IMG/VR virus record: IMGVR_UViG_3300012928_000006
Location: 1 to 59,310 of that record
Reading direction: 5' to 3' (one strand)
Length of the DNA stretch: 59,310 nucleotides
Origin: a virus
A program made the position numbers and the translations under genes. Below the pieces are notes generated by a model. That model made no database searches and had not been told where the DNA came from. It saw nothing but the letters and a program-made list of their open reading frames with translations. Below are positions 1 to 59,310 of this stretch, one piece after another. The stretch's first letter is position 1. Each line of letters opens with the position of its first letter.

Positions 1-1418
1 GCAGTTTCATAATGGCGAGACGCACTAATATGAGTATCTCCTGCTGCTGTAAATTTTATATCTTTGCCAGCATATGCGCCAACACCTTCGTCACCTGTTA
101 AATTCATTGCATTTTCAGCATACAAACTAATATCGTTTTCAGCTGTTGCACTTAAATTATTTGTAACCAATACTTGTTTGTCATTTAACACAGTTGTTTT
201 CATATCATTTGTAACAGTTGTTTCTAAATTATTTTTGCATTTTATTTTACCGTCTATGCCAACTAATAATTCATAATTTTTAGCTGCACTTTGATAAATG
301 TTTTCATTTACAATCATATTGATATTTCTTCCAGCTTCAAAGTTTATATCTCTGTCTGCTGTAAAATTCATATCATTTTCTGTGTGAAAACTTATACTAT
401 CTTGTGCATATACATCAAGTTTTCCATTGGCACTCATTTCTATCCAACAAGATCCATTGCTGTTATTGATATAAATCAAATCTTCACTTGTGTGCATTAA
501 AACTTGTGCGCCTGTTCTTGTACGCAATCTAATAAGTTCATTGTGTGGCATTGTTACATCGCCGCCACCTTCACTTGCTTCTTTGTTAATATATTTGTAA
601 GGAGTATCTGCTGGAGGACCTTCTCTAATAAGTTTGTCATCACCATCATCAATTACAATACTACTACTTCCTAATCTACTTGTAGGTATATTTGCTTTAG
701 ATTCTTTAAGTCCAACTGGTGCTGTTGGCTTACCGCCACGTTTATCTAAAGGACCAGGACTACTAAATCCTACTACTGCACTAGGTGTTTCTCTTTGAGC
801 ACTTGTAGATGTAATACCTCTTATATCATCTTCAACTAAACCTTGCTCTACAAGTTTTTCAACAAATTCATCATTTATTGGTCTTTTGTATTTTACAACA
901 TTGTTAGTATTAGGTTTTGTAATTGCTTTATTATATTCACCTGCTGGTAATCTTTTGCCTTTTAATTCGCTAGGAACATCTCCAGTAAGTTGTTCAGTTG
1001 CAGGCTGTCCACCAGGTGTCATAAAGGTCATACCTTTTTCTGGTATACAAGCAAACCAATAACCAAAATCTCTGCTGCCTTCAACAAAAGTTACAAGCAC
1101 TAATGTACCAGGATCTGGCGGCACTGCCCAAAAACCATAACTTTTTTGTGTACTTGCATAATCATTATTTTTGCTAGGTCCTTTTTGACTATTGGTAGTA
1201 CCATAAAATGGACTTGCATAATATACTTCAACAGTTTGTCCAAGTGTTTCGCCAATATTTCCTGCTTCAGCTGTTTTTAATAATTCAACACGTAGTCCAC
1301 CAAGATACAAACTATCTAAATGTTCAATAACCCTTGCAATGTAAGGACCAGGATTTCTAGATGCTACAGCATCATCACTACCACGTGTTACTTCATTTTT
1401 GTTAGGTATATCGTTCAT
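1..1418 (-). CDS. gp5-like baseplate spike (VgrG-type), C-terminus cut off
   Basis: I translated this by eye; it starts at the ATG at 1418 (overlapping the TGA of the upstream hub gene) and stays open to the window edge, giving about 472 residues. Residues about 25-130 look like the OB-fold of gp5/VgrG, with YGFWAVPPDPGTLVLVTFVEG followed by GYWFACIPEKG. After a low-complexity linker, residues about 290-470 form short, regular beta repeats (NDMNFTADRDINFEAGRNIN and similar), as in the triple-stranded spike helix. In T4 gp5 a lysozyme domain sits between these parts; I see no such domain here, so this is a spike without the murein hydrolase unless it lies in the missing end. It would sit at the tip of the tail tube and pierce the outer membrane. 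Last gene seen in the gp48-gp53-hub operon. The family is fairly sure, the full architecture is not. Confidence 0.75.
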   Translation of the reverse strand, partial: MNDIPNKNEVTRGSDDAVASRNPGPYIARVIEHLDSLYLGGLRVELLKTAEAGNIGETLGQTVEVYYASPFYGTTNSQKGPSKNNDYASTQKSYGFWAVPPDPGTLVLVTFVEGSRDFGYWFACIPEKGMTFMTPGGQPATEQLTGDVPSELKGKRLPAGEYNKAITKPNTNNVVKYKRPINDEFVEKLVEQGLVEDDIRGITSTSAQRETPSAVVGFSSPGPLDKRGGKPTAPVGLKESKANIPTSRLGSSSIVIDDGDDKLIREGPPADTPYKYINKEASEGGGDVTMPHNELIRLRTRTGAQVLMHTSEDLIYINNSNGSCWIEMSANGKLDVYAQDSISFHTENDMNFTADRDINFEAGRNINMIVNENIYQSAAKNYELLVGIDGKIKCKNNLETTVTNDMKTTVLNDKQVLVTNNLSATAENDISLYAENAMNLTGDEGVGAYAGKDIKFTAAGDTHISASRHYET

Positions 1419-3748
1419 TGCGCTTGTCCATAAGGTGAATAACTTCTTTGATTAGGTGTAGCATCTTTAACTTTGTTCTTTTGATCGCTTGTACCAGTTT
1501 GTCTTGTGTCTTCTGGCTGATTTGGTCTACGCAATAATTTTAATCTTTGAGTAAACACTCCTTTGTCAAAATTGTTTGTAAGAGTTGTAACTCTATACAA
1601 TCCACTAAAACTATCAACTGGAATAGTTTCTTCTGGAAATATCATATTGCCAGCATCTTCATTGTAATCTATTGGAGTTCTAAAATTTACAATTACATCA
1701 ACTTCGCTACGTTGATATTCCATAGATTGATTTTCAGTTGAATTAAATTCTACTGTTGTAGATGTAAAATTACCCATACCACTGTCAAACAAGAAATATG
1801 GATCTCCTACAATTTCTAAATCTAACATTACTAAATCTGTAAAACTATTAATAATATTATCATTAAACATTTTTGCAATTCTAATTTTACTATTATCTAT
1901 ACCAGCACCTCCGCCACCTTGTAGCGATGTTCTTGAATTAGCAAACTGTTGTGAGAAACCTGTACCACTTAAACTGTTTGTTGCTTGATTAATAATATAT
2001 GCATCAGTACCTTGTTGTGAAATACTTTGTACCAATCCACCGCCTTTTCTATCAAGGTTATTTTGTCCCATATCTGACATAATACTTTTAAAAAATGCAG
2101 CATTAATTTGAATATCAAAACTTAATATGTCTACATTCTGTCCTGTGTAGATATAATTGTATTCTCTTTTAGCAAGACTTCTAAGTTGTGAATAACTTAA
2201 ACCAGGATCTGAAGGTTTTTGTAATGCACTGCTATGTACTTTGTAAGGTACAACTCTGTAATGATAGGTTTTTGCAGTTACACCGTCTTGTTGTTCTCTT
2301 GCAGCGCCTTCTTTGACAAAAGTTTGTGCATCTATTTTAAACCATTCAATCATACCGTTTGAATCAGCTGGTTTATCTTTAAGTTGTTGAGCCCAACTAC
2401 TAGTTGTTACAACTTCTTCAATCATTCTTGTAATTTTTGTATCACTATCAAAAGTAAAACTACGTTGCACAGGATCAATTACATTTTTTCCTCTTGTATA
2501 AACTTTATTTTTCTTATCGTATTGTTGTCCACTTTTGCCCATTGGTATTTTACCACTGTCATTAAAACTTTTTGCAATGTCTGCATTACCAATAATGTTG
2601 ACACTACCAGGCTCTTGTGCAATTTTTATAAGTCCTTCGCCTATACTGCTTTTACTAAAAATTAATCCAGTTACGCTGCTAAGAAATGCATCAAAATCCT
2701 GCGGCGCTTGCGCTCCTAAAAATCCTGTAATACTTTGAAACACACTGTTGATGTCACCAGACCTAAATGCATTTAGCACTCCATTTAATGCACCAAAATT
2801 TGCTCCGCCAAATGCTCCACCTAACGCTCCAACTATGCCTCCACCTAGTGCAGCCCTGCCAAGATTCTTTTCTCCTGCTAGTGCGCCTGCAACAACACCA
2901 CCTATAACACCTTTTGCAAGATTACCAAACAACGGATTGCGAGATTTTTTTGGTGCTATAGTAGCTCCCCTATCAACTGTGTTTGTTTTTTGTGAATTGC
3001 TGACACTTGATGTAATATCATTTGGAAAAGATATAATTATTTCGTCTGCAACAGGATAGTTGCCTTCTTTTCTAAGTTCTTCATATCGGCCATTTACAAT
3101 TGTTGTTAAACTTTCAGGTCCTGTTTGCAAAATTTCTACAACATTTTTTCCTGTTACAGTAATATCGCTGTAAGTTCTATCAATTTGATCAATAAGTGCT
3201 TGTTCGTTCCAAGGAATAGCAGTAACTTGATAAGTTGTGCCACTTGCTCCAATATTAAATTCAACATTGGTAAGTTTCATAGGAATTTTTCTTTGTAAAT
3301 TTTTAGTATCAACAGTAACAGGATTACCATCGTCATCAAATCCTACAAATTCAATTGTAAGCAAAAAAGGTGCTTGTATATAATTTGTAAAACCTGCTTG
3401 TAAAGCAGCAATCTGTAAAGTTTGTAAAAACAAACCCATACTGTAAGGTTCTGTAACTTGAAACTCAATATTAGTTGCATTTGTTAATCTTGTTTTTGTA
3501 TTAGGAACAACAATTGCTTCTATACTTACATCTTCAATATAATATTCTAGTTTGCCGCCTATTTGATCTTCAAAAACAGTTGATACGTAGCTTTCGCTCT
3601 TACCGCCGCTTTTTAAAATCTCTAATTGAGCTGTTGCACCGATATATGTTTCATCAGGATAGTTTATTTCCTCTTTTGTCAATACTGCCAAAGTGAAAAT
3701 ACTATTATAACTTGAATAAACGTGTAACGGATTAATCTCTTTGGCCAT
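1415..3748 (-). CDS. large baseplate hub protein, possibly gp27-like
   Basis: 777 residues, between gp53 and the gp5-like spike, so it is expected in the baseplate hub beneath the tail tube. N-terminal 250 residues are beta-rich (NIEFQVTEPYSMGLFLQTLQ; IEFVGFDDDGNP) and the C-terminal part has LDLEIVGDPYFLF and a closing TLTNNFDKGVFTQRLKLLR, a strand pattern typical of hub and LysM-adjacent phage proteins. Residues about 265-325 are a strikingly hydrophobic glycine- and alanine-rich stretch (GVIGGVVAGALAG, GGGIVGALGGAFGGANFGAL) that resembles a glycine zipper and could insert in a membrane or pack helices. The ATG directly follows the stop of gp53 and its TGA overlaps the ATG of the spike gene, implying coupled translation. 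Assignment to gp27 rests on position and size class, not on a diagnostic motif. Confidence 0.55.
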   Translation of the reverse strand: MAKEINPLHVYSSYNSIFTLAVLTKEEINYPDETYIGATAQLEILKSGGKSESYVSTVFEDQIGGKLEYYIEDVSIEAIVVPNTKTRLTNATNIEFQVTEPYSMGLFLQTLQIAALQAGFTNYIQAPFLLTIEFVGFDDDGNPVTVDTKNLQRKIPMKLTNVEFNIGASGTTYQVTAIPWNEQALIDQIDRTYSDITVTGKNVVEILQTGPESLTTIVNGRYEELRKEGNYPVADEIIISFPNDITSSVSNSQKTNTVDRGATIAPKKSRNPLFGNLAKGVIGGVVAGALAGEKNLGRAALGGGIVGALGGAFGGANFGALNGVLNAFRSGDINSVFQSITGFLGAQAPQDFDAFLSSVTGLIFSKSSIGEGLIKIAQEPGSVNIIGNADIAKSFNDSGKIPMGKSGQQYDKKNKVYTRGKNVIDPVQRSFTFDSDTKITRMIEEVVTTSSWAQQLKDKPADSNGMIEWFKIDAQTFVKEGAAREQQDGVTAKTYHYRVVPYKVHSSALQKPSDPGLSYSQLRSLAKREYNYIYTGQNVDILSFDIQINAAFFKSIMSDMGQNNLDRKGGGLVQSISQQGTDAYIINQATNSLSGTGFSQQFANSRTSLQGGGGAGIDNSKIRIAKMFNDNIINSFTDLVMLDLEIVGDPYFLFDSGMGNFTSTTVEFNSTENQSMEYQRSEVDVIVNFRTPIDYNEDAGNMIFPEETIPVDSFSGLYRVTTLTNNFDKGVFTQRLKLLRRPNQPEDTRQTGTSDQKNKVKDATPNQRSYSPYGQAQ

Positions 3749-4054
3749 TTACAGTCCTAATTCTTCTTTAAGATTACTTTGCTTAGGTAAAAATATCTTT
3801 GTTCCTGATTTTATATCAAATACAGGATCTTTTATAAGATCCATATTGCGTTGTGCAAACACCCACCACAATTTTGCAGTACCATATAAGTCGTATGCAA
3901 GTAAATCCGGTCTGTGATTGTATTGAGGCTCTATCTCATACAAAAGATCATCATCTTCTGCAGGAATAGGAACTATTTCTAATATTCCTAGTTCTCCTGA
4001 TTCTGTTACAGTTGTTTTATTCCAAGGACTTGTTTTTGCATAGCTAACTGGCAT
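3749..4054 (-). CDS. 53: baseplate wedge protein gp53-like
   Basis: 101 residues. The core YNHRPDLLAYDLYGTAKLWW followed by VFAQRNMDLIKDPV and a closing SGTKIFLPK matches the gp53/LysM-like baseplate wedge family, in which a conserved YG....W segment is followed by an asparagine or aspartate turn. T4 gp53 is 196 residues, so this is a compact version containing mainly the conserved core. It lies between gp48 and the hub protein; its ATG shares one base with the gp48 TAA and its own stop is followed immediately by the next ATG, so the operon is tightly packed. Role by family: holds wedges together around the hub when the dome-shaped baseplate forms. Confidence 0.75.
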   Translation of the reverse strand: MPVSYAKTSPWNKTTVTESGELGILEIVPIPAEDDDLLYEIEPQYNHRPDLLAYDLYGTAKLWWVFAQRNMDLIKDPVFDIKSGTKIFLPKQSNLKEELGL

Positions 4055-4881
4055 TATAGAAATCCTTCATTTTTCAAATCGCCGTTTACAAACTTGTCTA
4101 AACTGAATGATGCAGCTTTGATTCTGCTGTATGTTGGCTGTAATGTAACACTCATAGTTGATAATGTTGGTACCCAACTGTATTCTTCTGCACTTTGCGT
4201 ATTTTGTGTGCCAGTGAATGAATTTCTAATTGGTACTCTTATGTAATCAACACCATTTTCTAAACTATAGTTGAAGTTTTGCACCACACAAGGTACATTG
4301 TTTAGAACATATTGTCCATAACCGTTAACTTTAACTAATGGTGGCGGTGATCCTTTGTTGCTTGTTTCTCCAAAAGCCATTTTTGTAACACTTTTGAAAA
4401 AATGCACTGCTGCAATCCAATATCTGCCGTCATCTTCTGTTTGCACTGGAAACTCTCCGGCTATAACAAAAGGTTCAACACTACTACTTTCATATATTGG
4501 AAAGGGATAATTACTATGTGTAGGAGCACTTAAATTATAATTCGCTGTATGCTGAAATGTTATGTTAGGCACAAGAGGAAACACCACGTTGTTTGCTGTT
4601 TGTGCAAGTGGTGCTAAAATAGGACTTGATCTAAACGTGCTTATATCTGGAACACTTATTCGTACTCGCCAGTCTTCACCTACGGATTCATTACTAGGTT
4701 TAAAATTAGCAGTTGAATATTTTGCACTTGCTGGTTCTGCACCTGGTGATAAATTGCGACTACGTAAGTTGCTCATAAACTGGTTTACATTCGTTAAGAA
4801 GTCAGATATGCTCTGTTTATTTTGTATGTTGCTTTCACTGCCAACGTTTGTGTCAATGCCTGTAATTGGATCTATTGCCAT
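4054..4881 (-). CDS. 48: baseplate tail-tube cap gp48-like
   Basis: 275 residues. Recognised from the marine T4-like gp48 pattern: an N-terminal variable arm of about 65 residues, DWRVRISVPD, NITFQHTANYNL, YPFPIYESSSVEPFVIAGEF, and DGRYWIAAVHFFKSVTKMAFG, followed by tube-like strands. gp48 caps the central hub and, with gp54, starts polymerisation of the tail tube. It is the first gene of the minus-strand baseplate operon. A GGAG ribosome-binding site and a late promoter box (minus strand 4906-4899) lie just upstream, so late expression is expected. The main alternative is gp54, which shares the tube fold; the second tube-fold protein at the right end of the window fits gp54 better. Confidence 0.75.
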   Translation of the reverse strand: MAIDPITGIDTNVGSESNIQNKQSISDFLTNVNQFMSNLRSRNLSPGAEPASAKYSTANFKPSNESVGEDWRVRISVPDISTFRSSPILAPLAQTANNVVFPLVPNITFQHTANYNLSAPTHSNYPFPIYESSSVEPFVIAGEFPVQTEDDGRYWIAAVHFFKSVTKMAFGETSNKGSPPPLVKVNGYGQYVLNNVPCVVQNFNYSLENGVDYIRVPIRNSFTGTQNTQSAEEYSWVPTLSTMSVTLQPTYSRIKAASFSLDKFVNGDLKNEGFL

Positions 4882-4892
4882 AGTGATACTCC

Positions 4893-4908
4893 TATAATGT
4901 ATTTAGTT
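4893..4908 (-). promoter_or_regulatory. late promoter for the gp48 baseplate operon
   Basis: Minus strand reads AACTAAATACATTATA followed by GGAG and the gp48 ATG. The CTAAATAC core (4906-4899) matches the T4 late element TATAAATA recognised by gp55. The same 16 bases occur on the plus strand at 9756-9771 before another late gene, which strongly supports a shared promoter. Confidence 0.75.
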
Positions 4909-4935
4909 GACAAAAATAAGTGCGTAGTTTATAAT
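4907..4935 (+). promoter_or_regulatory. consensus sigma70-type promoter for gp55
   Basis: TTGACA at 4907-4912, exactly 17 bases, then TATAAT at 4930-4935: a perfect bacterial housekeeping promoter. It drives the sigma factor gene 22 bases downstream and probably the whole gp55-gp47-gp46 set. Its -35 box abuts, and by two bases overlaps, the oppositely directed late promoter box. Confidence 0.85.
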
Positions 4936-4957
4936 AGAATTAAGTAAAGGAATAATT

Positions 4958-5782
4958 ATGGCCAAGAGAATCAATTATCTTAACAATAAAGATATGTTAA
5001 AAGAAATACACAAAAGCAAAGCTACATTTTGTAGTTATGTTGATCCTGTATATGCTGTGTATGATATTATTTTACCAAGCATAGAAAAGATCAATGTAAG
5101 GACTATTGCAGAAGCAAAGAGAAACCGTGCTAAGAAAATGTCAACTGAAGCATATGAGACAGCAAAAGCAGTAAACAAAAAAGTTAAAATGTCAGAATAC
5201 GAAGTTGACTACAGAACAATAGACAAAAGTTCATTAATATTTAGAGTAATGATGTTTGATCACATTCCAGACGAGCCTGGACGTAAGAAAACACCAAAAA
5301 CAATAGCAGATACAAAAACAAAACTAAATTTTCCACCATTTCAACACTATAAATTTGACGAACACGATGAACTTGTTTGTGTAGGTAAAAGTCACTGGCA
5401 AGGTGGAATGGAAAATGGACATTTTGACAAGACACACGGTAAAGCAACTAATGAACTTGCACGTATGTGGATGAAGTTAGTTGATAGATATGCAACTAGA
5501 GGCAATGTACGTGGATATACATACAACGACGAAATGAAAGGACAAGCAATCCTTCAATTGTCACAGATAGGACTACAATTTGATGAAAGTAAATCCAACA
5601 ATCCTTTTGCTTATTATACCGCTGCTGTTACTAATAGCTTTGTGCGTGTCATTAATTTAGAAAAACGCAATCAAAACATAAGAGATGACATATTAGAGAT
5701 GAATAATCTTAATCCTTCACACACAAGACAACACTCAGGCGAGTGGGAAGCAGCATTACGTAGAGAATCAGAGCAGAAATAA
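4958..5782 (+). CDS. 55: late-transcription sigma factor gp55
   Basis: 274 residues; start ATG has AAAGGA at the right distance. The C-terminal third carries the gp55/sigma region 2 signature of marine T4-like phages: YNDEMKGQAILQLSQIGLQF, NNPFAYYTAAVTNSFVRVIN and NIRDDILEMN. gp55 binds host RNA polymerase core and directs it to TATAAATA-type late promoters, which are abundant in this window. T4 gp55 has 185 residues; the extra length is a lysine-rich N-terminal and middle part (residues about 1-150, including AEAKRNRAKKMSTEAYETAK) that I do not recognise. Placed just upstream of gp47 and gp46 and behind a perfect sigma70-type promoter, so it should be made before late genes. No clamp-binding tail was identified with confidence. 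Confidence 0.85.
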   Translation: MAKRINYLNNKDMLKEIHKSKATFCSYVDPVYAVYDIILPSIEKINVRTIAEAKRNRAKKMSTEAYETAKAVNKKVKMSEYEVDYRTIDKSSLIFRVMMFDHIPDEPGRKKTPKTIADTKTKLNFPPFQHYKFDEHDELVCVGKSHWQGGMENGHFDKTHGKATNELARMWMKLVDRYATRGNVRGYTYNDEMKGQAILQLSQIGLQFDESKSNNPFAYYTAAVTNSFVRVINLEKRNQNIRDDILEMNNLNPSHTRQHSGEWEAALRRESEQK

Positions 5783-5784
5783 GG

Positions 5785-5813
5785 TTGATTTTCTGTAAAA
5801 ACTAAGCTATACT
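5785..5813 (+). promoter_or_regulatory. sigma70-type promoter for gp47-gp46
   Basis: TTGATT at 5785-5790, 17-base spacer, TATACT at 5808-5813, in the 53-base gap after gp55. Start of transcription would fall about 16 bases before the GTG of gp47. It would give gp47/gp46 a second, independent source of transcript. Confidence 0.65.
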
Positions 5814-5835
5814 GCTAGGGAAGTGGAGAATATTC

Positions 5836-6849
5836 GTGTTTAAAAAAGCAGCAGTGTTTACTGACATACATTTAGGTATGAAAGGTAACTCACGTGTTCA
5901 TAATCAAGACTGTGAATCATATATTGATTGGTATATTGAAACAGCAAAGGCAAATAACTGTGAAACAGGACTCTTTTGCGGTGACTGGCACCATAATAGG
6001 AACAGTTTGAACCTTACAACTATGGATACAACCATTAAGTTGTTAGAAAAACTAGGTCAAGCATTTGAAAACTTCTATATGTTTGCAGGTAACCACGACT
6101 TGTACTACAAAGACAAGCGTGATGTAAAGTCAACAGAGTTTGCAAAGCATATTCCTAACATAACAGTAGTGGATGAAATACAAGTTATTGATGATGTAGC
6201 ACTAGTTCCGTGGTTAGTAGGTGATGAATGGCGCCGAATGGAGAAGTTACAATCTAAATACTTGTTTGGACACTTTGAATTACCTAGTTTCTATATGAAT
6301 GCAATGGTACAAATGCCTGATCACGGAGATCTAAAAAGCGAACACTTCAAAAATCAAGAGTATGTGTTCAGTGGACACTTCCACAAGCGGCAAAAGCAAG
6401 GTAAAATACATTACATTGGTAATGCTTTTCCACATAACTATGCAGATGCTTGGGATGATGACCGCGGTATGATGATATTGGATAGAGAAAACAATGCTGA
6501 ACCAGAATATATTAACTGGCCAGCGTGTCCAAAGTATCGTACAGTTAAATTATCACAGTTAATTGATGAGAAAGACACACTGATCAAGCCTAATATGTAC
6601 TTGAGGGTTACACTTGATATTGATATTAGTTATGAAGAAGCCAGTTATATTAAAGAAACATTTATGGAACAATACAAGTGTAGAGAAATAACACTTATTC
6701 CACAAAAACACATTGAAGAAATAAACACAGACTTGGATATCGAACAGTTTGAAAGTGTAGATCAGATTGTAAGTAATGAGATTCAAGCAATTGACAGCGA
6801 ACAGTTCAATAAAAAACTATTATTAGACATTTATAACGAGTTAGTATGA
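5836..6849 (+). CDS. 47: recombination endonuclease subunit gp47 (SbcD/Mre11 family)
   Basis: 337 residues with all metallophosphoesterase blocks: TDIHLG (D10, H12), CGDWHH (D50), GNHDL (N86, H87) and GHFHKRQ. With gp46 it forms the Mre11-Rad50-type nuclease that resects DNA ends for recombination-dependent replication and degrades or processes DNA in the cytoplasm. The start is a GTG with GGAG eight bases upstream, and its stop overlaps the ATG of gp46 (ATGA), so the two subunits are translationally coupled, as in T4 relatives. Length is the usual one (T4 gp47 is 339). The C-terminal 90 residues are acidic and less conserved, as expected for the Rad50-binding part. Confidence 0.93.
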   Translation: MFKKAAVFTDIHLGMKGNSRVHNQDCESYIDWYIETAKANNCETGLFCGDWHHNRNSLNLTTMDTTIKLLEKLGQAFENFYMFAGNHDLYYKDKRDVKSTEFAKHIPNITVVDEIQVIDDVALVPWLVGDEWRRMEKLQSKYLFGHFELPSFYMNAMVQMPDHGDLKSEHFKNQEYVFSGHFHKRQKQGKIHYIGNAFPHNYADAWDDDRGMMILDRENNAEPEYINWPACPKYRTVKLSQLIDEKDTLIKPNMYLRVTLDIDISYEEASYIKETFMEQYKCREITLIPQKHIEEINTDLDIEQFESVDQIVSNEIQAIDSEQFNKKLLLDIYNELV

Positions 6850-8621
6850 TAAAAATTAAAGATCTCACAGTAAAAAACTTTATGAGTGTGGGTAATGTTA
6901 CCCAGGCAGTTGACTTCAATAAGGAGCAACTTACTCTAGTGCTTGGTGAAAACTTAGACCAAGGAGGTGACGATACAGGATCACGCAACGGTACAGGTAA
7001 AACAACAATAATCAATGGATTATCCTACGCCTTGTACGGCCAAGCACTAACAAATATCAAGAGAAACAACTTGATTAACAAAACTAACAGCAAAGGTATG
7101 TTAGTTACACTAAATTTTGAAAAGGGCAACAACAAATATCGTATAGAACGTGGTAGATCACCAAATATACTCAAGTTTTTCATAAATGATCACGAACAGC
7201 AAGAAGATGTCAACGAATCACAAGGTGATAGTAGACAAACGCAAAAAGATATTGATGATTTACTGAATATGAGTCACGATATGTTCAAACACGTTGTTGC
7301 ATTGAACACATATACAGAACCTTTCCTAAGTATGCGAGCAAATGACCAACGTGCAATCATTGAACAGTTGCTTGGTATAACAATTCTTACTGAAAAAGCA
7401 GATTTACTGAAGGAAAAAGTAAAACAAACAAAAGAATATATCACAGAAGCAACATTAAAAATAAATGCTATCGAATCTAGTAATAAAAAGATTGAACAAA
7501 GCATTGAAACGCTTGCAGGAAGACAAAAAGCGTGGTTTGCTAAACAAAAACAAGATATAGAAAAGCTAGATAAAGCAATTGAAGAATTAGAAAAGCTAGA
7601 TATTGAAAATGAACTCGAAGCACACGACAAATTAGTAAATTGGACTGAATTAAACAATCGTGTTACAAGTCTTAACAAAGAAAAAGCAACACTTGAAACT
7701 GCACTTATGAGAGCAACTAAGACTGTTGACAAAGCAGAGAAAGATATTGAAGAATTAGTTGATGCTATTTGTTATACTTGTGGACAAGAGCTACACGCAG
7801 ATAAAAAAGCTGAGATTGAAAAGAAGAAAACAAAAGAACTGAACGATGCACTTGCATATCAAACAGAAGTTGCTGATAAACTAGAAACAACAATGAATTT
7901 ATTAACAGATATAGGTGATATCAACGGGCGTCCAGATACTTTTTATGAAAGTGCAAAAGAAGCATATGAACATAGAAACAATGTAGATAACTTTCGTCAA
8001 AGTTTGGTAAGTAAACAGCAGGAAGAAGATCCTTATCAAGCACAGATTGACGATTTAACAAATACAGCTCTTCAAGAAATTGATTGGCAAAGTGTAAATG
8101 ACTTGACTAATATAAAAGAACACCAAGAGTTTCTATTGAAACTGTTGACAAACAAAGATTCTTTTATACGTAAAAAGATAATTGATCAAAACTTGGCATA
8201 TTTGAACAACAGGCTCACTTATTATTTAGACAAACTAGGCTTACCACATCAAGTTGAATTCCAAAATGACTTATCAGTTGAGATTACACAACTAGGACAA
8301 GATTTAGACTTTGATAACTTGAGCAGAGGCGAACGCAACAGGCTAATACTAGGAATGAGTTTTGCATTTAGAGATGTTTGGGAATCATTATACCAAGGAG
8401 TAAATTTATTATTCATTGATGAACTTATTGATAGTGGTATGGACACCGCAGGAGTTGAAGGAGCATTGGCTGTACTCAAAAAGATGGGTAGAGAACGTAG
8501 AAAAAATGTTTTTCTTATTTCGCATAAAGACGAACTTGTTGGAAGAGTCAATCACGTAATGAAAGTTATTAAGGAAAATGGATTTACATCATACGAGAAC
8601 GATGTTGAAATTGTAGAATGA
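6846..8621 (+). CDS. 46: recombination endonuclease subunit gp46 (SbcC/Rad50 family)
   Basis: 591 residues (T4 gp46 is 560). Walker A is GSRNGTGKTT at residues 45-54. Two long lysine/glutamate-rich coiled-coil arms (about 175-300 and 320-430) flank a zinc hook with C309-Y-T-C312. The C-terminal half of the ATPase head has the ABC signature LSRGERNRL (about 490) and Walker B LLFIDELID (about 520). ATP-driven tether and regulator of the gp47 nuclease. It shares an ATGA overlap with gp47 upstream and with the small gene downstream. The extra glycine-rich GENLDQGGDDTGSRNG before Walker A is slightly longer than in most Rad50 proteins but usual for T4-like phages. Confidence 0.93.
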   Translation: MIKIKDLTVKNFMSVGNVTQAVDFNKEQLTLVLGENLDQGGDDTGSRNGTGKTTIINGLSYALYGQALTNIKRNNLINKTNSKGMLVTLNFEKGNNKYRIERGRSPNILKFFINDHEQQEDVNESQGDSRQTQKDIDDLLNMSHDMFKHVVALNTYTEPFLSMRANDQRAIIEQLLGITILTEKADLLKEKVKQTKEYITEATLKINAIESSNKKIEQSIETLAGRQKAWFAKQKQDIEKLDKAIEELEKLDIENELEAHDKLVNWTELNNRVTSLNKEKATLETALMRATKTVDKAEKDIEELVDAICYTCGQELHADKKAEIEKKKTKELNDALAYQTEVADKLETTMNLLTDIGDINGRPDTFYESAKEAYEHRNNVDNFRQSLVSKQQEEDPYQAQIDDLTNTALQEIDWQSVNDLTNIKEHQEFLLKLLTNKDSFIRKKIIDQNLAYLNNRLTYYLDKLGLPHQVEFQNDLSVEITQLGQDLDFDNLSRGERNRLILGMSFAFRDVWESLYQGVNLLFIDELIDSGMDTAGVEGALAVLKKMGRERRKNVFLISHKDELVGRVNHVMKVIKENGFTSYENDVEIVE

Positions 8622-8857
8622 CAGACGACACACACGACGAACTAGTAAAAACATATTTAGAATATTTTAAGGCAAACGAAAAGTTTGAACAAAGTCCTAG
8701 TGAAGCAACAAAACGCAGTGCTAGGAGAGAACTTAGAAAACTTATTACATTAGCAAAGGCAAGACAATTAGAAATAGCAAAAAAATACGAAGAGGTACTT
8801 AGAGGCTACAGAGAAAACCAGAAATGGCAGACAAATAGAAAACATCCATATACATAG
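8618..8857 (+). CDS. small basic helical protein of unknown function
   Basis: 79 residues, starting in an ATGA overlap with gp46. Almost entirely helical and charged: LVKTYLEYFKANEKFEQSPS then KRSARRELRKLITLAKARQL. Small genes of this kind follow gp46 in marine T4-like phages, but I know no demonstrated function. Coupling to gp46 suggests co-expression with the recombination machinery, and the basic helical segment could bind nucleic acid or a partner protein. No cysteines, membrane segment or catalytic motif seen. Confidence 0.7.
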   Translation: MTDDTHDELVKTYLEYFKANEKFEQSPSEATKRSARRELRKLITLAKARQLEIAKKYEEVLRGYRENQKWQTNRKHPYT

Positions 8858-8860
8858 TTT

Positions 8861-9286
8861 ATGCATTGGACGTACAAAGGTAAAAAAGTAAACACTATCG
8901 CAGATGAATACGAAGGCTTTGTATATCTAATAACAAACAAAAAGACGAAACAAAAATACGTAGGCAAGAAGTTAGCAAAATTTAAAACAACCAAGCCACC
9001 ATTAAAAGGCAAAAAGAACAAACGTCGAGGCTATAAAGAAAGTGATTGGCGTGAATACTGGGGAAGTTCAGATAAACTGAACGAAGATGTAAAACAACTA
9101 GGCGAAAAAAACTTTACTCGTGAAATACTTTACTACTGCAAAAGCAGAGCAGAGATGAGTTACATAGAAGCACGAGAACAGTTTGATAGGCGAGTCTTAG
9201 AGACAGACGAATACTACAACGGAATCATCAATGTTAGAGTTGGTGGATCAAATAAACTACGCCAGGCACTACTAGAACAAAAATAG
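8861..9286 (+). CDS. GIY-YIG-like endonuclease domain protein
   Basis: 141 residues. The N-terminal block GFVYLITNKKTKQKYVGKK resembles the GIY-YIG core (Y-L-I ... Y-V-G-K), followed by EYWGSS, the NFTREILYYC strand and an E-rich helix (YIEAREQFDRRVLETDEYYN) that would supply the metal-binding glutamate; a final NVRVGGSNKLRQ is also family-like. Related proteins are conserved next to gp46 in marine T4-like phages and need not be homing endonucleases. No clear ribosome-binding site precedes the ATG, and only three bases separate it from the previous stop, so translation is probably coupled. It ends just where the structured non-coding region begins. Confidence 0.65.
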   Translation: MHWTYKGKKVNTIADEYEGFVYLITNKKTKQKYVGKKLAKFKTTKPPLKGKKNKRRGYKESDWREYWGSSDKLNEDVKQLGEKNFTREILYYCKSRAEMSYIEAREQFDRRVLETDEYYNGIINVRVGGSNKLRQALLEQK

Positions 9287-9289
9287 GCT

Positions 9290-9750
9290 ATATAACGAGC
9301 TCTGAAAAAATCCAAGATCCAGCCGAGGTAATGCTCGTCGCCGGTGGTGTGGTATGCTCGCGTGAAGAAACATACGATAGGTTTTAAAGGATTGTGGCTC
9401 TGAGAAAAAGCAACCACAGGGTAAGTGTTTTCGCTTGTTAGGGAATTACTGCCTTCCGTTGATATGACGAAGCTAGAGTAGGAGGATACAGGTCAACCGC
9501 CTCCGACTTACGCTACACCGTATAATTTAATTTTATACGCTACACCGTAAGAATCTCTTTTAATAAGATGGCTGAAGCGACTCGAATAATGCTCAAAAGC
9601 TACCTTCGCCCGGCAACGGGCGAATTATGACTTCACAATCTGAATAATACTAAAAGCATATGCATAGCATATGCCTTATTAATATTGTTATCAAGAACTA
9701 ATGATTCGTGTTGAGTGATAACGAAAACACAGTTGAACGTAGTTCAACTA
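9290..9750 (+). ncRNA. structured non-coding region, candidate RNA of unknown class
   Basis: About 460 bases without a credible gene on either strand, richer in G+C than its neighbours and full of stems: TGTGG/CCACA (around 9396-9420), AAGTG-tttt-CGCTT (around 9422-9437), CTTCCGT/ACGAAG (around 9453-9473), GGAGG/CCTCC (9481-9504), the symmetric hairpin 9507-9551, TTCGCCCG-GCAA-CGGGCGAA with a GNRA loop (9605-9624), GCATATGC-ata-GCATATGC (around 9656-9676), GTTATCA/TGATAAC (9687-9722) and AGTTGAAC-gta-GTTCAACT (9731-9749). It does not match tRNA, tmRNA, RNase P or group I intron hallmarks I could check by eye. No clear sigma70 promoter or U-tract terminator was found, so it could be a read-through transcript, a long leader, or DNA-level structure. 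Strand is assumed from the flanking genes. Confidence 0.5.
9507..9551 (+). repeat. hairpin with identical CTACAC internal-loop halves
   Basis: Order: CTTACG (9507-9512), CTACAC, CGTATAA (9519-9525), a 7-base loop, TTATACG (9533-9539), CTACAC, CGTAAG (9546-9551). The outer 6-bp and inner 7-bp stems are perfect, and the internal loop has the same six bases on each side, so the 13-base direct repeat ACGCTACACCGTA is also the backbone of an inverted repeat. Confidence 0.7.
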
Positions 9751-9755
9751 ATATA

Positions 9756-9771
9756 AACTAAATACATTATA
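9756..9771 (+). promoter_or_regulatory. late promoter for the 533-residue virion gene
   Basis: AACTAAATACATTATA, identical over 16 bases to the gp48 late promoter on the other strand. The CTAAATAC core is at 9758-9765; transcription would start about 20 bases before the ATG at 9790. Confidence 0.75.
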
Positions 9772-9789
9772 CAGCTGGAACACTTATGA

Positions 9790-11391
9790 ATGAAATTAGT
9801 TGAATTAATATCCGAAGAAAAAATTATAATCAAAGAAGAAGCTATCAAGATTGAGCCATTGACAAGGTTGTCTGTTGGTGGTATAGATTATAAATGGAAT
9901 GAAAAAACTAAACAATGGGTAGATGCAAAGACAAACAATCCTGCTAAAGCAGGTGTTGCTGCTAAATTAACAAAAACATATAGAGATTTGAATGCAAAAC
10001 CTAGTTTTTCCGACCCAACTAAGGCAAGAGCTGTTCCGGTTAACAATGGATTTTTGGTCAACTTACAAGATCAAACCTTTAAATTTACTACAGAAAAAGA
10101 TGCAAACAAGTTTATTACCAAATTAAAAGGTGGTAAATCTATTCCTACTGCTCTAAAAGATTTCAAACCCGAGTCTTTCAAAGAATTAGGTAGAAATGCA
10201 TTTAATAAATTTAAAATAGGTGTATCATTAACTGCTGAACAAGCAGATGATTTAATTTCTAAAAGCAGTAGGCTTACAAAAATAGCAACTTCTCCATATT
10301 TTACTGGATTCTTCAAGTTGTTGGGTATACTTGGCATAAATGTTGCATTGTACAAAACATATATTATAAATTATGATCAAGTAGCGTCTACACCAGATTC
10401 TGAATTTAAGGAAGGCGGTGCCGCAGAAAAAGAAGAGTTACTAGATGTTATAACTGGTTTATTTGTTTCACAGGTTATTCTAGTTACATCTATGGCATTT
10501 AGAGTAATTAGAGTTGTTACACTTGTAAACCTTATACGTACTCCTATCAGAGCAATGCAACTAGGTGGTGCTGCCACTGGTGTTGGTACTGTACCTAGTT
10601 TGATTACAATGATTGTAACTGAAGCAGCATTTTGGGGTGCAACATATTTGTTGACTAGACCTGGTGTGCAAATGAAATTAGCAGAATACATAGCAAGCGT
10701 AGGCGCAAGTGTGTTCTTTGGCGCAGTAGGAGCAGCCGCAGATACTATTGCAGTTTCACTTAACTCCGTTACAAATGGTGCTCTAGGTGGAGCAACTTTA
10801 AGAGATGCACTAACATTCAAAAAAGGTGTAAAGAAAATGCCTACTGGTACTGCACACGCATCAAGCGAATGGGCAAAATTAGCATTCCAAGATATGATTT
10901 TTCCTCCGGATATGGAAAAAGTCAAAGTTCCTTATTTGATATTAGGAGACAGAACAAATGCAATATACGATGCATTAGAAATTGATCCTAGCCAAAGACC
11001 ATCTGCTGCATTGAAACCAAAACCAATGTCATCTGGACAACTTGGACAGTTGAGTGATTACGTGTTCCTTTACACACCAGAAATGGCAGACAAGCTAAAA
11101 GATACACACGAACTTGTTGCTGTTAGTGATAGAGCAGGGTCAAGACCAGGCGGTGAAAATCAAGAACTATATCTTGCTCCTACTCCTCAAGCATTGGCAA
11201 GTGCAACAGGACCTGAGGCAGCAAGTATTCCAATGCCAACAAATCGTGTAGTAACTAGAACAGGTACAAGGATTGAAAGAGATACAACTCAAGATCCAAC
11301 ACAGGATCCAATTGTAAAAATTGCAAGCGATGCTATCAATGCTACTAACACTAATCAATCACAAGCTGATGCAGCAATGGGTCCTAGATAA
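9790..11391 (+). CDS. putative internal head / ejected membrane-segmented protein
   Basis: 533 residues, family not recognised. The N-terminus MKLVELISEEKIIIKEE resembles the capsid-targeting leaders of T4 internal proteins (short MK-hydrophobic helix followed by a gp21 cleavage site of L/I-x-E type; here I-S-E at 7-9). Residues about 165-330 contain at least four hydrophobic stretches (YFTGFFKLLGILGINVALYK; LDVITGLFVSQVILVTSMAF; VPSLITMIVTEAAFWGATYL; VGASVFFGAVGAAADTIAV) that could be transmembrane or pore-forming. The C-terminal third is polar and proline/glutamine rich. A late promoter precedes it and the tail and head genes follow, so a virion role is likely. Inference: a protein packed in the head and injected with DNA. 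Alternatives: a phage membrane protein acting late, or a long-tail accessory. ATG at 9790 is required because 9786 ATG meets a stop. Confidence 0.5.
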   Translation: MKLVELISEEKIIIKEEAIKIEPLTRLSVGGIDYKWNEKTKQWVDAKTNNPAKAGVAAKLTKTYRDLNAKPSFSDPTKARAVPVNNGFLVNLQDQTFKFTTEKDANKFITKLKGGKSIPTALKDFKPESFKELGRNAFNKFKIGVSLTAEQADDLISKSSRLTKIATSPYFTGFFKLLGILGINVALYKTYIINYDQVASTPDSEFKEGGAAEKEELLDVITGLFVSQVILVTSMAFRVIRVVTLVNLIRTPIRAMQLGGAATGVGTVPSLITMIVTEAAFWGATYLLTRPGVQMKLAEYIASVGASVFFGAVGAAADTIAVSLNSVTNGALGGATLRDALTFKKGVKKMPTGTAHASSEWAKLAFQDMIFPPDMEKVKVPYLILGDRTNAIYDALEIDPSQRPSAALKPKPMSSGQLGQLSDYVFLYTPEMADKLKDTHELVAVSDRAGSRPGGENQELYLAPTPQALASATGPEAASIPMPTNRVVTRTGTRIERDTTQDPTQDPIVKIASDAINATNTNQSQADAAMGPR

Positions 11392-11631
11392 TTACAGCAA
11401 TGGCATTTTTGCATTTTTAGTATTTTCAATATTGTCTTTTACAATTTTAGATATAATTTCTTGATCTTCCATATCGGTATCGTATAACAATGTATTCACA
11501 GAGATACCGCCTCTCATATACCAACTGAGTCTATAGATAGTGTCTTTTATTCTTTTTATATCATTCTCAAATTCATTGGCTAATTCTTCTACAGCACTAT
11601 CATCTAAGTAGATTAGCCTTTTGCGAAAAAA
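11392..11631 (-). CDS. start-less -1-frame ORF, probably the frameshift extension of the gp26-family protein
   Basis: Downstream of and overlapping the end of the gp26-family gene, the -1 frame is open from inside that gene to a TAA at 11394-11392. It encodes about 77 residues, including LDDSAVEELANEFENDIKRI, YRLSWYMRGGISVNTL and DQEIISKIVKDNIENTKNAK. This reads like a real conserved phage protein of the small baseplate/tail-assembly class, yet the frame has no ATG, GTG or TTG before the middle of its conserved part. It can be reached by slippage at T_TTT_TTC (11631-11625), giving a 352-residue fusion (275 + 77). This mirrors lambda gpG/gpGT, in which the extension recruits tail-tube subunits to the tape measure. 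Alternatively it uses an unusual start codon or the annotation hides a sequence error. Confidence 0.7.
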   Translation of the reverse strand, partial: FFRKRLIYLDDSAVEELANEFENDIKRIKDTIYRLSWYMRGGISVNTLLYDTDMEDQEIISKIVKDNIENTKNAKMPLL

Positions 11632-12449
11632 TCTGTTTGATCGATTGTGATACGTATTTTGTTTTCCGCATCACAGGCAGTGCATTTTACAGTTTCTTCT
11701 GGTAACAGCCACGTTTCGTATTGCTTGTCTATATGTGCTTTGATTGCTTTGAACATATCAACATCATAGCTTTCAATGAATTCGTAAATTGCTTTTTTGT
11801 CCTTTTCAACTTCACCATCAACTTCAATGCTGTTGATAGAAAGCAATATTGATTTCATATTCATTTTTGCAATTGATGATAAAATTTGATCAGTAGCTTT
11901 TGCTTTTTCATCTTCGTCTTTGATGTTTGGTATTTGTATACTCAATGCTCGTTGATAACCTACTGACTCTTTTTGTAAGTCAGTATAATCAGTATATGTC
12001 AAAGGAACAAAATTTATTTTGAAATCGTTGTAAGTTATACTGTCATCAAATTCTAATCTGTTCAAATATTCGATATACTTTGAAATATCAACTTCGTATT
12101 CATTTTCTTCGTTACATTTTTTGCAACGTTGACCAATTTGCATTTTTGGACCATAGGTTGCCATACGTATTGATAGCAACAAAGCATCAACATCTAAAGT
12201 AACCAAGCTAAATGGTTTTAGTATAGAAGGGATACAACTTTGAATATTTTTCGCAGTTGCTTGCCCGTTTATCAAAGCATCAGGTGTTCTATAAAGTATT
12301 TCATCATTAGCAGTCATACTAAACACTGCTAAATTTGAATACGAATCTTCATATAACACATTATTGCTATAATATTTGCCTTTACTAGGCAAATCTATAT
12401 AGATTTTTGGCTGTCTTGTATATTTTTTGAGAGGGCTTTCGTTTTCCAT
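11613..12449 (-). CDS. 26: gp26-family baseplate hub / tail assembly chaperone-like protein
   Basis: 278 residues. IYIDLPSKGKYYSNNVLY, MTANDEILYRTPDAL and IPSILKPFSLVTLDVDALLL are the conserved N-terminal blocks of the T4_baseplate (gp26) family. Two CxxC pairs, CKKCNEEN and CTACDAEN near the C-terminus, make a likely zinc site. T4 gp26 is 208 residues and acts in hub assembly. The gene ends with GAT TTT TTC GCA, a classic slippery site, and continues in the -1 frame as a start-less ORF. It diverges from the tape measure gene at 12515, the usual neighbour of tail assembly chaperones. The minus-strand late promoter TATAAATA (12488-12481) lies 32 bases upstream of the ATG. Confidence 0.75.
   Translation of the reverse strand: MENESPLKKYTRQPKIYIDLPSKGKYYSNNVLYEDSYSNLAVFSMTANDEILYRTPDALINGQATAKNIQSCIPSILKPFSLVTLDVDALLLSIRMATYGPKMQIGQRCKKCNEENEYEVDISKYIEYLNRLEFDDSITYNDFKINFVPLTYTDYTDLQKESVGYQRALSIQIPNIKDEDEKAKATDQILSSIAKMNMKSILLSINSIEVDGEVEKDKKAIYEFIESYDVDMFKAIKAHIDKQYETWLLPEETVKCTACDAENKIRITIDQTDFFAKG
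11625..11631 (-). promoter_or_regulatory. slippery heptamer for -1 ribosomal frameshifting
   Basis: On the minus strand the zero-frame codons are GAT TTT TTC GCA AAA GGC TAA, giving the X_XXY_YYZ heptamer T_TTT_TTC four codons before the stop. A -1 slip enters the open frame CGC AAA AGG CTA ATC and runs 77 codons. No obvious strong stem was seen immediately downstream. Confidence 0.65.
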
Positions 12450-12462
12450 AATTATTCCCTAG

Positions 12463-12470
12463 GTAAATAC
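12463..12470 (+). promoter_or_regulatory. late promoter for the tape measure operon
   Basis: GTAAATAC, 45 bases before the TTG start of the tape measure gene. Expected start of transcription near 12476. It lies inside the 5' leader of the divergent gp26-family transcript. Confidence 0.6.
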
Positions 12471-12480
12471 TAGTATAGAA

Positions 12481-12488
12481 TATTTATA
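12481..12488 (-). promoter_or_regulatory. late promoter for the gp26-family gene
   Basis: Minus strand TATAAATA, the exact T4 late consensus. Expected start near 12475. It lies inside the 5' leader of the tape measure transcript, so the two divergent promoters interlock. Confidence 0.7.
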
Positions 12489-12514
12489 AACCAAAAACTG
12501 TAGGAGTGTGTCTT

Positions 12515-14623
12515 TTGGCTACTAACTTAGAAGAATTAATGACTGGTAGCGGTAATGCCTTGGCTTTCTTAGGAAGAGAAGCAAAAGGCGCAGGAAATGC
12601 AGTAGTTGGACTGGCAGGTAATTTACTATCTGGTAGTATGAAACTATCTGATTATAGTAAATCTTTAGAAACAAACACAAAAATATTAGGTAAACTAGGC
12701 AAAGTTGTAAACGCATTAACAATGTTTGCTGAAGAAAGTTTAGCAGAATATCAAAGTTTAACAGGCATTGGTGCAAGTTTTGGCAAGCAAATGACAGAAA
12801 TAAAAATTGCTGCTGCTGAACTTGGAATGACTGTTGAACAAATGACCAAACTGTTTAAAGACAATGCAGAAGGATTAAGTGCATTTGGTGGCAGCACTGA
12901 TACAGCAATCAGCAGATTTAGACAGTTTAGCAGTAGTGTTTTATCAAGTGATGTAGGATCTAATTTACGTAGATTAGGTTTTACAGTTGACGATATAAAT
13001 GAAAACTTGTTAACCTATGCAGAAATTGCTGAACAAGACAACCAACTAGAACGCAGTGTTGGTAGAGATAGAAATGCAAGTGCATTAGAGTTTGCAAAAG
13101 AGTTAGATGCACTGAGTAAACTTACAGGTAAGCAACGTGAAGATCTTGCAGATCAAATGAAAGAAGCAAGACGTCAAGGTGACGTGCAAGCATTCTTAAC
13201 TGGACAAAGTGCTGATGCAAGCGAAGCACTTACCACAGGACTAACAAAAATTGGTTCTACTATGGGGCCACAATTTTCTGAATTGTTCAAAGACTTGTTA
13301 ATACGTGGTGCTCCCACTACAGACGCAACTAGACAAGCATTTGTTGCATTAGGTGATAGTGCTGATGAATTTCAAGCACAAGTAGATGCATTTAGACAGG
13401 GTATGAATACAAATGATTTTAGTGCATTTGATCAAAGTATATCAAACACACAAGCAGCATTTACAAGTTATTTGAATACAGAAGAAGCTAGACAAATTGG
13501 TATGTTGGGCAACTTGACAGGCATAAGCCAAGCACAAAACCAATTGAGAGAAGATTCATATGTGTTTGCAAACAGATTAAATGCAGCTGGCGCTGCTGCT
13601 GAAGATACACTTGTAAAATTGCAAAGAATAACTGCTGAAATAGAACGTCAACAAGAAATCCAGATGAGTCAAGAAGATCCAAGGAATCTAATTGACGAAA
13701 CTATAAGATTGAACGAAGCAACACGTGAAATGGTGCTTGCAACACAACAAACAGCACTTAAAAACTTAGAAGAAATGGGCGTAAGTGCATTACAAAAAGT
13801 ACAAGATGCAATGCCTAGTGTTGGAGAGATAACAAACAGTCTGGGTGGTGTAGTTGACAATTTATTTAGAGCATCAGAGAACGTAGCAAAAGTTTACGAA
13901 GACGGTAGATTGGCACTTGATCGATTTGAAAATATGGAAGTTGGCGATGTTGGAAATATGATGGTAGGCGACTTAGGAGTAGCAACAAATGAGGGTGTAA
14001 AAGAAACTGCTGAAACATTATCAAAAGAAATTACTGATGCACGAAAAGAAGTTAAAGATACTGAACAAAAAATTGCACAATTACAGTTTAGACAAACAGA
14101 AGCTACACTTGCAGGACAATCTCAACAAGCTCAAGCAATAGGAGCAGAAATAGAACAGATGCAAGCAGAACTTTCTTCTGCCATAGTTAAAACAGGCGAA
14201 GCATTTACAAGAGCTAGAATCAACGATTATAAAACAAGAGGATTCACAGGCAGAGGTTTTGCAGATGGCGGTTATATTAGATCAGGAGAAATTGGTGTTA
14301 CAGGAGAAATGGGTCCAGAACTTATTTCTGGTCCAGGTAATGTGTTAAGCACAGAAAATACACGTAATTTAGTTACAGCAATGCGTGGATTGCGTTCACA
14401 GATTGACAATAATGCCACTTCGTCGTATAATAGTGACACTAATACGATAAGTAATAATATATCAGAAACAATGATGACTATGCTCGAAGGTAAATTAAAC
14501 ACACAAAATTCATTATTAGAAAGTTTGCTAAGAGTTGAAAGTAGTGCTGCTGATACAGGAAAAAGACAATTTAGAGCTACAAAAGGATTGAGCGGCAATA
14601 TGCTAAAAGGAATAGGCACGTGA
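12515..14623 (+). CDS. tail tape measure protein
   Basis: 702 residues from a TTG start. TTG is chosen because AGGAG (12502-12506) is eight bases upstream and the leader AGGAGTGTGTC is repeated before the ATG at 22370, where it initiates the same kind of MA- protein. The body is long, helical and alanine/glutamine rich with coiled-coil stretches (about 120-300, 375-420, 500-560). Near the C-terminus, GFADGGYIRSGEIGVTGEMG then PELISGPG is the hallmark closing motif of tape measure proteins. It sets tail length inside the tube and is ejected ahead of DNA. At about 700 residues it is longer than T4 gp29 (590). It diverges from the gp26-family chaperone candidate and its stop overlaps the GTG of gp20, so it leads the head operon. 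Confidence 0.75.
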   Translation: MATNLEELMTGSGNALAFLGREAKGAGNAVVGLAGNLLSGSMKLSDYSKSLETNTKILGKLGKVVNALTMFAEESLAEYQSLTGIGASFGKQMTEIKIAAAELGMTVEQMTKLFKDNAEGLSAFGGSTDTAISRFRQFSSSVLSSDVGSNLRRLGFTVDDINENLLTYAEIAEQDNQLERSVGRDRNASALEFAKELDALSKLTGKQREDLADQMKEARRQGDVQAFLTGQSADASEALTTGLTKIGSTMGPQFSELFKDLLIRGAPTTDATRQAFVALGDSADEFQAQVDAFRQGMNTNDFSAFDQSISNTQAAFTSYLNTEEARQIGMLGNLTGISQAQNQLREDSYVFANRLNAAGAAAEDTLVKLQRITAEIERQQEIQMSQEDPRNLIDETIRLNEATREMVLATQQTALKNLEEMGVSALQKVQDAMPSVGEITNSLGGVVDNLFRASENVAKVYEDGRLALDRFENMEVGDVGNMMVGDLGVATNEGVKETAETLSKEITDARKEVKDTEQKIAQLQFRQTEATLAGQSQQAQAIGAEIEQMQAELSSAIVKTGEAFTRARINDYKTRGFTGRGFADGGYIRSGEIGVTGEMGPELISGPGNVLSTENTRNLVTAMRGLRSQIDNNATSSYNSDTNTISNNISETMMTMLEGKLNTQNSLLESLLRVESSAADTGKRQFRATKGLSGNMLKGIGT

Positions 14624-16362
14624 GTTGGAAGAAATTTTTTACACCAGTACCAACAGCAGGTAATGCAAATGGAAGTTATAGTCCATTCAGTATGAAAGGA
14701 CAAGCTGGTCCTGGCCCTGCTGCTTCAAATTACAGTTCACATTTGCCAGATGTATATGTTGGTTCGCCAAATCGTATTGAACGTTACAATCAATACAATA
14801 CAATGGACAGCGATAGCGAAGTAAACGCTGCACTAGATATCCTAGCAGAGTTTTGTTCACAAAAAGCCAAGGACAACGATACACACTTTAACATTAATTT
14901 TAAGAAACAAGCAAATAATTCTGAAGTACAAATTTTAGGTGAGTATCTAAAACAATGGTGTAAGATACAACAATTTGATACACGTATGTTTCGTATCATA
15001 CGTAATTCATTTAAGTATGGCGATCAATTTTTTATTAGAGATCCTGAAACACAAAAATGGTTTCACGTGGATCCTAGTCAAGTAACAAAGATTATTGTTA
15101 ACGAAAGTGAAGGAAAACGTCCGGAGCAGTATGTAATAAAAAATCTTAACTTTGCCTTTGGTGCATTAGAAGCAACACCACTTAATCAGCAAAACAGTTA
15201 TGGCCCTGGAGGCACAGCAGGTTATCAAACAGTTAGCCAAAGAGCAGCCACAGGTTCAGCAACACCACCGTCTGGAACAAGCAGATGGCAAAGTGATCAA
15301 AGCGAAACATTTGTTGATGCAAATAATGTAATCCATTTAAGTATGAGCGAAGGCTTAGATCAAAACTTTCCTTTTGGTAATTCATTACTAGAAAGTATTT
15401 TTAAGGTATACAAGCAAAAAGAATTGCTTGAAGATGCGATTATTATCTATCGTGTCCAACGTGCGCCAGAGCGCAGAGTATTCTACGTTGATGTGGGCAA
15501 TATGCCTTCACACCTTGCTATGCAATTTGTGGAACGTGTTAAAACGGAAATACATCAAAGACGAATCCCATCCAAGACAGGTGGCGGTACGAATGTTATA
15601 GACTCGTCATACAACCCACTGTCAATCAATGAAGACTACTTCTTTCCACAAACTGCTGAAGGGCGTGGAAGTAAAGTTGAAACACTGCCTGGAGGTACAA
15701 ACTTAGGAGAGATTGATGATCTCAGATATTTTACCAACAAACTGGTTCGCGGCCTGCGTATACCTAGTTCCTACTTGCCTACTGGCGCCGACGACGGTGC
15801 ATCACAGTATAATGATGGACGAGTTGGTACAGCATACATTCAAGAGCTAAGATTCAACAAGTATTGTGAAAGACTTCAAGGAATGCTTGAAGAAGTATTC
15901 AATACAGAATTTAAATTATATCTAAAAAACAAAGGTGTAAATGTTGATTATTCAATGTTTGACTTAGATCTAACACCTCCACAAAACTTTGCTGCATATA
16001 GACAAGCAGAACTTGATAACAACAGAATTAGTACATTTAGCACAATTCAAGCAGTTCCATTTATGTCAAATAGATTTGCACTGAAACGTTTCTTAGGACT
16101 TAGTGATGAAGAGATTGCAGAGAATGAACGCTTGTGGATGGAAGAAAACCAAGATAACTTAGATGCAGCAGCACAAGAGCCTGCAATGGGAGCAGCAGGA
16201 TTGTCTGGAGCAGGAATAGCAGATGACTTTGGTGGACTTGAAACTGAACTTGGTGATACGGGTGAAACTGTAGATGCCGGAGATGGTACTGCACCAGAGA
16301 CTGCAACAGGTGCTGATATAGGAGGAGGAGCAGAGGCAGAGCCAACTGACCAAACTGTATAA
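14620..16362 (+). CDS. 20: portal vertex protein gp20
   Basis: 580 residues (T4 gp20 is 524). Diagnostic segments: MDSDSEVNAALDILAEFC, RNSFKYGDQFFI, LLEDAIIIYRVQRAPERRVF, FYVDVGNMP and GTAYIQELRFNKYCERLQGM. Forms the dodecameric ring at the unique capsid vertex that starts prohead assembly, takes part in packaging and joins the neck. The GTG start overlaps the TGA of the tape measure gene and has AAAGGAA upstream. The C-terminal 60 residues are a glycine/alanine/acidic tail that varies between phages. The stop codon overlaps the perfect late promoter of the next gene. Confidence 0.95.
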   Translation: MSWKKFFTPVPTAGNANGSYSPFSMKGQAGPGPAASNYSSHLPDVYVGSPNRIERYNQYNTMDSDSEVNAALDILAEFCSQKAKDNDTHFNINFKKQANNSEVQILGEYLKQWCKIQQFDTRMFRIIRNSFKYGDQFFIRDPETQKWFHVDPSQVTKIIVNESEGKRPEQYVIKNLNFAFGALEATPLNQQNSYGPGGTAGYQTVSQRAATGSATPPSGTSRWQSDQSETFVDANNVIHLSMSEGLDQNFPFGNSLLESIFKVYKQKELLEDAIIIYRVQRAPERRVFYVDVGNMPSHLAMQFVERVKTEIHQRRIPSKTGGGTNVIDSSYNPLSINEDYFFPQTAEGRGSKVETLPGGTNLGEIDDLRYFTNKLVRGLRIPSSYLPTGADDGASQYNDGRVGTAYIQELRFNKYCERLQGMLEEVFNTEFKLYLKNKGVNVDYSMFDLDLTPPQNFAAYRQAELDNNRISTFSTIQAVPFMSNRFALKRFLGLSDEEIAENERLWMEENQDNLDAAAQEPAMGAAGLSGAGIADDFGGLETELGDTGETVDAGDGTAPETATGADIGGGAEAEPTDQTV

Positions 16363-16365
16363 ATA
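16358..16365 (+). promoter_or_regulatory. perfect late promoter at the gp20/gp67 junction
   Basis: TATAAATA, overlapping the TAA of gp20. Only five bases separate its last A from the ATG at 16371, so with the usual T4 spacing transcription would begin at the A of that ATG and give a leaderless message. Confidence 0.7.
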
Positions 16366-16370
16366 ATATT

Positions 16371-16616
16371 ATGATACTTAGAGAACTTTTTTACTTTGAC
16401 AAAGATAACCTAGAGCCGATTGAAGATTTGACATATAGTCCTGCTGAGGATACAAGTGTGTTAAAAATTGACGATACAAGAAAAACTAGGCTTTCTCTAA
16501 AAGATATCAATAAAGCTCGTAAAGCTGCCGAAAGTCACCAAAAAGATACAGCACAAGAGCTTGAAAAGGTTAAACAAATGTACGGATTGGCTGCACAAGC
16601 AGCAGCGGCAGTTTAA
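16371..16616 (+). CDS. 67: prohead core protein gp67-like
   Basis: 81 residues in the gp67 position (T4 order 20-67-68-21-22-23). The opening LRELFYFDKDNLEPI followed by DDTRKTRLSLKDINKARKAA and an alanine-rich, glutamine-rich C-terminal helix fits small core proteins of marine T4-like phages. gp67 shapes the scaffold core and is degraded by gp21. There is no ribosome-binding site in the nine-base gap after gp20, fitting either coupling to gp20 or a leaderless transcript. Identification rests mainly on synteny. Confidence 0.55.
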   Translation: MILRELFYFDKDNLEPIEDLTYSPAEDTSVLKIDDTRKTRLSLKDINKARKAAESHQKDTAQELEKVKQMYGLAAQAAAAV

Positions 16617-16629
16617 CAAAAGGTGACTA

Positions 16630-17244
16630 GTGTCAAACAAAAAAGTAGCATTTGTGCTTGGAAATGGTACAAGTCGTAAAATTATCAACCCGTTTGATTT
16701 AAAACAGCACGGAAAAATATATGGATGTAATGCACTATTTAGAACATTTGCACCTGACTATTTGGTTGCTGTTGATACTAAAATGATAATGGAAATACAA
16801 AAAACCAATTATCAACACAAACACGAAGTGTGGAGCAATCCTAACAAATTAACCAAGCAAGATCCTAACATAAACAAATTCAACCCAAATAAAGGTTGGA
16901 GCAGTGGGCCTACTGCTTTACATATGGCAAGTATGCACGATAATGCAGAAATATACATTTTAGGCTTTGATTATGTTGGTTTAGGCAAAGATAACGAACT
17001 TGTAAACAATATATATTCAGGCACTCAAAACTATAAAAACATAAACGATAGAGCCACTTATTACGGAAATTGGCAGCGTCAAACTATGGCCTGTATAAAT
17101 CAGTTTGTAAGGACTAAATACATTCGAGTAACGGAAAATGAGGAAAGCTATATACCGGATACGTTAAAAGATTGTAAAAATTTGAAACACATTACAATTG
17201 ATAGTTTTATTGATTTTTTTGGTATAACGCCATTAAAATCTTAA
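16630..17244 (+). CDS. Rossmann-like protein, possible glycosyltransferase (DUF115/sialyltransferase-like)
   Basis: 204 residues, GTG start with AAGGTGA upstream. AFVLGNGTSRKIINPFDL, IYGCNALFRTFAPDYLVAVD and, later, GWSSGPTALHMAS and EIYILGFDYVGLGKDN resemble the nucleotide-sugar-binding fold of DUF115 and the GT42-type sialyltransferases (G-N-G-x-S near the N-terminus, a cysteine-asparagine turn, a lone aspartate after a V-A-V strand). Inference only: it could glycosylate a virion protein or cell envelope component. It interrupts the normally compact 67-68-21 head cluster and is followed by a hairpin, suggesting an inserted cargo gene. No membrane segment. Confidence 0.45.
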   Translation: MSNKKVAFVLGNGTSRKIINPFDLKQHGKIYGCNALFRTFAPDYLVAVDTKMIMEIQKTNYQHKHEVWSNPNKLTKQDPNINKFNPNKGWSSGPTALHMASMHDNAEIYILGFDYVGLGKDNELVNNIYSGTQNYKNINDRATYYGNWQRQTMACINQFVRTKYIRVTENEESYIPDTLKDCKNLKHITIDSFIDFFGITPLKS

Positions 17245-17281
17245 AATACGCTGTTTTGACCCCATTTTAAGCGTATATTTT
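17243..17281 (+). terminator. hairpin at the end of the gp20-gp67 unit
   Basis: ATACGCT (17246-17252) pairs with AGCGTAT (17270-17276), extended by an A/T stem after one bulge, with a 17-base loop and a short T run. A weak intrinsic terminator or a processing site directly before the next late promoter. Confidence 0.45.
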
Positions 17282-17298
17282 CGAAAAAGTGTAAATAT
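17278..17298 (+). promoter_or_regulatory. late promoter with TTTTCGAAAA box, head operon
   Basis: The palindrome TTTTCGAAAA (17278-17287) lies four bases before the late element GTAAATAT (17291-17298). The same palindrome sits three bases before the late element at 21791. It should drive gp68-gp21-gp22-gp23. Confidence 0.6.
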
Positions 17299-17336
17299 AA
17301 CTGACAGCCTTGTAAAGATAACTAAAGGAGATAACA

Positions 17337-18290
17337 ATGACTGAGCACAATAAGTTTGAAGAAATGCTTGAGCATCTTGTTAACGAAGATCGCGAAAAAG
17401 CAGCAGAACTTTTCCACGAAATCGTGGTTGAAAAATCAAGAGATATTTATGAATCACTACTAGAAGACGAAGATGAAGCAGTTGAAGAAACTACTGATGA
17501 AGAAGTAGATGAAGCAACTGATGAAGAAGTTGATGAGTCATCAGAAGATGATTTAGACGAAGCTACTGACGAAGAAGTAGAAGAGTCAAATGATGAAGAA
17601 GTTGAAGAAGCTACTTCTGAAGATGAAGTTGAAGAAGGTATCTTTGACGAGCCAGCAGTAGAAGCTGACCCAGCAGACGATATGATGGGCGACATTGAAA
17701 TGCCAGGAATGGACGATGAAGCACCAGCAGACGATATGGGTATGGGCGATGACGAAGAAGATGGCGACATCGAAGATCGTGTAATGGATCTAGAAGATGA
17801 ACTAGAAGCATTAAAAGCAGAATTCGAAGCAATGATGGATGATGAAGCACCAGGAGATGAAGATGGTGACGAAATGCCTATGGATATGGATTCAGAAGAA
17901 GGCGACGACGAAAAAGAAGAAGAAGCAGTCGCTTTTGAAGAAACTGATGAGGAAGTAGAAGAAGCTACTGACGAAGAAGTAGAAGAATCAAAAAATGAAA
18001 ACAAGTCACAAACAGAAATTATGCGTGAGTATACAGACAAAGTATCAGCATCAATGGGTGACAATGGCGCAAATGCAAAATCACCAGTAGCTGGAGCAAA
18101 TGATATGGGCGGAGACGCATCAAACATTGCAAAAGGCGGTGAAGAGTCAGGAATGACACCTGCAAAGCCAAAAGAAGATACCGCTGGTAACGTAAACGTT
18201 CCTGGTGGAAAAGCTGGCAAACCAATGGCAGCAAAAGCCCCTGCAAAGGGAGACGATGGCGCAAATAAGAAATCAACTATTGGCGCATAA
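17337..18290 (+). CDS. 68: acidic prohead core protein, gp68-like
   Basis: 317 residues, extremely acidic. The start KFEEMLEHLVNEDREKAAEL and FHEIVVEKSRDIYESLL is the conserved part; it is followed by imperfect repeats of EEATDEEV type (residues about 45-105, again at 205-220), long D/E-M-P tracts and a low-complexity glycine/alanine/lysine tail. It occupies the gp68 position directly before gp21. T4 gp68 is 141 residues, so this one is expanded. Role by synteny: scaffold core component, cut to peptides by gp21 during maturation. Ribosome-binding leader AAGGAGATAACA is identical to that of gp23. The long antisense open frame is a by-product of GAA/GAT-rich codons. Confidence 0.65.
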   Translation: MTEHNKFEEMLEHLVNEDREKAAELFHEIVVEKSRDIYESLLEDEDEAVEETTDEEVDEATDEEVDESSEDDLDEATDEEVEESNDEEVEEATSEDEVEEGIFDEPAVEADPADDMMGDIEMPGMDDEAPADDMGMGDDEEDGDIEDRVMDLEDELEALKAEFEAMMDDEAPGDEDGDEMPMDMDSEEGDDEKEEEAVAFEETDEEVEEATDEEVEESKNENKSQTEIMREYTDKVSASMGDNGANAKSPVAGANDMGGDASNIAKGGEESGMTPAKPKEDTAGNVNVPGGKAGKPMAAKAPAKGDDGANKKSTIGA

Positions 18291-18300
18291 GGACTGACGA

Positions 18301-18918
18301 ATGAGACACTTAAACGAGCATCTGAGTTTTGACCAGGCTAAGATTGTAGTTGAGTCTGCTAATGACGGCAAAGACCTTTATATGAAAGGAATTTGTATTC
18401 AAGGCGGAGTCAAAAACGCCAATCAGCGTGTTTATCCCGTAAATGAGATTAGCAGGGCTGTCACCACACTCAACGAACAAATTAGTGGCGGCTACTCAGT
18501 GTTAGGCGAAGTCGATCATCCTGAAGGACTTAATATTAACTTAGATCGTGTATCACATATGATTAATGAAATGTGGATGGACGGTCCAAATGGTTATGGA
18601 AAATTAAAAGTACTACCAACTCCGATGGGACAATTAGTAAAAACAATGCTTGAAAGCGGAGTTAAACTAGGCGTTTCATCGAGAGGTAGTGGTGAAGTCG
18701 ACGGCGGCGGACAAGTTGCCGGATTCGAGATTATTACTGTGGACGTTGTGGCACAACCAAGCGCCCCCGGTGCGTATCCAACACCAATTTACGAACATTT
18801 AATGAACGAAAGAGGTGGATACAAGGCATTTTTAACTTCAAGAGAAGTCCAAGGCGACAAAAAGGCACAAAAGTATTTAAAAGAGAGTCTATTGAATATA
18901 ATAGACAGGCTCCAATAA
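18301..18918 (+). CDS. 21: prohead core protease gp21
   Basis: 205 residues (T4 gp21 is 212). Catalytic blocks fit the herpesvirus-assemblin-like phage prohead protease: GEVDHPEG with H73, GVSSRGSG with S126/S127, and the aspartate strand ITVDVVAQPSAPGAYPTPI (D148). Cleaves after L/I-x-E motifs in scaffold and capsid proteins, then degrades itself. Lies between the acidic core protein and gp22 in the conserved T4 order; 10 to 13 bases separate it from its neighbours. Confidence 0.95.
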   Translation: MRHLNEHLSFDQAKIVVESANDGKDLYMKGICIQGGVKNANQRVYPVNEISRAVTTLNEQISGGYSVLGEVDHPEGLNINLDRVSHMINEMWMDGPNGYGKLKVLPTPMGQLVKTMLESGVKLGVSSRGSGEVDGGGQVAGFEIITVDVVAQPSAPGAYPTPIYEHLMNERGGYKAFLTSREVQGDKKAQKYLKESLLNIIDRLQ

Positions 18919-18931
18919 CGAGGAGAAATTA

Positions 18932-20026
18932 ATGTTAGATGCACTCAAAAATCTCTTCGAAAATGACGCACTATCGGAAGAAGTACGTTCTGAGTTAGAG
19001 GAAGCGTGGAACGCAAAGGTTAAAGAAAATCGCCTTGAAGTTACTAGTGAACTACGTGAAGAATTTGCTAAAAAATACGAACACGACAAAGCAACAATGG
19101 TGGAAGCCATTGATAGTCTTGTTACGGAAAAGTTAGCAGAAGAAATTGCGGAATTCCAAGACGATCGTAAACAACTAGCAGAAGCAAAAGCAAAATTTGC
19201 TGTTGCTCAGCGTAAAAATGCAGACCTAATGAAAACTTTTGTTTCGGAGCAACTAGCTTCAGAAATAAAAGAACTACACGCAGATCAAAAAGCAACAGCT
19301 GATAAGTTTGTTGCTCTTGAAGAGTTTGTAGTAGAATCACTTGCTAAAGAACTTGCAGAATTTTACGAAGACAAAAAAGACTTGGCTGAAACTAAAGTAC
19401 GTCTTGTACGCGAAGCCAAAGAACATCTTAATAGCGTTAAGTCAACGTTTATTAAGAAAAGTGCAGCGTTGGTATCAGAAACAGTGTCAAAAGGTCTCAC
19501 CAAAGAGATTTCAGCACTGAAAGAAGATATTGAAGCAGCACGCCAGAATGATTTTGGACGTAAGCTATTCGAAGCATTTGCTAATGAATATCAACACTCA
19601 TATCTTAACGAGAAGAGTGAAACTTCTAAACTACTAAAAGTTGTAGGTACTAAAGACCAACAGCTTGCAGAAGCAAAAGAAGCAGCGTCTAAAGCAATCA
19701 AACTTGCAGAAGCACAGGCAGCAGAGAACAAAAAGATCACTGAATCTGTGTCACGCAAAGAAAAAATTGATGGTTTAGTTGCTCCATTGAGCATCGACCA
19801 GAAAGAAATAATGATGGACTTGTTAGAATCAGTTCAAACAGGAAAATTACAATCACAGTTTGAGAAATACTTACCGGCAGTTATCGACGGCAAGAGTCCA
19901 ACGAAGAAGGCAGTTTTAGCAGAGGCAAAAGAAGTAACAGGCAACAGGGAAACCGAAACAACTGATATGGCAGCAAAGGCTGATAACAACGTAGTTGATA
20001 TCAAGCGTTTAGCTGGTTTGAATTAA
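18932..20026 (+). CDS. 22: prohead scaffold protein gp22
   Basis: 364 residues, almost wholly coiled coil rich in K, E and A (VTSELREEFAKKYEHDKATM; KATADKFVALEEFVVESLAK). Conserved C-terminal half: FGRKLFEAFANEYQHSYLNE and QKEIMMDLLESVQTGKLQSQ then FEKYLPAVIDG, typical of T4-like gp22. Longer than T4 gp22 (269) because of repeated helical blocks in the first half. Forms the internal core around which gp23 assembles and is digested by gp21; L-x-E sites are present near the start (LSEE). Ribosome-binding site GAGGAG. Confidence 0.9.
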   Translation: MLDALKNLFENDALSEEVRSELEEAWNAKVKENRLEVTSELREEFAKKYEHDKATMVEAIDSLVTEKLAEEIAEFQDDRKQLAEAKAKFAVAQRKNADLMKTFVSEQLASEIKELHADQKATADKFVALEEFVVESLAKELAEFYEDKKDLAETKVRLVREAKEHLNSVKSTFIKKSAALVSETVSKGLTKEISALKEDIEAARQNDFGRKLFEAFANEYQHSYLNEKSETSKLLKVVGTKDQQLAEAKEAASKAIKLAEAQAAENKKITESVSRKEKIDGLVAPLSIDQKEIMMDLLESVQTGKLQSQFEKYLPAVIDGKSPTKKAVLAEAKEVTGNRETETTDMAAKADNNVVDIKRLAGLN

Positions 20027-20036
20027 GGAGATAACA

Positions 20037-21209
20037 ATGTCAGAACTATTAGAAAGTCGCTGGCAAGAGACTAAAACAGCACTTCTTGAAGGCCTAAATG
20101 GCAATAAGAAAGCAGTTATGGCGTCAACACTTGAGAATACACGCAAGTATTTGGCTGAGACTGCAGGTGCTGGAGCTACCTCTGCCGGCAATATCGCAAC
20201 ACTTAACCGTGTGATCCTACCAGTGATCAGACGTGTTATGCCAACAGTGATTGCAAACGAAATCGTTGGTGTTCAGCCGATGACAGGTCCAGTGGGTCAA
20301 ATCCACACATTGAGAGTACGCTACTCAGACACAGCAGGTACAGGCGCAGCCGGTGCAGTAGCTGGAGAAGAAGCACTTTCACCATTCAAAATTGCTGAAG
20401 CATATTCAGGTGACGCAACAACTGCAAAAGGTGCAGCTACAGCGGCTCTAGAAGGTGCTGCTGGTAACAGACTAAGCATTCAGATCTTGAAACAGACTGT
20501 TGAAGCTAAGTCACGTAAGTTGTCAGCACGTTGGACATTTGAAGCGGCTCAGGACGCTCAAAGCCAGCACGGCATTGACGTTGAAGCAGAAATTATGGCT
20601 GCTTTGGCTCAAGAAATTACTGCTGAAATCGACCAAGAGATCCTAGCATCACTTGCAACATTGGCAGGAACAGGAACTGATACATACAACCAAGCAGGCG
20701 TATCAGGTACAGCTACTTTCGTTGGTGACGAACACGCAGCACTTGCAGTTCTAATCAACAGAGCAGCAAACAGAATCGCACAGAGAACAAGAAGAGGCGC
20801 AGGTAACTGGTCAGTCGTATCTCCAGCGATCTTGACTGTACTACAGTCAGCAACAACTTCAGCGTTCGCAAGAACAACTGAAGGTACTTTTGAAGCACCA
20901 ACAAACACAAAAATGGTTGGTACACTAAACGGCGCAATGAAAATTTATGTGAACACATATGCAGGCGACGATGATGTACTAGTTGGTTACAAAGGTACTA
21001 GCGAGTCAGACGCAGCAGCGTTCTACTGCCCATACATTCCATTAATGAGCAGCGGCGTTGTACTTGACCCAACATCATTTGAGCCAGTCGTATCATTTAT
21101 GACTCGTTACGGATATGTTGAGTTGTCAAACACTGCATCATCACTCGGTAATGCAGCTGACTACCTAGAGAAAGTTGAAGTTACAACAGCTAACTTGAGC
21201 TTCTCATAA
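20037..21209 (+). CDS. 23: major capsid protein gp23
   Basis: 390 residues with the HK97-fold blocks of T4-like capsids: LPVIRRVMPTVIANEIVGVQ, VQPMTGPVGQIHTLRVRY, RKLSARWTFEAAQDAQSQHG, TRRGAGNWSVVSP and FYCPYIPLMSS, ending in MTRYGYVE. A gp21 site LAE falls at 39-41 (KYLAE then TAGAG), so the mature protein should start near residue 42. It is shorter than T4 gp23 (521); the loss is mainly in the insertion/decoration part of the capsid fold. Leader TTAAGGAGATAACA is shared with the gp68-like gene. Followed by the strongest terminator in the window. Codons differ slightly from neighbours, with more optimal-looking choices, as usual for a highly expressed gene. Confidence 0.97.
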   Translation: MSELLESRWQETKTALLEGLNGNKKAVMASTLENTRKYLAETAGAGATSAGNIATLNRVILPVIRRVMPTVIANEIVGVQPMTGPVGQIHTLRVRYSDTAGTGAAGAVAGEEALSPFKIAEAYSGDATTAKGAATAALEGAAGNRLSIQILKQTVEAKSRKLSARWTFEAAQDAQSQHGIDVEAEIMAALAQEITAEIDQEILASLATLAGTGTDTYNQAGVSGTATFVGDEHAALAVLINRAANRIAQRTRRGAGNWSVVSPAILTVLQSATTSAFARTTEGTFEAPTNTKMVGTLNGAMKIYVNTYAGDDDVLVGYKGTSESDAAAFYCPYIPLMSSGVVLDPTSFEPVVSFMTRYGYVELSNTASSLGNAADYLEKVEVTTANLSFS

Positions 21210-21226
21210 GCGTAGCTTAATAATTC

Positions 21227-21253
21227 AAAATAGGCCCTCCGGGGCCTATTTTT
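21227..21253 (+). terminator. intrinsic terminator of the capsid operon
   Basis: AAAATAGGCCC pairs with GGGCCTATTTT around a TCCG loop (UNCG type), an 11-bp stem followed by T residues. It closes the gp68-gp21-gp22-gp23 unit. Confidence 0.9.
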
Positions 21254-21257
21254 ATGA

Positions 21258-21265
21258 GTAAATAC
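21258..21265 (+). promoter_or_regulatory. late promoter for the cold-shock-like gene
   Basis: GTAAATAC, four bases after the capsid terminator T-tract; AGGAG and the ATG at 21283 follow. Confidence 0.6.
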
Positions 21266-21282
21266 CCACAAGGAGTAATACA

Positions 21283-21477
21283 ATGGTATACAAAGGTCAA
21301 GTTTATAAATTTGCAGGCAAGTGGGGTGTTATACGTCCAGATGCATTTGGACAAGTACGTGTTGACGTGCTATTTGATAAAAATCAACATCAGTTTGTAA
21401 TAGGTGAGCGTGTAGAATACGAACAAATTGAAAAAAATAATAGAAAATATGCAGAAAAAATAACAAAAATAGGTTGA
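21283..21477 (+). CDS. small OB-fold, cold-shock-like protein
   Basis: 64 residues. VYKFAGKWGVIRPDAFGQVR then VDVLFDKNQHQFVIGERVEYE and AEKITKI follow the strand order of cold shock domains (K-W..G.I.PD, D-V..., G-x-R-V-x-Y/F), though the aromatic RNP motifs are weak. If correct it binds single-stranded nucleic acid and could act as an RNA chaperone. It sits between the capsid terminator and a non-coding RNA unit, and its stop codon overlaps the -35 box of that RNA's promoter. Good AGGAG site seven to nine bases upstream. Family membership is tentative. Confidence 0.55.
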   Translation: MVYKGQVYKFAGKWGVIRPDAFGQVRVDVLFDKNQHQFVIGERVEYEQIEKNNRKYAEKITKIG

Positions 21478-21502
21478 CCTTTGTACATTATTTTGCTATA
21501 GT
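21474..21502 (+). promoter_or_regulatory. sigma70-type promoter of the non-coding RNA
   Basis: TTGACC (21474-21479), 17 bases, TATAGT (21497-21502). Start of transcription expected near 21509. There is no open reading frame before the terminator at 21729-21760. Confidence 0.75.
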
Positions 21503-21508
21503 GTATAT

Positions 21509-21758
21509 ATTGTTAATAGACGACGGTTTGTTATCAGCTTTGTGCAAGGAACGTCACATTTACCAGAGTGTGTAACTTGGCAATGTTAGGGGTGGTACCC
21601 AGGCGTGGTAGTAGAAATACGCTGTGTCACATCGCTCTACCGAGCGGAACTTGGCTCCCTGGCTTTGAGAATGGTATCTCGGTCGAGGGGTTGGAGGTAA
21701 ACCCGAATCCTCCCAAAGCATTAATAAGAAAGGTCTATCATTTATGGTAGGCCTTTTT
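21509..21758 (+). ncRNA. approximately 250-nt structured non-coding RNA, class unknown
   Basis: A complete transcription unit without a gene: sigma70-type promoter at 21474-21502 and intrinsic terminator at 21729-21760. Inside are CACATT/AGTGTG (around 21555-21572), GCGT/ACGC and GGTAG/CTACC (21603-21641), GAGA-atggta-TCTC (21667-21680) and an apparent pseudoknot near the 3' end: GGGTT (21688-21692) with AACCC (21700-21704), interleaved with GGAGG (21693-21697) and CCTCC (21709-21713). The G+C content is clearly higher than that of flanking genes. The only plus-strand open frame (21568-21750) has no ribosome-binding site and looks spurious. I do not recognise a known RNA family. Early or host-polymerase expression is implied, in contrast to the late genes on both sides. 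Confidence 0.7.
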
Positions 21759-21760
21759 TT
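21729..21760 (+). terminator. intrinsic terminator of the non-coding RNA
   Basis: An 11-bp stem (AAAGGTCTATC with GGTAGGCCTTT, including two G-U pairs) around a 6-base loop, followed by seven T residues. Confidence 0.88.
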
Positions 21761-21779
21761 ACGAACATTATAACCCATT

Positions 21780-21799
21780 TTTTCGAAAAGGATAAATAC
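21780..21799 (+). promoter_or_regulatory. late promoter with TTTTCGAAAA box, adhesin operon
   Basis: TTTTCGAAAA (21780-21789), three bases, then GATAAATAC (21791-21799). The 90-base leader that follows has CCGC-aag-GCGG and a CCCG/CGGG stem before AGGAG and the ATG at 21893. It should drive the block of virion genes up to the giant fibre gene. Confidence 0.7.
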
Positions 21800-21892
21800 T
21801 ATTGTCAGATAGTGTGCCGCAAGGCGGACTTATGCTGTACCCGCAGCGTAGCTCATAGAACGGGCATAGGACTACTAAATTAGGAGAAAAAA

Positions 21893-22354
21893 ATGGGAAG
21901 ACCACTTAATAAAAGACTATTTGGTGTAGCAGGCACAGGCCCTACAGCAAGTGGTACAGAGATTAAAGTAAACTTTCATAACGGCACAGCAGTTAAAGAA
22001 GGTTACATTGTTAAACAAAAAGGCTCAAAGAAATTTGTATGTGAAGAAATTGGAACAGCAGGCGAATTTACTTGCACACTAGTAACTGGTAAACTACCAG
22101 CAGCATTAGCAGCAGGCGAAATGTCAATCTCAGTACAAGGTTCAGATTCAGAAACTTACGGCGTATCTAAAATCGCTGGTAGGAAAATTACACTAGCTCA
22201 ACCAAGCGCAACAGGTTCAAATGCATTAGATGGTAAAGCACAAACATATGTATTGACAGGTTCAGCAGCAGCAGGAATTGCAAGGATGGAAGAAGCTGGT
22301 GATGATAACACATTATCAGGTACAGACGACGACGATTTCACTGAAGACGCATAA
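21893..22354 (+). CDS. small virion structural protein, MGRPLNKR type
   Basis: 153 residues. The opening MGRPLNKRLFGVAGTGPTAS resembles a structural protein common in marine T4-like phages, which begins with the same arginine-proline-leucine-asparagine-lysine block and is followed by short beta repeats. The rest is beta rich with an acidic tail (DDNTLSGTDDDDFTEDA). A virion surface or fibre-associated role is inferred from this and from position at the head of the fibre operon. No enzymatic motif. Confidence 0.55.
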   Translation: MGRPLNKRLFGVAGTGPTASGTEIKVNFHNGTAVKEGYIVKQKGSKKFVCEEIGTAGEFTCTLVTGKLPAALAAGEMSISVQGSDSETYGVSKIAGRKITLAQPSATGSNALDGKAQTYVLTGSAAAGIARMEEAGDDNTLSGTDDDDFTEDA

Positions 22355-22369
22355 GAGGAGTGTGTCTAA

Positions 22370-23389
22370 ATGGCTCAACGTATCAATAAGATTGGCGCCG
22401 ATAGCTATGTAATCAAAGTAGATAGTGGCGGAAGCATTGAACTAGATGTAGGACCAGCAGGTGCTGTTACAGTTACTGGTGATCTTGCAGTTCAAGGTGA
22501 AAGCACGTCTATTGGCTCTAGTGATCTTGTAGTTGAAGATAATACTATTACAGTCAACGCAGGTGAAACTGGTAGCGGAGTTACATTAAATACAGCCGGT
22601 TTAATAGTTGAACGTGGAATCGCAAATGATGCATACTTCTTTTGGGACGAAAGAATTAACAGCATAAGCGGTGGAATCGCACGTCAAGGTAGTTGGATAT
22701 TACAGGACTCAACTAATGCAGTAAATGGATTAGTTGCATCAAGCATCAGACCAGATATAATTGGAGTTAATAATTTAACTTTACTTGCAGAAGGTACTGG
22801 TATAGTTACTGTAACAGGTACAACGGATTATGAAAAACAAGTTTATCCATATGATGGAGACTCAATTCAAACTAATCCAAGTACACCAACTAAACTAGCC
22901 TTGCCGAATGACGATGACGCACTTGTGAATGCTAGGGTACTTGAAGACTTTGTAAAAGGTTATACAACTGAAAATTTACAAACAGGTATATCAAAAGGTG
23001 ATACAACACCAACTAGCGTTAAGACTTTTGACTTTGAAGTTGATTCATCAACAAGTAGGATCGAATTTAAAATCGATGATAGCTTGTTAGCTACAATGTT
23101 CGAGAATCGTTTAGAGATTGGTAATATAAAAATTACTCAAAACTCAATCACATCTAGTGATGTAAACGGTGATGTTGTTATAGCAGGTGCAGGTACTGGT
23201 GGAGTTAGACTAGATACTGCAACTACAATAAAAAAATTAGATGATCCAGTCGTACCATCAGACGGAGTATCATTATACAGTAAACCATTAGCAGATGGAG
23301 GAACAGGTATATTTTTTGTAAACGAAGACACAACACAAGACGAACTAGCAAGTCGAAACAAAGCACTACTTTTTAGTATTATATTTTAG
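22370..23389 (+). CDS. fibre-like virion protein
   Basis: 339 residues. N-terminal GSIELDVGPAGAVTVTGDLA then VQGESTSIGSSDLVVEDNTI and TVNAGETGSGVTL are the repeated beta-strand units seen in tail fibres and in the giant proteins downstream (VTGDLAVQG, VVEDNTITV). The C-terminal part has GTGIFFVNEDTTQDELASRN. It is likely a fibre or collar/whisker-type component working with the giant fibres. Leader AGGAGTGTGTCTAA closely matches that of the tape measure gene. Confidence 0.6.
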   Translation: MAQRINKIGADSYVIKVDSGGSIELDVGPAGAVTVTGDLAVQGESTSIGSSDLVVEDNTITVNAGETGSGVTLNTAGLIVERGIANDAYFFWDERINSISGGIARQGSWILQDSTNAVNGLVASSIRPDIIGVNNLTLLAEGTGIVTVTGTTDYEKQVYPYDGDSIQTNPSTPTKLALPNDDDALVNARVLEDFVKGYTTENLQTGISKGDTTPTSVKTFDFEVDSSTSRIEFKIDDSLLATMFENRLEIGNIKITQNSITSSDVNGDVVIAGAGTGGVRLDTATTIKKLDDPVVPSDGVSLYSKPLADGGTGIFFVNEDTTQDELASRNKALLFSIIF

Positions 23390-23399
23390 AGGAACAGAA

Positions 23400-23732
23400 A
23401 TGGCAATAGTAAACGCACAAATAGCAAGCACAGATACAACACTAATTACAGTTCCTGCGGCTAAGAAATATGCTATAACTACAGTTCTAGTGTGTAACAA
23501 CCAATTTGATGACGCAAGCGGAGCAAATGATTCATCATTTGATATGCACGTTATTCCAAGTGGGCAAAGTAAAACACTTAGAAACTTAGTTTTGAATGAC
23601 TTGAAAGTTGCAGCAGCAGATACATTTACTTTCAACGTTGAGAGATTGATTTTAGAAGCAGATGATAGATTAGTTTTTGTAGGAGCTAATCCACAAAATT
23701 TAAGTGTTACAGTAAGTTATTTGGAAGTATAA
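23400..23732 (+). CDS. small beta-sandwich virion protein
   Basis: 110 residues. VNAQIASTDTTLITVPAAKK, then AITTVLVCNN, VIPSGQS, FTFNVERLILEADDRLVFVG and LSVTVSYLEV fit a small jelly-roll-like phage structural protein found beside fibre genes in many marine phages. Probably an attachment or decoration subunit. Its TAA is followed at once by the ATG of the giant gene, so the two are translationally coupled. Confidence 0.6.
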   Translation: MAIVNAQIASTDTTLITVPAAKKYAITTVLVCNNQFDDASGANDSSFDMHVIPSGQSKTLRNLVLNDLKVAAADTFTFNVERLILEADDRLVFVGANPQNLSVTVSYLEV

Positions 23733-26700
23733 ATGGATTATTTTAAGAGACAGTCGTTACATTCAAGATTAATTGGGGATCAAAGTGTGACATTGACAGC
23801 CGATGGCGAAGTCTTAATTGAACCAGCTGGCGGCAAAGTCAAGATAGATGGAGACTTAGTTGTTACCGGAAACGCAAGTGGACCGGAAGCGACAGACATC
23901 CTTTATGTTACGCAAGATGGTAATGATCTGAATGACGGTAAAAGCTTAGGACCAGACGGTGCTAAAGCAACAATTAAAAGTGCTGTTGAAGCAGCACAAT
24001 CCGGAACTACAATTCTTGTAGGTCCAGGAGATTTCTTTGAAGAAAACCCAATTGTGTTACCAGACTTTGTTACCATTAGAGGTACTGGTGATTTAAGAAA
24101 CACTAGAGTATTTCCAAGAAATAATACACAAACAATCTTTTATGTAGGTAATGGCTGTTACATACACGAACTTACAATGAGAGGATTGCGCTATCCGGGT
24201 TGGTGTGTTGAAATTAGAGAAGGCGCACTTGTAACCACATCACCATATGTACAAAACTGTACAAATATGAATGGTCCGTGGTTGAATGACGGAACTGAAT
24301 TTATTCCGTTTGAAACTGTACAGATTCCAGGTGTTGAACCAGGTGCTAAACCTATAATGGTAGAAGACAATCCTTCTTTGCCATTTAGCAAACAAGTTAA
24401 CAATACAGGCGGCGGTGGCGGTATGTATGTTGACGGTAACAAATACGATCCTGCATCGCTTGTGTTCAGTATGGTTGCTGATGCGTTTACGCAAATTGCT
24501 CAAGGTGGTATTGGTTTTTGGATTGATAACTTTGGATATACACAGATTGTTAGTTGCTTCTCAGTATTTTGTAGTGTTGGTTTTAAAACAACAAGAGGTG
24601 GCTATCTATCTATTTCAAACTCAGTTAGTGACTTTGGCTTAGTAGGTATTGAAGCAGATGGTTTCTTTCCACAAGCGTACACAACTGCTAGACCACAACA
24701 AGATTATTATAGTACTGTTGCCAGTGTAACAATTAACACACCTGGTGCAAATTATACTTCTGCTCCAACTGTATCAATTGAAGCACCATCAAAACCTGGC
24801 GGTACAACAGCAACAGCTACAGCAAGCATTGACACTACATCAGGTAGACTTGCTGCTGTAACAATACAAGATTCAGGTAGTGGATATACTAGTGTTCCGC
24901 TGATTTCATTTAGTGGAGGTGGAGCAACTGCACAAGCTACAGGTACAGTCAACCTTGCGTCAAACGTTTCAGTAAGGCTAAACAGTTTAAGAGATAAACC
25001 ACAGACAGGTAGTATTATTAAATTTGACGGCGATCCGCTGTATTATTATATTACTGGTACAAACCAAATCAATCCTCCTTTTGTTTATGACGAACAAGTT
25101 TGTAGGAGAGACTTGAGTAGAATTATAGATGCTGTGACTGCTGACATTGTGTTAGGCACAGAGTATCAATCACAAGCCGCAGCAACAAGTTATTTAAGAG
25201 CAACATCAAGTAAAGTTCTATCTGACCAGTTGGCACCAACTGTATATGGTATTGAGCAAGCTCGTGACTTGATGAAAGCAGAAACTACTAATCTAGCAAT
25301 GGAAGAACAAATTGATTACTTGTTCAACATTATAACTGCTACAATTAATGATGGTGATAGTAGTGTACAACCAAATAACACAAACTCACTTGCAGGTGCA
25401 TTTAATGACTTGCAAACAATTGATCCTGCTAGAATAATTGCTAAAGATAATGTTATTGAAAATAGGGAATTCTTAGTTGAAGAAGTTGTAGCATACATTA
25501 ATGATCAGTTTACAGAACTAAGTTACAATCAAGCTGATTATAAAAGAGATATGACAACACTGATAAACGGTATTCAAATGTTTGCAGTGCTTGAAAGCAA
25601 TCAGCAAGTTATTAGGATTGCACAAGAATACGAATATAGAGATAGATACAAAAATTTATTGTTGTCTTCATTTAGATTTTTAAGTGAAAAATTTGAAGCA
25701 CTTGCAGAAGTACAAGCAAGTAGTATTGCATTACAAAATGTAAAAGAAGGCTTCAACCAGTTTATGAATATTGTTGATGACGGCGATAGCTCTGCAAACG
25801 TAATAGTTTTTCCAGAACACGCTGGTGTAGATGATAACAGAGCTGACGCAAAAGATCAATTACAAGCTAACAAAAACTTTATGTTAGAAGAATTTACAAC
25901 TTTCTTATCAGCAGAAGCACCAGGATTTGTATATGACGAAGATGATTACAAATTAGACTTTGAAAGAATAATTGATGCTATGACATTTGACGTACTGTAC
26001 AATGGTAACAGTAGTACAGTCACAGAATGTAAATATTATTTTGCAAACGGAGCAGGCGGTACACAATTTAGTGACTTGACTCCAAATGATAGAAACGCTG
26101 TTGTTGCTACTTACGCAAGAATGAGATTTGTTATTGCAAGAGTTGTTAGAGGACTTTCAGTAACACCAACATCAGGCAACGGAGTAGCACAAGACTTTGG
26201 AAGTAACAATGCAACACAAAGTGAAGCAAGTTTCTTAGATAGTTTATTGTTTAACGTTGAAGATATGATTGACAATGTTACACTTTCAAGATTGCCAGCA
26301 ACACTTACATATCCAACTTACGGAGACGAACCACCATTACAAATTGATGCAGCAAATATTATTGCAGCACGTAGAGATGGATTTATAAACGATGCAATAC
26401 AATACAACTTAGCAAATAATCCTACACTTACATACGATGTAGAAAAGTGTAAGAGAGATGTTGGTTACATTGTTGATGCCATCAACCGTGACATATTGTT
26501 AGGAACAAACCATAACAGTATACAAGCAGGACAAGCATACAAAAGAGCCAACGTTGCTTATTTGAATGTAGAACAGAAACCAGCAACAATACTTTCATTG
26601 AAATATGCAAAAACTTTAGGTGTAGCAGCAGTTACAAATAATGCAACAATTCAATCTGCTGTTGCAGATAGATGGGATATTGTTTTAGATATAATTGAAT

Positions 26701-29700
26701 TTGATCAACTGCCAAGTCAAGGTATAGAATATCCAGATCCAGGTCCAGCAAGTAACGAACTAATTTACGGTGTTGATCAAGTATTAGCAAACAAAGCATT
26801 TTTACAAGAAGAAGTTGTTGCTTACATTGCTAACAACTATTATGTATATGACGAAGATAAATGTTCAAGAGACACAGGACTTATAATTGATGCAGCGGCA
26901 TTTGACACACTGCTTGGTACAAACTATAATGCAGTCACAGCAGGATTGTCATACCAAAGAGCAAACAGTGCATACGTCCTAAGTAATCAAAACACAGAAA
27001 CTATTGCAGGTATTAATTTTGCAAAAAGCAGATCAAGTGATGCAACAACACATTCACCATCGCAATCAGATGTTGAAGCAGCGTTTGATGAAGTTATAGA
27101 TATTATTCAAAATGGTGCAGTAAGCACACCACAAGCTGCTGACCCACTTACATTTACTGATCCAACAAATGCTACAACTGGCGAAGTAAATGCAAAAGCA
27201 CAACTACAAAACAATAGAGATTTTATTGCTGCTGAAACTGTTGCATACATAAATGAAAACTATGTTAACTTTTCATATGACAGTGCCAAATGCGAAAGAG
27301 ATATTGGATTAATTTTAGATGCAGTATCAAAAGACATTGCATTAGGAACAAACTATAATGCTGTTACAGCAGGTCTTGGTTACTCAAGAGCAGGCGCTGC
27401 AACAAATAAACAAGCTCAAGGTGTACAAACATTAGAATCATTTAAATTTGCACGTAAAGAAACAGTTGAAAAAGGTTTAAGTGATATAGGCGAGGCAAGA
27501 GCATTAGCAGCGTGGAATGAAGTAATTGACATTTTTGTTAACGGTGTACAAAGCACAGATGCAGCAGCTGATGCATTAGTATTTACTAACCCTGTAGGTG
27601 CAAACCAAGATGTAATTGATGCTAAAGATAGATTAATAGCAAACAGAGAATTTATAGCACAAGAAACACTTGCATTTGTAAATGATAACAAAACAAATTT
27701 TGATGTATCAGGCGCAACATACAATCAAGCTACTGGTGATATGGTTCTTACAATAGGATCACATAGTCTTACAACAAGTGATACAATTACACTAAAACCA
27801 GAATCTTTAGCATTTAGTTGTACATACGGACAAGGCAATCACACATATGTAGGTGGTACAGCAACAGCCGCAGTACAGTCTGGTGGTAACTATACACATA
27901 CATTTGTATCTGCTGTAACAAATGGAGTTACATCAAATTTAGGTAATTTACCAAATGCAGTAACAGGTGCAACATATAATGCAGCAACAGGTGAGATGGT
28001 AATCACTTCTACTGCACATTCGTTGACAACATCAAATACACTTTCTATTGCTGATGATGCATTAACATTTACTTGCACAATGGATGGTAACTCAAGTAAT
28101 CATACATATCCAAGGTCAACTGATCCTGCATCAGGAGCAAACCTTGCTATAAGTTCAGTAACCGCAGATACTATTACTATAAACGTAGGTGCATCACCAA
28201 TTGTAAATCACGATGTTACTGATGCAACTTACAACTATGCCACTGGCGTAATAGAAATGACTATTGGTAGTCACTCACTGACAGTAGGCACAAGTATTAA
28301 GATTGCTAATGATTCATTAACATTTACTTGTGATGCAGATGGAAACGCAACACAGCATACATATCCAAGAGCAACTGATCCAGCAAGAGATACTGCATTG
28401 CCAATTACAGCCGTTACTGGAACTACAGTATCAGTAAATGTAGGTATAATTGATGCGTCAACTAGCTCAACTAAGAGTTATCCACGTGCCAGCTCAAACG
28501 ATCCTGCATACAATACAGAACTAGCAATCAGTGCTGTTGATGCTACTACTATTACTGTTAATGTAGGACCAAATACAACTAATCCTACTGTACACACATT
28601 TGAATCTGCTGTATCTGGTGCAGTAATTACACAAGGATACAATCAGGATAAGTGTTTAAGAGATACAAGATATATTGTAGATGGTTTAACACACGATATA
28701 CTATATGGTGGTAACAGTGCAACAAGAGTTACAGCAGCAAGTTATTTTGAAGGCGCAGCAGCACAATTACCAGTAGATCAGTTAGCACCAACTACTGCTG
28801 CTTATGAACATTTGAAAAACAATGTGTTACCAGCAGTGGTTACAAACACACCATTAACACCTACTACAGGAAACACAACACCACAAGACACCACAGGCGG
28901 TGCAGCTACAGCAACAGAAAGTGCAGCACTCGCAACATTGGTAGATATTATTATTGATCACATAAACGGTTATGATAATATTAATCCACTAGGTGACGAA
29001 GTATTACCAAGTGTTACTTGGGCAAGTGCAGAACTACAGCAAGACTATAGCACAATTATTGCACAAAAGTCAAGTATACAAACATTGACAACTGAATTTA
29101 TTGCAGACACATTTACTGGCTTTAATTTTAATAGCACCAAGTGTGACAGAGATACAAAGTATATTGTAGATGCATTAACATATGATATTTTATACGGTGG
29201 TAACAGTGCAACAGTTGGAGCCGCACGTAGTTATTGGGTAGGTACACAAACACAAGTTGAAGGACAAAAAGCAGAAACTGCAAAAGCATTAGAATACACT
29301 GCTACTATCTTAAACAAAATTATACAAGATCAAGCAGTTGATTATACTTGGCAATCAGGCGAAGCACAAAACACAACTGCTGGTGCAGGCACTGCAACTG
29401 AAGCAGCTAGAGCATCTAACTTACTACAGATTATACAAGATGTAATTACAGACGGATTAGATCAATTACCAGCTGAAATTAAGCCTGATTATCCACAGTG
29501 GGTATCAACTGACGTAGTTGATGGCGTATCAAATCTATTAGCTGAAAAAGCAACTATACAAGCTGATACAGTTTCATTTATCAATACAACCTACAACGGA
29601 TTTAGTTACGATGAAGAAGTATGTAAAAGAGACACAGGATTTATTATTGATGCAGTAGTACACGATGCTTTTTACGAAGCAAACATAAGCACATTAATTG

Positions 29701-32700
29701 CAACTCGTGCTTACTTCTTAGGAAGCACACAATACTTGCCAAATGAACAAGTGACACCTACAGTACAAGCATACACACACTTGCAAAGTGTAATTGATGA
29801 TACTATACAAGGTGTAGCAGTTACTCCTCAAACAGGTAATCCACTAACACAAACATTAAGTGGTAATTATGGTGATGCTGCGGTAGCAACAACATTTACT
29901 GATTTGATTGGCATTTTGAAAACAGCAGTGCAAAATCAAACATTGATTGGCACTCCTGCAGAAATAGAACCTAATTATACTTGGATAGCAGAAGCAAATA
30001 GAAATGCAGCATCAGAATTTTTTGTACAAAAATCTTATTATCAAGATGAAACAATTACTTACATCAACGAAAATATTTTAGGATTTTCTTACAACATAGA
30101 CAAATGTAAACGTGATACAGGATACATCATTGACGCTGCACTTTATGATATGATGTATGGCGGTGATAAGCAATCACGTAGAGCTGCATTAGCATATTAC
30201 AATGGTGCAATACTTACAGGTATAGCTGGAGCATACGGCGATCAAACTGGTATTACAGCATATGCAAACAAATATCTTGCAGACATTGTAAACAAAGTAT
30301 CAAAAAATGAAGTAGTTACAAGAAGCTTTGGTAACACAGCAACACAAACTTTAACAATACCAGATGGTAGCACATTACTAGATTCAAGCGAATTTCCAGG
30401 TGCTGAACTAGCATTGTTAATTAATAGAGTTGCTGATGCAATTGAAGCAAAATCAATGGGTGATTGGTTCGAAAGAGAACACGATTTAACTTTAGGTAAC
30501 TCAATATTCCTTGCAGAAAGAAATGCAATACTTGCAGAAGAACAAAGTATTATTGATACATCAATTAGTAACTTAAACTTAGTATACGGTGGTATATTTG
30601 ATATTACTGTATTCCCAGGAGTGATAAGTGTAACGACTGATAAAATAGCAAACTTAAACAACGTTAGTACTGTAAGTACATCAGGACACGCATTTGAATA
30701 TGTTGGTGCTGGTGTGACATATAACGCACTTCCATTCTTTGGAGGTACAGCAATACCCGAAACTGAGATTGTAGAATCAAATCAAGGTAAAATATTTGCT
30801 GGTGGTACAGTTGACCAAATTGGTAACTTTAGAGTTGGTAACTTCTTTGCAGTTAATGCACTTACTGGTGGTATCAGCTTAAATGCAAACGAAATTGACC
30901 TTGAAGGCTTAACAAGTGTTGGTCCGTTTATCAGAAACGGTATTCCAGTTGGTGTTGAATTAAAAGAGGTTAGTGACAACGAAGCATTGTTATCAAGTTT
31001 AGGTACACAAGATTTTCAAACTGCACCTACACAAAGAGCTGTTGCAACTTATGTTGAATCAAGATACTTAAACAAAACAACAGGCGGAGACATTGTTGGC
31101 GATGTAAGTATGACAGGCGACTTAGCAGTCAACGGCGATGCAATTACTAGCACAAGTGCAAGTTTTGAATTCTTAAATTCAGGTGTACAAAGTATAGATA
31201 TGTTAGCAGCGGCAACTACTATCAACATTGGTGCTGCAACAGGTACTGTAACAATTAATCCAGATGTTACAATAGAAGGTGTGCTAACTGTTAATGGAAA
31301 CTTAGTATTTGATGGTGATGTTAATATTAGTATACCAGATGAAACATTACAAGCATACAGTATTACAGAAGGCACCGAAGATTATGTAAGTATCAATACT
31401 AGAAATGCTGAAGAATCAATTACATTTGGTACAGCACCAAAAGTAATAATTGCTAACCAAACAGAGTCAACAAGCAAAGACACTGGTGCATTAGTTGTAG
31501 ACGGTGGTGTTGGTATTGAAGGTAGCACATTTATTGAAACTAACTTAACTGTTAATGCAAACGCAAACTTAGGTTCAGATAGAACTACAGATGAACATAC
31601 TGTTTCAGGTAAAATAGATATTGATATTCCAGATGATAGTATTAACAATTTTAGAATACACGAAAACATTAGTGAATACGTAAACATCTATACAACAGAT
31701 GGTGCAGAACAAATCTTGTTAGGTGCAACACCTAAATTAATTGTACTTAACAATACAAATGCAACAGATAACACAACTGGTGCTGTACAAGTTACTGGTG
31801 GTATAAGTGCTCAACAAAATATACATTCAGGTATTGACGTTGTAGCAGATCGTGATTTGATTGCTGATAGAAATGCTAAAATAAATGGCAGCAATATCAC
31901 AACAACTTCACTATCGTTTGATGTTATTAACACAGTAGCAACAACTGTAAACGCATTTGGTGATGCTACTACACTTAACATAGGTGGTGCTACTGGCACA
32001 ATGACAATTGGCAACGAAGTTGTTATTATTGACAGTGTAGCAGGCTTGCAGATTCCGGTTGGTACAACTGCTGAACGTCCAGTTGATGTTACAGGTAGAA
32101 TAAGATTTAACACAAGTTTGAATGCATTTGAAGGCTACGATGGCATTGCTTGGAATACACTAGGTGGTGTAATTGATGTTGATCAAGATACAAAAGTAGT
32201 TGCAGAAGATAGTCCAGGTGCTGATAATGACGAACTAGACTTTTTCACAGCAGGCACATTAAGAGCAACATTAAGTGAAACAGAATTTAATATTCAATCA
32301 ACTATTATTACAAACTTACTTAATGATACGCAAAGTGAAAATCATACAACAGGTGCATTAACAGTAGCTGGTGGCGTAGGTATTGCTAAAAACTTACACG
32401 TAAATGGTTATCTAAATGGAAACAATAGCGGTGTATTAACAATTGGTAACTTGGGTAGTGATAAAATCATTATTAAAGGCGAAACAATTGAAACACCAGA
32501 TACTATAACACTTATTGCTAATGCACCAGATAGTGCAGCAGATGATGTTGTATATCCAATGACATTTGCTCATCACACTGTAAGTGGTGCAATTGTTGCT
32601 GGTGCAGGTACAGGTATAAAGTTTGAATTAGAAACTACTAACAATAACTTTGAATGTGGTGGACAAATTGAAATAGTAGCACAAGACATTACAGGTTCAC

Positions 32701-33158
32701 AAGAAGACTTTGATATGGTATTTAGAACAATGGATGCTGGTAGTACAGGAGTTGAAAAACTACGCCTAAGTGAAACTACAAGTACATTTAGTACAAATGT
32801 CCAAGTTGATCAAAACTTGTTTGTAACTGGTATACTTGACGCAGCAGGGTTTAGAGGTAGCATTTTTGCAGATGATAGCACTGAGATGATTGATGCTATC
32901 AATAACAAAATTACTGTTACTGATATTGCTGCTGGTACACTTTCACTTACTACTGATTTAGAAGTTATACACGGTGGTACAGGCGTAAGCACACTTACTG
33001 AAGATGGTATTATGTATGGTGCAGGCACAGGTGCTGTACAAGTTACAGCCGCAGCAGGCGATGCAGATGCTTCAGAAACATTCCAAGTACTAACTGTAAC
33101 AAGTGATTCAGATGCAACTCCAATTTGGTCTGATACTATTGATGGTGGCACTTTCTAA
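23733..33158 (+). CDS. giant tail fibre/adhesin (3141 residues)
   Basis: Order: a short GEVLIEPAGGKVKIDGDLVV collar-like start; a pectate-lyase-type beta helix (about 50-310: VTQDGNDLNDGKSLGPDGAK; TTILVGPGDFFEENPIVLPD; GGYLSISNSVSDFGLVGIEA); a small beta domain; then at least ten helical modules of about 130-160 residues (about 450-2170), each opening with Y-[DN]-x3-C-x-RD and continuing I-[IV]-DA, D-[IL]-L. Between modules six and seven are inserted three beta modules with SHSLTT, LTFTC and HTYPRxxDPA. The last 800 residues are fibre repeats (TTVNAFG, TINIG, TGALVVDGGVG). The end HGGTGVSTLTEDGIMYGAGT is typical of trimeric fibres; there is no S74 chaperone. A host-recognition role is inferred. 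Confidence 0.75.
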   Translation: MDYFKRQSLHSRLIGDQSVTLTADGEVLIEPAGGKVKIDGDLVVTGNASGPEATDILYVTQDGNDLNDGKSLGPDGAKATIKSAVEAAQSGTTILVGPGDFFEENPIVLPDFVTIRGTGDLRNTRVFPRNNTQTIFYVGNGCYIHELTMRGLRYPGWCVEIREGALVTTSPYVQNCTNMNGPWLNDGTEFIPFETVQIPGVEPGAKPIMVEDNPSLPFSKQVNNTGGGGGMYVDGNKYDPASLVFSMVADAFTQIAQGGIGFWIDNFGYTQIVSCFSVFCSVGFKTTRGGYLSISNSVSDFGLVGIEADGFFPQAYTTARPQQDYYSTVASVTINTPGANYTSAPTVSIEAPSKPGGTTATATASIDTTSGRLAAVTIQDSGSGYTSVPLISFSGGGATAQATGTVNLASNVSVRLNSLRDKPQTGSIIKFDGDPLYYYITGTNQINPPFVYDEQVCRRDLSRIIDAVTADIVLGTEYQSQAAATSYLRATSSKVLSDQLAPTVYGIEQARDLMKAETTNLAMEEQIDYLFNIITATINDGDSSVQPNNTNSLAGAFNDLQTIDPARIIAKDNVIENREFLVEEVVAYINDQFTELSYNQADYKRDMTTLINGIQMFAVLESNQQVIRIAQEYEYRDRYKNLLLSSFRFLSEKFEALAEVQASSIALQNVKEGFNQFMNIVDDGDSSANVIVFPEHAGVDDNRADAKDQLQANKNFMLEEFTTFLSAEAPGFVYDEDDYKLDFERIIDAMTFDVLYNGNSSTVTECKYYFANGAGGTQFSDLTPNDRNAVVATYARMRFVIARVVRGLSVTPTSGNGVAQDFGSNNATQSEASFLDSLLFNVEDMIDNVTLSRLPATLTYPTYGDEPPLQIDAANIIAARRDGFINDAIQYNLANNPTLTYDVEKCKRDVGYIVDAINRDILLGTNHNSIQAGQAYKRANVAYLNVEQKPATILSLKYAKTLGVAAVTNNATIQSAVADRWDIVLDIIEFDQLPSQGIEYPDPGPASNELIYGVDQVLANKAFLQEEVVAYIANNYYVYDEDKCSRDTGLIIDAAAFDTLLGTNYNAVTAGLSYQRANSAYVLSNQNTETIAGINFAKSRSSDATTHSPSQSDVEAAFDEVIDIIQNGAVSTPQAADPLTFTDPTNATTGEVNAKAQLQNNRDFIAAETVAYINENYVNFSYDSAKCERDIGLILDAVSKDIALGTNYNAVTAGLGYSRAGAATNKQAQGVQTLESFKFARKETVEKGLSDIGEARALAAWNEVIDIFVNGVQSTDAAADALVFTNPVGANQDVIDAKDRLIANREFIAQETLAFVNDNKTNFDVSGATYNQATGDMVLTIGSHSLTTSDTITLKPESLAFSCTYGQGNHTYVGGTATAAVQSGGNYTHTFVSAVTNGVTSNLGNLPNAVTGATYNAATGEMVITSTAHSLTTSNTLSIADDALTFTCTMDGNSSNHTYPRSTDPASGANLAISSVTADTITINVGASPIVNHDVTDATYNYATGVIEMTIGSHSLTVGTSIKIANDSLTFTCDADGNATQHTYPRATDPARDTALPITAVTGTTVSVNVGIIDASTSSTKSYPRASSNDPAYNTELAISAVDATTITVNVGPNTTNPTVHTFESAVSGAVITQGYNQDKCLRDTRYIVDGLTHDILYGGNSATRVTAASYFEGAAAQLPVDQLAPTTAAYEHLKNNVLPAVVTNTPLTPTTGNTTPQDTTGGAATATESAALATLVDIIIDHINGYDNINPLGDEVLPSVTWASAELQQDYSTIIAQKSSIQTLTTEFIADTFTGFNFNSTKCDRDTKYIVDALTYDILYGGNSATVGAARSYWVGTQTQVEGQKAETAKALEYTATILNKIIQDQAVDYTWQSGEAQNTTAGAGTATEAARASNLLQIIQDVITDGLDQLPAEIKPDYPQWVSTDVVDGVSNLLAEKATIQADTVSFINTTYNGFSYDEEVCKRDTGFIIDAVVHDAFYEANISTLIATRAYFLGSTQYLPNEQVTPTVQAYTHLQSVIDDTIQGVAVTPQTGNPLTQTLSGNYGDAAVATTFTDLIGILKTAVQNQTLIGTPAEIEPNYTWIAEANRNAASEFFVQKSYYQDETITYINENILGFSYNIDKCKRDTGYIIDAALYDMMYGGDKQSRRAALAYYNGAILTGIAGAYGDQTGITAYANKYLADIVNKVSKNEVVTRSFGNTATQTLTIPDGSTLLDSSEFPGAELALLINRVADAIEAKSMGDWFEREHDLTLGNSIFLAERNAILAEEQSIIDTSISNLNLVYGGIFDITVFPGVISVTTDKIANLNNVSTVSTSGHAFEYVGAGVTYNALPFFGGTAIPETEIVESNQGKIFAGGTVDQIGNFRVGNFFAVNALTGGISLNANEIDLEGLTSVGPFIRNGIPVGVELKEVSDNEALLSSLGTQDFQTAPTQRAVATYVESRYLNKTTGGDIVGDVSMTGDLAVNGDAITSTSASFEFLNSGVQSIDMLAAATTINIGAATGTVTINPDVTIEGVLTVNGNLVFDGDVNISIPDETLQAYSITEGTEDYVSINTRNAEESITFGTAPKVIIANQTESTSKDTGALVVDGGVGIEGSTFIETNLTVNANANLGSDRTTDEHTVSGKIDIDIPDDSINNFRIHENISEYVNIYTTDGAEQILLGATPKLIVLNNTNATDNTTGAVQVTGGISAQQNIHSGIDVVADRDLIADRNAKINGSNITTTSLSFDVINTVATTVNAFGDATTLNIGGATGTMTIGNEVVIIDSVAGLQIPVGTTAERPVDVTGRIRFNTSLNAFEGYDGIAWNTLGGVIDVDQDTKVVAEDSPGADNDELDFFTAGTLRATLSETEFNIQSTIITNLLNDTQSENHTTGALTVAGGVGIAKNLHVNGYLNGNNSGVLTIGNLGSDKIIIKGETIETPDTITLIANAPDSAADDVVYPMTFAHHTVSGAIVAGAGTGIKFELETTNNNFECGGQIEIVAQDITGSQEDFDMVFRTMDAGSTGVEKLRLSETTSTFSTNVQVDQNLFVTGILDAAGFRGSIFADDSTEMIDAINNKITVTDIAAGTLSLTTDLEVIHGGTGVSTLTEDGIMYGAGTGAVQVTAAAGDADASETFQVLTVTSDSDATPIWSDTIDGGTF
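25084..30122 (+). repeat. ten C-RD helical modules within the 3141-residue fibre gene
   Basis: Module starts near 25084, 25520, 25929, 26430, 26844, 27272, 28634, 29120, 29604 and 30088. Eight keep the cysteine; the second and third have tyrosine instead. Spacing is about 400-500 bases except between the sixth and seventh, where the SHSLTT/HTYPR beta modules are inserted. Three further copies occur in the next giant gene (34797, 35556, 36369). Confidence 0.75.
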
Positions 33159-33174
33159 TAAAGCTGCCACTTTT
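33145..33174 (+). terminator. terminator overlapping the end of the first giant gene
   Basis: GTGGCA and CTTT pair with AAAG and TGCCAC around the stop codon, followed by TTTT. The 5' arm is in the last codons of the gene. Probably a partial terminator. Confidence 0.6.
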
Positions 33175-33182
33175 ACTCCTAT

Positions 33183-33253
33183 GATAAATAACATTAGAGC
33201 GATTTTTATCGTGTAATTGGGCGTCTTTATAGACTTGACCCGTACCTAAATAG
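33183..33253 (+). promoter_or_regulatory. two late promoter boxes before the second giant gene
   Basis: GATAAATA (33183-33190) and CTAAATAG (33246-33253). The second is immediately followed by GAGG and would start transcription inside the ribosome-binding site, so the first, or both, may be used. The ATG is at 33266. Confidence 0.5.
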
Positions 33254-33265
33254 GAGGCAGCCTTT

Positions 33266-36200
33266 ATGGCAACAAAGATTAGACACAAGCGTAGTGCGGT
33301 GGCTGGTAAGCAGCCGTTAGTTTCTCAATTAGAATCAGGTGAATTAGCAATCAACACAGCAGATGGTAAAGTATACCTATTGCGTGATGATAACACTGTA
33401 CAAGATATTACAAGAAGAGTATTTGAAGGAAATACACAATTAGAAGTAGATGACTTAGGTGATAGTACATCAGCTGCAATTACTGCAACTGTAAACAATG
33501 ACTTAAAAATGTCAATTACAGATAATGGAATATTTACAAATGATGATATTAGTATTGAAAATGCAAATACATTAACATTCAAAGAACTTACAGGTTCTGG
33601 TGCAGATGGTATTTCATTAAAATCTCCAGATACGCTTGACGCAGGATACAACCTTACATTGCCTCCAAAGGTTGGTACTGTCGGTCAGCTTATTGCAACA
33701 GACGCTAACGGAAATTTATTTTTCCAAGATGCAGATATTTTTGGCGGTAACGTTGTTTACGTTTCTGCAGAACAAGGTGATGATGCTAACGATGGACAAA
33801 GTGCTCCAGTTAAAACTGTTAAGAGAGCTTGTCAAATTGCATCAGGACTTGTGTACAATGCAGACGGAACTACTAACGGTGTACGTGTAAACGTAAAAGT
33901 TGCTGTTGGTGACTATACAGAAGACAATCCACTTATTGTTCCAGATAACACAGTTATCAAAGGTGACGGTTTACGTGGTTGTATTATTCGTCCTGGTAAT
34001 GCAAACAGAGATATGCTACGTGTTAGAAACGCTTGTTACTTTGGTGAATTTACATTTAGAGATGGTATTGATGAAAACCAAGTACCATTAATTACAGCTG
34101 ATTATGCTGTTGCATTTGACGATCCTTTTGATACAAATATTACCGATCGTGCTGATTATGTAAACTTACCTAATACAAGACCGTTTATTACAACATCACC
34201 ATATATCCAAAACTGTTCCATACTTTCGTTGTTAGGTATGAACGGTGCTAAGATTGACGGTAGTAAAATTACTTCACCTAACGTGGGTTTTGTTCCGCAA
34301 GAACAAGAAAATCCAGTAGTTGGTGCTATACCTGAACAAGGTAAATCAATGGTTGCTAACGCTTTTACTATTCTATCATTTGGTGGTACAGCGTGGCGAT
34401 TAACCAACGATGCTTATGCACAGATCGTGTCTTGTTTTGAAATCTTCCTACTAAACGGTGTTTATTGTCAGTCAGGTGGATATTGTTCTATTACAAACTC
34501 TGCTACAAACTTTGGTTTGTATGCATTGAGAAGTTCTGGTTATTCACCAAAAGCATTTGAATTTGACCGTGCATTTGTTACAGGTACAGGTGCATTTGAA
34601 GGACTACAAACAGTAAGTATTGTAGGTATTAACAGAGATACTCCAGTTGAAGAATTTGTTTTACGTTTTAGAGAACCAGATTATAAATTTGCAAACGAAA
34701 CACTGTTAGTTGAAAGAGATCAAATTGCAGCAGATACTGTTACTTGGATCAATCAACAAATAGCAGCAGCTTCTCCAAGCATATGGGCAGGCTTTACATA
34801 TGACCAAGCAAAATGTGAAAGAGATACAGGATTATTAGTTGATGCAATTAGATGGGACGCTGCATTTGACACAAATTATAGATCTGTTAGTTCTGCACTT
34901 ACATATTTTAATGGAAGATTCCCTGCTGCATTATTCGCTGCACAAAAAGCACAACACGTAGAAGCATTTACACAAGCAAAAGCATTTACAACAAACGTCA
35001 CACAAGTATCTGCATACGAAACTCGTGTTAATGCTCTTTGGGACGAAATTATTGAAATTTTAGATAATGACAAAACTTTTACAGCAACAACAGGAACAAC
35101 ATACGATCCTAACACAGGATTACTAGTAATCAACATTGGCAATCATAATTTGCAAATTGGTACATCAGTTATAATTGCAGATAATAGTTTAACATTTACT
35201 TGTGCTTCAGATGGAAACAATACACAGCATACATATCCAAGATCAACAGATCCAGCAAGTGAAAAGGCACTTACAATTTCAGCTGTAACAGCAGATACTA
35301 TTACAGTTAACGTTGGAGTAAGCAGTGATACGTCAGTACATACTTGGGTAGAAGCTGTTGCAAATAGTATTACTATCGAAGGTGTTGGTGTAACAGGACT
35401 TACAGATCCAACTGGTTACAATACTAGCTATCTTACTGGTTACGGTGATGCTAGAACACAATTAGAAAACAATAGAAACTTTATTATCAAAGAAATCACT
35501 GCTTGGATTGCAGATCAAGTTGCAGCAGAAATTTCACCATTTGTTTCTACATATTCATACGATGTAGCTCAATGCGAAAATGATATAGGATTAATTTTAG
35601 ATGCATTAAGATACGATCTTACATATGGTGGTAACTTACAAACTTTTGATGCAGCAATTCAATACTTTGTTGGAACAACCAAACAACTTGCTGACGGACA
35701 AAAAGCTACAACATTGGCTGCATACGCAAGATTAAAAGAAGTAATAGGAAAAGTTATTCTTGAACAAACAGTAGTTAAAAGTGGTGGAGGAGCTCATACG
35801 TATGTAGGAGGCACTGTATCAAATGCAATTACTATTACAGCCGGAAGTGTTCAAAGAGATGTTACAGCCGCAGACTATAACTACATAACAGGTGTAATGG
35901 AATTGACTATTGGCTCACATAGTTTTACAACTAGTGATACAGTTACAATAGCAGCAAATTCATTAACATTTACTTGTGACCTTGATAGTAACTCAACTAA
36001 TCATACATATCCAAGAGTAGGAGACCCTGCATACAATACTGCTATTGCAATCACAGCAGTTACCGGAACTACTATTACTGTTAATGTTGGTCCAGCTGGT
36101 AACGCTTTGACTCAAGATACATCTGCAACACCAGGTACTACAGATAGTGCAAACTTTGCTAAAGATAGAATACAAGAAATTATCGATTATATCAACAGCG

Positions 36201-39200
36201 ATGGTGCAACTCCTCCAACAAAAGTTGAACCAGCCGATGCCTGGGTTGCTAACCAAGCTTTTGTTGAAGATAAAAATAGACTATATTCTGAAGCACAGAA
36301 AAACATTGGACAAAATGTAAATGCATATATTGAAACACAAGTAGATGCAGCACAATGGTACAATTTTGTATACGACAATGCAAAATGTTTACGTGATACA
36401 AAACTTATTGTTGAAGCTGTTGCAAAAGATGCTTGGGACACAGGTAACAGATATTCACGTAGTGCTGGTCTATCTTACTACAATAAAAACATTGGCGATA
36501 GTTCACAAATAACAATTAGTGGACAAGAAAGACAAACTATAAGTGCTATTAATCAAGCTAAAGCATTAACATTAGCAACAATTACTAATTTGTCAACTTC
36601 TGCACAAAATTTTGTAGGTAGCAGATTTGATATTGTAACAACTATTATTAATGACGGTGCAGATTTACCAGATGCACAAGATGTTAGTTCTGAAGGCGAT
36701 ATAACAAACGACTTTAAAACAAACGCAACAGAAAGCACATTCAATGCTGCAACAGATGTTAACACAACTGCTGATGTGTTTACAATAACAGGACACGGAT
36801 TTACAAACTTACAAAAAGTTATTTACGATCCAGACAATAATCCACCTATACAAGGTTTAGATGCAGAACAGACATACTATATTAAAATTGTTAACGATGA
36901 CGAATTTACACTTTGTTTTGACGAGTCTGGAGACTTTGCTGTTAATGTAATTGCAACAAGCACAGGTACACATAAATTCTTGTCAGGTGTGATTGAATTC
37001 TTTGTAAATGAAATTACATCATCTCATACAACATATCAGAAACTAGAATTAGAATCAGGTTCAGAAAGTTATGAGTTTGTTCCTGGTAGACAAATTACTG
37101 GTGTAACAGGTGCAAGTAACAACGCTGCTATTGTGTTTAGTTGGAAGCCTGCTATTAGAGAACTTATTGTAAGTATTGAAGAAGTTGCAGTTGGACAAAG
37201 TTTACTACGTATCCAATTTGACGAAACAAGTACAATTACATCTGACCACGCAAGTACACCAAATACAACTATTGGTGTTAATGCTGCTCAAACACAACTA
37301 GGACTTGGTACTGCAACATTTGCAGTTAAGGCAACAGACGGAAGTAGTGCATTAACTAATCTAGCAAACTTACCAGAAAATCAAGTATGGTTCCATAGAC
37401 CAAGTATTGTTAACTCATCATCACATACTTGGGAATATGCAGGTTCAGGTACAGACTATAACGCACTACCGCAAAACGGTGGTAACACAAAAGCAGAGTT
37501 TGAACAGTTTGAAGAACTTCCAGGGCGTGTGTACTCATCAGGTACAAACGAACTTGGTGACTTTAAAGTTGGTGACTTTATTACAGCTTTTAACAGAACA
37601 GGTAACATTACATTTAGAAACAAAGTGCAGGTGGACGAACTTGATGCTTTGAGACTAAGCTTGTCTGATGTTGCTATTGAAGAAATTTCAACAAGTGTTA
37701 ACTTAGGTGATGACGAATTAGGCGGCGCTAGTAACGCAAGACTATCAACTCAGTTAGCTGTAAGAGCATTTATTAGTAACAGACTAGGTGGATTTGTTGA
37801 CAAAACTGTGTCAACTGCTGCTGTTCCTGGTGCTATTGTTCAACTTAACACTAACGGACAGTTAAATGGTGATTTGATTCCGGCTACTAGACAGTTTACA
37901 AACACAAACACAAATGGTTATCTATCAAGACTACAACAAGTTGATAACATTCCTGCTGTTGATTTGAAAGCTGGTGACATTGCTACAGAAAATTATGAAC
38001 AAGTAGAACTTACACTTAGTGGTAACATCAGTGCTGCTGATGGTGCTACAATATCGCAGCCAACAGCATTTGGTGCAATTGGTTACGCAAAAGGACTGTA
38101 TGGAAGCAGTGGTAACATTCTAGTTGCAAGTATTGGCGGTGAATGGATTGTTGGAGACGATAGTACAGGTTCACAATTCCAAACTGGTGTTGGAAACAAT
38201 CTTTTTGTAGACGGAGTTGACAGTGGTGTATATCCAACAAACATTGGAGTATCAAGTCAAGTCGTTGATAACTTCTTCTTAAAAAGTTCTAACTCTAGTC
38301 AGTTCCTTGTACTAGATCCAACAGATAATTATACATTTACAACAAGCACAATTACAACATTAGAACGTACATCTAATGTAACAACTGCAACAACAAGCGG
38401 TGCTCACAATCTTATAGTTGGTAACCAAATCAGTGTTGTTTGTGATGATAATGAAACATTTGAAACAAACACTACTGTTCTTTCTACTCCAAGTAGTACA
38501 CAATTTACATACTCAAATGTAGATCCAGATGACGTTGCAAGTTTCTCTGTATCAAGCGGCTTTGTTGGCAGTGTGGTAAGAAGTGCTGATGGTAACGCAC
38601 AAGGTAGAGTTACTGAAACAAGATTTGGTGTACTTTCAGGTATTGATAATGCAAATATTGTAGGCGGTACTTTGTATACTCCAACAGTAGGAAATCAAAC
38701 ATATAGAGATGTAGCACTAACAAATGTTACAGGAAGTGGTTCAGGTGCTACAGCTGATATTACAGTTACAGCTGGACAGGTTACAGATGTTGATATCAAA
38801 ACAGGCGGTATCACATATGCAATAGGAGACCTATTAAGCGCAGCTAATTCTAACTTAGGCGGCACAGGTAGTGGCTTCCAAATTGAAGTTACAGCTATTG
38901 AAAAACGTGCTTACATTGATATTATTGGTGGCGAACTTTTTGTTGCTAGTAGTTCAAGTGTTGACTTTGTAGAAGATAACACTGCTGTACAAACAGCAAG
39001 AGTAATCAACTTAGATGATATTATTACACATAACTTCTTAGCAGGTTCTTCAGGTGCTGGCGGTGCAGTTGATTATACTAACTTTAGAATTACAATTCCA
39101 AATCACGGTTTCAGCAACGGCGATCCATTGAAGTATGATACTCTTGGAAATACTCCAATTGGCGGTATTCTAAACGGACAAGTTGTTTATGCAAAATTTA

Positions 39201-42200
39201 TTGACAACAACACAATTGAATTGTATGAAGGATTTTCATTACTTAACAAAATAGAATTTGCAAGCACTCCTGCTAACAACAATCATAATTTAACAAGAAG
39301 TACAGTTAACATAACTGATAACAGTGTTGTTATTGAAGGACACGGATATACAACAGGTGATGCTATTAGAATCAACACACTATCAGACGGTAGTTCAGCT
39401 AATGCACTACCAATAGTTGATGGTGGCGATCCTATTCCAGATGGTTCAAGATTCTTTGTTGGTTCAATAACCACAAACTCATTTACATTGCACGTATTAC
39501 GTAGTGATGCACTAAGCAGTATAAATGATCTTGTTACAAATCCAGAAGATTTGACAAGCACAGGTGTTGGTAGTGCGAAAAGTACACAAAGTAATGCACA
39601 AGTTACAGGACAAATTAATACTTCAAGTAGATTAAAGAAAAACTGGAATACTCTTGCTGTTACAAACATTGATGCTGAAAATATTATTTCAGGTATTATA
39701 TCACCAAGTAGATTAGGTGGTAGCGGTGTACCAAACAGTGATAGTTTCTTAAGAGGTGATAGTGCATATGCTGTTGTTGTACAAAAACTTAAGAAAGCCA
39801 GCACAACAGACAACCCAATTACACTTACAGGTAGCAGCATAAGCCAAGAGTTTTATAGCACAGTTAGTATTGGTGTAGACAACGTTGACCTTGATCCAGG
39901 AGGAACATTTTCAACATTGGGTGTTTCTAAATTTTTACAATCACAGTTTGATGTAAATTCAAATGCAAGTGGTGAAGTGTTTATTAAAGACGGAATAGTA
40001 GATGCTGGTACACTTGATGGTTTAGACAGTGCATACTTTTTGAATCCTGCAAACTTAACAAGTCCAGTACCTGTAAACAGAGGTGGTACAAACATTACTA
40101 CATACGCTAGAGGTGATTTGTTATATGCAGAAACAACTGGTACACTCAATCCATTAAACATAGGTAGAAACAATGCTATCCTGAAATCAAACGGCGGAAC
40201 ACCTGAATGGGGTACAGCACTTGATCTTGCAGAAGGCCTAGACGTTGGTGCAGCGGCACTTACATCTGGCAGTACTGGTAGCGGTAGCGTATACGATGAA
40301 AATGTAACAAGTTTAAATATTGGCGGTGCAGCAACTAATATTGATATTGGTAGCACAGACGGTACAAGAAACTTATTTCCATTCTTAGCTGGTTACGATG
40401 CAAGTGCAAGCCAAAATGTTGTTGCTAATTTAGCAAGCATTACTGGAACTACAAATGATGCTACAGCAAATGGACTGAACGAAATACCATTAGATGATAC
40501 ATCAAGTGTTCTTACTGGTATGGTTGTTACTGGCAGTGCAAGTATTCCTGCAAATACAACTGTAAGCGGTGTTACTACTGAATACATTTATTTGAGCAAT
40601 AACACAACTGGTACTATTTTAAGTGGACAATCATTAACATTTACATACACACCTAAAACACTTGGTGTTGAAGTAGGTGATACAATTAATATTGGTTCAA
40701 GTACAAAAACTAATTTAGACGGTACTTGGCCAGTGACTGGTGCTACAGCAAACGCTACATCATTTACATTCCAAACAGATGACAACGTTACTTCAAATCC
40801 AGTTGATGCTCCAGCAGGTCAGTTGACTATAAATGCAAATTTTGTTGTAAGAAATCCAAATATGTTTATTGGTAATGCACAAACATCTACAACTCCTGTA
40901 AATGGATTTATAGGTGGCACAAGTGCAGTAGGCATTGACACAGCTGGCGGTAATTTAACATTACAAGCAGGCTTAGGTACAGGTAATGCAACAGGCGGTG
41001 ACTTTATTGTTAGAACTGGTGAATCATTAACTACAAGTGACATTCAACATATTGCAACAACACGTATGACTATTGATACTGCTGGTAAAGCAGCATTTAC
41101 AGGCGAAGTTGAAGTAAACAATAACATAAGCACAACAGAAGCAACTGTTGCATTGTTAGATGATACAGTCACAACTATTAATATGGGTGGAGCAGCCACA
41201 GCAATTGATATTGGTGCAGCAACAGGTACAACTACAATTAAGAATAACTTAGATGTAGATGGCGATGCAAATATTGATGGTGGTGATATAACAACTAATC
41301 AAACTTCTATGAATGTTATAAACGCTAACGCAACAACTGTAAATGCATTTGGCGCAGCTACAACAATTAATATGGGTACTGGCGGAGACGGTGGTGGTAC
41401 TACTACTATTGGACACGATCTAGTAGTTAGCGGTGACCTTACAGTTAATGGTGATACAACAACTATTAATTCAACCGAGCTTACTGTTGATGACAAAACA
41501 ATTACAGTAGCAAGTGGAGCAGCAGATGGTGCAGCAGCTAATGGTGCTGGCTTAGTAGTTGACGGTGCAAATGCAAGTCTACTTTGGGACAACGCAAATA
41601 CAAGTTGGGATAGCACAGAAGACTTCAATCTAGCAAGTGGTAAAGCATATTATATTAACGATGCTAGTGTTCTTAACAGTACAACACTCGGCGGCGCTGT
41701 TGTTAATTCAAGTTTAGAAACACTTGGAACAATTACAACAGGTGTATGGAATGGTACAATTATTAGTCCTACATATGGCGGCACAGGTGTAAACAATGGC
41801 ACTAAAACTATAACTTTAGGTGGAAACTTTACACATAGTGGAGCGCATACATTAACACTTACTACAACAAACAACACAAGTGTTACATTGCCAACAAGCG
41901 GTACACTTGCAGTTACTGGCACAGGTTTGCAACAATTTGCATCAACAACAAGTGCTCAACTAGCAGGTGTTATAAGTGACGAAACAGGCACTGGTGAGCT
42001 AGTATTCAACAACAATCCAAACTTCACAAACAGTGTAACTACTTCAAGTACAAGTTTTGCAGCATTCAATACTAATGCAACTACAGTAAATGCATTTGGC
42101 GCAGCAACTGGATTGAGTTTAGGTGCTACAACAGGTACAACAACTGTTAACAATGCACTGGATGTTTTAGGTAATCTAAGCATTGGTGGACTAAGTGATC

Positions 42201-44701
42201 TTACTGTTAGTGGTGGTACATTTAGTCTTGCAAATACAGGTGCAACAACAGTTAATGCATTTGGTGCAGCCACAACTATTAATATGGGTGCAAGCACTGG
42301 TACAATGAACTTGAACAATGCAAATATTGTTCTCGCAGGCGATTTAGCAGTAAATGGTAACACAATTGATACAGACGAAACAGGTACATTTAACTTACTA
42401 AAAGATAATACAACTGCTATTGCGTTTGGACAGGCTGCTACTGCAATTGTAATTGGTGAAACAACAGGTACAAGTACATTTAGACATAATGTGGCAATTG
42501 ATCAAGATCTTACAATTACAGGAAACTTGGTTATTGGTGCTATTGACGATGTGCCAATTGGACAAAATACACCAGCAGCTGGTGGATTTACAACATTAAG
42601 TGCAAACAACTTTGTAACATTCACAGATGCAACAAATGCAACAGGGACATTTGCAGGTGGTGCAGCAGCAGTAAAAATCACAGGTGGTTTACACGTTGCT
42701 AAAGATATTAAAGCAGATAACTTTATTGGTGATGCTAGTGCAAGTGATTTAACAAGTGGTACTATACCAGATGCTAGAGTTCCATCAAGTGCAATTACAC
42801 AGCACCAAACAGATATTACTGCTACTGGTGCATTGAACGGAGGTTCTATAACATCAGGATTTGGTAATGTTGACATTGGTACAAGTACATTCAGTGGTAA
42901 TGGTAGTGGACTTACAGATTTGTCTGCAACACAATTAACAACTGGAACAATACCAGATAGTAGAATACAGTCAAGCGGCGTGACACAACACCAAGGTGAT
43001 ATTACAGGAGTAGGACAACTTGCTTCAGGTAGTATTTCAAGTGGATTTGGAAATATTGATATTGGAACAAACAGTATAACAGCTACTGGTGCAGCAAGTT
43101 TAGGTTCAACAAACTTTAACGATAATAACTTAACAAATGTTGGAAACATTGCATTAGATAGCTTGAGTGCAGATAATGGTACTTCTATTAGTGTAAATGC
43201 AAACGCAATTGTTACAGTATTGAATACAAGTAGTGCTACAAGTACAACAACAGGTGCTTTGAGAATCAGTGGCGGTATTGGTGTAGCAGGAAACATTTAC
43301 GGTGCTGCAATTTATACTTCAGATGGTAGCAATATACAGTCATTGAATGCAAGTTTCTTGTCAAGTGGTACAGTTCCAAACACAAGAATTGATGGAACAT
43401 ACAGTAACTTAACAGGTACTGGTGCTCTTGATGCTGGTGAGATTACTGCTAACTTTGGTAATATTAACATTGGTACAAGTACATTTACTGGTAACGGTAG
43501 TGGACTAACTAGTGTTGATGCTGACACAGTAGACGGAATAAACAGCACAAGTTTCTTACGTAGTGATGCAGATGATACAGCTACTGGTTTGATAACTGTA
43601 AGCAGAAGCGGAGAAATGCTGAAACTTGCTGATTCAAGTTCAACAGGTAGTCCATACATTGGTTTATGGCAAGCAAGTACACGTAGAGCTTATATTCAAT
43701 ATACAGATACTGGAGATGTTTTACAGTTAGCTAACGAAGGCGGATCAACTAGACTTGATATAGATGGCGGAGTAGGTGGACTTAAATTTATCGAAGGCTC
43801 TAATGAATACACAGTTTGGCACAGTGGTAATGATGGCGCTGGTAGTGGACTGAATGCAGATACAGTAGACGGTATAAGTTCAGGTAGTTTCTTACGCAGC
43901 GATACTAACGATAGTTTCTCAGGAACAATTAGTGGTACAGGAGATATTAACATATCAGGTAACATTACTGCTGCTACATACTCAGGTGATGGTAGTGGAC
44001 TAACAGGTGTTACTGCTACAAACGCAAGCACACTAGACAACTTAGATAGCACACAGTTCTTACGTAGTGATCAAAGTGATACAATGGATGCAGGTGATAA
44101 CACAAAATTAACTATATTGTGTAATGATGCCGGCAATGCAGAGTTAGAACTAAGAGGCGAAGGCCAAGGTACTGGTAGACTATTTGTAGGACAAAGTAGT
44201 GCATACGGTGGTGGTATTGAATACAATGGTGACAACACACCAGCTACTTCAGGTGGCGGTGCGGATAGAATTGTATTATATCGTAGAGACAATGGTACAG
44301 ATGCGTGGACTGCTTATAATAACTACAATGACAACAACTGGGAGTTTAGAGGAGAGGTAACAGCATATTCTTCGGATGCTAGACTGAAAGATGTATCAGG
44401 TAATATTGAAGGTGCTGTGGAAAAAGTCAAAGCTCTAAACGGTGTAATTTATACTTGGAATGATACTGCATTTGAAAAAGGTTTGAAAACTTCTGCTGAT
44501 AGTAATTCTCCAGAAGCAGGTTTGCTTGCCCAAGAAGTGCAAAAAGTATTACCAGAAGTAGTTGCACCTGCTCCGTTTGATAATGAGTATTTGACAATTA
44601 AATACGAGCGTGTTGTACCTTTACTTGTTGAAGCAATTAAAGAACAACAAAGTCAGATTGATGAGCTCAAAGAAATGGTAGCAAAATTGCTTGATAAATA
44701 A
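33266..44701 (+). CDS. giant tail fibre with C-terminal S74 chaperone (3811 residues)
   Basis: The N-terminus TKIRHKRSAVAGKQPLVSQL then ESGELAINTADGKVYLL is the usual virion-anchoring start of phage fibres. A pectate-lyase-type beta helix follows (about 160-420: YVSAEQGDDANDGQSAPVKT; GGYCSITNSATNFGLYALRS), then three C-RD helical modules, two HTYPR beta modules, long beta-repeat regions (TTVNAFGAATTINMG four or more times; SGNGSGLT; VDGISSGSFLRSD) and the C-terminal intramolecular chaperone: YSSDARLKDVSGNIE, AGLLAQEVQKVLPEVV, YLTIKYERVVPLLVEAIKEQ and a coiled coil. Family knowledge: the S74 domain trimerises the fibre and cuts itself off at the serine of SDARLK. It shares N- and C-terminal modules with the first giant gene. 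One of the largest structural genes I would expect in a T4-like phage. Confidence 0.85.
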   Translation: MATKIRHKRSAVAGKQPLVSQLESGELAINTADGKVYLLRDDNTVQDITRRVFEGNTQLEVDDLGDSTSAAITATVNNDLKMSITDNGIFTNDDISIENANTLTFKELTGSGADGISLKSPDTLDAGYNLTLPPKVGTVGQLIATDANGNLFFQDADIFGGNVVYVSAEQGDDANDGQSAPVKTVKRACQIASGLVYNADGTTNGVRVNVKVAVGDYTEDNPLIVPDNTVIKGDGLRGCIIRPGNANRDMLRVRNACYFGEFTFRDGIDENQVPLITADYAVAFDDPFDTNITDRADYVNLPNTRPFITTSPYIQNCSILSLLGMNGAKIDGSKITSPNVGFVPQEQENPVVGAIPEQGKSMVANAFTILSFGGTAWRLTNDAYAQIVSCFEIFLLNGVYCQSGGYCSITNSATNFGLYALRSSGYSPKAFEFDRAFVTGTGAFEGLQTVSIVGINRDTPVEEFVLRFREPDYKFANETLLVERDQIAADTVTWINQQIAAASPSIWAGFTYDQAKCERDTGLLVDAIRWDAAFDTNYRSVSSALTYFNGRFPAALFAAQKAQHVEAFTQAKAFTTNVTQVSAYETRVNALWDEIIEILDNDKTFTATTGTTYDPNTGLLVINIGNHNLQIGTSVIIADNSLTFTCASDGNNTQHTYPRSTDPASEKALTISAVTADTITVNVGVSSDTSVHTWVEAVANSITIEGVGVTGLTDPTGYNTSYLTGYGDARTQLENNRNFIIKEITAWIADQVAAEISPFVSTYSYDVAQCENDIGLILDALRYDLTYGGNLQTFDAAIQYFVGTTKQLADGQKATTLAAYARLKEVIGKVILEQTVVKSGGGAHTYVGGTVSNAITITAGSVQRDVTAADYNYITGVMELTIGSHSFTTSDTVTIAANSLTFTCDLDSNSTNHTYPRVGDPAYNTAIAITAVTGTTITVNVGPAGNALTQDTSATPGTTDSANFAKDRIQEIIDYINSDGATPPTKVEPADAWVANQAFVEDKNRLYSEAQKNIGQNVNAYIETQVDAAQWYNFVYDNAKCLRDTKLIVEAVAKDAWDTGNRYSRSAGLSYYNKNIGDSSQITISGQERQTISAINQAKALTLATITNLSTSAQNFVGSRFDIVTTIINDGADLPDAQDVSSEGDITNDFKTNATESTFNAATDVNTTADVFTITGHGFTNLQKVIYDPDNNPPIQGLDAEQTYYIKIVNDDEFTLCFDESGDFAVNVIATSTGTHKFLSGVIEFFVNEITSSHTTYQKLELESGSESYEFVPGRQITGVTGASNNAAIVFSWKPAIRELIVSIEEVAVGQSLLRIQFDETSTITSDHASTPNTTIGVNAAQTQLGLGTATFAVKATDGSSALTNLANLPENQVWFHRPSIVNSSSHTWEYAGSGTDYNALPQNGGNTKAEFEQFEELPGRVYSSGTNELGDFKVGDFITAFNRTGNITFRNKVQVDELDALRLSLSDVAIEEISTSVNLGDDELGGASNARLSTQLAVRAFISNRLGGFVDKTVSTAAVPGAIVQLNTNGQLNGDLIPATRQFTNTNTNGYLSRLQQVDNIPAVDLKAGDIATENYEQVELTLSGNISAADGATISQPTAFGAIGYAKGLYGSSGNILVASIGGEWIVGDDSTGSQFQTGVGNNLFVDGVDSGVYPTNIGVSSQVVDNFFLKSSNSSQFLVLDPTDNYTFTTSTITTLERTSNVTTATTSGAHNLIVGNQISVVCDDNETFETNTTVLSTPSSTQFTYSNVDPDDVASFSVSSGFVGSVVRSADGNAQGRVTETRFGVLSGIDNANIVGGTLYTPTVGNQTYRDVALTNVTGSGSGATADITVTAGQVTDVDIKTGGITYAIGDLLSAANSNLGGTGSGFQIEVTAIEKRAYIDIIGGELFVASSSSVDFVEDNTAVQTARVINLDDIITHNFLAGSSGAGGAVDYTNFRITIPNHGFSNGDPLKYDTLGNTPIGGILNGQVVYAKFIDNNTIELYEGFSLLNKIEFASTPANNNHNLTRSTVNITDNSVVIEGHGYTTGDAIRINTLSDGSSANALPIVDGGDPIPDGSRFFVGSITTNSFTLHVLRSDALSSINDLVTNPEDLTSTGVGSAKSTQSNAQVTGQINTSSRLKKNWNTLAVTNIDAENIISGIISPSRLGGSGVPNSDSFLRGDSAYAVVVQKLKKASTTDNPITLTGSSISQEFYSTVSIGVDNVDLDPGGTFSTLGVSKFLQSQFDVNSNASGEVFIKDGIVDAGTLDGLDSAYFLNPANLTSPVPVNRGGTNITTYARGDLLYAETTGTLNPLNIGRNNAILKSNGGTPEWGTALDLAEGLDVGAAALTSGSTGSGSVYDENVTSLNIGGAATNIDIGSTDGTRNLFPFLAGYDASASQNVVANLASITGTTNDATANGLNEIPLDDTSSVLTGMVVTGSASIPANTTVSGVTTEYIYLSNNTTGTILSGQSLTFTYTPKTLGVEVGDTINIGSSTKTNLDGTWPVTGATANATSFTFQTDDNVTSNPVDAPAGQLTINANFVVRNPNMFIGNAQTSTTPVNGFIGGTSAVGIDTAGGNLTLQAGLGTGNATGGDFIVRTGESLTTSDIQHIATTRMTIDTAGKAAFTGEVEVNNNISTTEATVALLDDTVTTINMGGAATAIDIGAATGTTTIKNNLDVDGDANIDGGDITTNQTSMNVINANATTVNAFGAATTINMGTGGDGGGTTTIGHDLVVSGDLTVNGDTTTINSTELTVDDKTITVASGAADGAAANGAGLVVDGANASLLWDNANTSWDSTEDFNLASGKAYYINDASVLNSTTLGGAVVNSSLETLGTITTGVWNGTIISPTYGGTGVNNGTKTITLGGNFTHSGAHTLTLTTTNNTSVTLPTSGTLAVTGTGLQQFASTTSAQLAGVISDETGTGELVFNNNPNFTNSVTTSSTSFAAFNTNATTVNAFGAATGLSLGATTGTTTVNNALDVLGNLSIGGLSDLTVSGGTFSLANTGATTVNAFGAATTINMGASTGTMNLNNANIVLAGDLAVNGNTIDTDETGTFNLLKDNTTAIAFGQAATAIVIGETTGTSTFRHNVAIDQDLTITGNLVIGAIDDVPIGQNTPAAGGFTTLSANNFVTFTDATNATGTFAGGAAAVKITGGLHVAKDIKADNFIGDASASDLTSGTIPDARVPSSAITQHQTDITATGALNGGSITSGFGNVDIGTSTFSGNGSGLTDLSATQLTTGTIPDSRIQSSGVTQHQGDITGVGQLASGSISSGFGNIDIGTNSITATGAASLGSTNFNDNNLTNVGNIALDSLSADNGTSISVNANAIVTVLNTSSATSTTTGALRISGGIGVAGNIYGAAIYTSDGSNIQSLNASFLSSGTVPNTRIDGTYSNLTGTGALDAGEITANFGNINIGTSTFTGNGSGLTSVDADTVDGINSTSFLRSDADDTATGLITVSRSGEMLKLADSSSTGSPYIGLWQASTRRAYIQYTDTGDVLQLANEGGSTRLDIDGGVGGLKFIEGSNEYTVWHSGNDGAGSGLNADTVDGISSGSFLRSDTNDSFSGTISGTGDINISGNITAATYSGDGSGLTGVTATNASTLDNLDSTQFLRSDQSDTMDAGDNTKLTILCNDAGNAELELRGEGQGTGRLFVGQSSAYGGGIEYNGDNTPATSGGGADRIVLYRRDNGTDAWTAYNNYNDNNWEFRGEVTAYSSDARLKDVSGNIEGAVEKVKALNGVIYTWNDTAFEKGLKTSADSNSPEAGLLAQEVQKVLPEVVAPAPFDNEYLTIKYERVVPLLVEAIKEQQSQIDELKEMVAKLLDK

Positions 44702-44708
44702 TATTAGG

Positions 44709-44734
44709 GTAGTCAGTTTTATCTGGCTACTTTA
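44709..44734 (+). terminator. terminator after the giant fibre gene
   Basis: GTAGTCAG pairs with CTGGCTAC (8 bp, one G-U) around TTTTAT, followed by TTTA. It ends one base before the -35 box of the next promoter. Confidence 0.7.
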
Positions 44735-44763
44735 TTGACAAAAATTAAATATAATGTTATTAT
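44735..44763 (+). promoter_or_regulatory. sigma70-type promoter of the glycosyltransferase operon
   Basis: TTGACA (44735-44740), 17 bases, TATTAT (44758-44763). It isolates the four genes 44791-49225 from late fibre transcription and suggests expression by host polymerase. Confidence 0.75.
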
Positions 44764-44790
44764 AGCAAGATAACAAAATAGGAAACAAGT

Positions 44791-44961
44791 ATGGCACTAC
44801 CAAATACGGGAAGCACAATTACAATGAGCCAGATATCCAACTACTTTAGTGGACCATCTAGCAACATTAGTTTAGGTGCTGATTTAGGACCATACATAGG
44901 TATATCAAATGGCTCAACAATTTCTATGAGTAGTTCATTTGGTGGATACTATTTTCCTTAA
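44791..44961 (+). CDS. 56-residue virion-associated protein with I-S-M/L-S repeats
   Basis: Not long enough for ordinary gene lists but well supported: ATG with AGGAAAC upstream, a promoter 28 bases before it, and a clean TAA at 44959. The protein runs MALPNTGSTITMSQISNYFS, then SNISLGADLGPYIG and STISMSSSFGGYYFP. Phage structural and fibre-associated proteins often start MALPxSGxISMSQI and repeat the I-S-[LM]-S unit, so a small virion or fibre-linked role is likely. The repeats suggest an elongated beta structure rather than an enzyme. Confidence 0.7.
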   Translation: MALPNTGSTITMSQISNYFSGPSSNISLGADLGPYIGISNGSTISMSSSFGGYYFP

Positions 44962-44976
44962 CACACAGGAGAAGTT

Positions 44977-45351
44977 ATGAAAACATTATATGAAGTAATG
45001 AATGTCGATTTAGCTGACGAATATACAAAAGCTAGAAAAATTGCCAAAGGTGCAACACTTAATATGGACAAAGCACTAGCGGACAAAGTTTCAGCAGCTA
45101 TTGCAGAACTTGATATTCCTGAAGACGATGAAAGACATCATTGGATTCAAAAACTTGGCAGATCAGCTGGCGTTGATTTGTTGACGTTGGGAAAAGTACA
45201 GCCTGAAAATATGTTAGCAATGGCAGGATTAGGCGACGATTTTCAAGAAGCTGTAAAAGTTGCTACAAGCACAGCAAGAAAACTCAATCAAAAAACAATC
45301 GACGCTGAAAAAGACTTGAACGAAGAATTGATACCAACAAACACATTATGA
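44977..45351 (+). CDS. unknown helical protein
   Basis: 124 residues, not recognised. Mostly helical with acidic and lysine patches: YEVMNVDLADEYTKARKIAK, PEDDERHHWIQKLGRSAGVD, FQEAVKVATSTARKLNQKTI. No cysteine or membrane segment. Ribosome-binding site CAGGAGAAG. Its stop overlaps the ATG of the glycosyltransferase (ATGA), so it is part of the same translationally coupled operon. Could be a small helper of the operon's glycosyltransferases, but nothing in the sequence shows this. Confidence 0.65.
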   Translation: MKTLYEVMNVDLADEYTKARKIAKGATLNMDKALADKVSAAIAELDIPEDDERHHWIQKLGRSAGVDLLTLGKVQPENMLAMAGLGDDFQEAVKVATSTARKLNQKTIDAEKDLNEELIPTNTL

Positions 45352-45929
45352 AACTAAGTATTTGTGTGCCTTGTAGAGATCAAGTGCATACATTGTTTAC
45401 AAGAAGTTTAGTTAATTTAACTAACAGACTGACACGCAAGGAAATAGATTTTGAATTACATCTATTTGCTGGTAGTGTTATTTGTGAATCAAGGACACGT
45501 TTAGTTGAAGAAGCATTATCTGTAAACAGTGATAAAATATTATTTTTAGACAGCGATATACAATTTCCTTCAAATATGATAGATAAACTGTATTCGCATA
45601 ACAAAGATATTTGTGCTGCAACTTACAGCACAAGATACGAACCAATGCAATCTGTTGCGTTTGTAGATCCAGACAATCCAGCAAAAAGATTAAAAGAAAA
45701 TGGACTACACAAAATTTGGGCAGTAGGAATGGGTTGTATGCTTATAGATATAGATGTTTTCCATACATTACCTAAGCCTTGGTTTGTACACGAATATAAT
45801 AAAATAGACGACTCGTTCAGTGGAGAGGATATATACTTTTGCAATCAAGCAATGCATCACGGCATTGATGTTTGGGTAGACACTGAAATAAAACTAGGGC
45901 ATTTAGGAACAAAGGCTTATACACTATGA
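45348..45929 (+). CDS. family 2-like glycosyltransferase (GT-A fold)
   Basis: 193 residues. LSICVPCRDQVHTLFTRSLV is the nucleotide-binding first strand of GT-A enzymes; KILFLDSDIQFP holds the metal-binding D-x-D (D68-S-D70); SGEDIYFCNQA gives the acceptor-side E160-D161; and DTEIKLGHLG contributes the late histidine H185. It should transfer a sugar from a nucleotide-sugar to an unknown acceptor in the cytoplasm. ATGA overlaps with both neighbours couple it to the unknown helical protein and the large repeat protein. It sits next to the giant fibres, so glycosylation of virion proteins or of the host surface is plausible. Confidence 0.75.
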   Translation: MKLSICVPCRDQVHTLFTRSLVNLTNRLTRKEIDFELHLFAGSVICESRTRLVEEALSVNSDKILFLDSDIQFPSNMIDKLYSHNKDICAATYSTRYEPMQSVAFVDPDNPAKRLKENGLHKIWAVGMGCMLIDIDVFHTLPKPWFVHEYNKIDDSFSGEDIYFCNQAMHHGIDVWVDTEIKLGHLGTKAYTL

Positions 45930-48900
45930 GAGCAATTGATAGATTTGAAAAGTTTTCTAAGCCGTTACACAACGGACAAGATCAATTAAAAAACTTAATA
46001 TTTGATAGATATCCTGTTTTGAAAATTGATGACTATTGTAATTTAGACAAAGTGTATGAGCAAAACTTTGATAGTGATTATGTTTGGCTTGTGGATAAAA
46101 ATATAAGAGTGTATGATAGTTTTCCTTGGTGGTTCAAACCACGTGCAATCGACGAAGTACAAATACACGAATTTCCATACGTATATAAAGAAAGTAGAAA
46201 AGTAAAAAGTTGGGACAAAGTTAGATTAGTACCAACAAAAAAAGTTGATACAGAGCCAAGACAGCATATACATATTTGCGGTGAATACGATGTTTATAAA
46301 GGCAACGATAAGTTTGATGCATTTTATATAGGAAGCAATCAAGAGGATATTGACAAACTATCACAAAAAGTTCCACATTTACAAACTGTGGAAAACTGGT
46401 ATGAAGCACAGGCTAAATCATACACAGGTATGTTTTGGGTAGTTTGGGAAGACATTGATGTTAGAGATACATTTAAATTTAGTTATAAACCAGATGAGTG
46501 GAGTCACGACAATGTACACGTTTTTGGTAACGGAGATATAGATACATTAGATGGCGTTGCTTTGTTTCCTAAAAACTATCAAATCACAGACAAAGAACTT
46601 GAACACAGATTTTATATTAACAAAAAAGAAGTAAGGATAATGGCAAGTACTCCTAAGCCTTACAACAAATTTCCTATAAACAGTTACAAAGAATATGAAT
46701 ACGCACTAGAAAAATCAGAAACAGATTTGTTCTGGGGTGTTCCAGATGATATAGAAATTACAGATGATAATGTTTTTAATTTTTATATTGATCATCATAA
46801 TCAAGCTCTAAAAAATAAGAATCACGTTTGGCTTAATAATAACAAATATAATGGACTTGTTTTATTCAGTAAAAATAGTATTGTTTCAAACAAAGAAATA
46901 GAATATAGATTTATTGCTGATAGAATAGAACACGACAGCGTTGTAAGTAAACCTAAACCATTCAATGTTTTTAGTATTAATAATTATAAAGATTATTTAG
47001 ATGCATTAGATAGAACCGAAACGCAAATGTTTTTGGGTGTACCAAGTGATGTTATAGTAAATGACTTTGATATTAATGCATATTTTTACGATGCAGATGA
47101 ATTAGATACTGGTACAACACATTTGTTTTTGAATGGAGAAAATTTTGACGGCGTGGTCTTATTCAGTAAAGGCAATCCTGTAACTGAGAAAGAAGTTGAA
47201 CATAGATTTTATACAAACAAAAAAGAACATAATATAGTTGTAAGTAATCCACGTGCATATGAAAAGTTTGTAATCAACAATTACAATGATTATCTCAGTG
47301 CATTAAAAGAAACAAAATCAGATATGTTTTGGGGAATACCATCTGATGTAGATGTGTGTGAAGATTTTGATTTTGATTTATATTTTAGTCATCATAATAA
47401 ATTTGACAGGGAAATAAATCACGTATTCTTAAACAACGAATTTTATGATGGTGTGGTTTTGTTTAGTAAAAAATCACTTGCTACAGAAAAAGAAGTTGAA
47501 GCACGTTTTTATGTTAACAAAAAAGAATGGAAGACAGTAGCAAGTAATCCAAAAAAATATGAAAAGTTTACAATTTCAAATTATGACGATTACCTACGTG
47601 CAAGAGAACAATCTAAAACAGAAATGTTCTATATGATTTATGATGATATTGTAGTAGTAGATGATTTTAAATTTGACTTATACATAACACATCATAATCA
47701 ATACGAAAGAAAAATTAATCACGTTTGGAAAAATGGAAATTTTTATGATGGCATTGCACTAACAACAAAAAGTATATTACTTACAAAACACGAAATTGAT
47801 TATAGATTTTTAGCTATCAAGAAAGAATACGAACAAGTTGCTAGTGTTGCAGATGGTTTTGATATCGTGTTTATTAGCAACGGTGAAGCAAACGCAGAAC
47901 AAAATTATCAAACATTACTCAAAGCATATCCTAATGCAAAACGTGTAGATAAAGTAAAAGGTATTCACCAAGCTCATATTGCTGCTGCAAAATTAGTTAA
48001 TACAAAAATGTTTTGGGTTGTAGACGGTGATGCAGAAATATTAGAAGATTTTGAATTTGATCATCAAATTGCACACTACGATATAGACGGTTACAAAACT
48101 GTTTTTGTTTGGAGAAGTTTGAATCCTGTAAATGATTTAATATATGGATACGGTGGTGTAAAACTTTTACCCACACAGCTAACAATCGATATGGATGTTG
48201 AAACTGCTGATATGACAACAAGTATTAGTAAAAACTTCAAAGGTATAAACAGAATGAGTAACGTTACTGCATTCAATACAGATGCGTTTAGTGCGTGGCG
48301 TAGTGGATTTAGAGAGTGTGCAAAACTAGCAAGTAAAGCTATAGACAGACAAGTTGATGACGAAACTACTTTTAGATTAAAAGCTTGGTGTTCAAGAGGA
48401 TTTGATAAACCTTTTGGTGCAGAAACTATTGCCGGTGCATACGAAGGAGCAAAATACGGTTTAGCTTTCAAAAATAATAAAGATGCTTTAAGAAAAATAA
48501 ATGATTTTAAATGGCTTAATGATAAATTTAAAAATACATTTGATCCTGATATTACTGAATATAACATAGACTTTTTAGATGAATCAGAAGAAGATTTATT
48601 GATAAAATTCAATCCTGTGGCTAAGTCGATATTTACACAAATAGAAAAGAAACTTGGAAATAATTACAAATATTCTGCTGGTAGTGTAAAAATGATTATA
48701 GACAATGTAGGAGAAATATATTTTGATTCCAAAGGTGTCAAAATTAGTAAAGCATATGCAGATGCAGAAATAATTGTTGATTTAAAGACTGCACTCAAAG
48801 CCCTTGCAGGTGAAGTTGATACGTTAGAACTTTACAAAGCAGGAGACTTAATAGTTGAAGGCGATGTAGAGTTAGCTCAAGACTTTTTTGCTGATTTGAG

Positions 48901-49225
48901 AAAGAAAATTGAAGCTGGGGTACAAACAGGTATTTCGTTATATATTATTGAACTTAATGAATTCCTTAATGAAACAGCACATTTGAATCTGTCATTAGAA
49001 ATAGAAGATGTTGGAAATATATCTATTAATGGCACTGGTATAAAAGAATCAGCAGAGACATTAGAAACTAATATTAAACTAGTAGAAGATGATTGGAAAC
49101 AATTACTAGCTGGTGAATTAACAATTATAGAACTTATTCAAGAACAAATGGCTTCTTACACTGGTGATATATTACAAGTAATCGAACTTAATCAATTATT
49201 TCATTATCGAGAAACACATCGATAA
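45926..49225 (+). CDS. large repeat protein with glycosyltransferase-like modules
   Basis: 1099 residues. A unit centred on [ML]-F-[WL]-G-[VI]-P-x-D-[IV] recurs at residues about 168, 267, 366, 466 and 565, with a period of 99-100 residues, each followed by an H-H-N or related turn, an HV[WF]LN strand and G[VL]VLFSK, then E[IV]E.RF. A sixth, fuller copy at about 693 reads KMFWVVDGDAEILEDFEFDH and has the D-x-D that the others lack; it is followed by RMSNVTAFNTDAFSAWRSGF and a GAYEGAKYGLAF segment common in phage glycosyltransferases. Residues about 900-1090 are an unrelated alpha/beta tail with two similar halves (SAGSVKMIIDNVGEIYFDSK; LSLEIEDVGNISINGTGIKE). Probable reading: one active GT-A domain preceded by five degenerate copies. 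The 3' end overlaps the convergent Nudix gene by 38 bases. Confidence 0.6.
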   Translation: MRAIDRFEKFSKPLHNGQDQLKNLIFDRYPVLKIDDYCNLDKVYEQNFDSDYVWLVDKNIRVYDSFPWWFKPRAIDEVQIHEFPYVYKESRKVKSWDKVRLVPTKKVDTEPRQHIHICGEYDVYKGNDKFDAFYIGSNQEDIDKLSQKVPHLQTVENWYEAQAKSYTGMFWVVWEDIDVRDTFKFSYKPDEWSHDNVHVFGNGDIDTLDGVALFPKNYQITDKELEHRFYINKKEVRIMASTPKPYNKFPINSYKEYEYALEKSETDLFWGVPDDIEITDDNVFNFYIDHHNQALKNKNHVWLNNNKYNGLVLFSKNSIVSNKEIEYRFIADRIEHDSVVSKPKPFNVFSINNYKDYLDALDRTETQMFLGVPSDVIVNDFDINAYFYDADELDTGTTHLFLNGENFDGVVLFSKGNPVTEKEVEHRFYTNKKEHNIVVSNPRAYEKFVINNYNDYLSALKETKSDMFWGIPSDVDVCEDFDFDLYFSHHNKFDREINHVFLNNEFYDGVVLFSKKSLATEKEVEARFYVNKKEWKTVASNPKKYEKFTISNYDDYLRAREQSKTEMFYMIYDDIVVVDDFKFDLYITHHNQYERKINHVWKNGNFYDGIALTTKSILLTKHEIDYRFLAIKKEYEQVASVADGFDIVFISNGEANAEQNYQTLLKAYPNAKRVDKVKGIHQAHIAAAKLVNTKMFWVVDGDAEILEDFEFDHQIAHYDIDGYKTVFVWRSLNPVNDLIYGYGGVKLLPTQLTIDMDVETADMTTSISKNFKGINRMSNVTAFNTDAFSAWRSGFRECAKLASKAIDRQVDDETTFRLKAWCSRGFDKPFGAETIAGAYEGAKYGLAFKNNKDALRKINDFKWLNDKFKNTFDPDITEYNIDFLDESEEDLLIKFNPVAKSIFTQIEKKLGNNYKYSAGSVKMIIDNVGEIYFDSKGVKISKAYADAEIIVDLKTALKALAGEVDTLELYKAGDLIVEGDVELAQDFFADLRKKIEAGVQTGISLYIIELNEFLNETAHLNLSLEIEDVGNISINGTGIKESAETLETNIKLVEDDWKQLLAGELTIIELIQEQMASYTGDILQVIELNQLFHYRETHR

Positions 49226-49640
49226 GTTTTATTGTAGTTTCTAATTTTGTTGCATTTGTCTTTTTACGCAAAGTATTAGCAAGTCCGTTATGTAATGGCT
49301 TTGGCCATTTACCAAAACTTACCCAAGCATAGCCATCGTGTTCTCCGTTTAATGCAGGTATGAATTCATTTTTTACAACACAAAGGTAAGTATGAAAATA
49401 AAAATGTTGATCGTTTGATATAAAACTTTCTAAAGGCACAATTTTTTTAATATTTTGTACTTCGCCTATTTCTTCTTTTATTTCTCGTTGCAAAGCTTCC
49501 CAAGGAGATTCAGTGCTTTCGTTGGTACCCCCAACAAGTCCCCATTGGTTTTTTGTTTTACCTTGTGTTCTATGTAATAATAAAAAACGTTTAGTGCTTA
49601 AAGAATAGAATAATGCACCACTACAAATAATTTGGTTCAT
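49188..49640 (-). CDS. Nudix hydrolase
   Basis: 150 residues. The Nudix box is GTNESTESPWEALQREIKEE followed by IGEV, matching G-x5-E-x7-R-E-U-x-E-E-x-G with one hydrophobic position replaced. It would hydrolyse a nucleoside diphosphate linked to another group; candidates include oxidised nucleotides, NAD-like caps or nucleotide-sugars, which cannot be told apart here. It ends inside the convergent repeat-protein gene (38-base tail-to-tail overlap) and starts 12 bases after the gp15 stop, so it is the last gene of the gp14-gp15 unit. No good ribosome-binding site precedes the ATG. Confidence 0.85.
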   Translation of the reverse strand: MNQIICSGALFYSLSTKRFLLLHRTQGKTKNQWGLVGGTNESTESPWEALQREIKEEIGEVQNIKKIVPLESFISNDQHFYFHTYLCVVKNEFIPALNGEHDGYAWVSFGKWPKPLHNGLANTLRKKTNATKLETTIKLIDVFLDNEIID

Positions 49641-49652
49641 ATAGTAATTATC

Positions 49653-51386
49653 TTAGATAATTAAATCCCAGGCGCCACTTGGATATAATCCGTCAACAGC
49701 AAATTGCCAATAGAATCCGTTATAATAAAATTGTTGACTAGTATTGAGATTTGTAATATAAACACTATCAGTAGCTTCGCTTGCATCAAATATTATATTC
49801 CATTGTGATCCATCCCACTCTACAATGTCGTGTGTATCAGCAATGAAATCTCTGCCTCCTGTGCTTTTCCACGCATCAGCACCATCTTCATTTATATACA
49901 ATACATAACGTAATTCTTCACCTGGATTAGGAGCATCTGCTAATCTTATTACAAGCGATCCGTCAATTGTTTCTTGCGTAGCTGCATCAGTCACTCTAAC
50001 GTTTTCAACAAATACATCAAAGTCATAAACTACATCTGCATCAACTTCTGTTTCTATTCTTGTTGTGCTACCTACAATGGTTTGTATTCTTTCTATAGCA
50101 CCACCAATTGGTTGTAACATTAGTAAACGTATTCCTGGTGCTTTTACTATATTAGGATTGAAATCTCTTGGATTAATAATATAATCTATGGTTCCTCTAT
50201 TTTGGTATCCATTTATTATTGTATCATTAGGCACTGTATCAATATCAAATGTTAATGCTATTTCTTGCGTATTATTGCCGTTAATTGCAAATGTTGCAAC
50301 TATAGGAGTAAGTAGTTCTCCTCTCTTCAAACGTATTTGACTTATACCTGGTTGATACTTAGCCGGCGCTTCTGCTTCTATAACATTGAACCAGTTTATA
50401 TCTCCTATACGTGCAGCATTTCTACCTAGTCTTGCAATATTGCCTTCTACAATAATATCAAAATTTCTATAACTTGCTGTGTTAACTTGTGAAAGATTAA
50501 CGTTTCCGTCCGGCGAAGTTTTAATAACTGTTGCACGAGTATCTTCCGGTTTGATTGGTGGATAAGTTATTTGCCCATTTTCATCAACTACTGCTGCTGG
50601 AGGTGAAGCAGGATCTTTTGTTATAACAGAACCGTCAGGCATTACAACTGTACCTGTTGCTGCTTTTGTAGTGTCACTTGTATCTGGATTGAAGCCTTCT
50701 AGTTCAATTGTTCCAGAATCAAAGTTCAACACACTGTTGATAATTTCTGTAATGACACCAAGTTTCTTGACTTTTGTTGGCGGTGAAATATATATAGGAG
50801 CAATAAAACTCAATGTTGCTACATCAATTTCTGATTCAGTTCCTGTAGGAATACTTCTGCTGCTAAAATTAATATTTTCAAGTTGTAACACAGTTAAACT
50901 TGTCCAGTCAACATAATTATCGTTTGTTTGAAATTCTAAATCTGGATTGAACATCATAAAAATTTGTTCTAGTATTTGTAATTTTTGCTCTGTATTTGTA
51001 CTCCAAATATCTACATTTACACTCAACGTGTATGGAGTTGGATGTAGTCTTTCTACAGTATATCCTGTGCCTTGTGTATTTTTGTATTCGTTAGCACTCT
51101 CGTCAAATTCTCTTTCTTTAACATTTATTTTACTTACGAAACTACTGTCACTTAGTCTTGCTCTATCCATTTGCATACTTGTCACATATACACTCATACG
51201 TGGAGCACTAGGCATTTTGTTTTCACTGTTTTCTTTGATTATGTTTGCAACTTGTCGTGTCAAATCGCCATACATTACTGGTACTTGGCGTAAATCTCCG
51301 TCACCATCTTTGTAACTAAAATTACTGAAAGCTCTAATAATTTGTGTTAGATATCTACGTATCTGCCCATCGTAAAAATATTGCAT
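49653..51386 (-). CDS. 15: tail terminator / sheath stabiliser gp15 with long C-terminal extension
   Basis: 577 residues. The first 260 are clearly gp15 of marine T4-like phages: MQYFYDGQIRRYLTQIIRAF, VPVMYGDLTRQVANIIKENS, ENKMPSAPRMSVYVTSMQMD, TGYTVERLHPTPYTLSVNVD and DVATLSFIAPIYISPPTKVK. gp15 caps the finished tail and binds the neck. T4 gp15 is 272 residues, so about 300 extra residues follow, beta rich, with VMPDGSVITKDPASPPAAVV and a closing GRDFIADTHDIVEWDGSQWN then SQQFYYNGFYWQFA. Similar W-D-G-S/W-x-W turns occur near the end of gp14 and in the sheath insert. The start overlaps the gp14 stop. Confidence 0.87.
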   Translation of the reverse strand: MQYFYDGQIRRYLTQIIRAFSNFSYKDGDGDLRQVPVMYGDLTRQVANIIKENSENKMPSAPRMSVYVTSMQMDRARLSDSSFVSKINVKEREFDESANEYKNTQGTGYTVERLHPTPYTLSVNVDIWSTNTEQKLQILEQIFMMFNPDLEFQTNDNYVDWTSLTVLQLENINFSSRSIPTGTESEIDVATLSFIAPIYISPPTKVKKLGVITEIINSVLNFDSGTIELEGFNPDTSDTTKAATGTVVMPDGSVITKDPASPPAAVVDENGQITYPPIKPEDTRATVIKTSPDGNVNLSQVNTASYRNFDIIVEGNIARLGRNAARIGDINWFNVIEAEAPAKYQPGISQIRLKRGELLTPIVATFAINGNNTQEIALTFDIDTVPNDTIINGYQNRGTIDYIINPRDFNPNIVKAPGIRLLMLQPIGGAIERIQTIVGSTTRIETEVDADVVYDFDVFVENVRVTDAATQETIDGSLVIRLADAPNPGEELRYVLYINEDGADAWKSTGGRDFIADTHDIVEWDGSQWNIIFDASEATDSVYITNLNTSQQFYYNGFYWQFAVDGLYPSGAWDLII

Positions 51387-52543
51387 CAGTTATCTGCCTT
51401 TGGTCTCAACGCTTTGCTTAATGATTGTCTTTCAACTACTTCTTCGCCAGCAATGTTATTTACAGTAGTGTTGTTTACAAATGTTCCTTTTAGAGTATTA
51501 CGCTGTAAATTAGGTGTAAGCGTAGTACGTACTTTATCTTCTACTTTACGCCAGCTGTTACCGTCATATCTAAATAAACGGTTAGGAACAAAATCTGTTC
51601 TTAAAAAATAATCACCTAGAGCTGAATCTGCTGGAAAGCCTGGGCCGCTGCCTAGTGGAGCACCATTTGGTGGCAATCCGTCACCTACTAAGTATCCAGG
51701 ATATCCTGACCTTGGCGGCATTTCCATAATCTGTGAAACGTCTACTTCTTGATCTACTAGATATGTTTCATCGACTGTTACTAAATTTACTTCACCATTA
51801 TCTAATACACTTATAGTATAAAAATGGCTTGTATCATATCCTGATGCTGGAGTGTTCTCTTCTGCTTGTGCAATAACAGCATTGTTGATTTGCATTTCTT
51901 TTTCATATGTTGACATTAATTCACGCAGCGTAGTGTTTGGATTTTCTTCATCACCTGCTGGTAAATCTAGTATGTCTTTATATTCTTGACTATCATAAAT
52001 TTGTTTTAGTTTTAATCTATACAAATGTGGATACCAAGTTTGTGAAAAACCTTCTGCTGCACGGTTTACATCTTCGACTACATAAAAACGTTTTAGTGCA
52101 ACACTAATATCGTTCAATGCATATTCATCATTTAGATGTGGAAGTTCAATTACATCTCCTGAAATAATTTTTCTTCCTAGTGTTTTTACGCTGTTATTAA
52201 GATGAATAGTCATAAACAAAGTATCATTGCTTAGGAATAAGCCAAACTGACTTAGATCAAAATCCTGATCCTGTACGTTATAATGTCCACGTAGTGTGTA
52301 AATATCCTCATCATATTTTCTATCTCTGTTTTCTAAAAACAAAAGATCTTGTATATTTGTAACATCTTGTTCAGCATATTGCGGCTGTTCTTTTGTAATA
52401 CCTTCACCTGTAGGATTTTTTGTACCAATATATTTGTGTATAAAAAGATCAGTACCACCTACAGTAAATTGTTCATAGATAATTTTGTCTAAAAAATCAT
52501 AATCGTGGCTTTTTTCTGGTCTGTATAAACTTAAACGTGGCAT
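51386..52543 (-). CDS. 14: neck protein gp14
   Basis: 385 residues from the ATG at 52543 (MPRLSLYRPEKSHDYDFLDK). An in-frame upstream ATG at 52606 is rejected because it lies inside the divergent gp13 gene. Conserved blocks: YEQFTVGGTDLFIHKYIG, NIQDLLFLENRDRKYDEDIY, VQDQDFDLSQFGLFLSNDTL, DEYALNDISVALKRFYVVED and AAEGFSQTWYPHLYRLK. Joins gp13 and gp15 to form the collar that connects head and tail. There is no ribosome-binding site: a late promoter half-site ends five bases before the ATG, so the message may be leaderless. The C-terminal 120 residues (GYPGYLVGDGLPPNGAPLGS; GDYFLRTDFVPNRLFRYDG) are an extension beyond T4 gp14 (256 residues). Confidence 0.88.
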   Translation of the reverse strand: MPRLSLYRPEKSHDYDFLDKIIYEQFTVGGTDLFIHKYIGTKNPTGEGITKEQPQYAEQDVTNIQDLLFLENRDRKYDEDIYTLRGHYNVQDQDFDLSQFGLFLSNDTLFMTIHLNNSVKTLGRKIISGDVIELPHLNDEYALNDISVALKRFYVVEDVNRAAEGFSQTWYPHLYRLKLKQIYDSQEYKDILDLPAGDEENPNTTLRELMSTYEKEMQINNAVIAQAEENTPASGYDTSHFYTISVLDNGEVNLVTVDETYLVDQEVDVSQIMEMPPRSGYPGYLVGDGLPPNGAPLGSGPGFPADSALGDYFLRTDFVPNRLFRYDGNSWRKVEDKVRTTLTPNLQRNTLKGTFVNNTTVNNIAGEEVVERQSLSKALRPKADN

Positions 52544-52548
52544 AGTTA

Positions 52549-52564
52549 TATTTATGCATAAATA
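52549..52564. promoter_or_regulatory. palindromic bidirectional late promoter (gp13/gp14)
   Basis: TATTTATGCATAAATA is a perfect 16-base palindrome, so ATAAATA is present on both strands. Plus direction: CATAAATAC, leading to gp13 with GGAG. Minus direction: CATAAATAT, ending five bases before the gp14 ATG. Confidence 0.75.
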
Positions 52565-52581
52565 CTGTACGGAGAACTTCA

Positions 52582-53349
52582 ATGGCAGATAGCAATTTAG
52601 TAACACAAAAACAACAAGTATTTGATTATGTCAACGCAATGTTAGGCGGAGGTATGATTGATGTTGAGCTAGATCCAATGCATTACGAAACTGCATTAAC
52701 AAAAGCGTTTACAAAATACAGACAACGTAGTGAAAACGCAGTTGAAGAAAGCTACATTACAATTAAATTAGAAGAAAATGTAAACACTTATACTTTACCA
52801 CAAGAAGTTATTGAGGTAAGAAAAATATTTAGACGTAGTATAGGTAGTAGATTAGGTGGTAGTGCAGATGGAGGCAGTTTATTTGAACCATTTAACCTAG
52901 CATACACAAACACATATTTGTTAGCAGGTTCAGGTATTGGCGGACTTGCAACTTATGATTTCTTTGCACAGCAGCAAGAATTGGTAGGACGTATGTTTGG
53001 TAGTTTTATAGAGTTCAAATGGAATCCTGCAAGTAGTGTGCTAACAATTTTACAACGACCAAGAGCTGGTGAAGAAGTTATGCTTTTTGCATATAATTAT
53101 CGTCCTGATATGCAATTACTGAAAGACTATAAAGCCATACAATGGCTCAAAGATTACACACTAGCAAGTTGCAAATATATGTTAGGCGAAGCACGTAGTA
53201 AATTTTCAACTATTGCTGGACCAGGTGGTGGTACAACTCTTAACGGAGATACACTAAAGGCAGAAGCACAAGCCGAAATGGAAAAACTTGAAATGGATCT
53301 TGCAATGGCTGTTGCAGGTGGCACAGGTTATGGCTTTCTAATTGGCTAA
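52582..53349 (+). CDS. 13: neck protein gp13
   Basis: 255 residues. VTQKQQVFDYVNAMLGGGMI then DVELDPMHYETAL, KYRQRSENAVEESYITIKLE, RKIFRRSIGSRLGG, LFEPFNLAYTNTYLL, ELVGRMFGSFIEFKWNP and YTLASCKYMLGEARSKFSTI are the conserved blocks of the marine T4-like gp13 family. Binds the portal after packaging and forms the neck with gp14. T4 gp13 is 309 residues. It diverges from gp14 over a shared palindromic late promoter, which would tie the amounts of the two partners. Its TAA overlaps the TTG start of the next gene. The number (13 or 14) follows annotation habit; the neck role is firm. Confidence 0.82.
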   Translation: MADSNLVTQKQQVFDYVNAMLGGGMIDVELDPMHYETALTKAFTKYRQRSENAVEESYITIKLEENVNTYTLPQEVIEVRKIFRRSIGSRLGGSADGGSLFEPFNLAYTNTYLLAGSGIGGLATYDFFAQQQELVGRMFGSFIEFKWNPASSVLTILQRPRAGEEVMLFAYNYRPDMQLLKDYKAIQWLKDYTLASCKYMLGEARSKFSTIAGPGGGTTLNGDTLKAEAQAEMEKLEMDLAMAVAGGTGYGFLIG

Positions 53350-54151
53350 CATAAAAAAAGTTGTTGCAGGTGGATGTAGTTTTACAGCTGGAGCAGAATT
53401 AGCAGATCAAGTTAAACTTAAAAAATCAATAGGATGTATAAGATATACAACTGAATCTGCTTGGGTAAACTGGGTTCAGAAAAAATTATATCCAGATGCA
53501 ACAGTAGATAACGTAGCAATGCCAGGAAGTGATTATGGTAGCTGTGTCCGCAGAGTAATATATCATATAGATCATTTGCTAAAATCATATGATCCGCAAA
53601 ACATTGTAGTTTTGGTTATGTGGACAAGTTTTTTACGTAGAGAATATCCTCGTATTTTACAAAAAGATTCAATTCCATTTTATACTGATGACGAGGATAA
53701 ATTTTGGTGTTCGTTGCCATCAGATGCAGAAGGTTATCTTAACTGGAAATCTGAAACAGTAAAACAACGTAAAGATGTAATAAATGACGAACATCTCAAA
53801 AGAACAGTGCTAGATTTTTATAGGAAACGTGCTGATAATACAAACATAATATATTATCCTTTACAACAAATAGAATACTTGATAAGTTATTTAAATTTAC
53901 AAGGTGTAAAATTTTACTTTACAAGTGCTTTTGACGATTTCAACAGGTATGTAAATTACGAAAGAGAATCTAATATTTTTATAGATAGTATGGTAAAACG
54001 TTTGAATCTACATAAAATAATACACACAGAAGATAATTTAGGCTTTAATGATTGGTCAATAAAAAATGGATATAAATGTGGTCCACAATCTCATCCACTT
54101 GAAGCAGCACATAAATTTTGGGCAGATAAGTTTTGTAACTTTATAAATTAA
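53342..54151 (+). CDS. SGNH/GDSL-like hydrolase
   Basis: 269 residues from a TTG start inside the end of gp13. Block I is VVAGGCSFTAGAELA, with the nucleophile serine in G-C-S-F-T-x-G; NVAMPGSDYGS supplies the glycine/asparagine block; NIVVLVMWTSFLRREYPRIL is a central strand region; and the C-terminal SHPLEAAHKFWADKFCNFI carries the histidine of block V. Such enzymes remove ester-linked groups from sugars or lipids. Proteins with G-C-S-x-T-x-G are common in marine T4-like phages. It may trim or modify a virion or cell-surface glycan, in line with the glycosyltransferases nearby, but the substrate is unknown. Its stop overlaps the end of the convergent DUF3310-like gene by four bases. Confidence 0.65.
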   Translation: MANIKKVVAGGCSFTAGAELADQVKLKKSIGCIRYTTESAWVNWVQKKLYPDATVDNVAMPGSDYGSCVRRVIYHIDHLLKSYDPQNIVVLVMWTSFLRREYPRILQKDSIPFYTDDEDKFWCSLPSDAEGYLNWKSETVKQRKDVINDEHLKRTVLDFYRKRADNTNIIYYPLQQIEYLISYLNLQGVKFYFTSAFDDFNRYVNYERESNIFIDSMVKRLNLHKIIHTEDNLGFNDWSIKNGYKCGPQSHPLEAAHKFWADKFCNFIN

Positions 54152-54423
54152 AGTTCGTTGTCGTGTACGTACAATTGAATCAAAGCATAATGTAAAATTT
54201 TCATTAAGTCTTTTCTAGCATCATCTTGTGTGCCTTTTTTGCCATACCTATTTGCATACTTGTCAACATTGCCCATACAAAATCCTGTGCCGTGTCCTCT
54301 ATCAATTATAACCTCAGTTGACTGAAACTTATTTGTAGAATAATGTCCGTCATACGTTTTATCAATGTACTTCGAAAATTCTTCAATATATTTGTTTTCG
54401 TCAAATTTATAGTTAATAGCCAT
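54148..54423 (-). CDS. DUF3310-like small protein
   Basis: 91 residues from the second in-frame ATG (54423), preferred to 54429 because AAGGAA is better spaced from it. STEVIIDRGHGTGFCMGNVD then KYANRYGKKGTQDDARKDLM and KILHYALIQLYV match the pattern of DUF3310 (nucleotide-kinase-like) phage proteins: G-F-C-x-G-N-x-x-K-Y, a charged GKKG turn, a helix ending in H-Y-A. Function unknown; these occur in early or nucleotide-metabolism regions of many phages. It is alone on the minus strand between late genes and has its own sigma70-type promoter. Confidence 0.65.
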   Translation of the reverse strand: MAINYKFDENKYIEEFSKYIDKTYDGHYSTNKFQSTEVIIDRGHGTGFCMGNVDKYANRYGKKGTQDDARKDLMKILHYALIQLYVHDNEL

Positions 54424-54442
54424 ATGCATTCCTTTTTATTTT

Positions 54443-54471
54443 ATAATAGAGTAATTTTACAAAAAAGTCAA
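54443..54471 (-). promoter_or_regulatory. sigma70-type promoter for the DUF3310-like gene
   Basis: Minus strand TTGACT (54471-54466), 17 bases, TATTAT (54448-54443), 19 bases before the start codon. Same layout as the other four sigma70-type promoters in the window. Confidence 0.75.
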
Positions 54472-54523
54472 TAGAAAAATGCGTGTATTACTTGTTTAAA
54501 ACCATCAAATTTCACCAAATCAG

Positions 54524-54531
54524 CTAAATAA
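54524..54531 (+). promoter_or_regulatory. late promoter for the sheath gene
   Basis: CTAAATAA, about 35 bases before the sheath ATG, followed by AGGAG at 54554-54558. Confidence 0.5.
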
Positions 54532-54565
54532 TAGTAATAAAGAATTGACCCATAGGAGAATTAAA

Positions 54566-57500
54566 ATGGCTTTAACATCACCAGGTGTACAGGTTAGCGT
54601 AATAGACGAGAGTTTCTACACTCCAGCTGAACCAGGTACAACACCTATCATCTTTGTAGCAACTGCTCAAGACAAACTAAATGGAGCAGGAACCGGTATT
54701 GCTCCAGGCACAACAGCAGCCAACGCTGGAAAAGTATTTTTGATGACATCTCAAAGAGATTTAGTAGAAACATTTGGAGATCCAGCTTTCTACACAGATT
54801 CAAACAATAATCCAATACACGGTGGAGAGCAAAATGAATACGGCTTACAAGCTGCATATTCATATCTAGGTGTAAGCAACAGAGCTTATATTGTTAGAGC
54901 TGGTGTAGACTTAGCAAACATATCAGCAAGTGCAACACCAACTACTGCAAATCCAGTAGACGGTACTTGGTGGTTTGATACACAAACATCATTGTTTGGT
55001 ATCCAAGAATGGAACTCAGCAGCAGTAACAACAACAGGTGGACAAACTTTTGCAAATAAAACACCTATTGTAATTACAGACAAAACACAACTTGTAGGCG
55101 GATCAGCAACAGGTGCACCAAAAGGGTCAGTTGGTGTAGTTGGTGATTATGCTGTGAGAGCTACAACCACAACATTAAAAACATATTACAAAAACAAAAG
55201 CGGAGCGTGGGTAGAAGTAGGTAGCGCTCTTTGGAAGAAGAGTTGGCCATCAGTAACAAGTACAGCCGGTGGAACAACTGGCACAGGTGAAACATTCACA
55301 GTAAATGGTACCACTGTTACTACATCAGGCACATCACTATCAACAATGGCGTCAGACATAACTGGTGCAAATGTTGCAGGTGTAAGTGCTAGTGTTATTG
55401 ATAATAAACTAGAAATTTATAACGATGGTTCAGGTCAAGATACTGTTGTACTTGCAGACGGCACAGGCACACCTTTAGCTGATGTAGGTATTACAGCAGG
55501 TACATATCACAACACTGCATTACAAATTGCACCACATACAAGTGTTCCAGAATACAAGTCAGGCGATACAAGTCCAAGACCATCAGGTAGCTTGTGGATT
55601 AAGACTACAGAACCAAATCTAGGTGCAAGCTGGAAAATACGTAGATGGAACGGCTCAACCGAAACTTGGGACCTATCATCTTCACCAATTTACACAGACA
55701 ATGCAACAGCAATTCAAAAACTAGATAATGCAGGCGGTGGTGCTAACTTAGCAACTAACGCAGTTTATATCAAGTATAACGCTGCAAACGATACACCAGA
55801 ACTAGCATCTTACTATGTATATTACAGAGCTAGTGCAGGTGCAACAAGTGTAATTTCTAACAAAGTTACAGCAACTACATTCAGCTCAGGTCCATTAACA
55901 TTTACAGTAAGCGAGTCATTAAAAGGCAACGCAACAATGACAACACCTGTAACAGCATCATTTACAGCAACAGGTGCAGTAACAGACGCTGATTTAATGG
56001 CAGAAGCAGTTAACAACTTAGGATTAGTAAACGTTTCAGCAACTGTAGATAGTCAAAACAGAGTTACTATTTCACACAGACTAGGTGGAGAAGTAAACTT
56101 AGTTGACACAGACAATGCATTGACAGCAGCAGGTTTTGTACCAGGCACAACTGCTAACTTATATTGGCAGCCAGGAGAAGACGGCAGCAACCCAGAAAAA
56201 CTAACTGCATCATTATGGAAAGGCTTGATGTACACAGCAAGTGCAAATGCACCTACTGCATTAGCAGCAGACGGAGCATTATGGTACAGTAGTGTAATTG
56301 ACGAAATTGATATTATGATTCACGATGGTACTAAGTGGGCTGGTTATCTAAATGCTGATTCACCAGTTTACAATGCAACTCCATCACTAGCACCAAGTGC
56401 AGCAGGACCGATTGTAAGTGCATCAGAACCAGATAATTCAAGTCGTCCAGATGGTAACAACCTAGTAACTGGTGATATTTGGATTAGCACAGCTGATTTA
56501 GAAAACTTTCCAAAAATTTATGTGTACAATGCTGCATTGACAGGTAACAAGTGGGTGTTGTTAGATAACACAGATCAAACAACTGAAAACGGTGTACTAT
56601 TTGCAGATGCACGTTGGAGTACAAACGGAGGTACTGCTGCTTCACATCCAGAAGGTGACATTGCAGATCTTATTGCAAGTAACTTTGTAGATACAGATTG
56701 CCCAGATCCAGCACTATATCCAAAAGGTATGTTGCTATGGAATACACGTAAGAGCGGATTCAATGTTAAGAAATTTGTACGTAATTACGTAGATCTAGGC
56801 GGTGTAAATGTACGTATGGGTGAAGCAAGTATGGCAGATTACTATCCACATCGTTGGGTAACAGAATCAGCTAACAATGCAGATGGCTCAGGTGCATTTG
56901 GTAGAATTGCACAGCGTAAAGTTGTTGTACAAGCATTACAATCAATGATTAATAGCAATGACGATATCAGAGATGATGAGTCACGCATTTACAACTTGAT
57001 TGCAACACCAGGTTATCCAGAACTAATTGGTGAAATGATTAGCTTGAATGCAGATAGAGGACTAACAGCATTTGTAGTAGGTGACTCACCAATGCGTTTG
57101 ACACCAGATGCAACATCATTGAACAACTGGGCAACTAACCAAGCACTAGCACCAGAAGATAACGATGATGGACTAGTAACACGTGATGAATACTTAGGTG
57201 TTTACTATCCAAGCGGTTTCACAAGTGACAATGCAGGCAACAATGTAGTTGTTCCTCCAAGTCATATGGTACTACGTACAATGGCTCTAAACGATCAAGT
57301 TGCATTTCCTTGGTTTGCACCAGCAGGTACTAGACGTGGTGGCGTAAACAATGCAACAGCAACAGGTTTTATAAACGGCGAAGGCGAGTTTGTAAGTGTT
57401 GCATTGAACGAAGGTCAAAGAGATACACTGTATCAAAACAATGTAAACCCAATTACATTCCTAACAGGAGCAGGGCTAGTTGTATTTGGACAGAAAACTC

Positions 57501-57841
57501 GTGCAAGAGCTGCAAGTGCTTTGGATAGAGTAAACGTTGCAAGACTTACTGTTTACTTACGTAGTCAGCTTAATCAACTTGCAAAACCATACTTGTTTGA
57601 ACCAAATGATAAAATCACACGTGATGAAATCAAACAGCAAGTTGAAAGTTTAATGATTGAACTAGTTGGACTTAGAGCACTTTATGACTTCTTAGTAGTA
57701 TGTGATGAAACAAACAACACACCTGCTAGAATTGATAGAAATGAGCTATATGTAGATATTGCTGTAGAACCAGTAAAAGCAGTTGAATTTATCTACATTC
57801 CACTACGTTTGAAAAACACAGGAGAAATAGCAGGCTTATAA
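54566..57841 (+). CDS. 18: tail sheath protein gp18, enlarged
   Basis: 1091 residues from the ATG at 54566, which has AGGAG eight bases upstream; an in-frame TTG at 54545 is rejected. The N-terminus SPGVQVSVIDESFYTPAEPG, then FVATAQDKLNG and NRAYIVRAGVDLA, and the C-terminal 300 residues (NVVVPPSHMVLRTMALNDQV; AFPWFAPAGTRRGGVNNA; TFLTGAGLVVFGQKTRA; NVARLTVYLRSQLNQLAKPY; VEPVKAVEFIYIPLRLKNTG) are those of T4-like contractile sheaths. T4 gp18 is 659 residues. The extra 400 or so lie in the middle (about 135-680), where repeated short beta domains with DGTWWFDT, SGAWVEVG, GSLWIKTT and DGALWYSS-type turns occur and probably project from the sheath surface. Confidence 0.93.
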   Translation: MALTSPGVQVSVIDESFYTPAEPGTTPIIFVATAQDKLNGAGTGIAPGTTAANAGKVFLMTSQRDLVETFGDPAFYTDSNNNPIHGGEQNEYGLQAAYSYLGVSNRAYIVRAGVDLANISASATPTTANPVDGTWWFDTQTSLFGIQEWNSAAVTTTGGQTFANKTPIVITDKTQLVGGSATGAPKGSVGVVGDYAVRATTTTLKTYYKNKSGAWVEVGSALWKKSWPSVTSTAGGTTGTGETFTVNGTTVTTSGTSLSTMASDITGANVAGVSASVIDNKLEIYNDGSGQDTVVLADGTGTPLADVGITAGTYHNTALQIAPHTSVPEYKSGDTSPRPSGSLWIKTTEPNLGASWKIRRWNGSTETWDLSSSPIYTDNATAIQKLDNAGGGANLATNAVYIKYNAANDTPELASYYVYYRASAGATSVISNKVTATTFSSGPLTFTVSESLKGNATMTTPVTASFTATGAVTDADLMAEAVNNLGLVNVSATVDSQNRVTISHRLGGEVNLVDTDNALTAAGFVPGTTANLYWQPGEDGSNPEKLTASLWKGLMYTASANAPTALAADGALWYSSVIDEIDIMIHDGTKWAGYLNADSPVYNATPSLAPSAAGPIVSASEPDNSSRPDGNNLVTGDIWISTADLENFPKIYVYNAALTGNKWVLLDNTDQTTENGVLFADARWSTNGGTAASHPEGDIADLIASNFVDTDCPDPALYPKGMLLWNTRKSGFNVKKFVRNYVDLGGVNVRMGEASMADYYPHRWVTESANNADGSGAFGRIAQRKVVVQALQSMINSNDDIRDDESRIYNLIATPGYPELIGEMISLNADRGLTAFVVGDSPMRLTPDATSLNNWATNQALAPEDNDDGLVTRDEYLGVYYPSGFTSDNAGNNVVVPPSHMVLRTMALNDQVAFPWFAPAGTRRGGVNNATATGFINGEGEFVSVALNEGQRDTLYQNNVNPITFLTGAGLVVFGQKTRARAASALDRVNVARLTVYLRSQLNQLAKPYLFEPNDKITRDEIKQQVESLMIELVGLRALYDFLVVCDETNNTPARIDRNELYVDIAVEPVKAVEFIYIPLRLKNTGEIAGL

Positions 57842-57848
57842 TCATTAA

Positions 57849-57876
57849 GTAGGGTGTTATTGATTTAACATCCTAC
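57849..57876 (+). terminator. hairpin between sheath and tube genes
   Basis: GTAGGGTGTTA pairs with TAACATCCTAC over 11 bp (one G-U) with a 6-base loop, but no T run follows. More likely an mRNA-stabilising or processing hairpin than a full terminator. Confidence 0.5.
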
Positions 57877-57879
57877 AAT

Positions 57880-57888
57880 GATAAATAC
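57880..57888 (+). promoter_or_regulatory. late promoter for the tail tube gene
   Basis: GATAAATAC, followed by AGATAGGAG and the ATG at 57909; the same GATAAATAC string occurs at 21791 and 58610. Confidence 0.75.
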
Positions 57889-57908
57889 TTGTAGATAGGA
57901 GTTTATAT

Positions 57909-58535
57909 ATGGCAATCTCAACACTCACAAATATTACAGTGCCTTTGGCAAATGATACAAGCGCAACCAATCAAGGTTTGCTTATGCCAAAGCTACAATA
58001 TCGTTTTAGAATTACACTAGAAAATTTTGGTGTGTCAAACGAAACACAAGAACTAACAAAACAAGTTATTGATGCAAGTCGTCCAACTATTAGTTTCGAA
58101 AATCAAGAACTACACGTTTACAACAGTAAAGTAAATATTGCTGGTAAGCATAGTTGGAATGAAGTTACAGTTAACTTACGTGACGATGTAAATGGTAATG
58201 TTTCTAAACTAGTTGGTGAACAACTACAGAAGCAATTCGATTTCTTCGAACAAGCAAGTGCTGCATCAGGTATTGATTACAAATTTACACAGCGTTTAGA
58301 AATACTAGATGGTGGTAACGGTGTAAATGCTCCAAACGTATTAGAAACTTGGGAAATTTATGGCGCATATCTAACATCAGTAGATTATGGTTCAGTTGCT
58401 TACGCAAGCAGCGATCCAGTAACTGTTGCACTTACAATTATGTACGACAACGCAATCCAAACACCAGTTGGAACAGGCGTTGGATCAACAGTAGCAAGAA
58501 ATGTCAGCAGCCTTTCAACAGGTGGCGGCAGCTAA
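57909..58535 (+). CDS. 19: tail tube protein gp19
   Basis: 208 residues. PKLQYRFRITLENFGVSNET, TKQVIDASRPTISFENQELH, KVNIAGKHSWNEVTVNLRDD, FDFFEQASAASGIDYKF and SDPVTVALTIMYDNAI are the conserved strands of the T4-like tail tube. Polymerises into the inner tube on the gp48/gp54 cap. T4 gp19 is 163 residues; the extra length is mostly in the N-terminus and a glycine/serine tail. It has its own late promoter and terminator and so forms a single-gene unit, as expected for a protein needed in many copies. Confidence 0.92.
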   Translation: MAISTLTNITVPLANDTSATNQGLLMPKLQYRFRITLENFGVSNETQELTKQVIDASRPTISFENQELHVYNSKVNIAGKHSWNEVTVNLRDDVNGNVSKLVGEQLQKQFDFFEQASAASGIDYKFTQRLEILDGGNGVNAPNVLETWEIYGAYLTSVDYGSVAYASSDPVTVALTIMYDNAIQTPVGTGVGSTVARNVSSLSTGGGS

Positions 58536-58557
58536 TAATTAAAAAAGAGATTGCACG

Positions 58558-58585
58558 AAAAGGAGTCTTTATGGCTCCTTTTTTT
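58558..58585 (+). terminator. intrinsic terminator after gp19
   Basis: AAAAGGAGTC pairs with GGCTCCTTTT (10 bp, one G-U) around TTTAT, followed by more T residues. Confidence 0.88.
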
Positions 58586-58609
58586 ATTATATACGTGTAT
58601 TAATAAAGT

Positions 58610-58618
58610 GATAAATAC
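58610..58618 (+). promoter_or_regulatory. late promoter abutting a start codon
   Basis: GATAAATAC ends three bases before the ATG at 58622, so the transcript would start at or near that ATG. If translation really starts at the in-frame ATG at 58685, preceded by AAAGG, a leader of about 60 bases would exist. Confidence 0.65.
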
Positions 58619-58621
58619 GTT

Positions 58622-59310
58622 ATGAGTAAGTTTAACGGATTCTTTGATAATTTTACAAGTGCCTTAGGAAACCCTAAAGGTAATATGGGCGATTATGCAC
58701 ACGCCAGTGCATTGTATGTACGCAATAATTTACGTTTAGCACCAAACTTTAAATTCCTCTACCACGTTGTATTTGATATTAATCAAACTGCATTAGCAAG
58801 TTTAGGAAATGCAGCAGGACAATTGTTAAACAAAAAAGAATTTAATCTACTTGTGCAAACAACAGATTTACCTAGTTATACTTTAAATACAGATACAAAA
58901 AATCAGTACAATAGGAAAAAAGTTATACAAACAGGATTGAGATACGATCCTATTACTATGATATTCCACGATGACAACGCAGGCTTAACAACATTGTTAT
59001 GGGAATGTTACTTCAGATATTACTATCAAGATCCAAACTATGCAAGAAAAAATGCAATAGGACAGCCTGATACTACTGTGCCTTTGCAATACATTAATAA
59101 TCCTGATAATATATACGGCAGCGATATAAGAAATAATTATAGATACGGCTTAGATAAAACAAGACCGACTGCTCCTTTTTTCAATAGTATTACAATTAAT
59201 CAATTACACGGTAATAGTGGCGAAAGCACGTTTACTAGTTACACAATAATTAATCCATTGATAACAAGTTTAAGACACGATACACTTGAACAAAATTCTT
59301 CTAACTTTAC
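58622..59310 (+). CDS. tube-fold baseplate protein, gp54/gp19 family, cut by the window edge
   Basis: I read this frame directly; it is open from the ATG at 58622 to the last base (229 residues). FKFLYHVVFDIN, FNLLVQTTDLPSYTLNTDTK, RKKVIQTGLRYDPITMIFHD and TTLLWECYFRYYYQDPNYA resemble the tail-tube fold with the larger insert of gp54-type baseplate tube initiators. Lying directly after gp18 and gp19, it is probably the tube initiator or another tube-like component of the baseplate. The start is uncertain: ATG at 58622 has no ribosome-binding site, while ATG at 58685 (residue 22) is preceded by AAAGG. Confidence 0.65.
   Translation, partial: MSKFNGFFDNFTSALGNPKGNMGDYAHASALYVRNNLRLAPNFKFLYHVVFDINQTALASLGNAAGQLLNKKEFNLLVQTTDLPSYTLNTDTKNQYNRKKVIQTGLRYDPITMIFHDDNAGLTTLLWECYFRYYYQDPNYARKNAIGQPDTTVPLQYINNPDNIYGSDIRNNYRYGLDKTRPTAPFFNSITINQLHGNSGESTFTSYTIINPLITSLRHDTLEQNSSNF

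Follow-up and report, generated by a model that had tools for sequence, protein, structure and literature searches.

A conserved slippery heptamer with a spaced downstream hairpin points to a gp26-family phage gene that probably encodes a tail assembly chaperone in two forms

The gp26-family gene in the DNA of the marine T4-related phage analyzed here (IMG/VR record IMGVR_UViG_3300012928_000006, positions 1 to 59,310, termed the window) ends in a slippery heptamer from which a second reading frame continues in the −1 register, and by far the best explanation for this arrangement of the sequence is a −1 programmed ribosomal frameshift at T_TTT_TTC. The gene very probably encodes a tail assembly chaperone (TAC) in two forms, which would be produced by means of a hairpin-aided −1 frameshift, a mechanism well known among phages, and would work in the manner of lambda gpG/gpGT. 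The features of the locus are the following:

11613..12449, minus strand: gp26-family gene, the putative short form ('G-like' or TAC-N), 278 aa with two CxxC pairs
11625..11631, minus strand: slippery heptamer T_TTT_TTC in zero-frame phase (GAT TTT TTC)
11619..11624, minus strand: spacer of 6 nt between heptamer and stem
11613..11615, minus strand: zero-frame stop TAA, 3 codons past the slip site
11578..11618, minus strand: predicted stimulatory hairpin, outer stem GGCTAAT (11618-11612) / ATTAGCC (11584-11578), the loop being folded further
11392..11631, minus strand: −1 extension ('T-like' or TAC-C), FF + 77 codons + TAA (11392-11394)
12481..12488, minus strand: octamer TATAAATA, resembling a T4-type late promoter, upstream of the gp26-like gene
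12506..14623, plus strand: neighboring ORF of 705 aa, a putative tape measure protein, divergent from the gp26-like gene

The 278-aa protein is matched by Pfam PF12322 T4_baseplate (E 7e-12, 45.9 bits against a cut-off of 24.5) and by PHROG 150 (phrog_150) 'baseplate hub' (E 1.8e-15), and the window has one copy of a PF12322 gene. Its AF2 model has a pLDDT of 89 and, when searched with Foldseek, matched T4-like 'baseplate hub' proteins in BFVD, while the same model gave no Foldseek match in the PDB, and phmmer and profile searches of PDB sequences also came up empty. The octamer upstream of the gene, TATAAATA, which T4 late promoters carry as their −10 element, occurs twice in the 59 kb (12481-12488 on the minus strand and 16358-16365 on the plus strand) where 6.7 occurrences are expected, and both copies sit just upstream of a gene. 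These two sites are probably T4-type late promoters, and the octamer is perhaps avoided elsewhere in the window. The window also has two very long plus-strand ORFs, at 23733-33158 (3141 aa) and 33266-44701 (3811 aa).

On the minus strand the gp26-like gene ends GAT TTT TTC GCA AAA GGC TAA. In-phase T_TTT_TT[CT] heptamers number three in the 18,457 codons of the 38 window ORFs, and at the gp26-like one the −1 frame runs for 73 codons past the zero-frame stop, against 8 at the next best of the three. Among related loci, 154 were scored, forming 50 clusters below 70% identity, and T_TTT_TT[C/T] stands at the same place, in the X_XXY_YYZ phase, in every one of them. The residue before Phe-Phe varies (D, H, R, A, N, Y, S, or T) and its codon ends in T every time. 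The joint probability that this codon ends in T and that the first Phe is TTT, conditioned on the encoded amino acids and on each gene's codon usage, has a log10 of −25.8 over the 50 clusters, a value that is a guide rather than exact as clusters share descent, with third positions expected to be near saturation at such distances.

The heptamer extends from the closest relatives to very distant ones. Viral contigs searched with the protein of the window as the query yielded 14 close loci, and all 12 that reach the gene end have the heptamer followed by an extension of equal length. More distant jumbo relatives, with 24-39% identity to the window, retain it as well: it is found in 48 of 48 scorable IMG/VR loci from later scans, a count that takes in the close loci, and in Atu_ph07, Phosso, 121Q, RaK2, CBB, Munch, XacN1, RAS14, PA5oct, SCTP-2, and Vibrio 2.275. 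It is also present in KVP40, Aeromonas 65, and PX29, and in 89 of 90 loci of the cyanophage and pelagiphage type, the exception being a broken ORF. An alignment search with all of the distant gp26 proteins encountered conservation that was too low, and a scan with gp26 of Vibrio phage 2.275 as the query found no relative. In cyanophage-type loci (such as L042-L121), GAGGG or GAAGGA lies ~8-10 nt 5′ of the heptamer and resembles a Shine-Dalgarno stimulator; the E-G that it encodes is conserved in the protein as well, and the window has no such motif.

Past the heptamer, the −1 frame of the window gives a predicted fusion of 275 + 77 = 352 aa. A convergent plus-strand ORF ends at 11391, and a gap of 221 bases would remain if the −1 ORF were not there. 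None of the first 33 codons 3′ of the slip site is ATG, GTG, or TTG, and 16 of the 50 clusters, the window's included, have none of these among the extension's first 25 codons. In all of the scored loci, the −1 frame stays open for 57-80 codons. Judged from its pattern of substitution, the extension is under purifying selection, since its pN/pS in the window's close group is 0.138 when the −1 frame is read but 1.26 and 4.8 when either of the others is, with a value of 0.21 for gp26 itself. The AF2 model of the extension is helical (pLDDT 78), and no family in Pfam or PHROGs matched the window's extension.

The 60 nt that follow the heptamer are more folded than control windows taken from the same genes, with a mean folding z of −1.34 versus −0.17 (Mann-Whitney p 4e-7). 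The hairpin of the window is modest by itself (MFE −11.1 kcal/mol, z −1.8). Over the 50 clusters, the best stem most often begins 6-8 nt 3′ of the heptamer, where stems are in excess over dinucleotide shuffles with z = 15; this distance falls inside the 5-9 nt expected of a stimulatory RNA structure. Some clusters and relatives have no clear stem. Several relatives have other arm sequences that are equally complementary and occupy the same position, as in L146 (GCCTGACTAGAT/ATCTAGTTGGGC) and L154 (GCCTAACAAGA/TCTTGTTAGGC).

A first-pass annotation of this DNA had proposed the −1 programmed frameshift, and its reading is borne out by the heptamer, register, coding selection, and spaced hairpin that the relatives conserve. 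The gene end, the T_TTT_TTC heptamer, the open −1 frame of 77 codons, the fusion of 352 residues, and the lack of a usable start in the window's second ORF were all as it described, on the minus strand, which it had not specified. A sequencing error at the T run, which it had named as a danger, is excluded by the recurrence of the 7-mer pattern in the 154 scored loci, which come from independent assemblies and isolates. It had further expected relatives to conserve the heptamer and the −1 register, which they do, and to lack starts for the second ORF without exception, which they do not, as some have an ATG near the stop.

Such starts bear on another way to read the second ORF, which is as a small gene of its own ('short gp51' or hypothetical) whose translation begins by termination-reinitiation in the immediate vicinity of the gp26 stop or on it. 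It is annotated as a separate gene in 121Q, Phosso, PX29, and C48C1, and generally so in the cyanophages (Sullivan 2010, PMC3037559). An ATG overlaps the zero-frame stop in 121Q (TAATG), Atu_ph07, and Phosso, so coupled initiation could add a free extension in those phages. Nevertheless, a separate gene is very unlikely, because nearly a third of the clusters (the 16 mentioned above, with the window) have no early start, because it gives no reason for a conserved heptamer with a spaced hairpin, and because in T4 this C-terminal piece is joined in frame to a gp26-like domain to make up gp51. The fusion could likewise be produced by transcriptional slippage on the T6-T7 run, which is invariably present and would lead to mRNAs in the shifted frame. 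Efficient transcriptional slippage usually needs runs of 8-9 or more, however, so that T6-T7 is short for the purpose, and the pattern follows the X_XXY_YYZ phase with a hairpin at 6-8 nt, the distance expected for a ribosomal stimulator, all of which makes slippage by the polymerase highly improbable. The T run might also reflect nothing but conservation of Phe-Phe in the protein, FF being invariant in the gp26 family, with the −1 ORF as a chance opening. This has next to no probability and is refuted by the codons of T4, which keeps FF but as TTC TTT, by the T that is kept before FF across eight different residues, and by the pN/pS of the −1 frame.

Given a −1 ribosomal frameshift, what we infer for the cell, including the occurrence of the shift, its rate, the binding partners of the two forms, and their absence from virions, is as follows. 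Most ribosomes would halt at the zero-frame TAA and release the 278-aa form, while a minority would be paused on T_TTT_TTC by the hairpin ~6 nt downstream and slip back by one base, with both Phe tRNAs re-pairing on UUU UUU, to generate the 352-aa fusion. By the lambda gpG/gpGT model, coating of the tape measure protein would fall to the short form and recruitment of the tail tube protein to the C-terminal extension that the rare long form carries, and neither form would stay in the virion. The chaperone function of the gp26-like protein is thus assigned by analogy, and a different possibility is that the frameshift is real and the protein is a part of the baseplate hub. Databases label the family 'baseplate hub', and T4 gp26 has been assigned to the hub in some genetic studies (PMC3004832). 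A hub part is nonetheless unlikely in view of the G/GT-like two-form architecture and of Listeria phage LIS04 (L027 4983-5942), in which the gp26-family gene lies between those for the tail tube and the tape measure protein. In addition, the listed chaperones of T4 hub assembly include gp26 and gp51, of which gp51 is required yet absent from the particle (PMC3004832), and TAC genes of T4-like phages were published in 2022 (Vladimirov et al., as cited in PMC12846349). If the protein is a chaperone, the 'baseplate hub' label for PF12322 is misleading.

The gp26-like gene had also been said to border the tape measure gene. The 705-aa neighbor has a C-terminal motif, FADGGYIRSGEIGVTGEMGPELI, that matches the LIS04 tape measure protein with an E of 0.003 over this short motif (ADGG...GE.GPE.I is common to the two), and no family in Pfam, PHROGs, or NCBIfam was found for it. 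The match hints that the neighbor may be the tape measure protein, so this part of the claim stands tentatively, although the two genes are divergently transcribed. In LIS04 itself, the extension is in the +1/−2 frame rather than −1 and has an inverted repeat downstream. The pmgB gene of P1 (L192 44492-45373) likewise has the tail tube gene (tub) on one side and the tape measure gene (sit) on the other, and its product is weakly gp26-like (PF12322 E 0.008, below the cut-off; hhalign E 7e-4, probability 26%). PmgB was set aside as a relative given the weak match and no convincing slip site; a remote kinship to the tail assembly chaperones may nonetheless exist.

How T4 makes do without the slip site is seen in its gene content. 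Two PF12322 genes, 26 and 51, are present in T4, RB43, Aeromonas 31, and Acinetobacter 3014, and the gp26 genes of these two-gene phages have no slippery heptamer. Their gp51 proteins consist of a gp26-like domain with an in-frame C-terminal piece. Phages that retain the slip site (KVP40, cyanophages, and jumbo phages) have a single gene, with one PF12322 gene in each of those tested (SCTP-2 being under threshold). An HMM of the −1 extension of cyanophages and KVP40 matched the gp51 C-termini of Aeromonas 31 (1.9e-8), RB43 (6e-5), and T4 (2.5e-4), with an E of only 0.06 for Acinetobacter gp51. PHROG 634, annotated as 'baseplate hub assembly catalyst', has matches to T4 gp51 as well as to −1 extensions. 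Extensions of L034, L123, and L018 were matched by PHROG 634 or PHROG 18291 ('unknown function'). The HMM of the window-type (jumbo) extension gave no significant match to T4 gp51, and profile comparison found no sequence link between the jumbo type and the cyanophage/gp51 extension; matches of the jumbo extension to gp51 at the level of E 0.0014 are noise, since a shuffled control scored that value. For the jumbo lineage, therefore, equivalence is argued from position and architecture.

In a small gp26/gp51 tree, the gp51 proteins cluster together (98/97), as do the single genes (91/91), with long branches leaving the gp26 side unsure. Such a tree fits, but does not prove, a single duplication that replaced the frameshift. 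In RB43 (L187 1801-3487), genes 51, 26, and 25 are in tandem on one strand, while 51 and 26 of T4 are divergent, and the RB43 order resembles what a tandem duplication would leave behind. It is likely that a hairpin-stimulated T_TTT_TTY frameshift was ancestral in the T4 supergroup, including the jumbo phages, and that it was replaced once, by the 26/51 duplication, on the branch of T4, RB43, Aeromonas 31, and Acinetobacter. If so, the short 'gp51' and many of the 'hypothetical' ORFs after gp26 would be frameshift extensions rather than genes. In practice, the frameshift calls for re-annotation of PHROG 634 and PHROG 18291, which hold such extensions as genes.

The likeness to lambda gpG/gpGT lies in the working of the locus. 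Lambda has a slip site that differs from T_TTT_TTC, and its tape measure gene is directly downstream, while the window uses T_TTT_TTC with a hairpin and its putative tape measure gene is divergent. Homology to gpG/gpGT or to other Pfam TAC families, for which the first-pass annotation had proposed a test, was looked for and not found: a scan of 24 proteins with the Pfam Phage_TAC families gave one weak match (Phage_TAC_3, E 0.018), no link in sequence or fold to lambda gpG or HK97 gp13 was detected, and no solved TAC structure in the PDB matched by sequence or fold. Membership in the lambda family is accordingly not claimed, only a like working. A parallel in layout is the TAC locus of the Vandenendeviridae and Andersonviridae (phage Adele, PMC12846349), which are different phage families from that of the window; a conserved poly-T (GTTTTT) −1 frameshift is found near the end of TAC-N, and the extension is annotated as a separate hypothetical gene, as in the window's relatives.

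T4 was for a long time named as an exception to the conserved G-T frameshift, as it still was in a 2016 review (PMC5009743), and Sullivan et al. (2010) described a 'gp51' in cyanophages and a marine vibriophage without the first ~200 residues of T4 gp51 (PMC3037559). The view that gp26 acts as a chaperone of tail assembly, put forward as new in the first-pass annotation, had by then been published, as Vladimirov, Gautam, and Davidson (2022, Virology 566:9-15) are cited for the identification of the TAC genes of T4-like phages (PMC10885494, PMC12846349), for two separate genes in some of them, one short and the other long and fused (PMC10885494), and for poly-T slip sequences in TAC-N genes (PMC12846349). 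The two-form TAC of T4-like phages is therefore already known, while its spread through jumbo phages and the conserved hairpin were not found in the accessible literature, in which Vladimirov et al. (2022) is represented by the papers that cite it. The T4 pair fits the short and long forms as cited there: gp26 belongs to the same family as the window gene (PF12322), and gp51 joins a gp26-like domain to a C-terminal extension homologous to the −1 extension of cyanophages and KVP40. T4 thus has two genes and no slippery heptamer where the window has the heptamer and a single PF12322 gene, and the comparison of T4 with its jumbo and marine relatives suggests that gene duplication can take the place of a recoding signal in a phage that keeps both forms of the chaperone.
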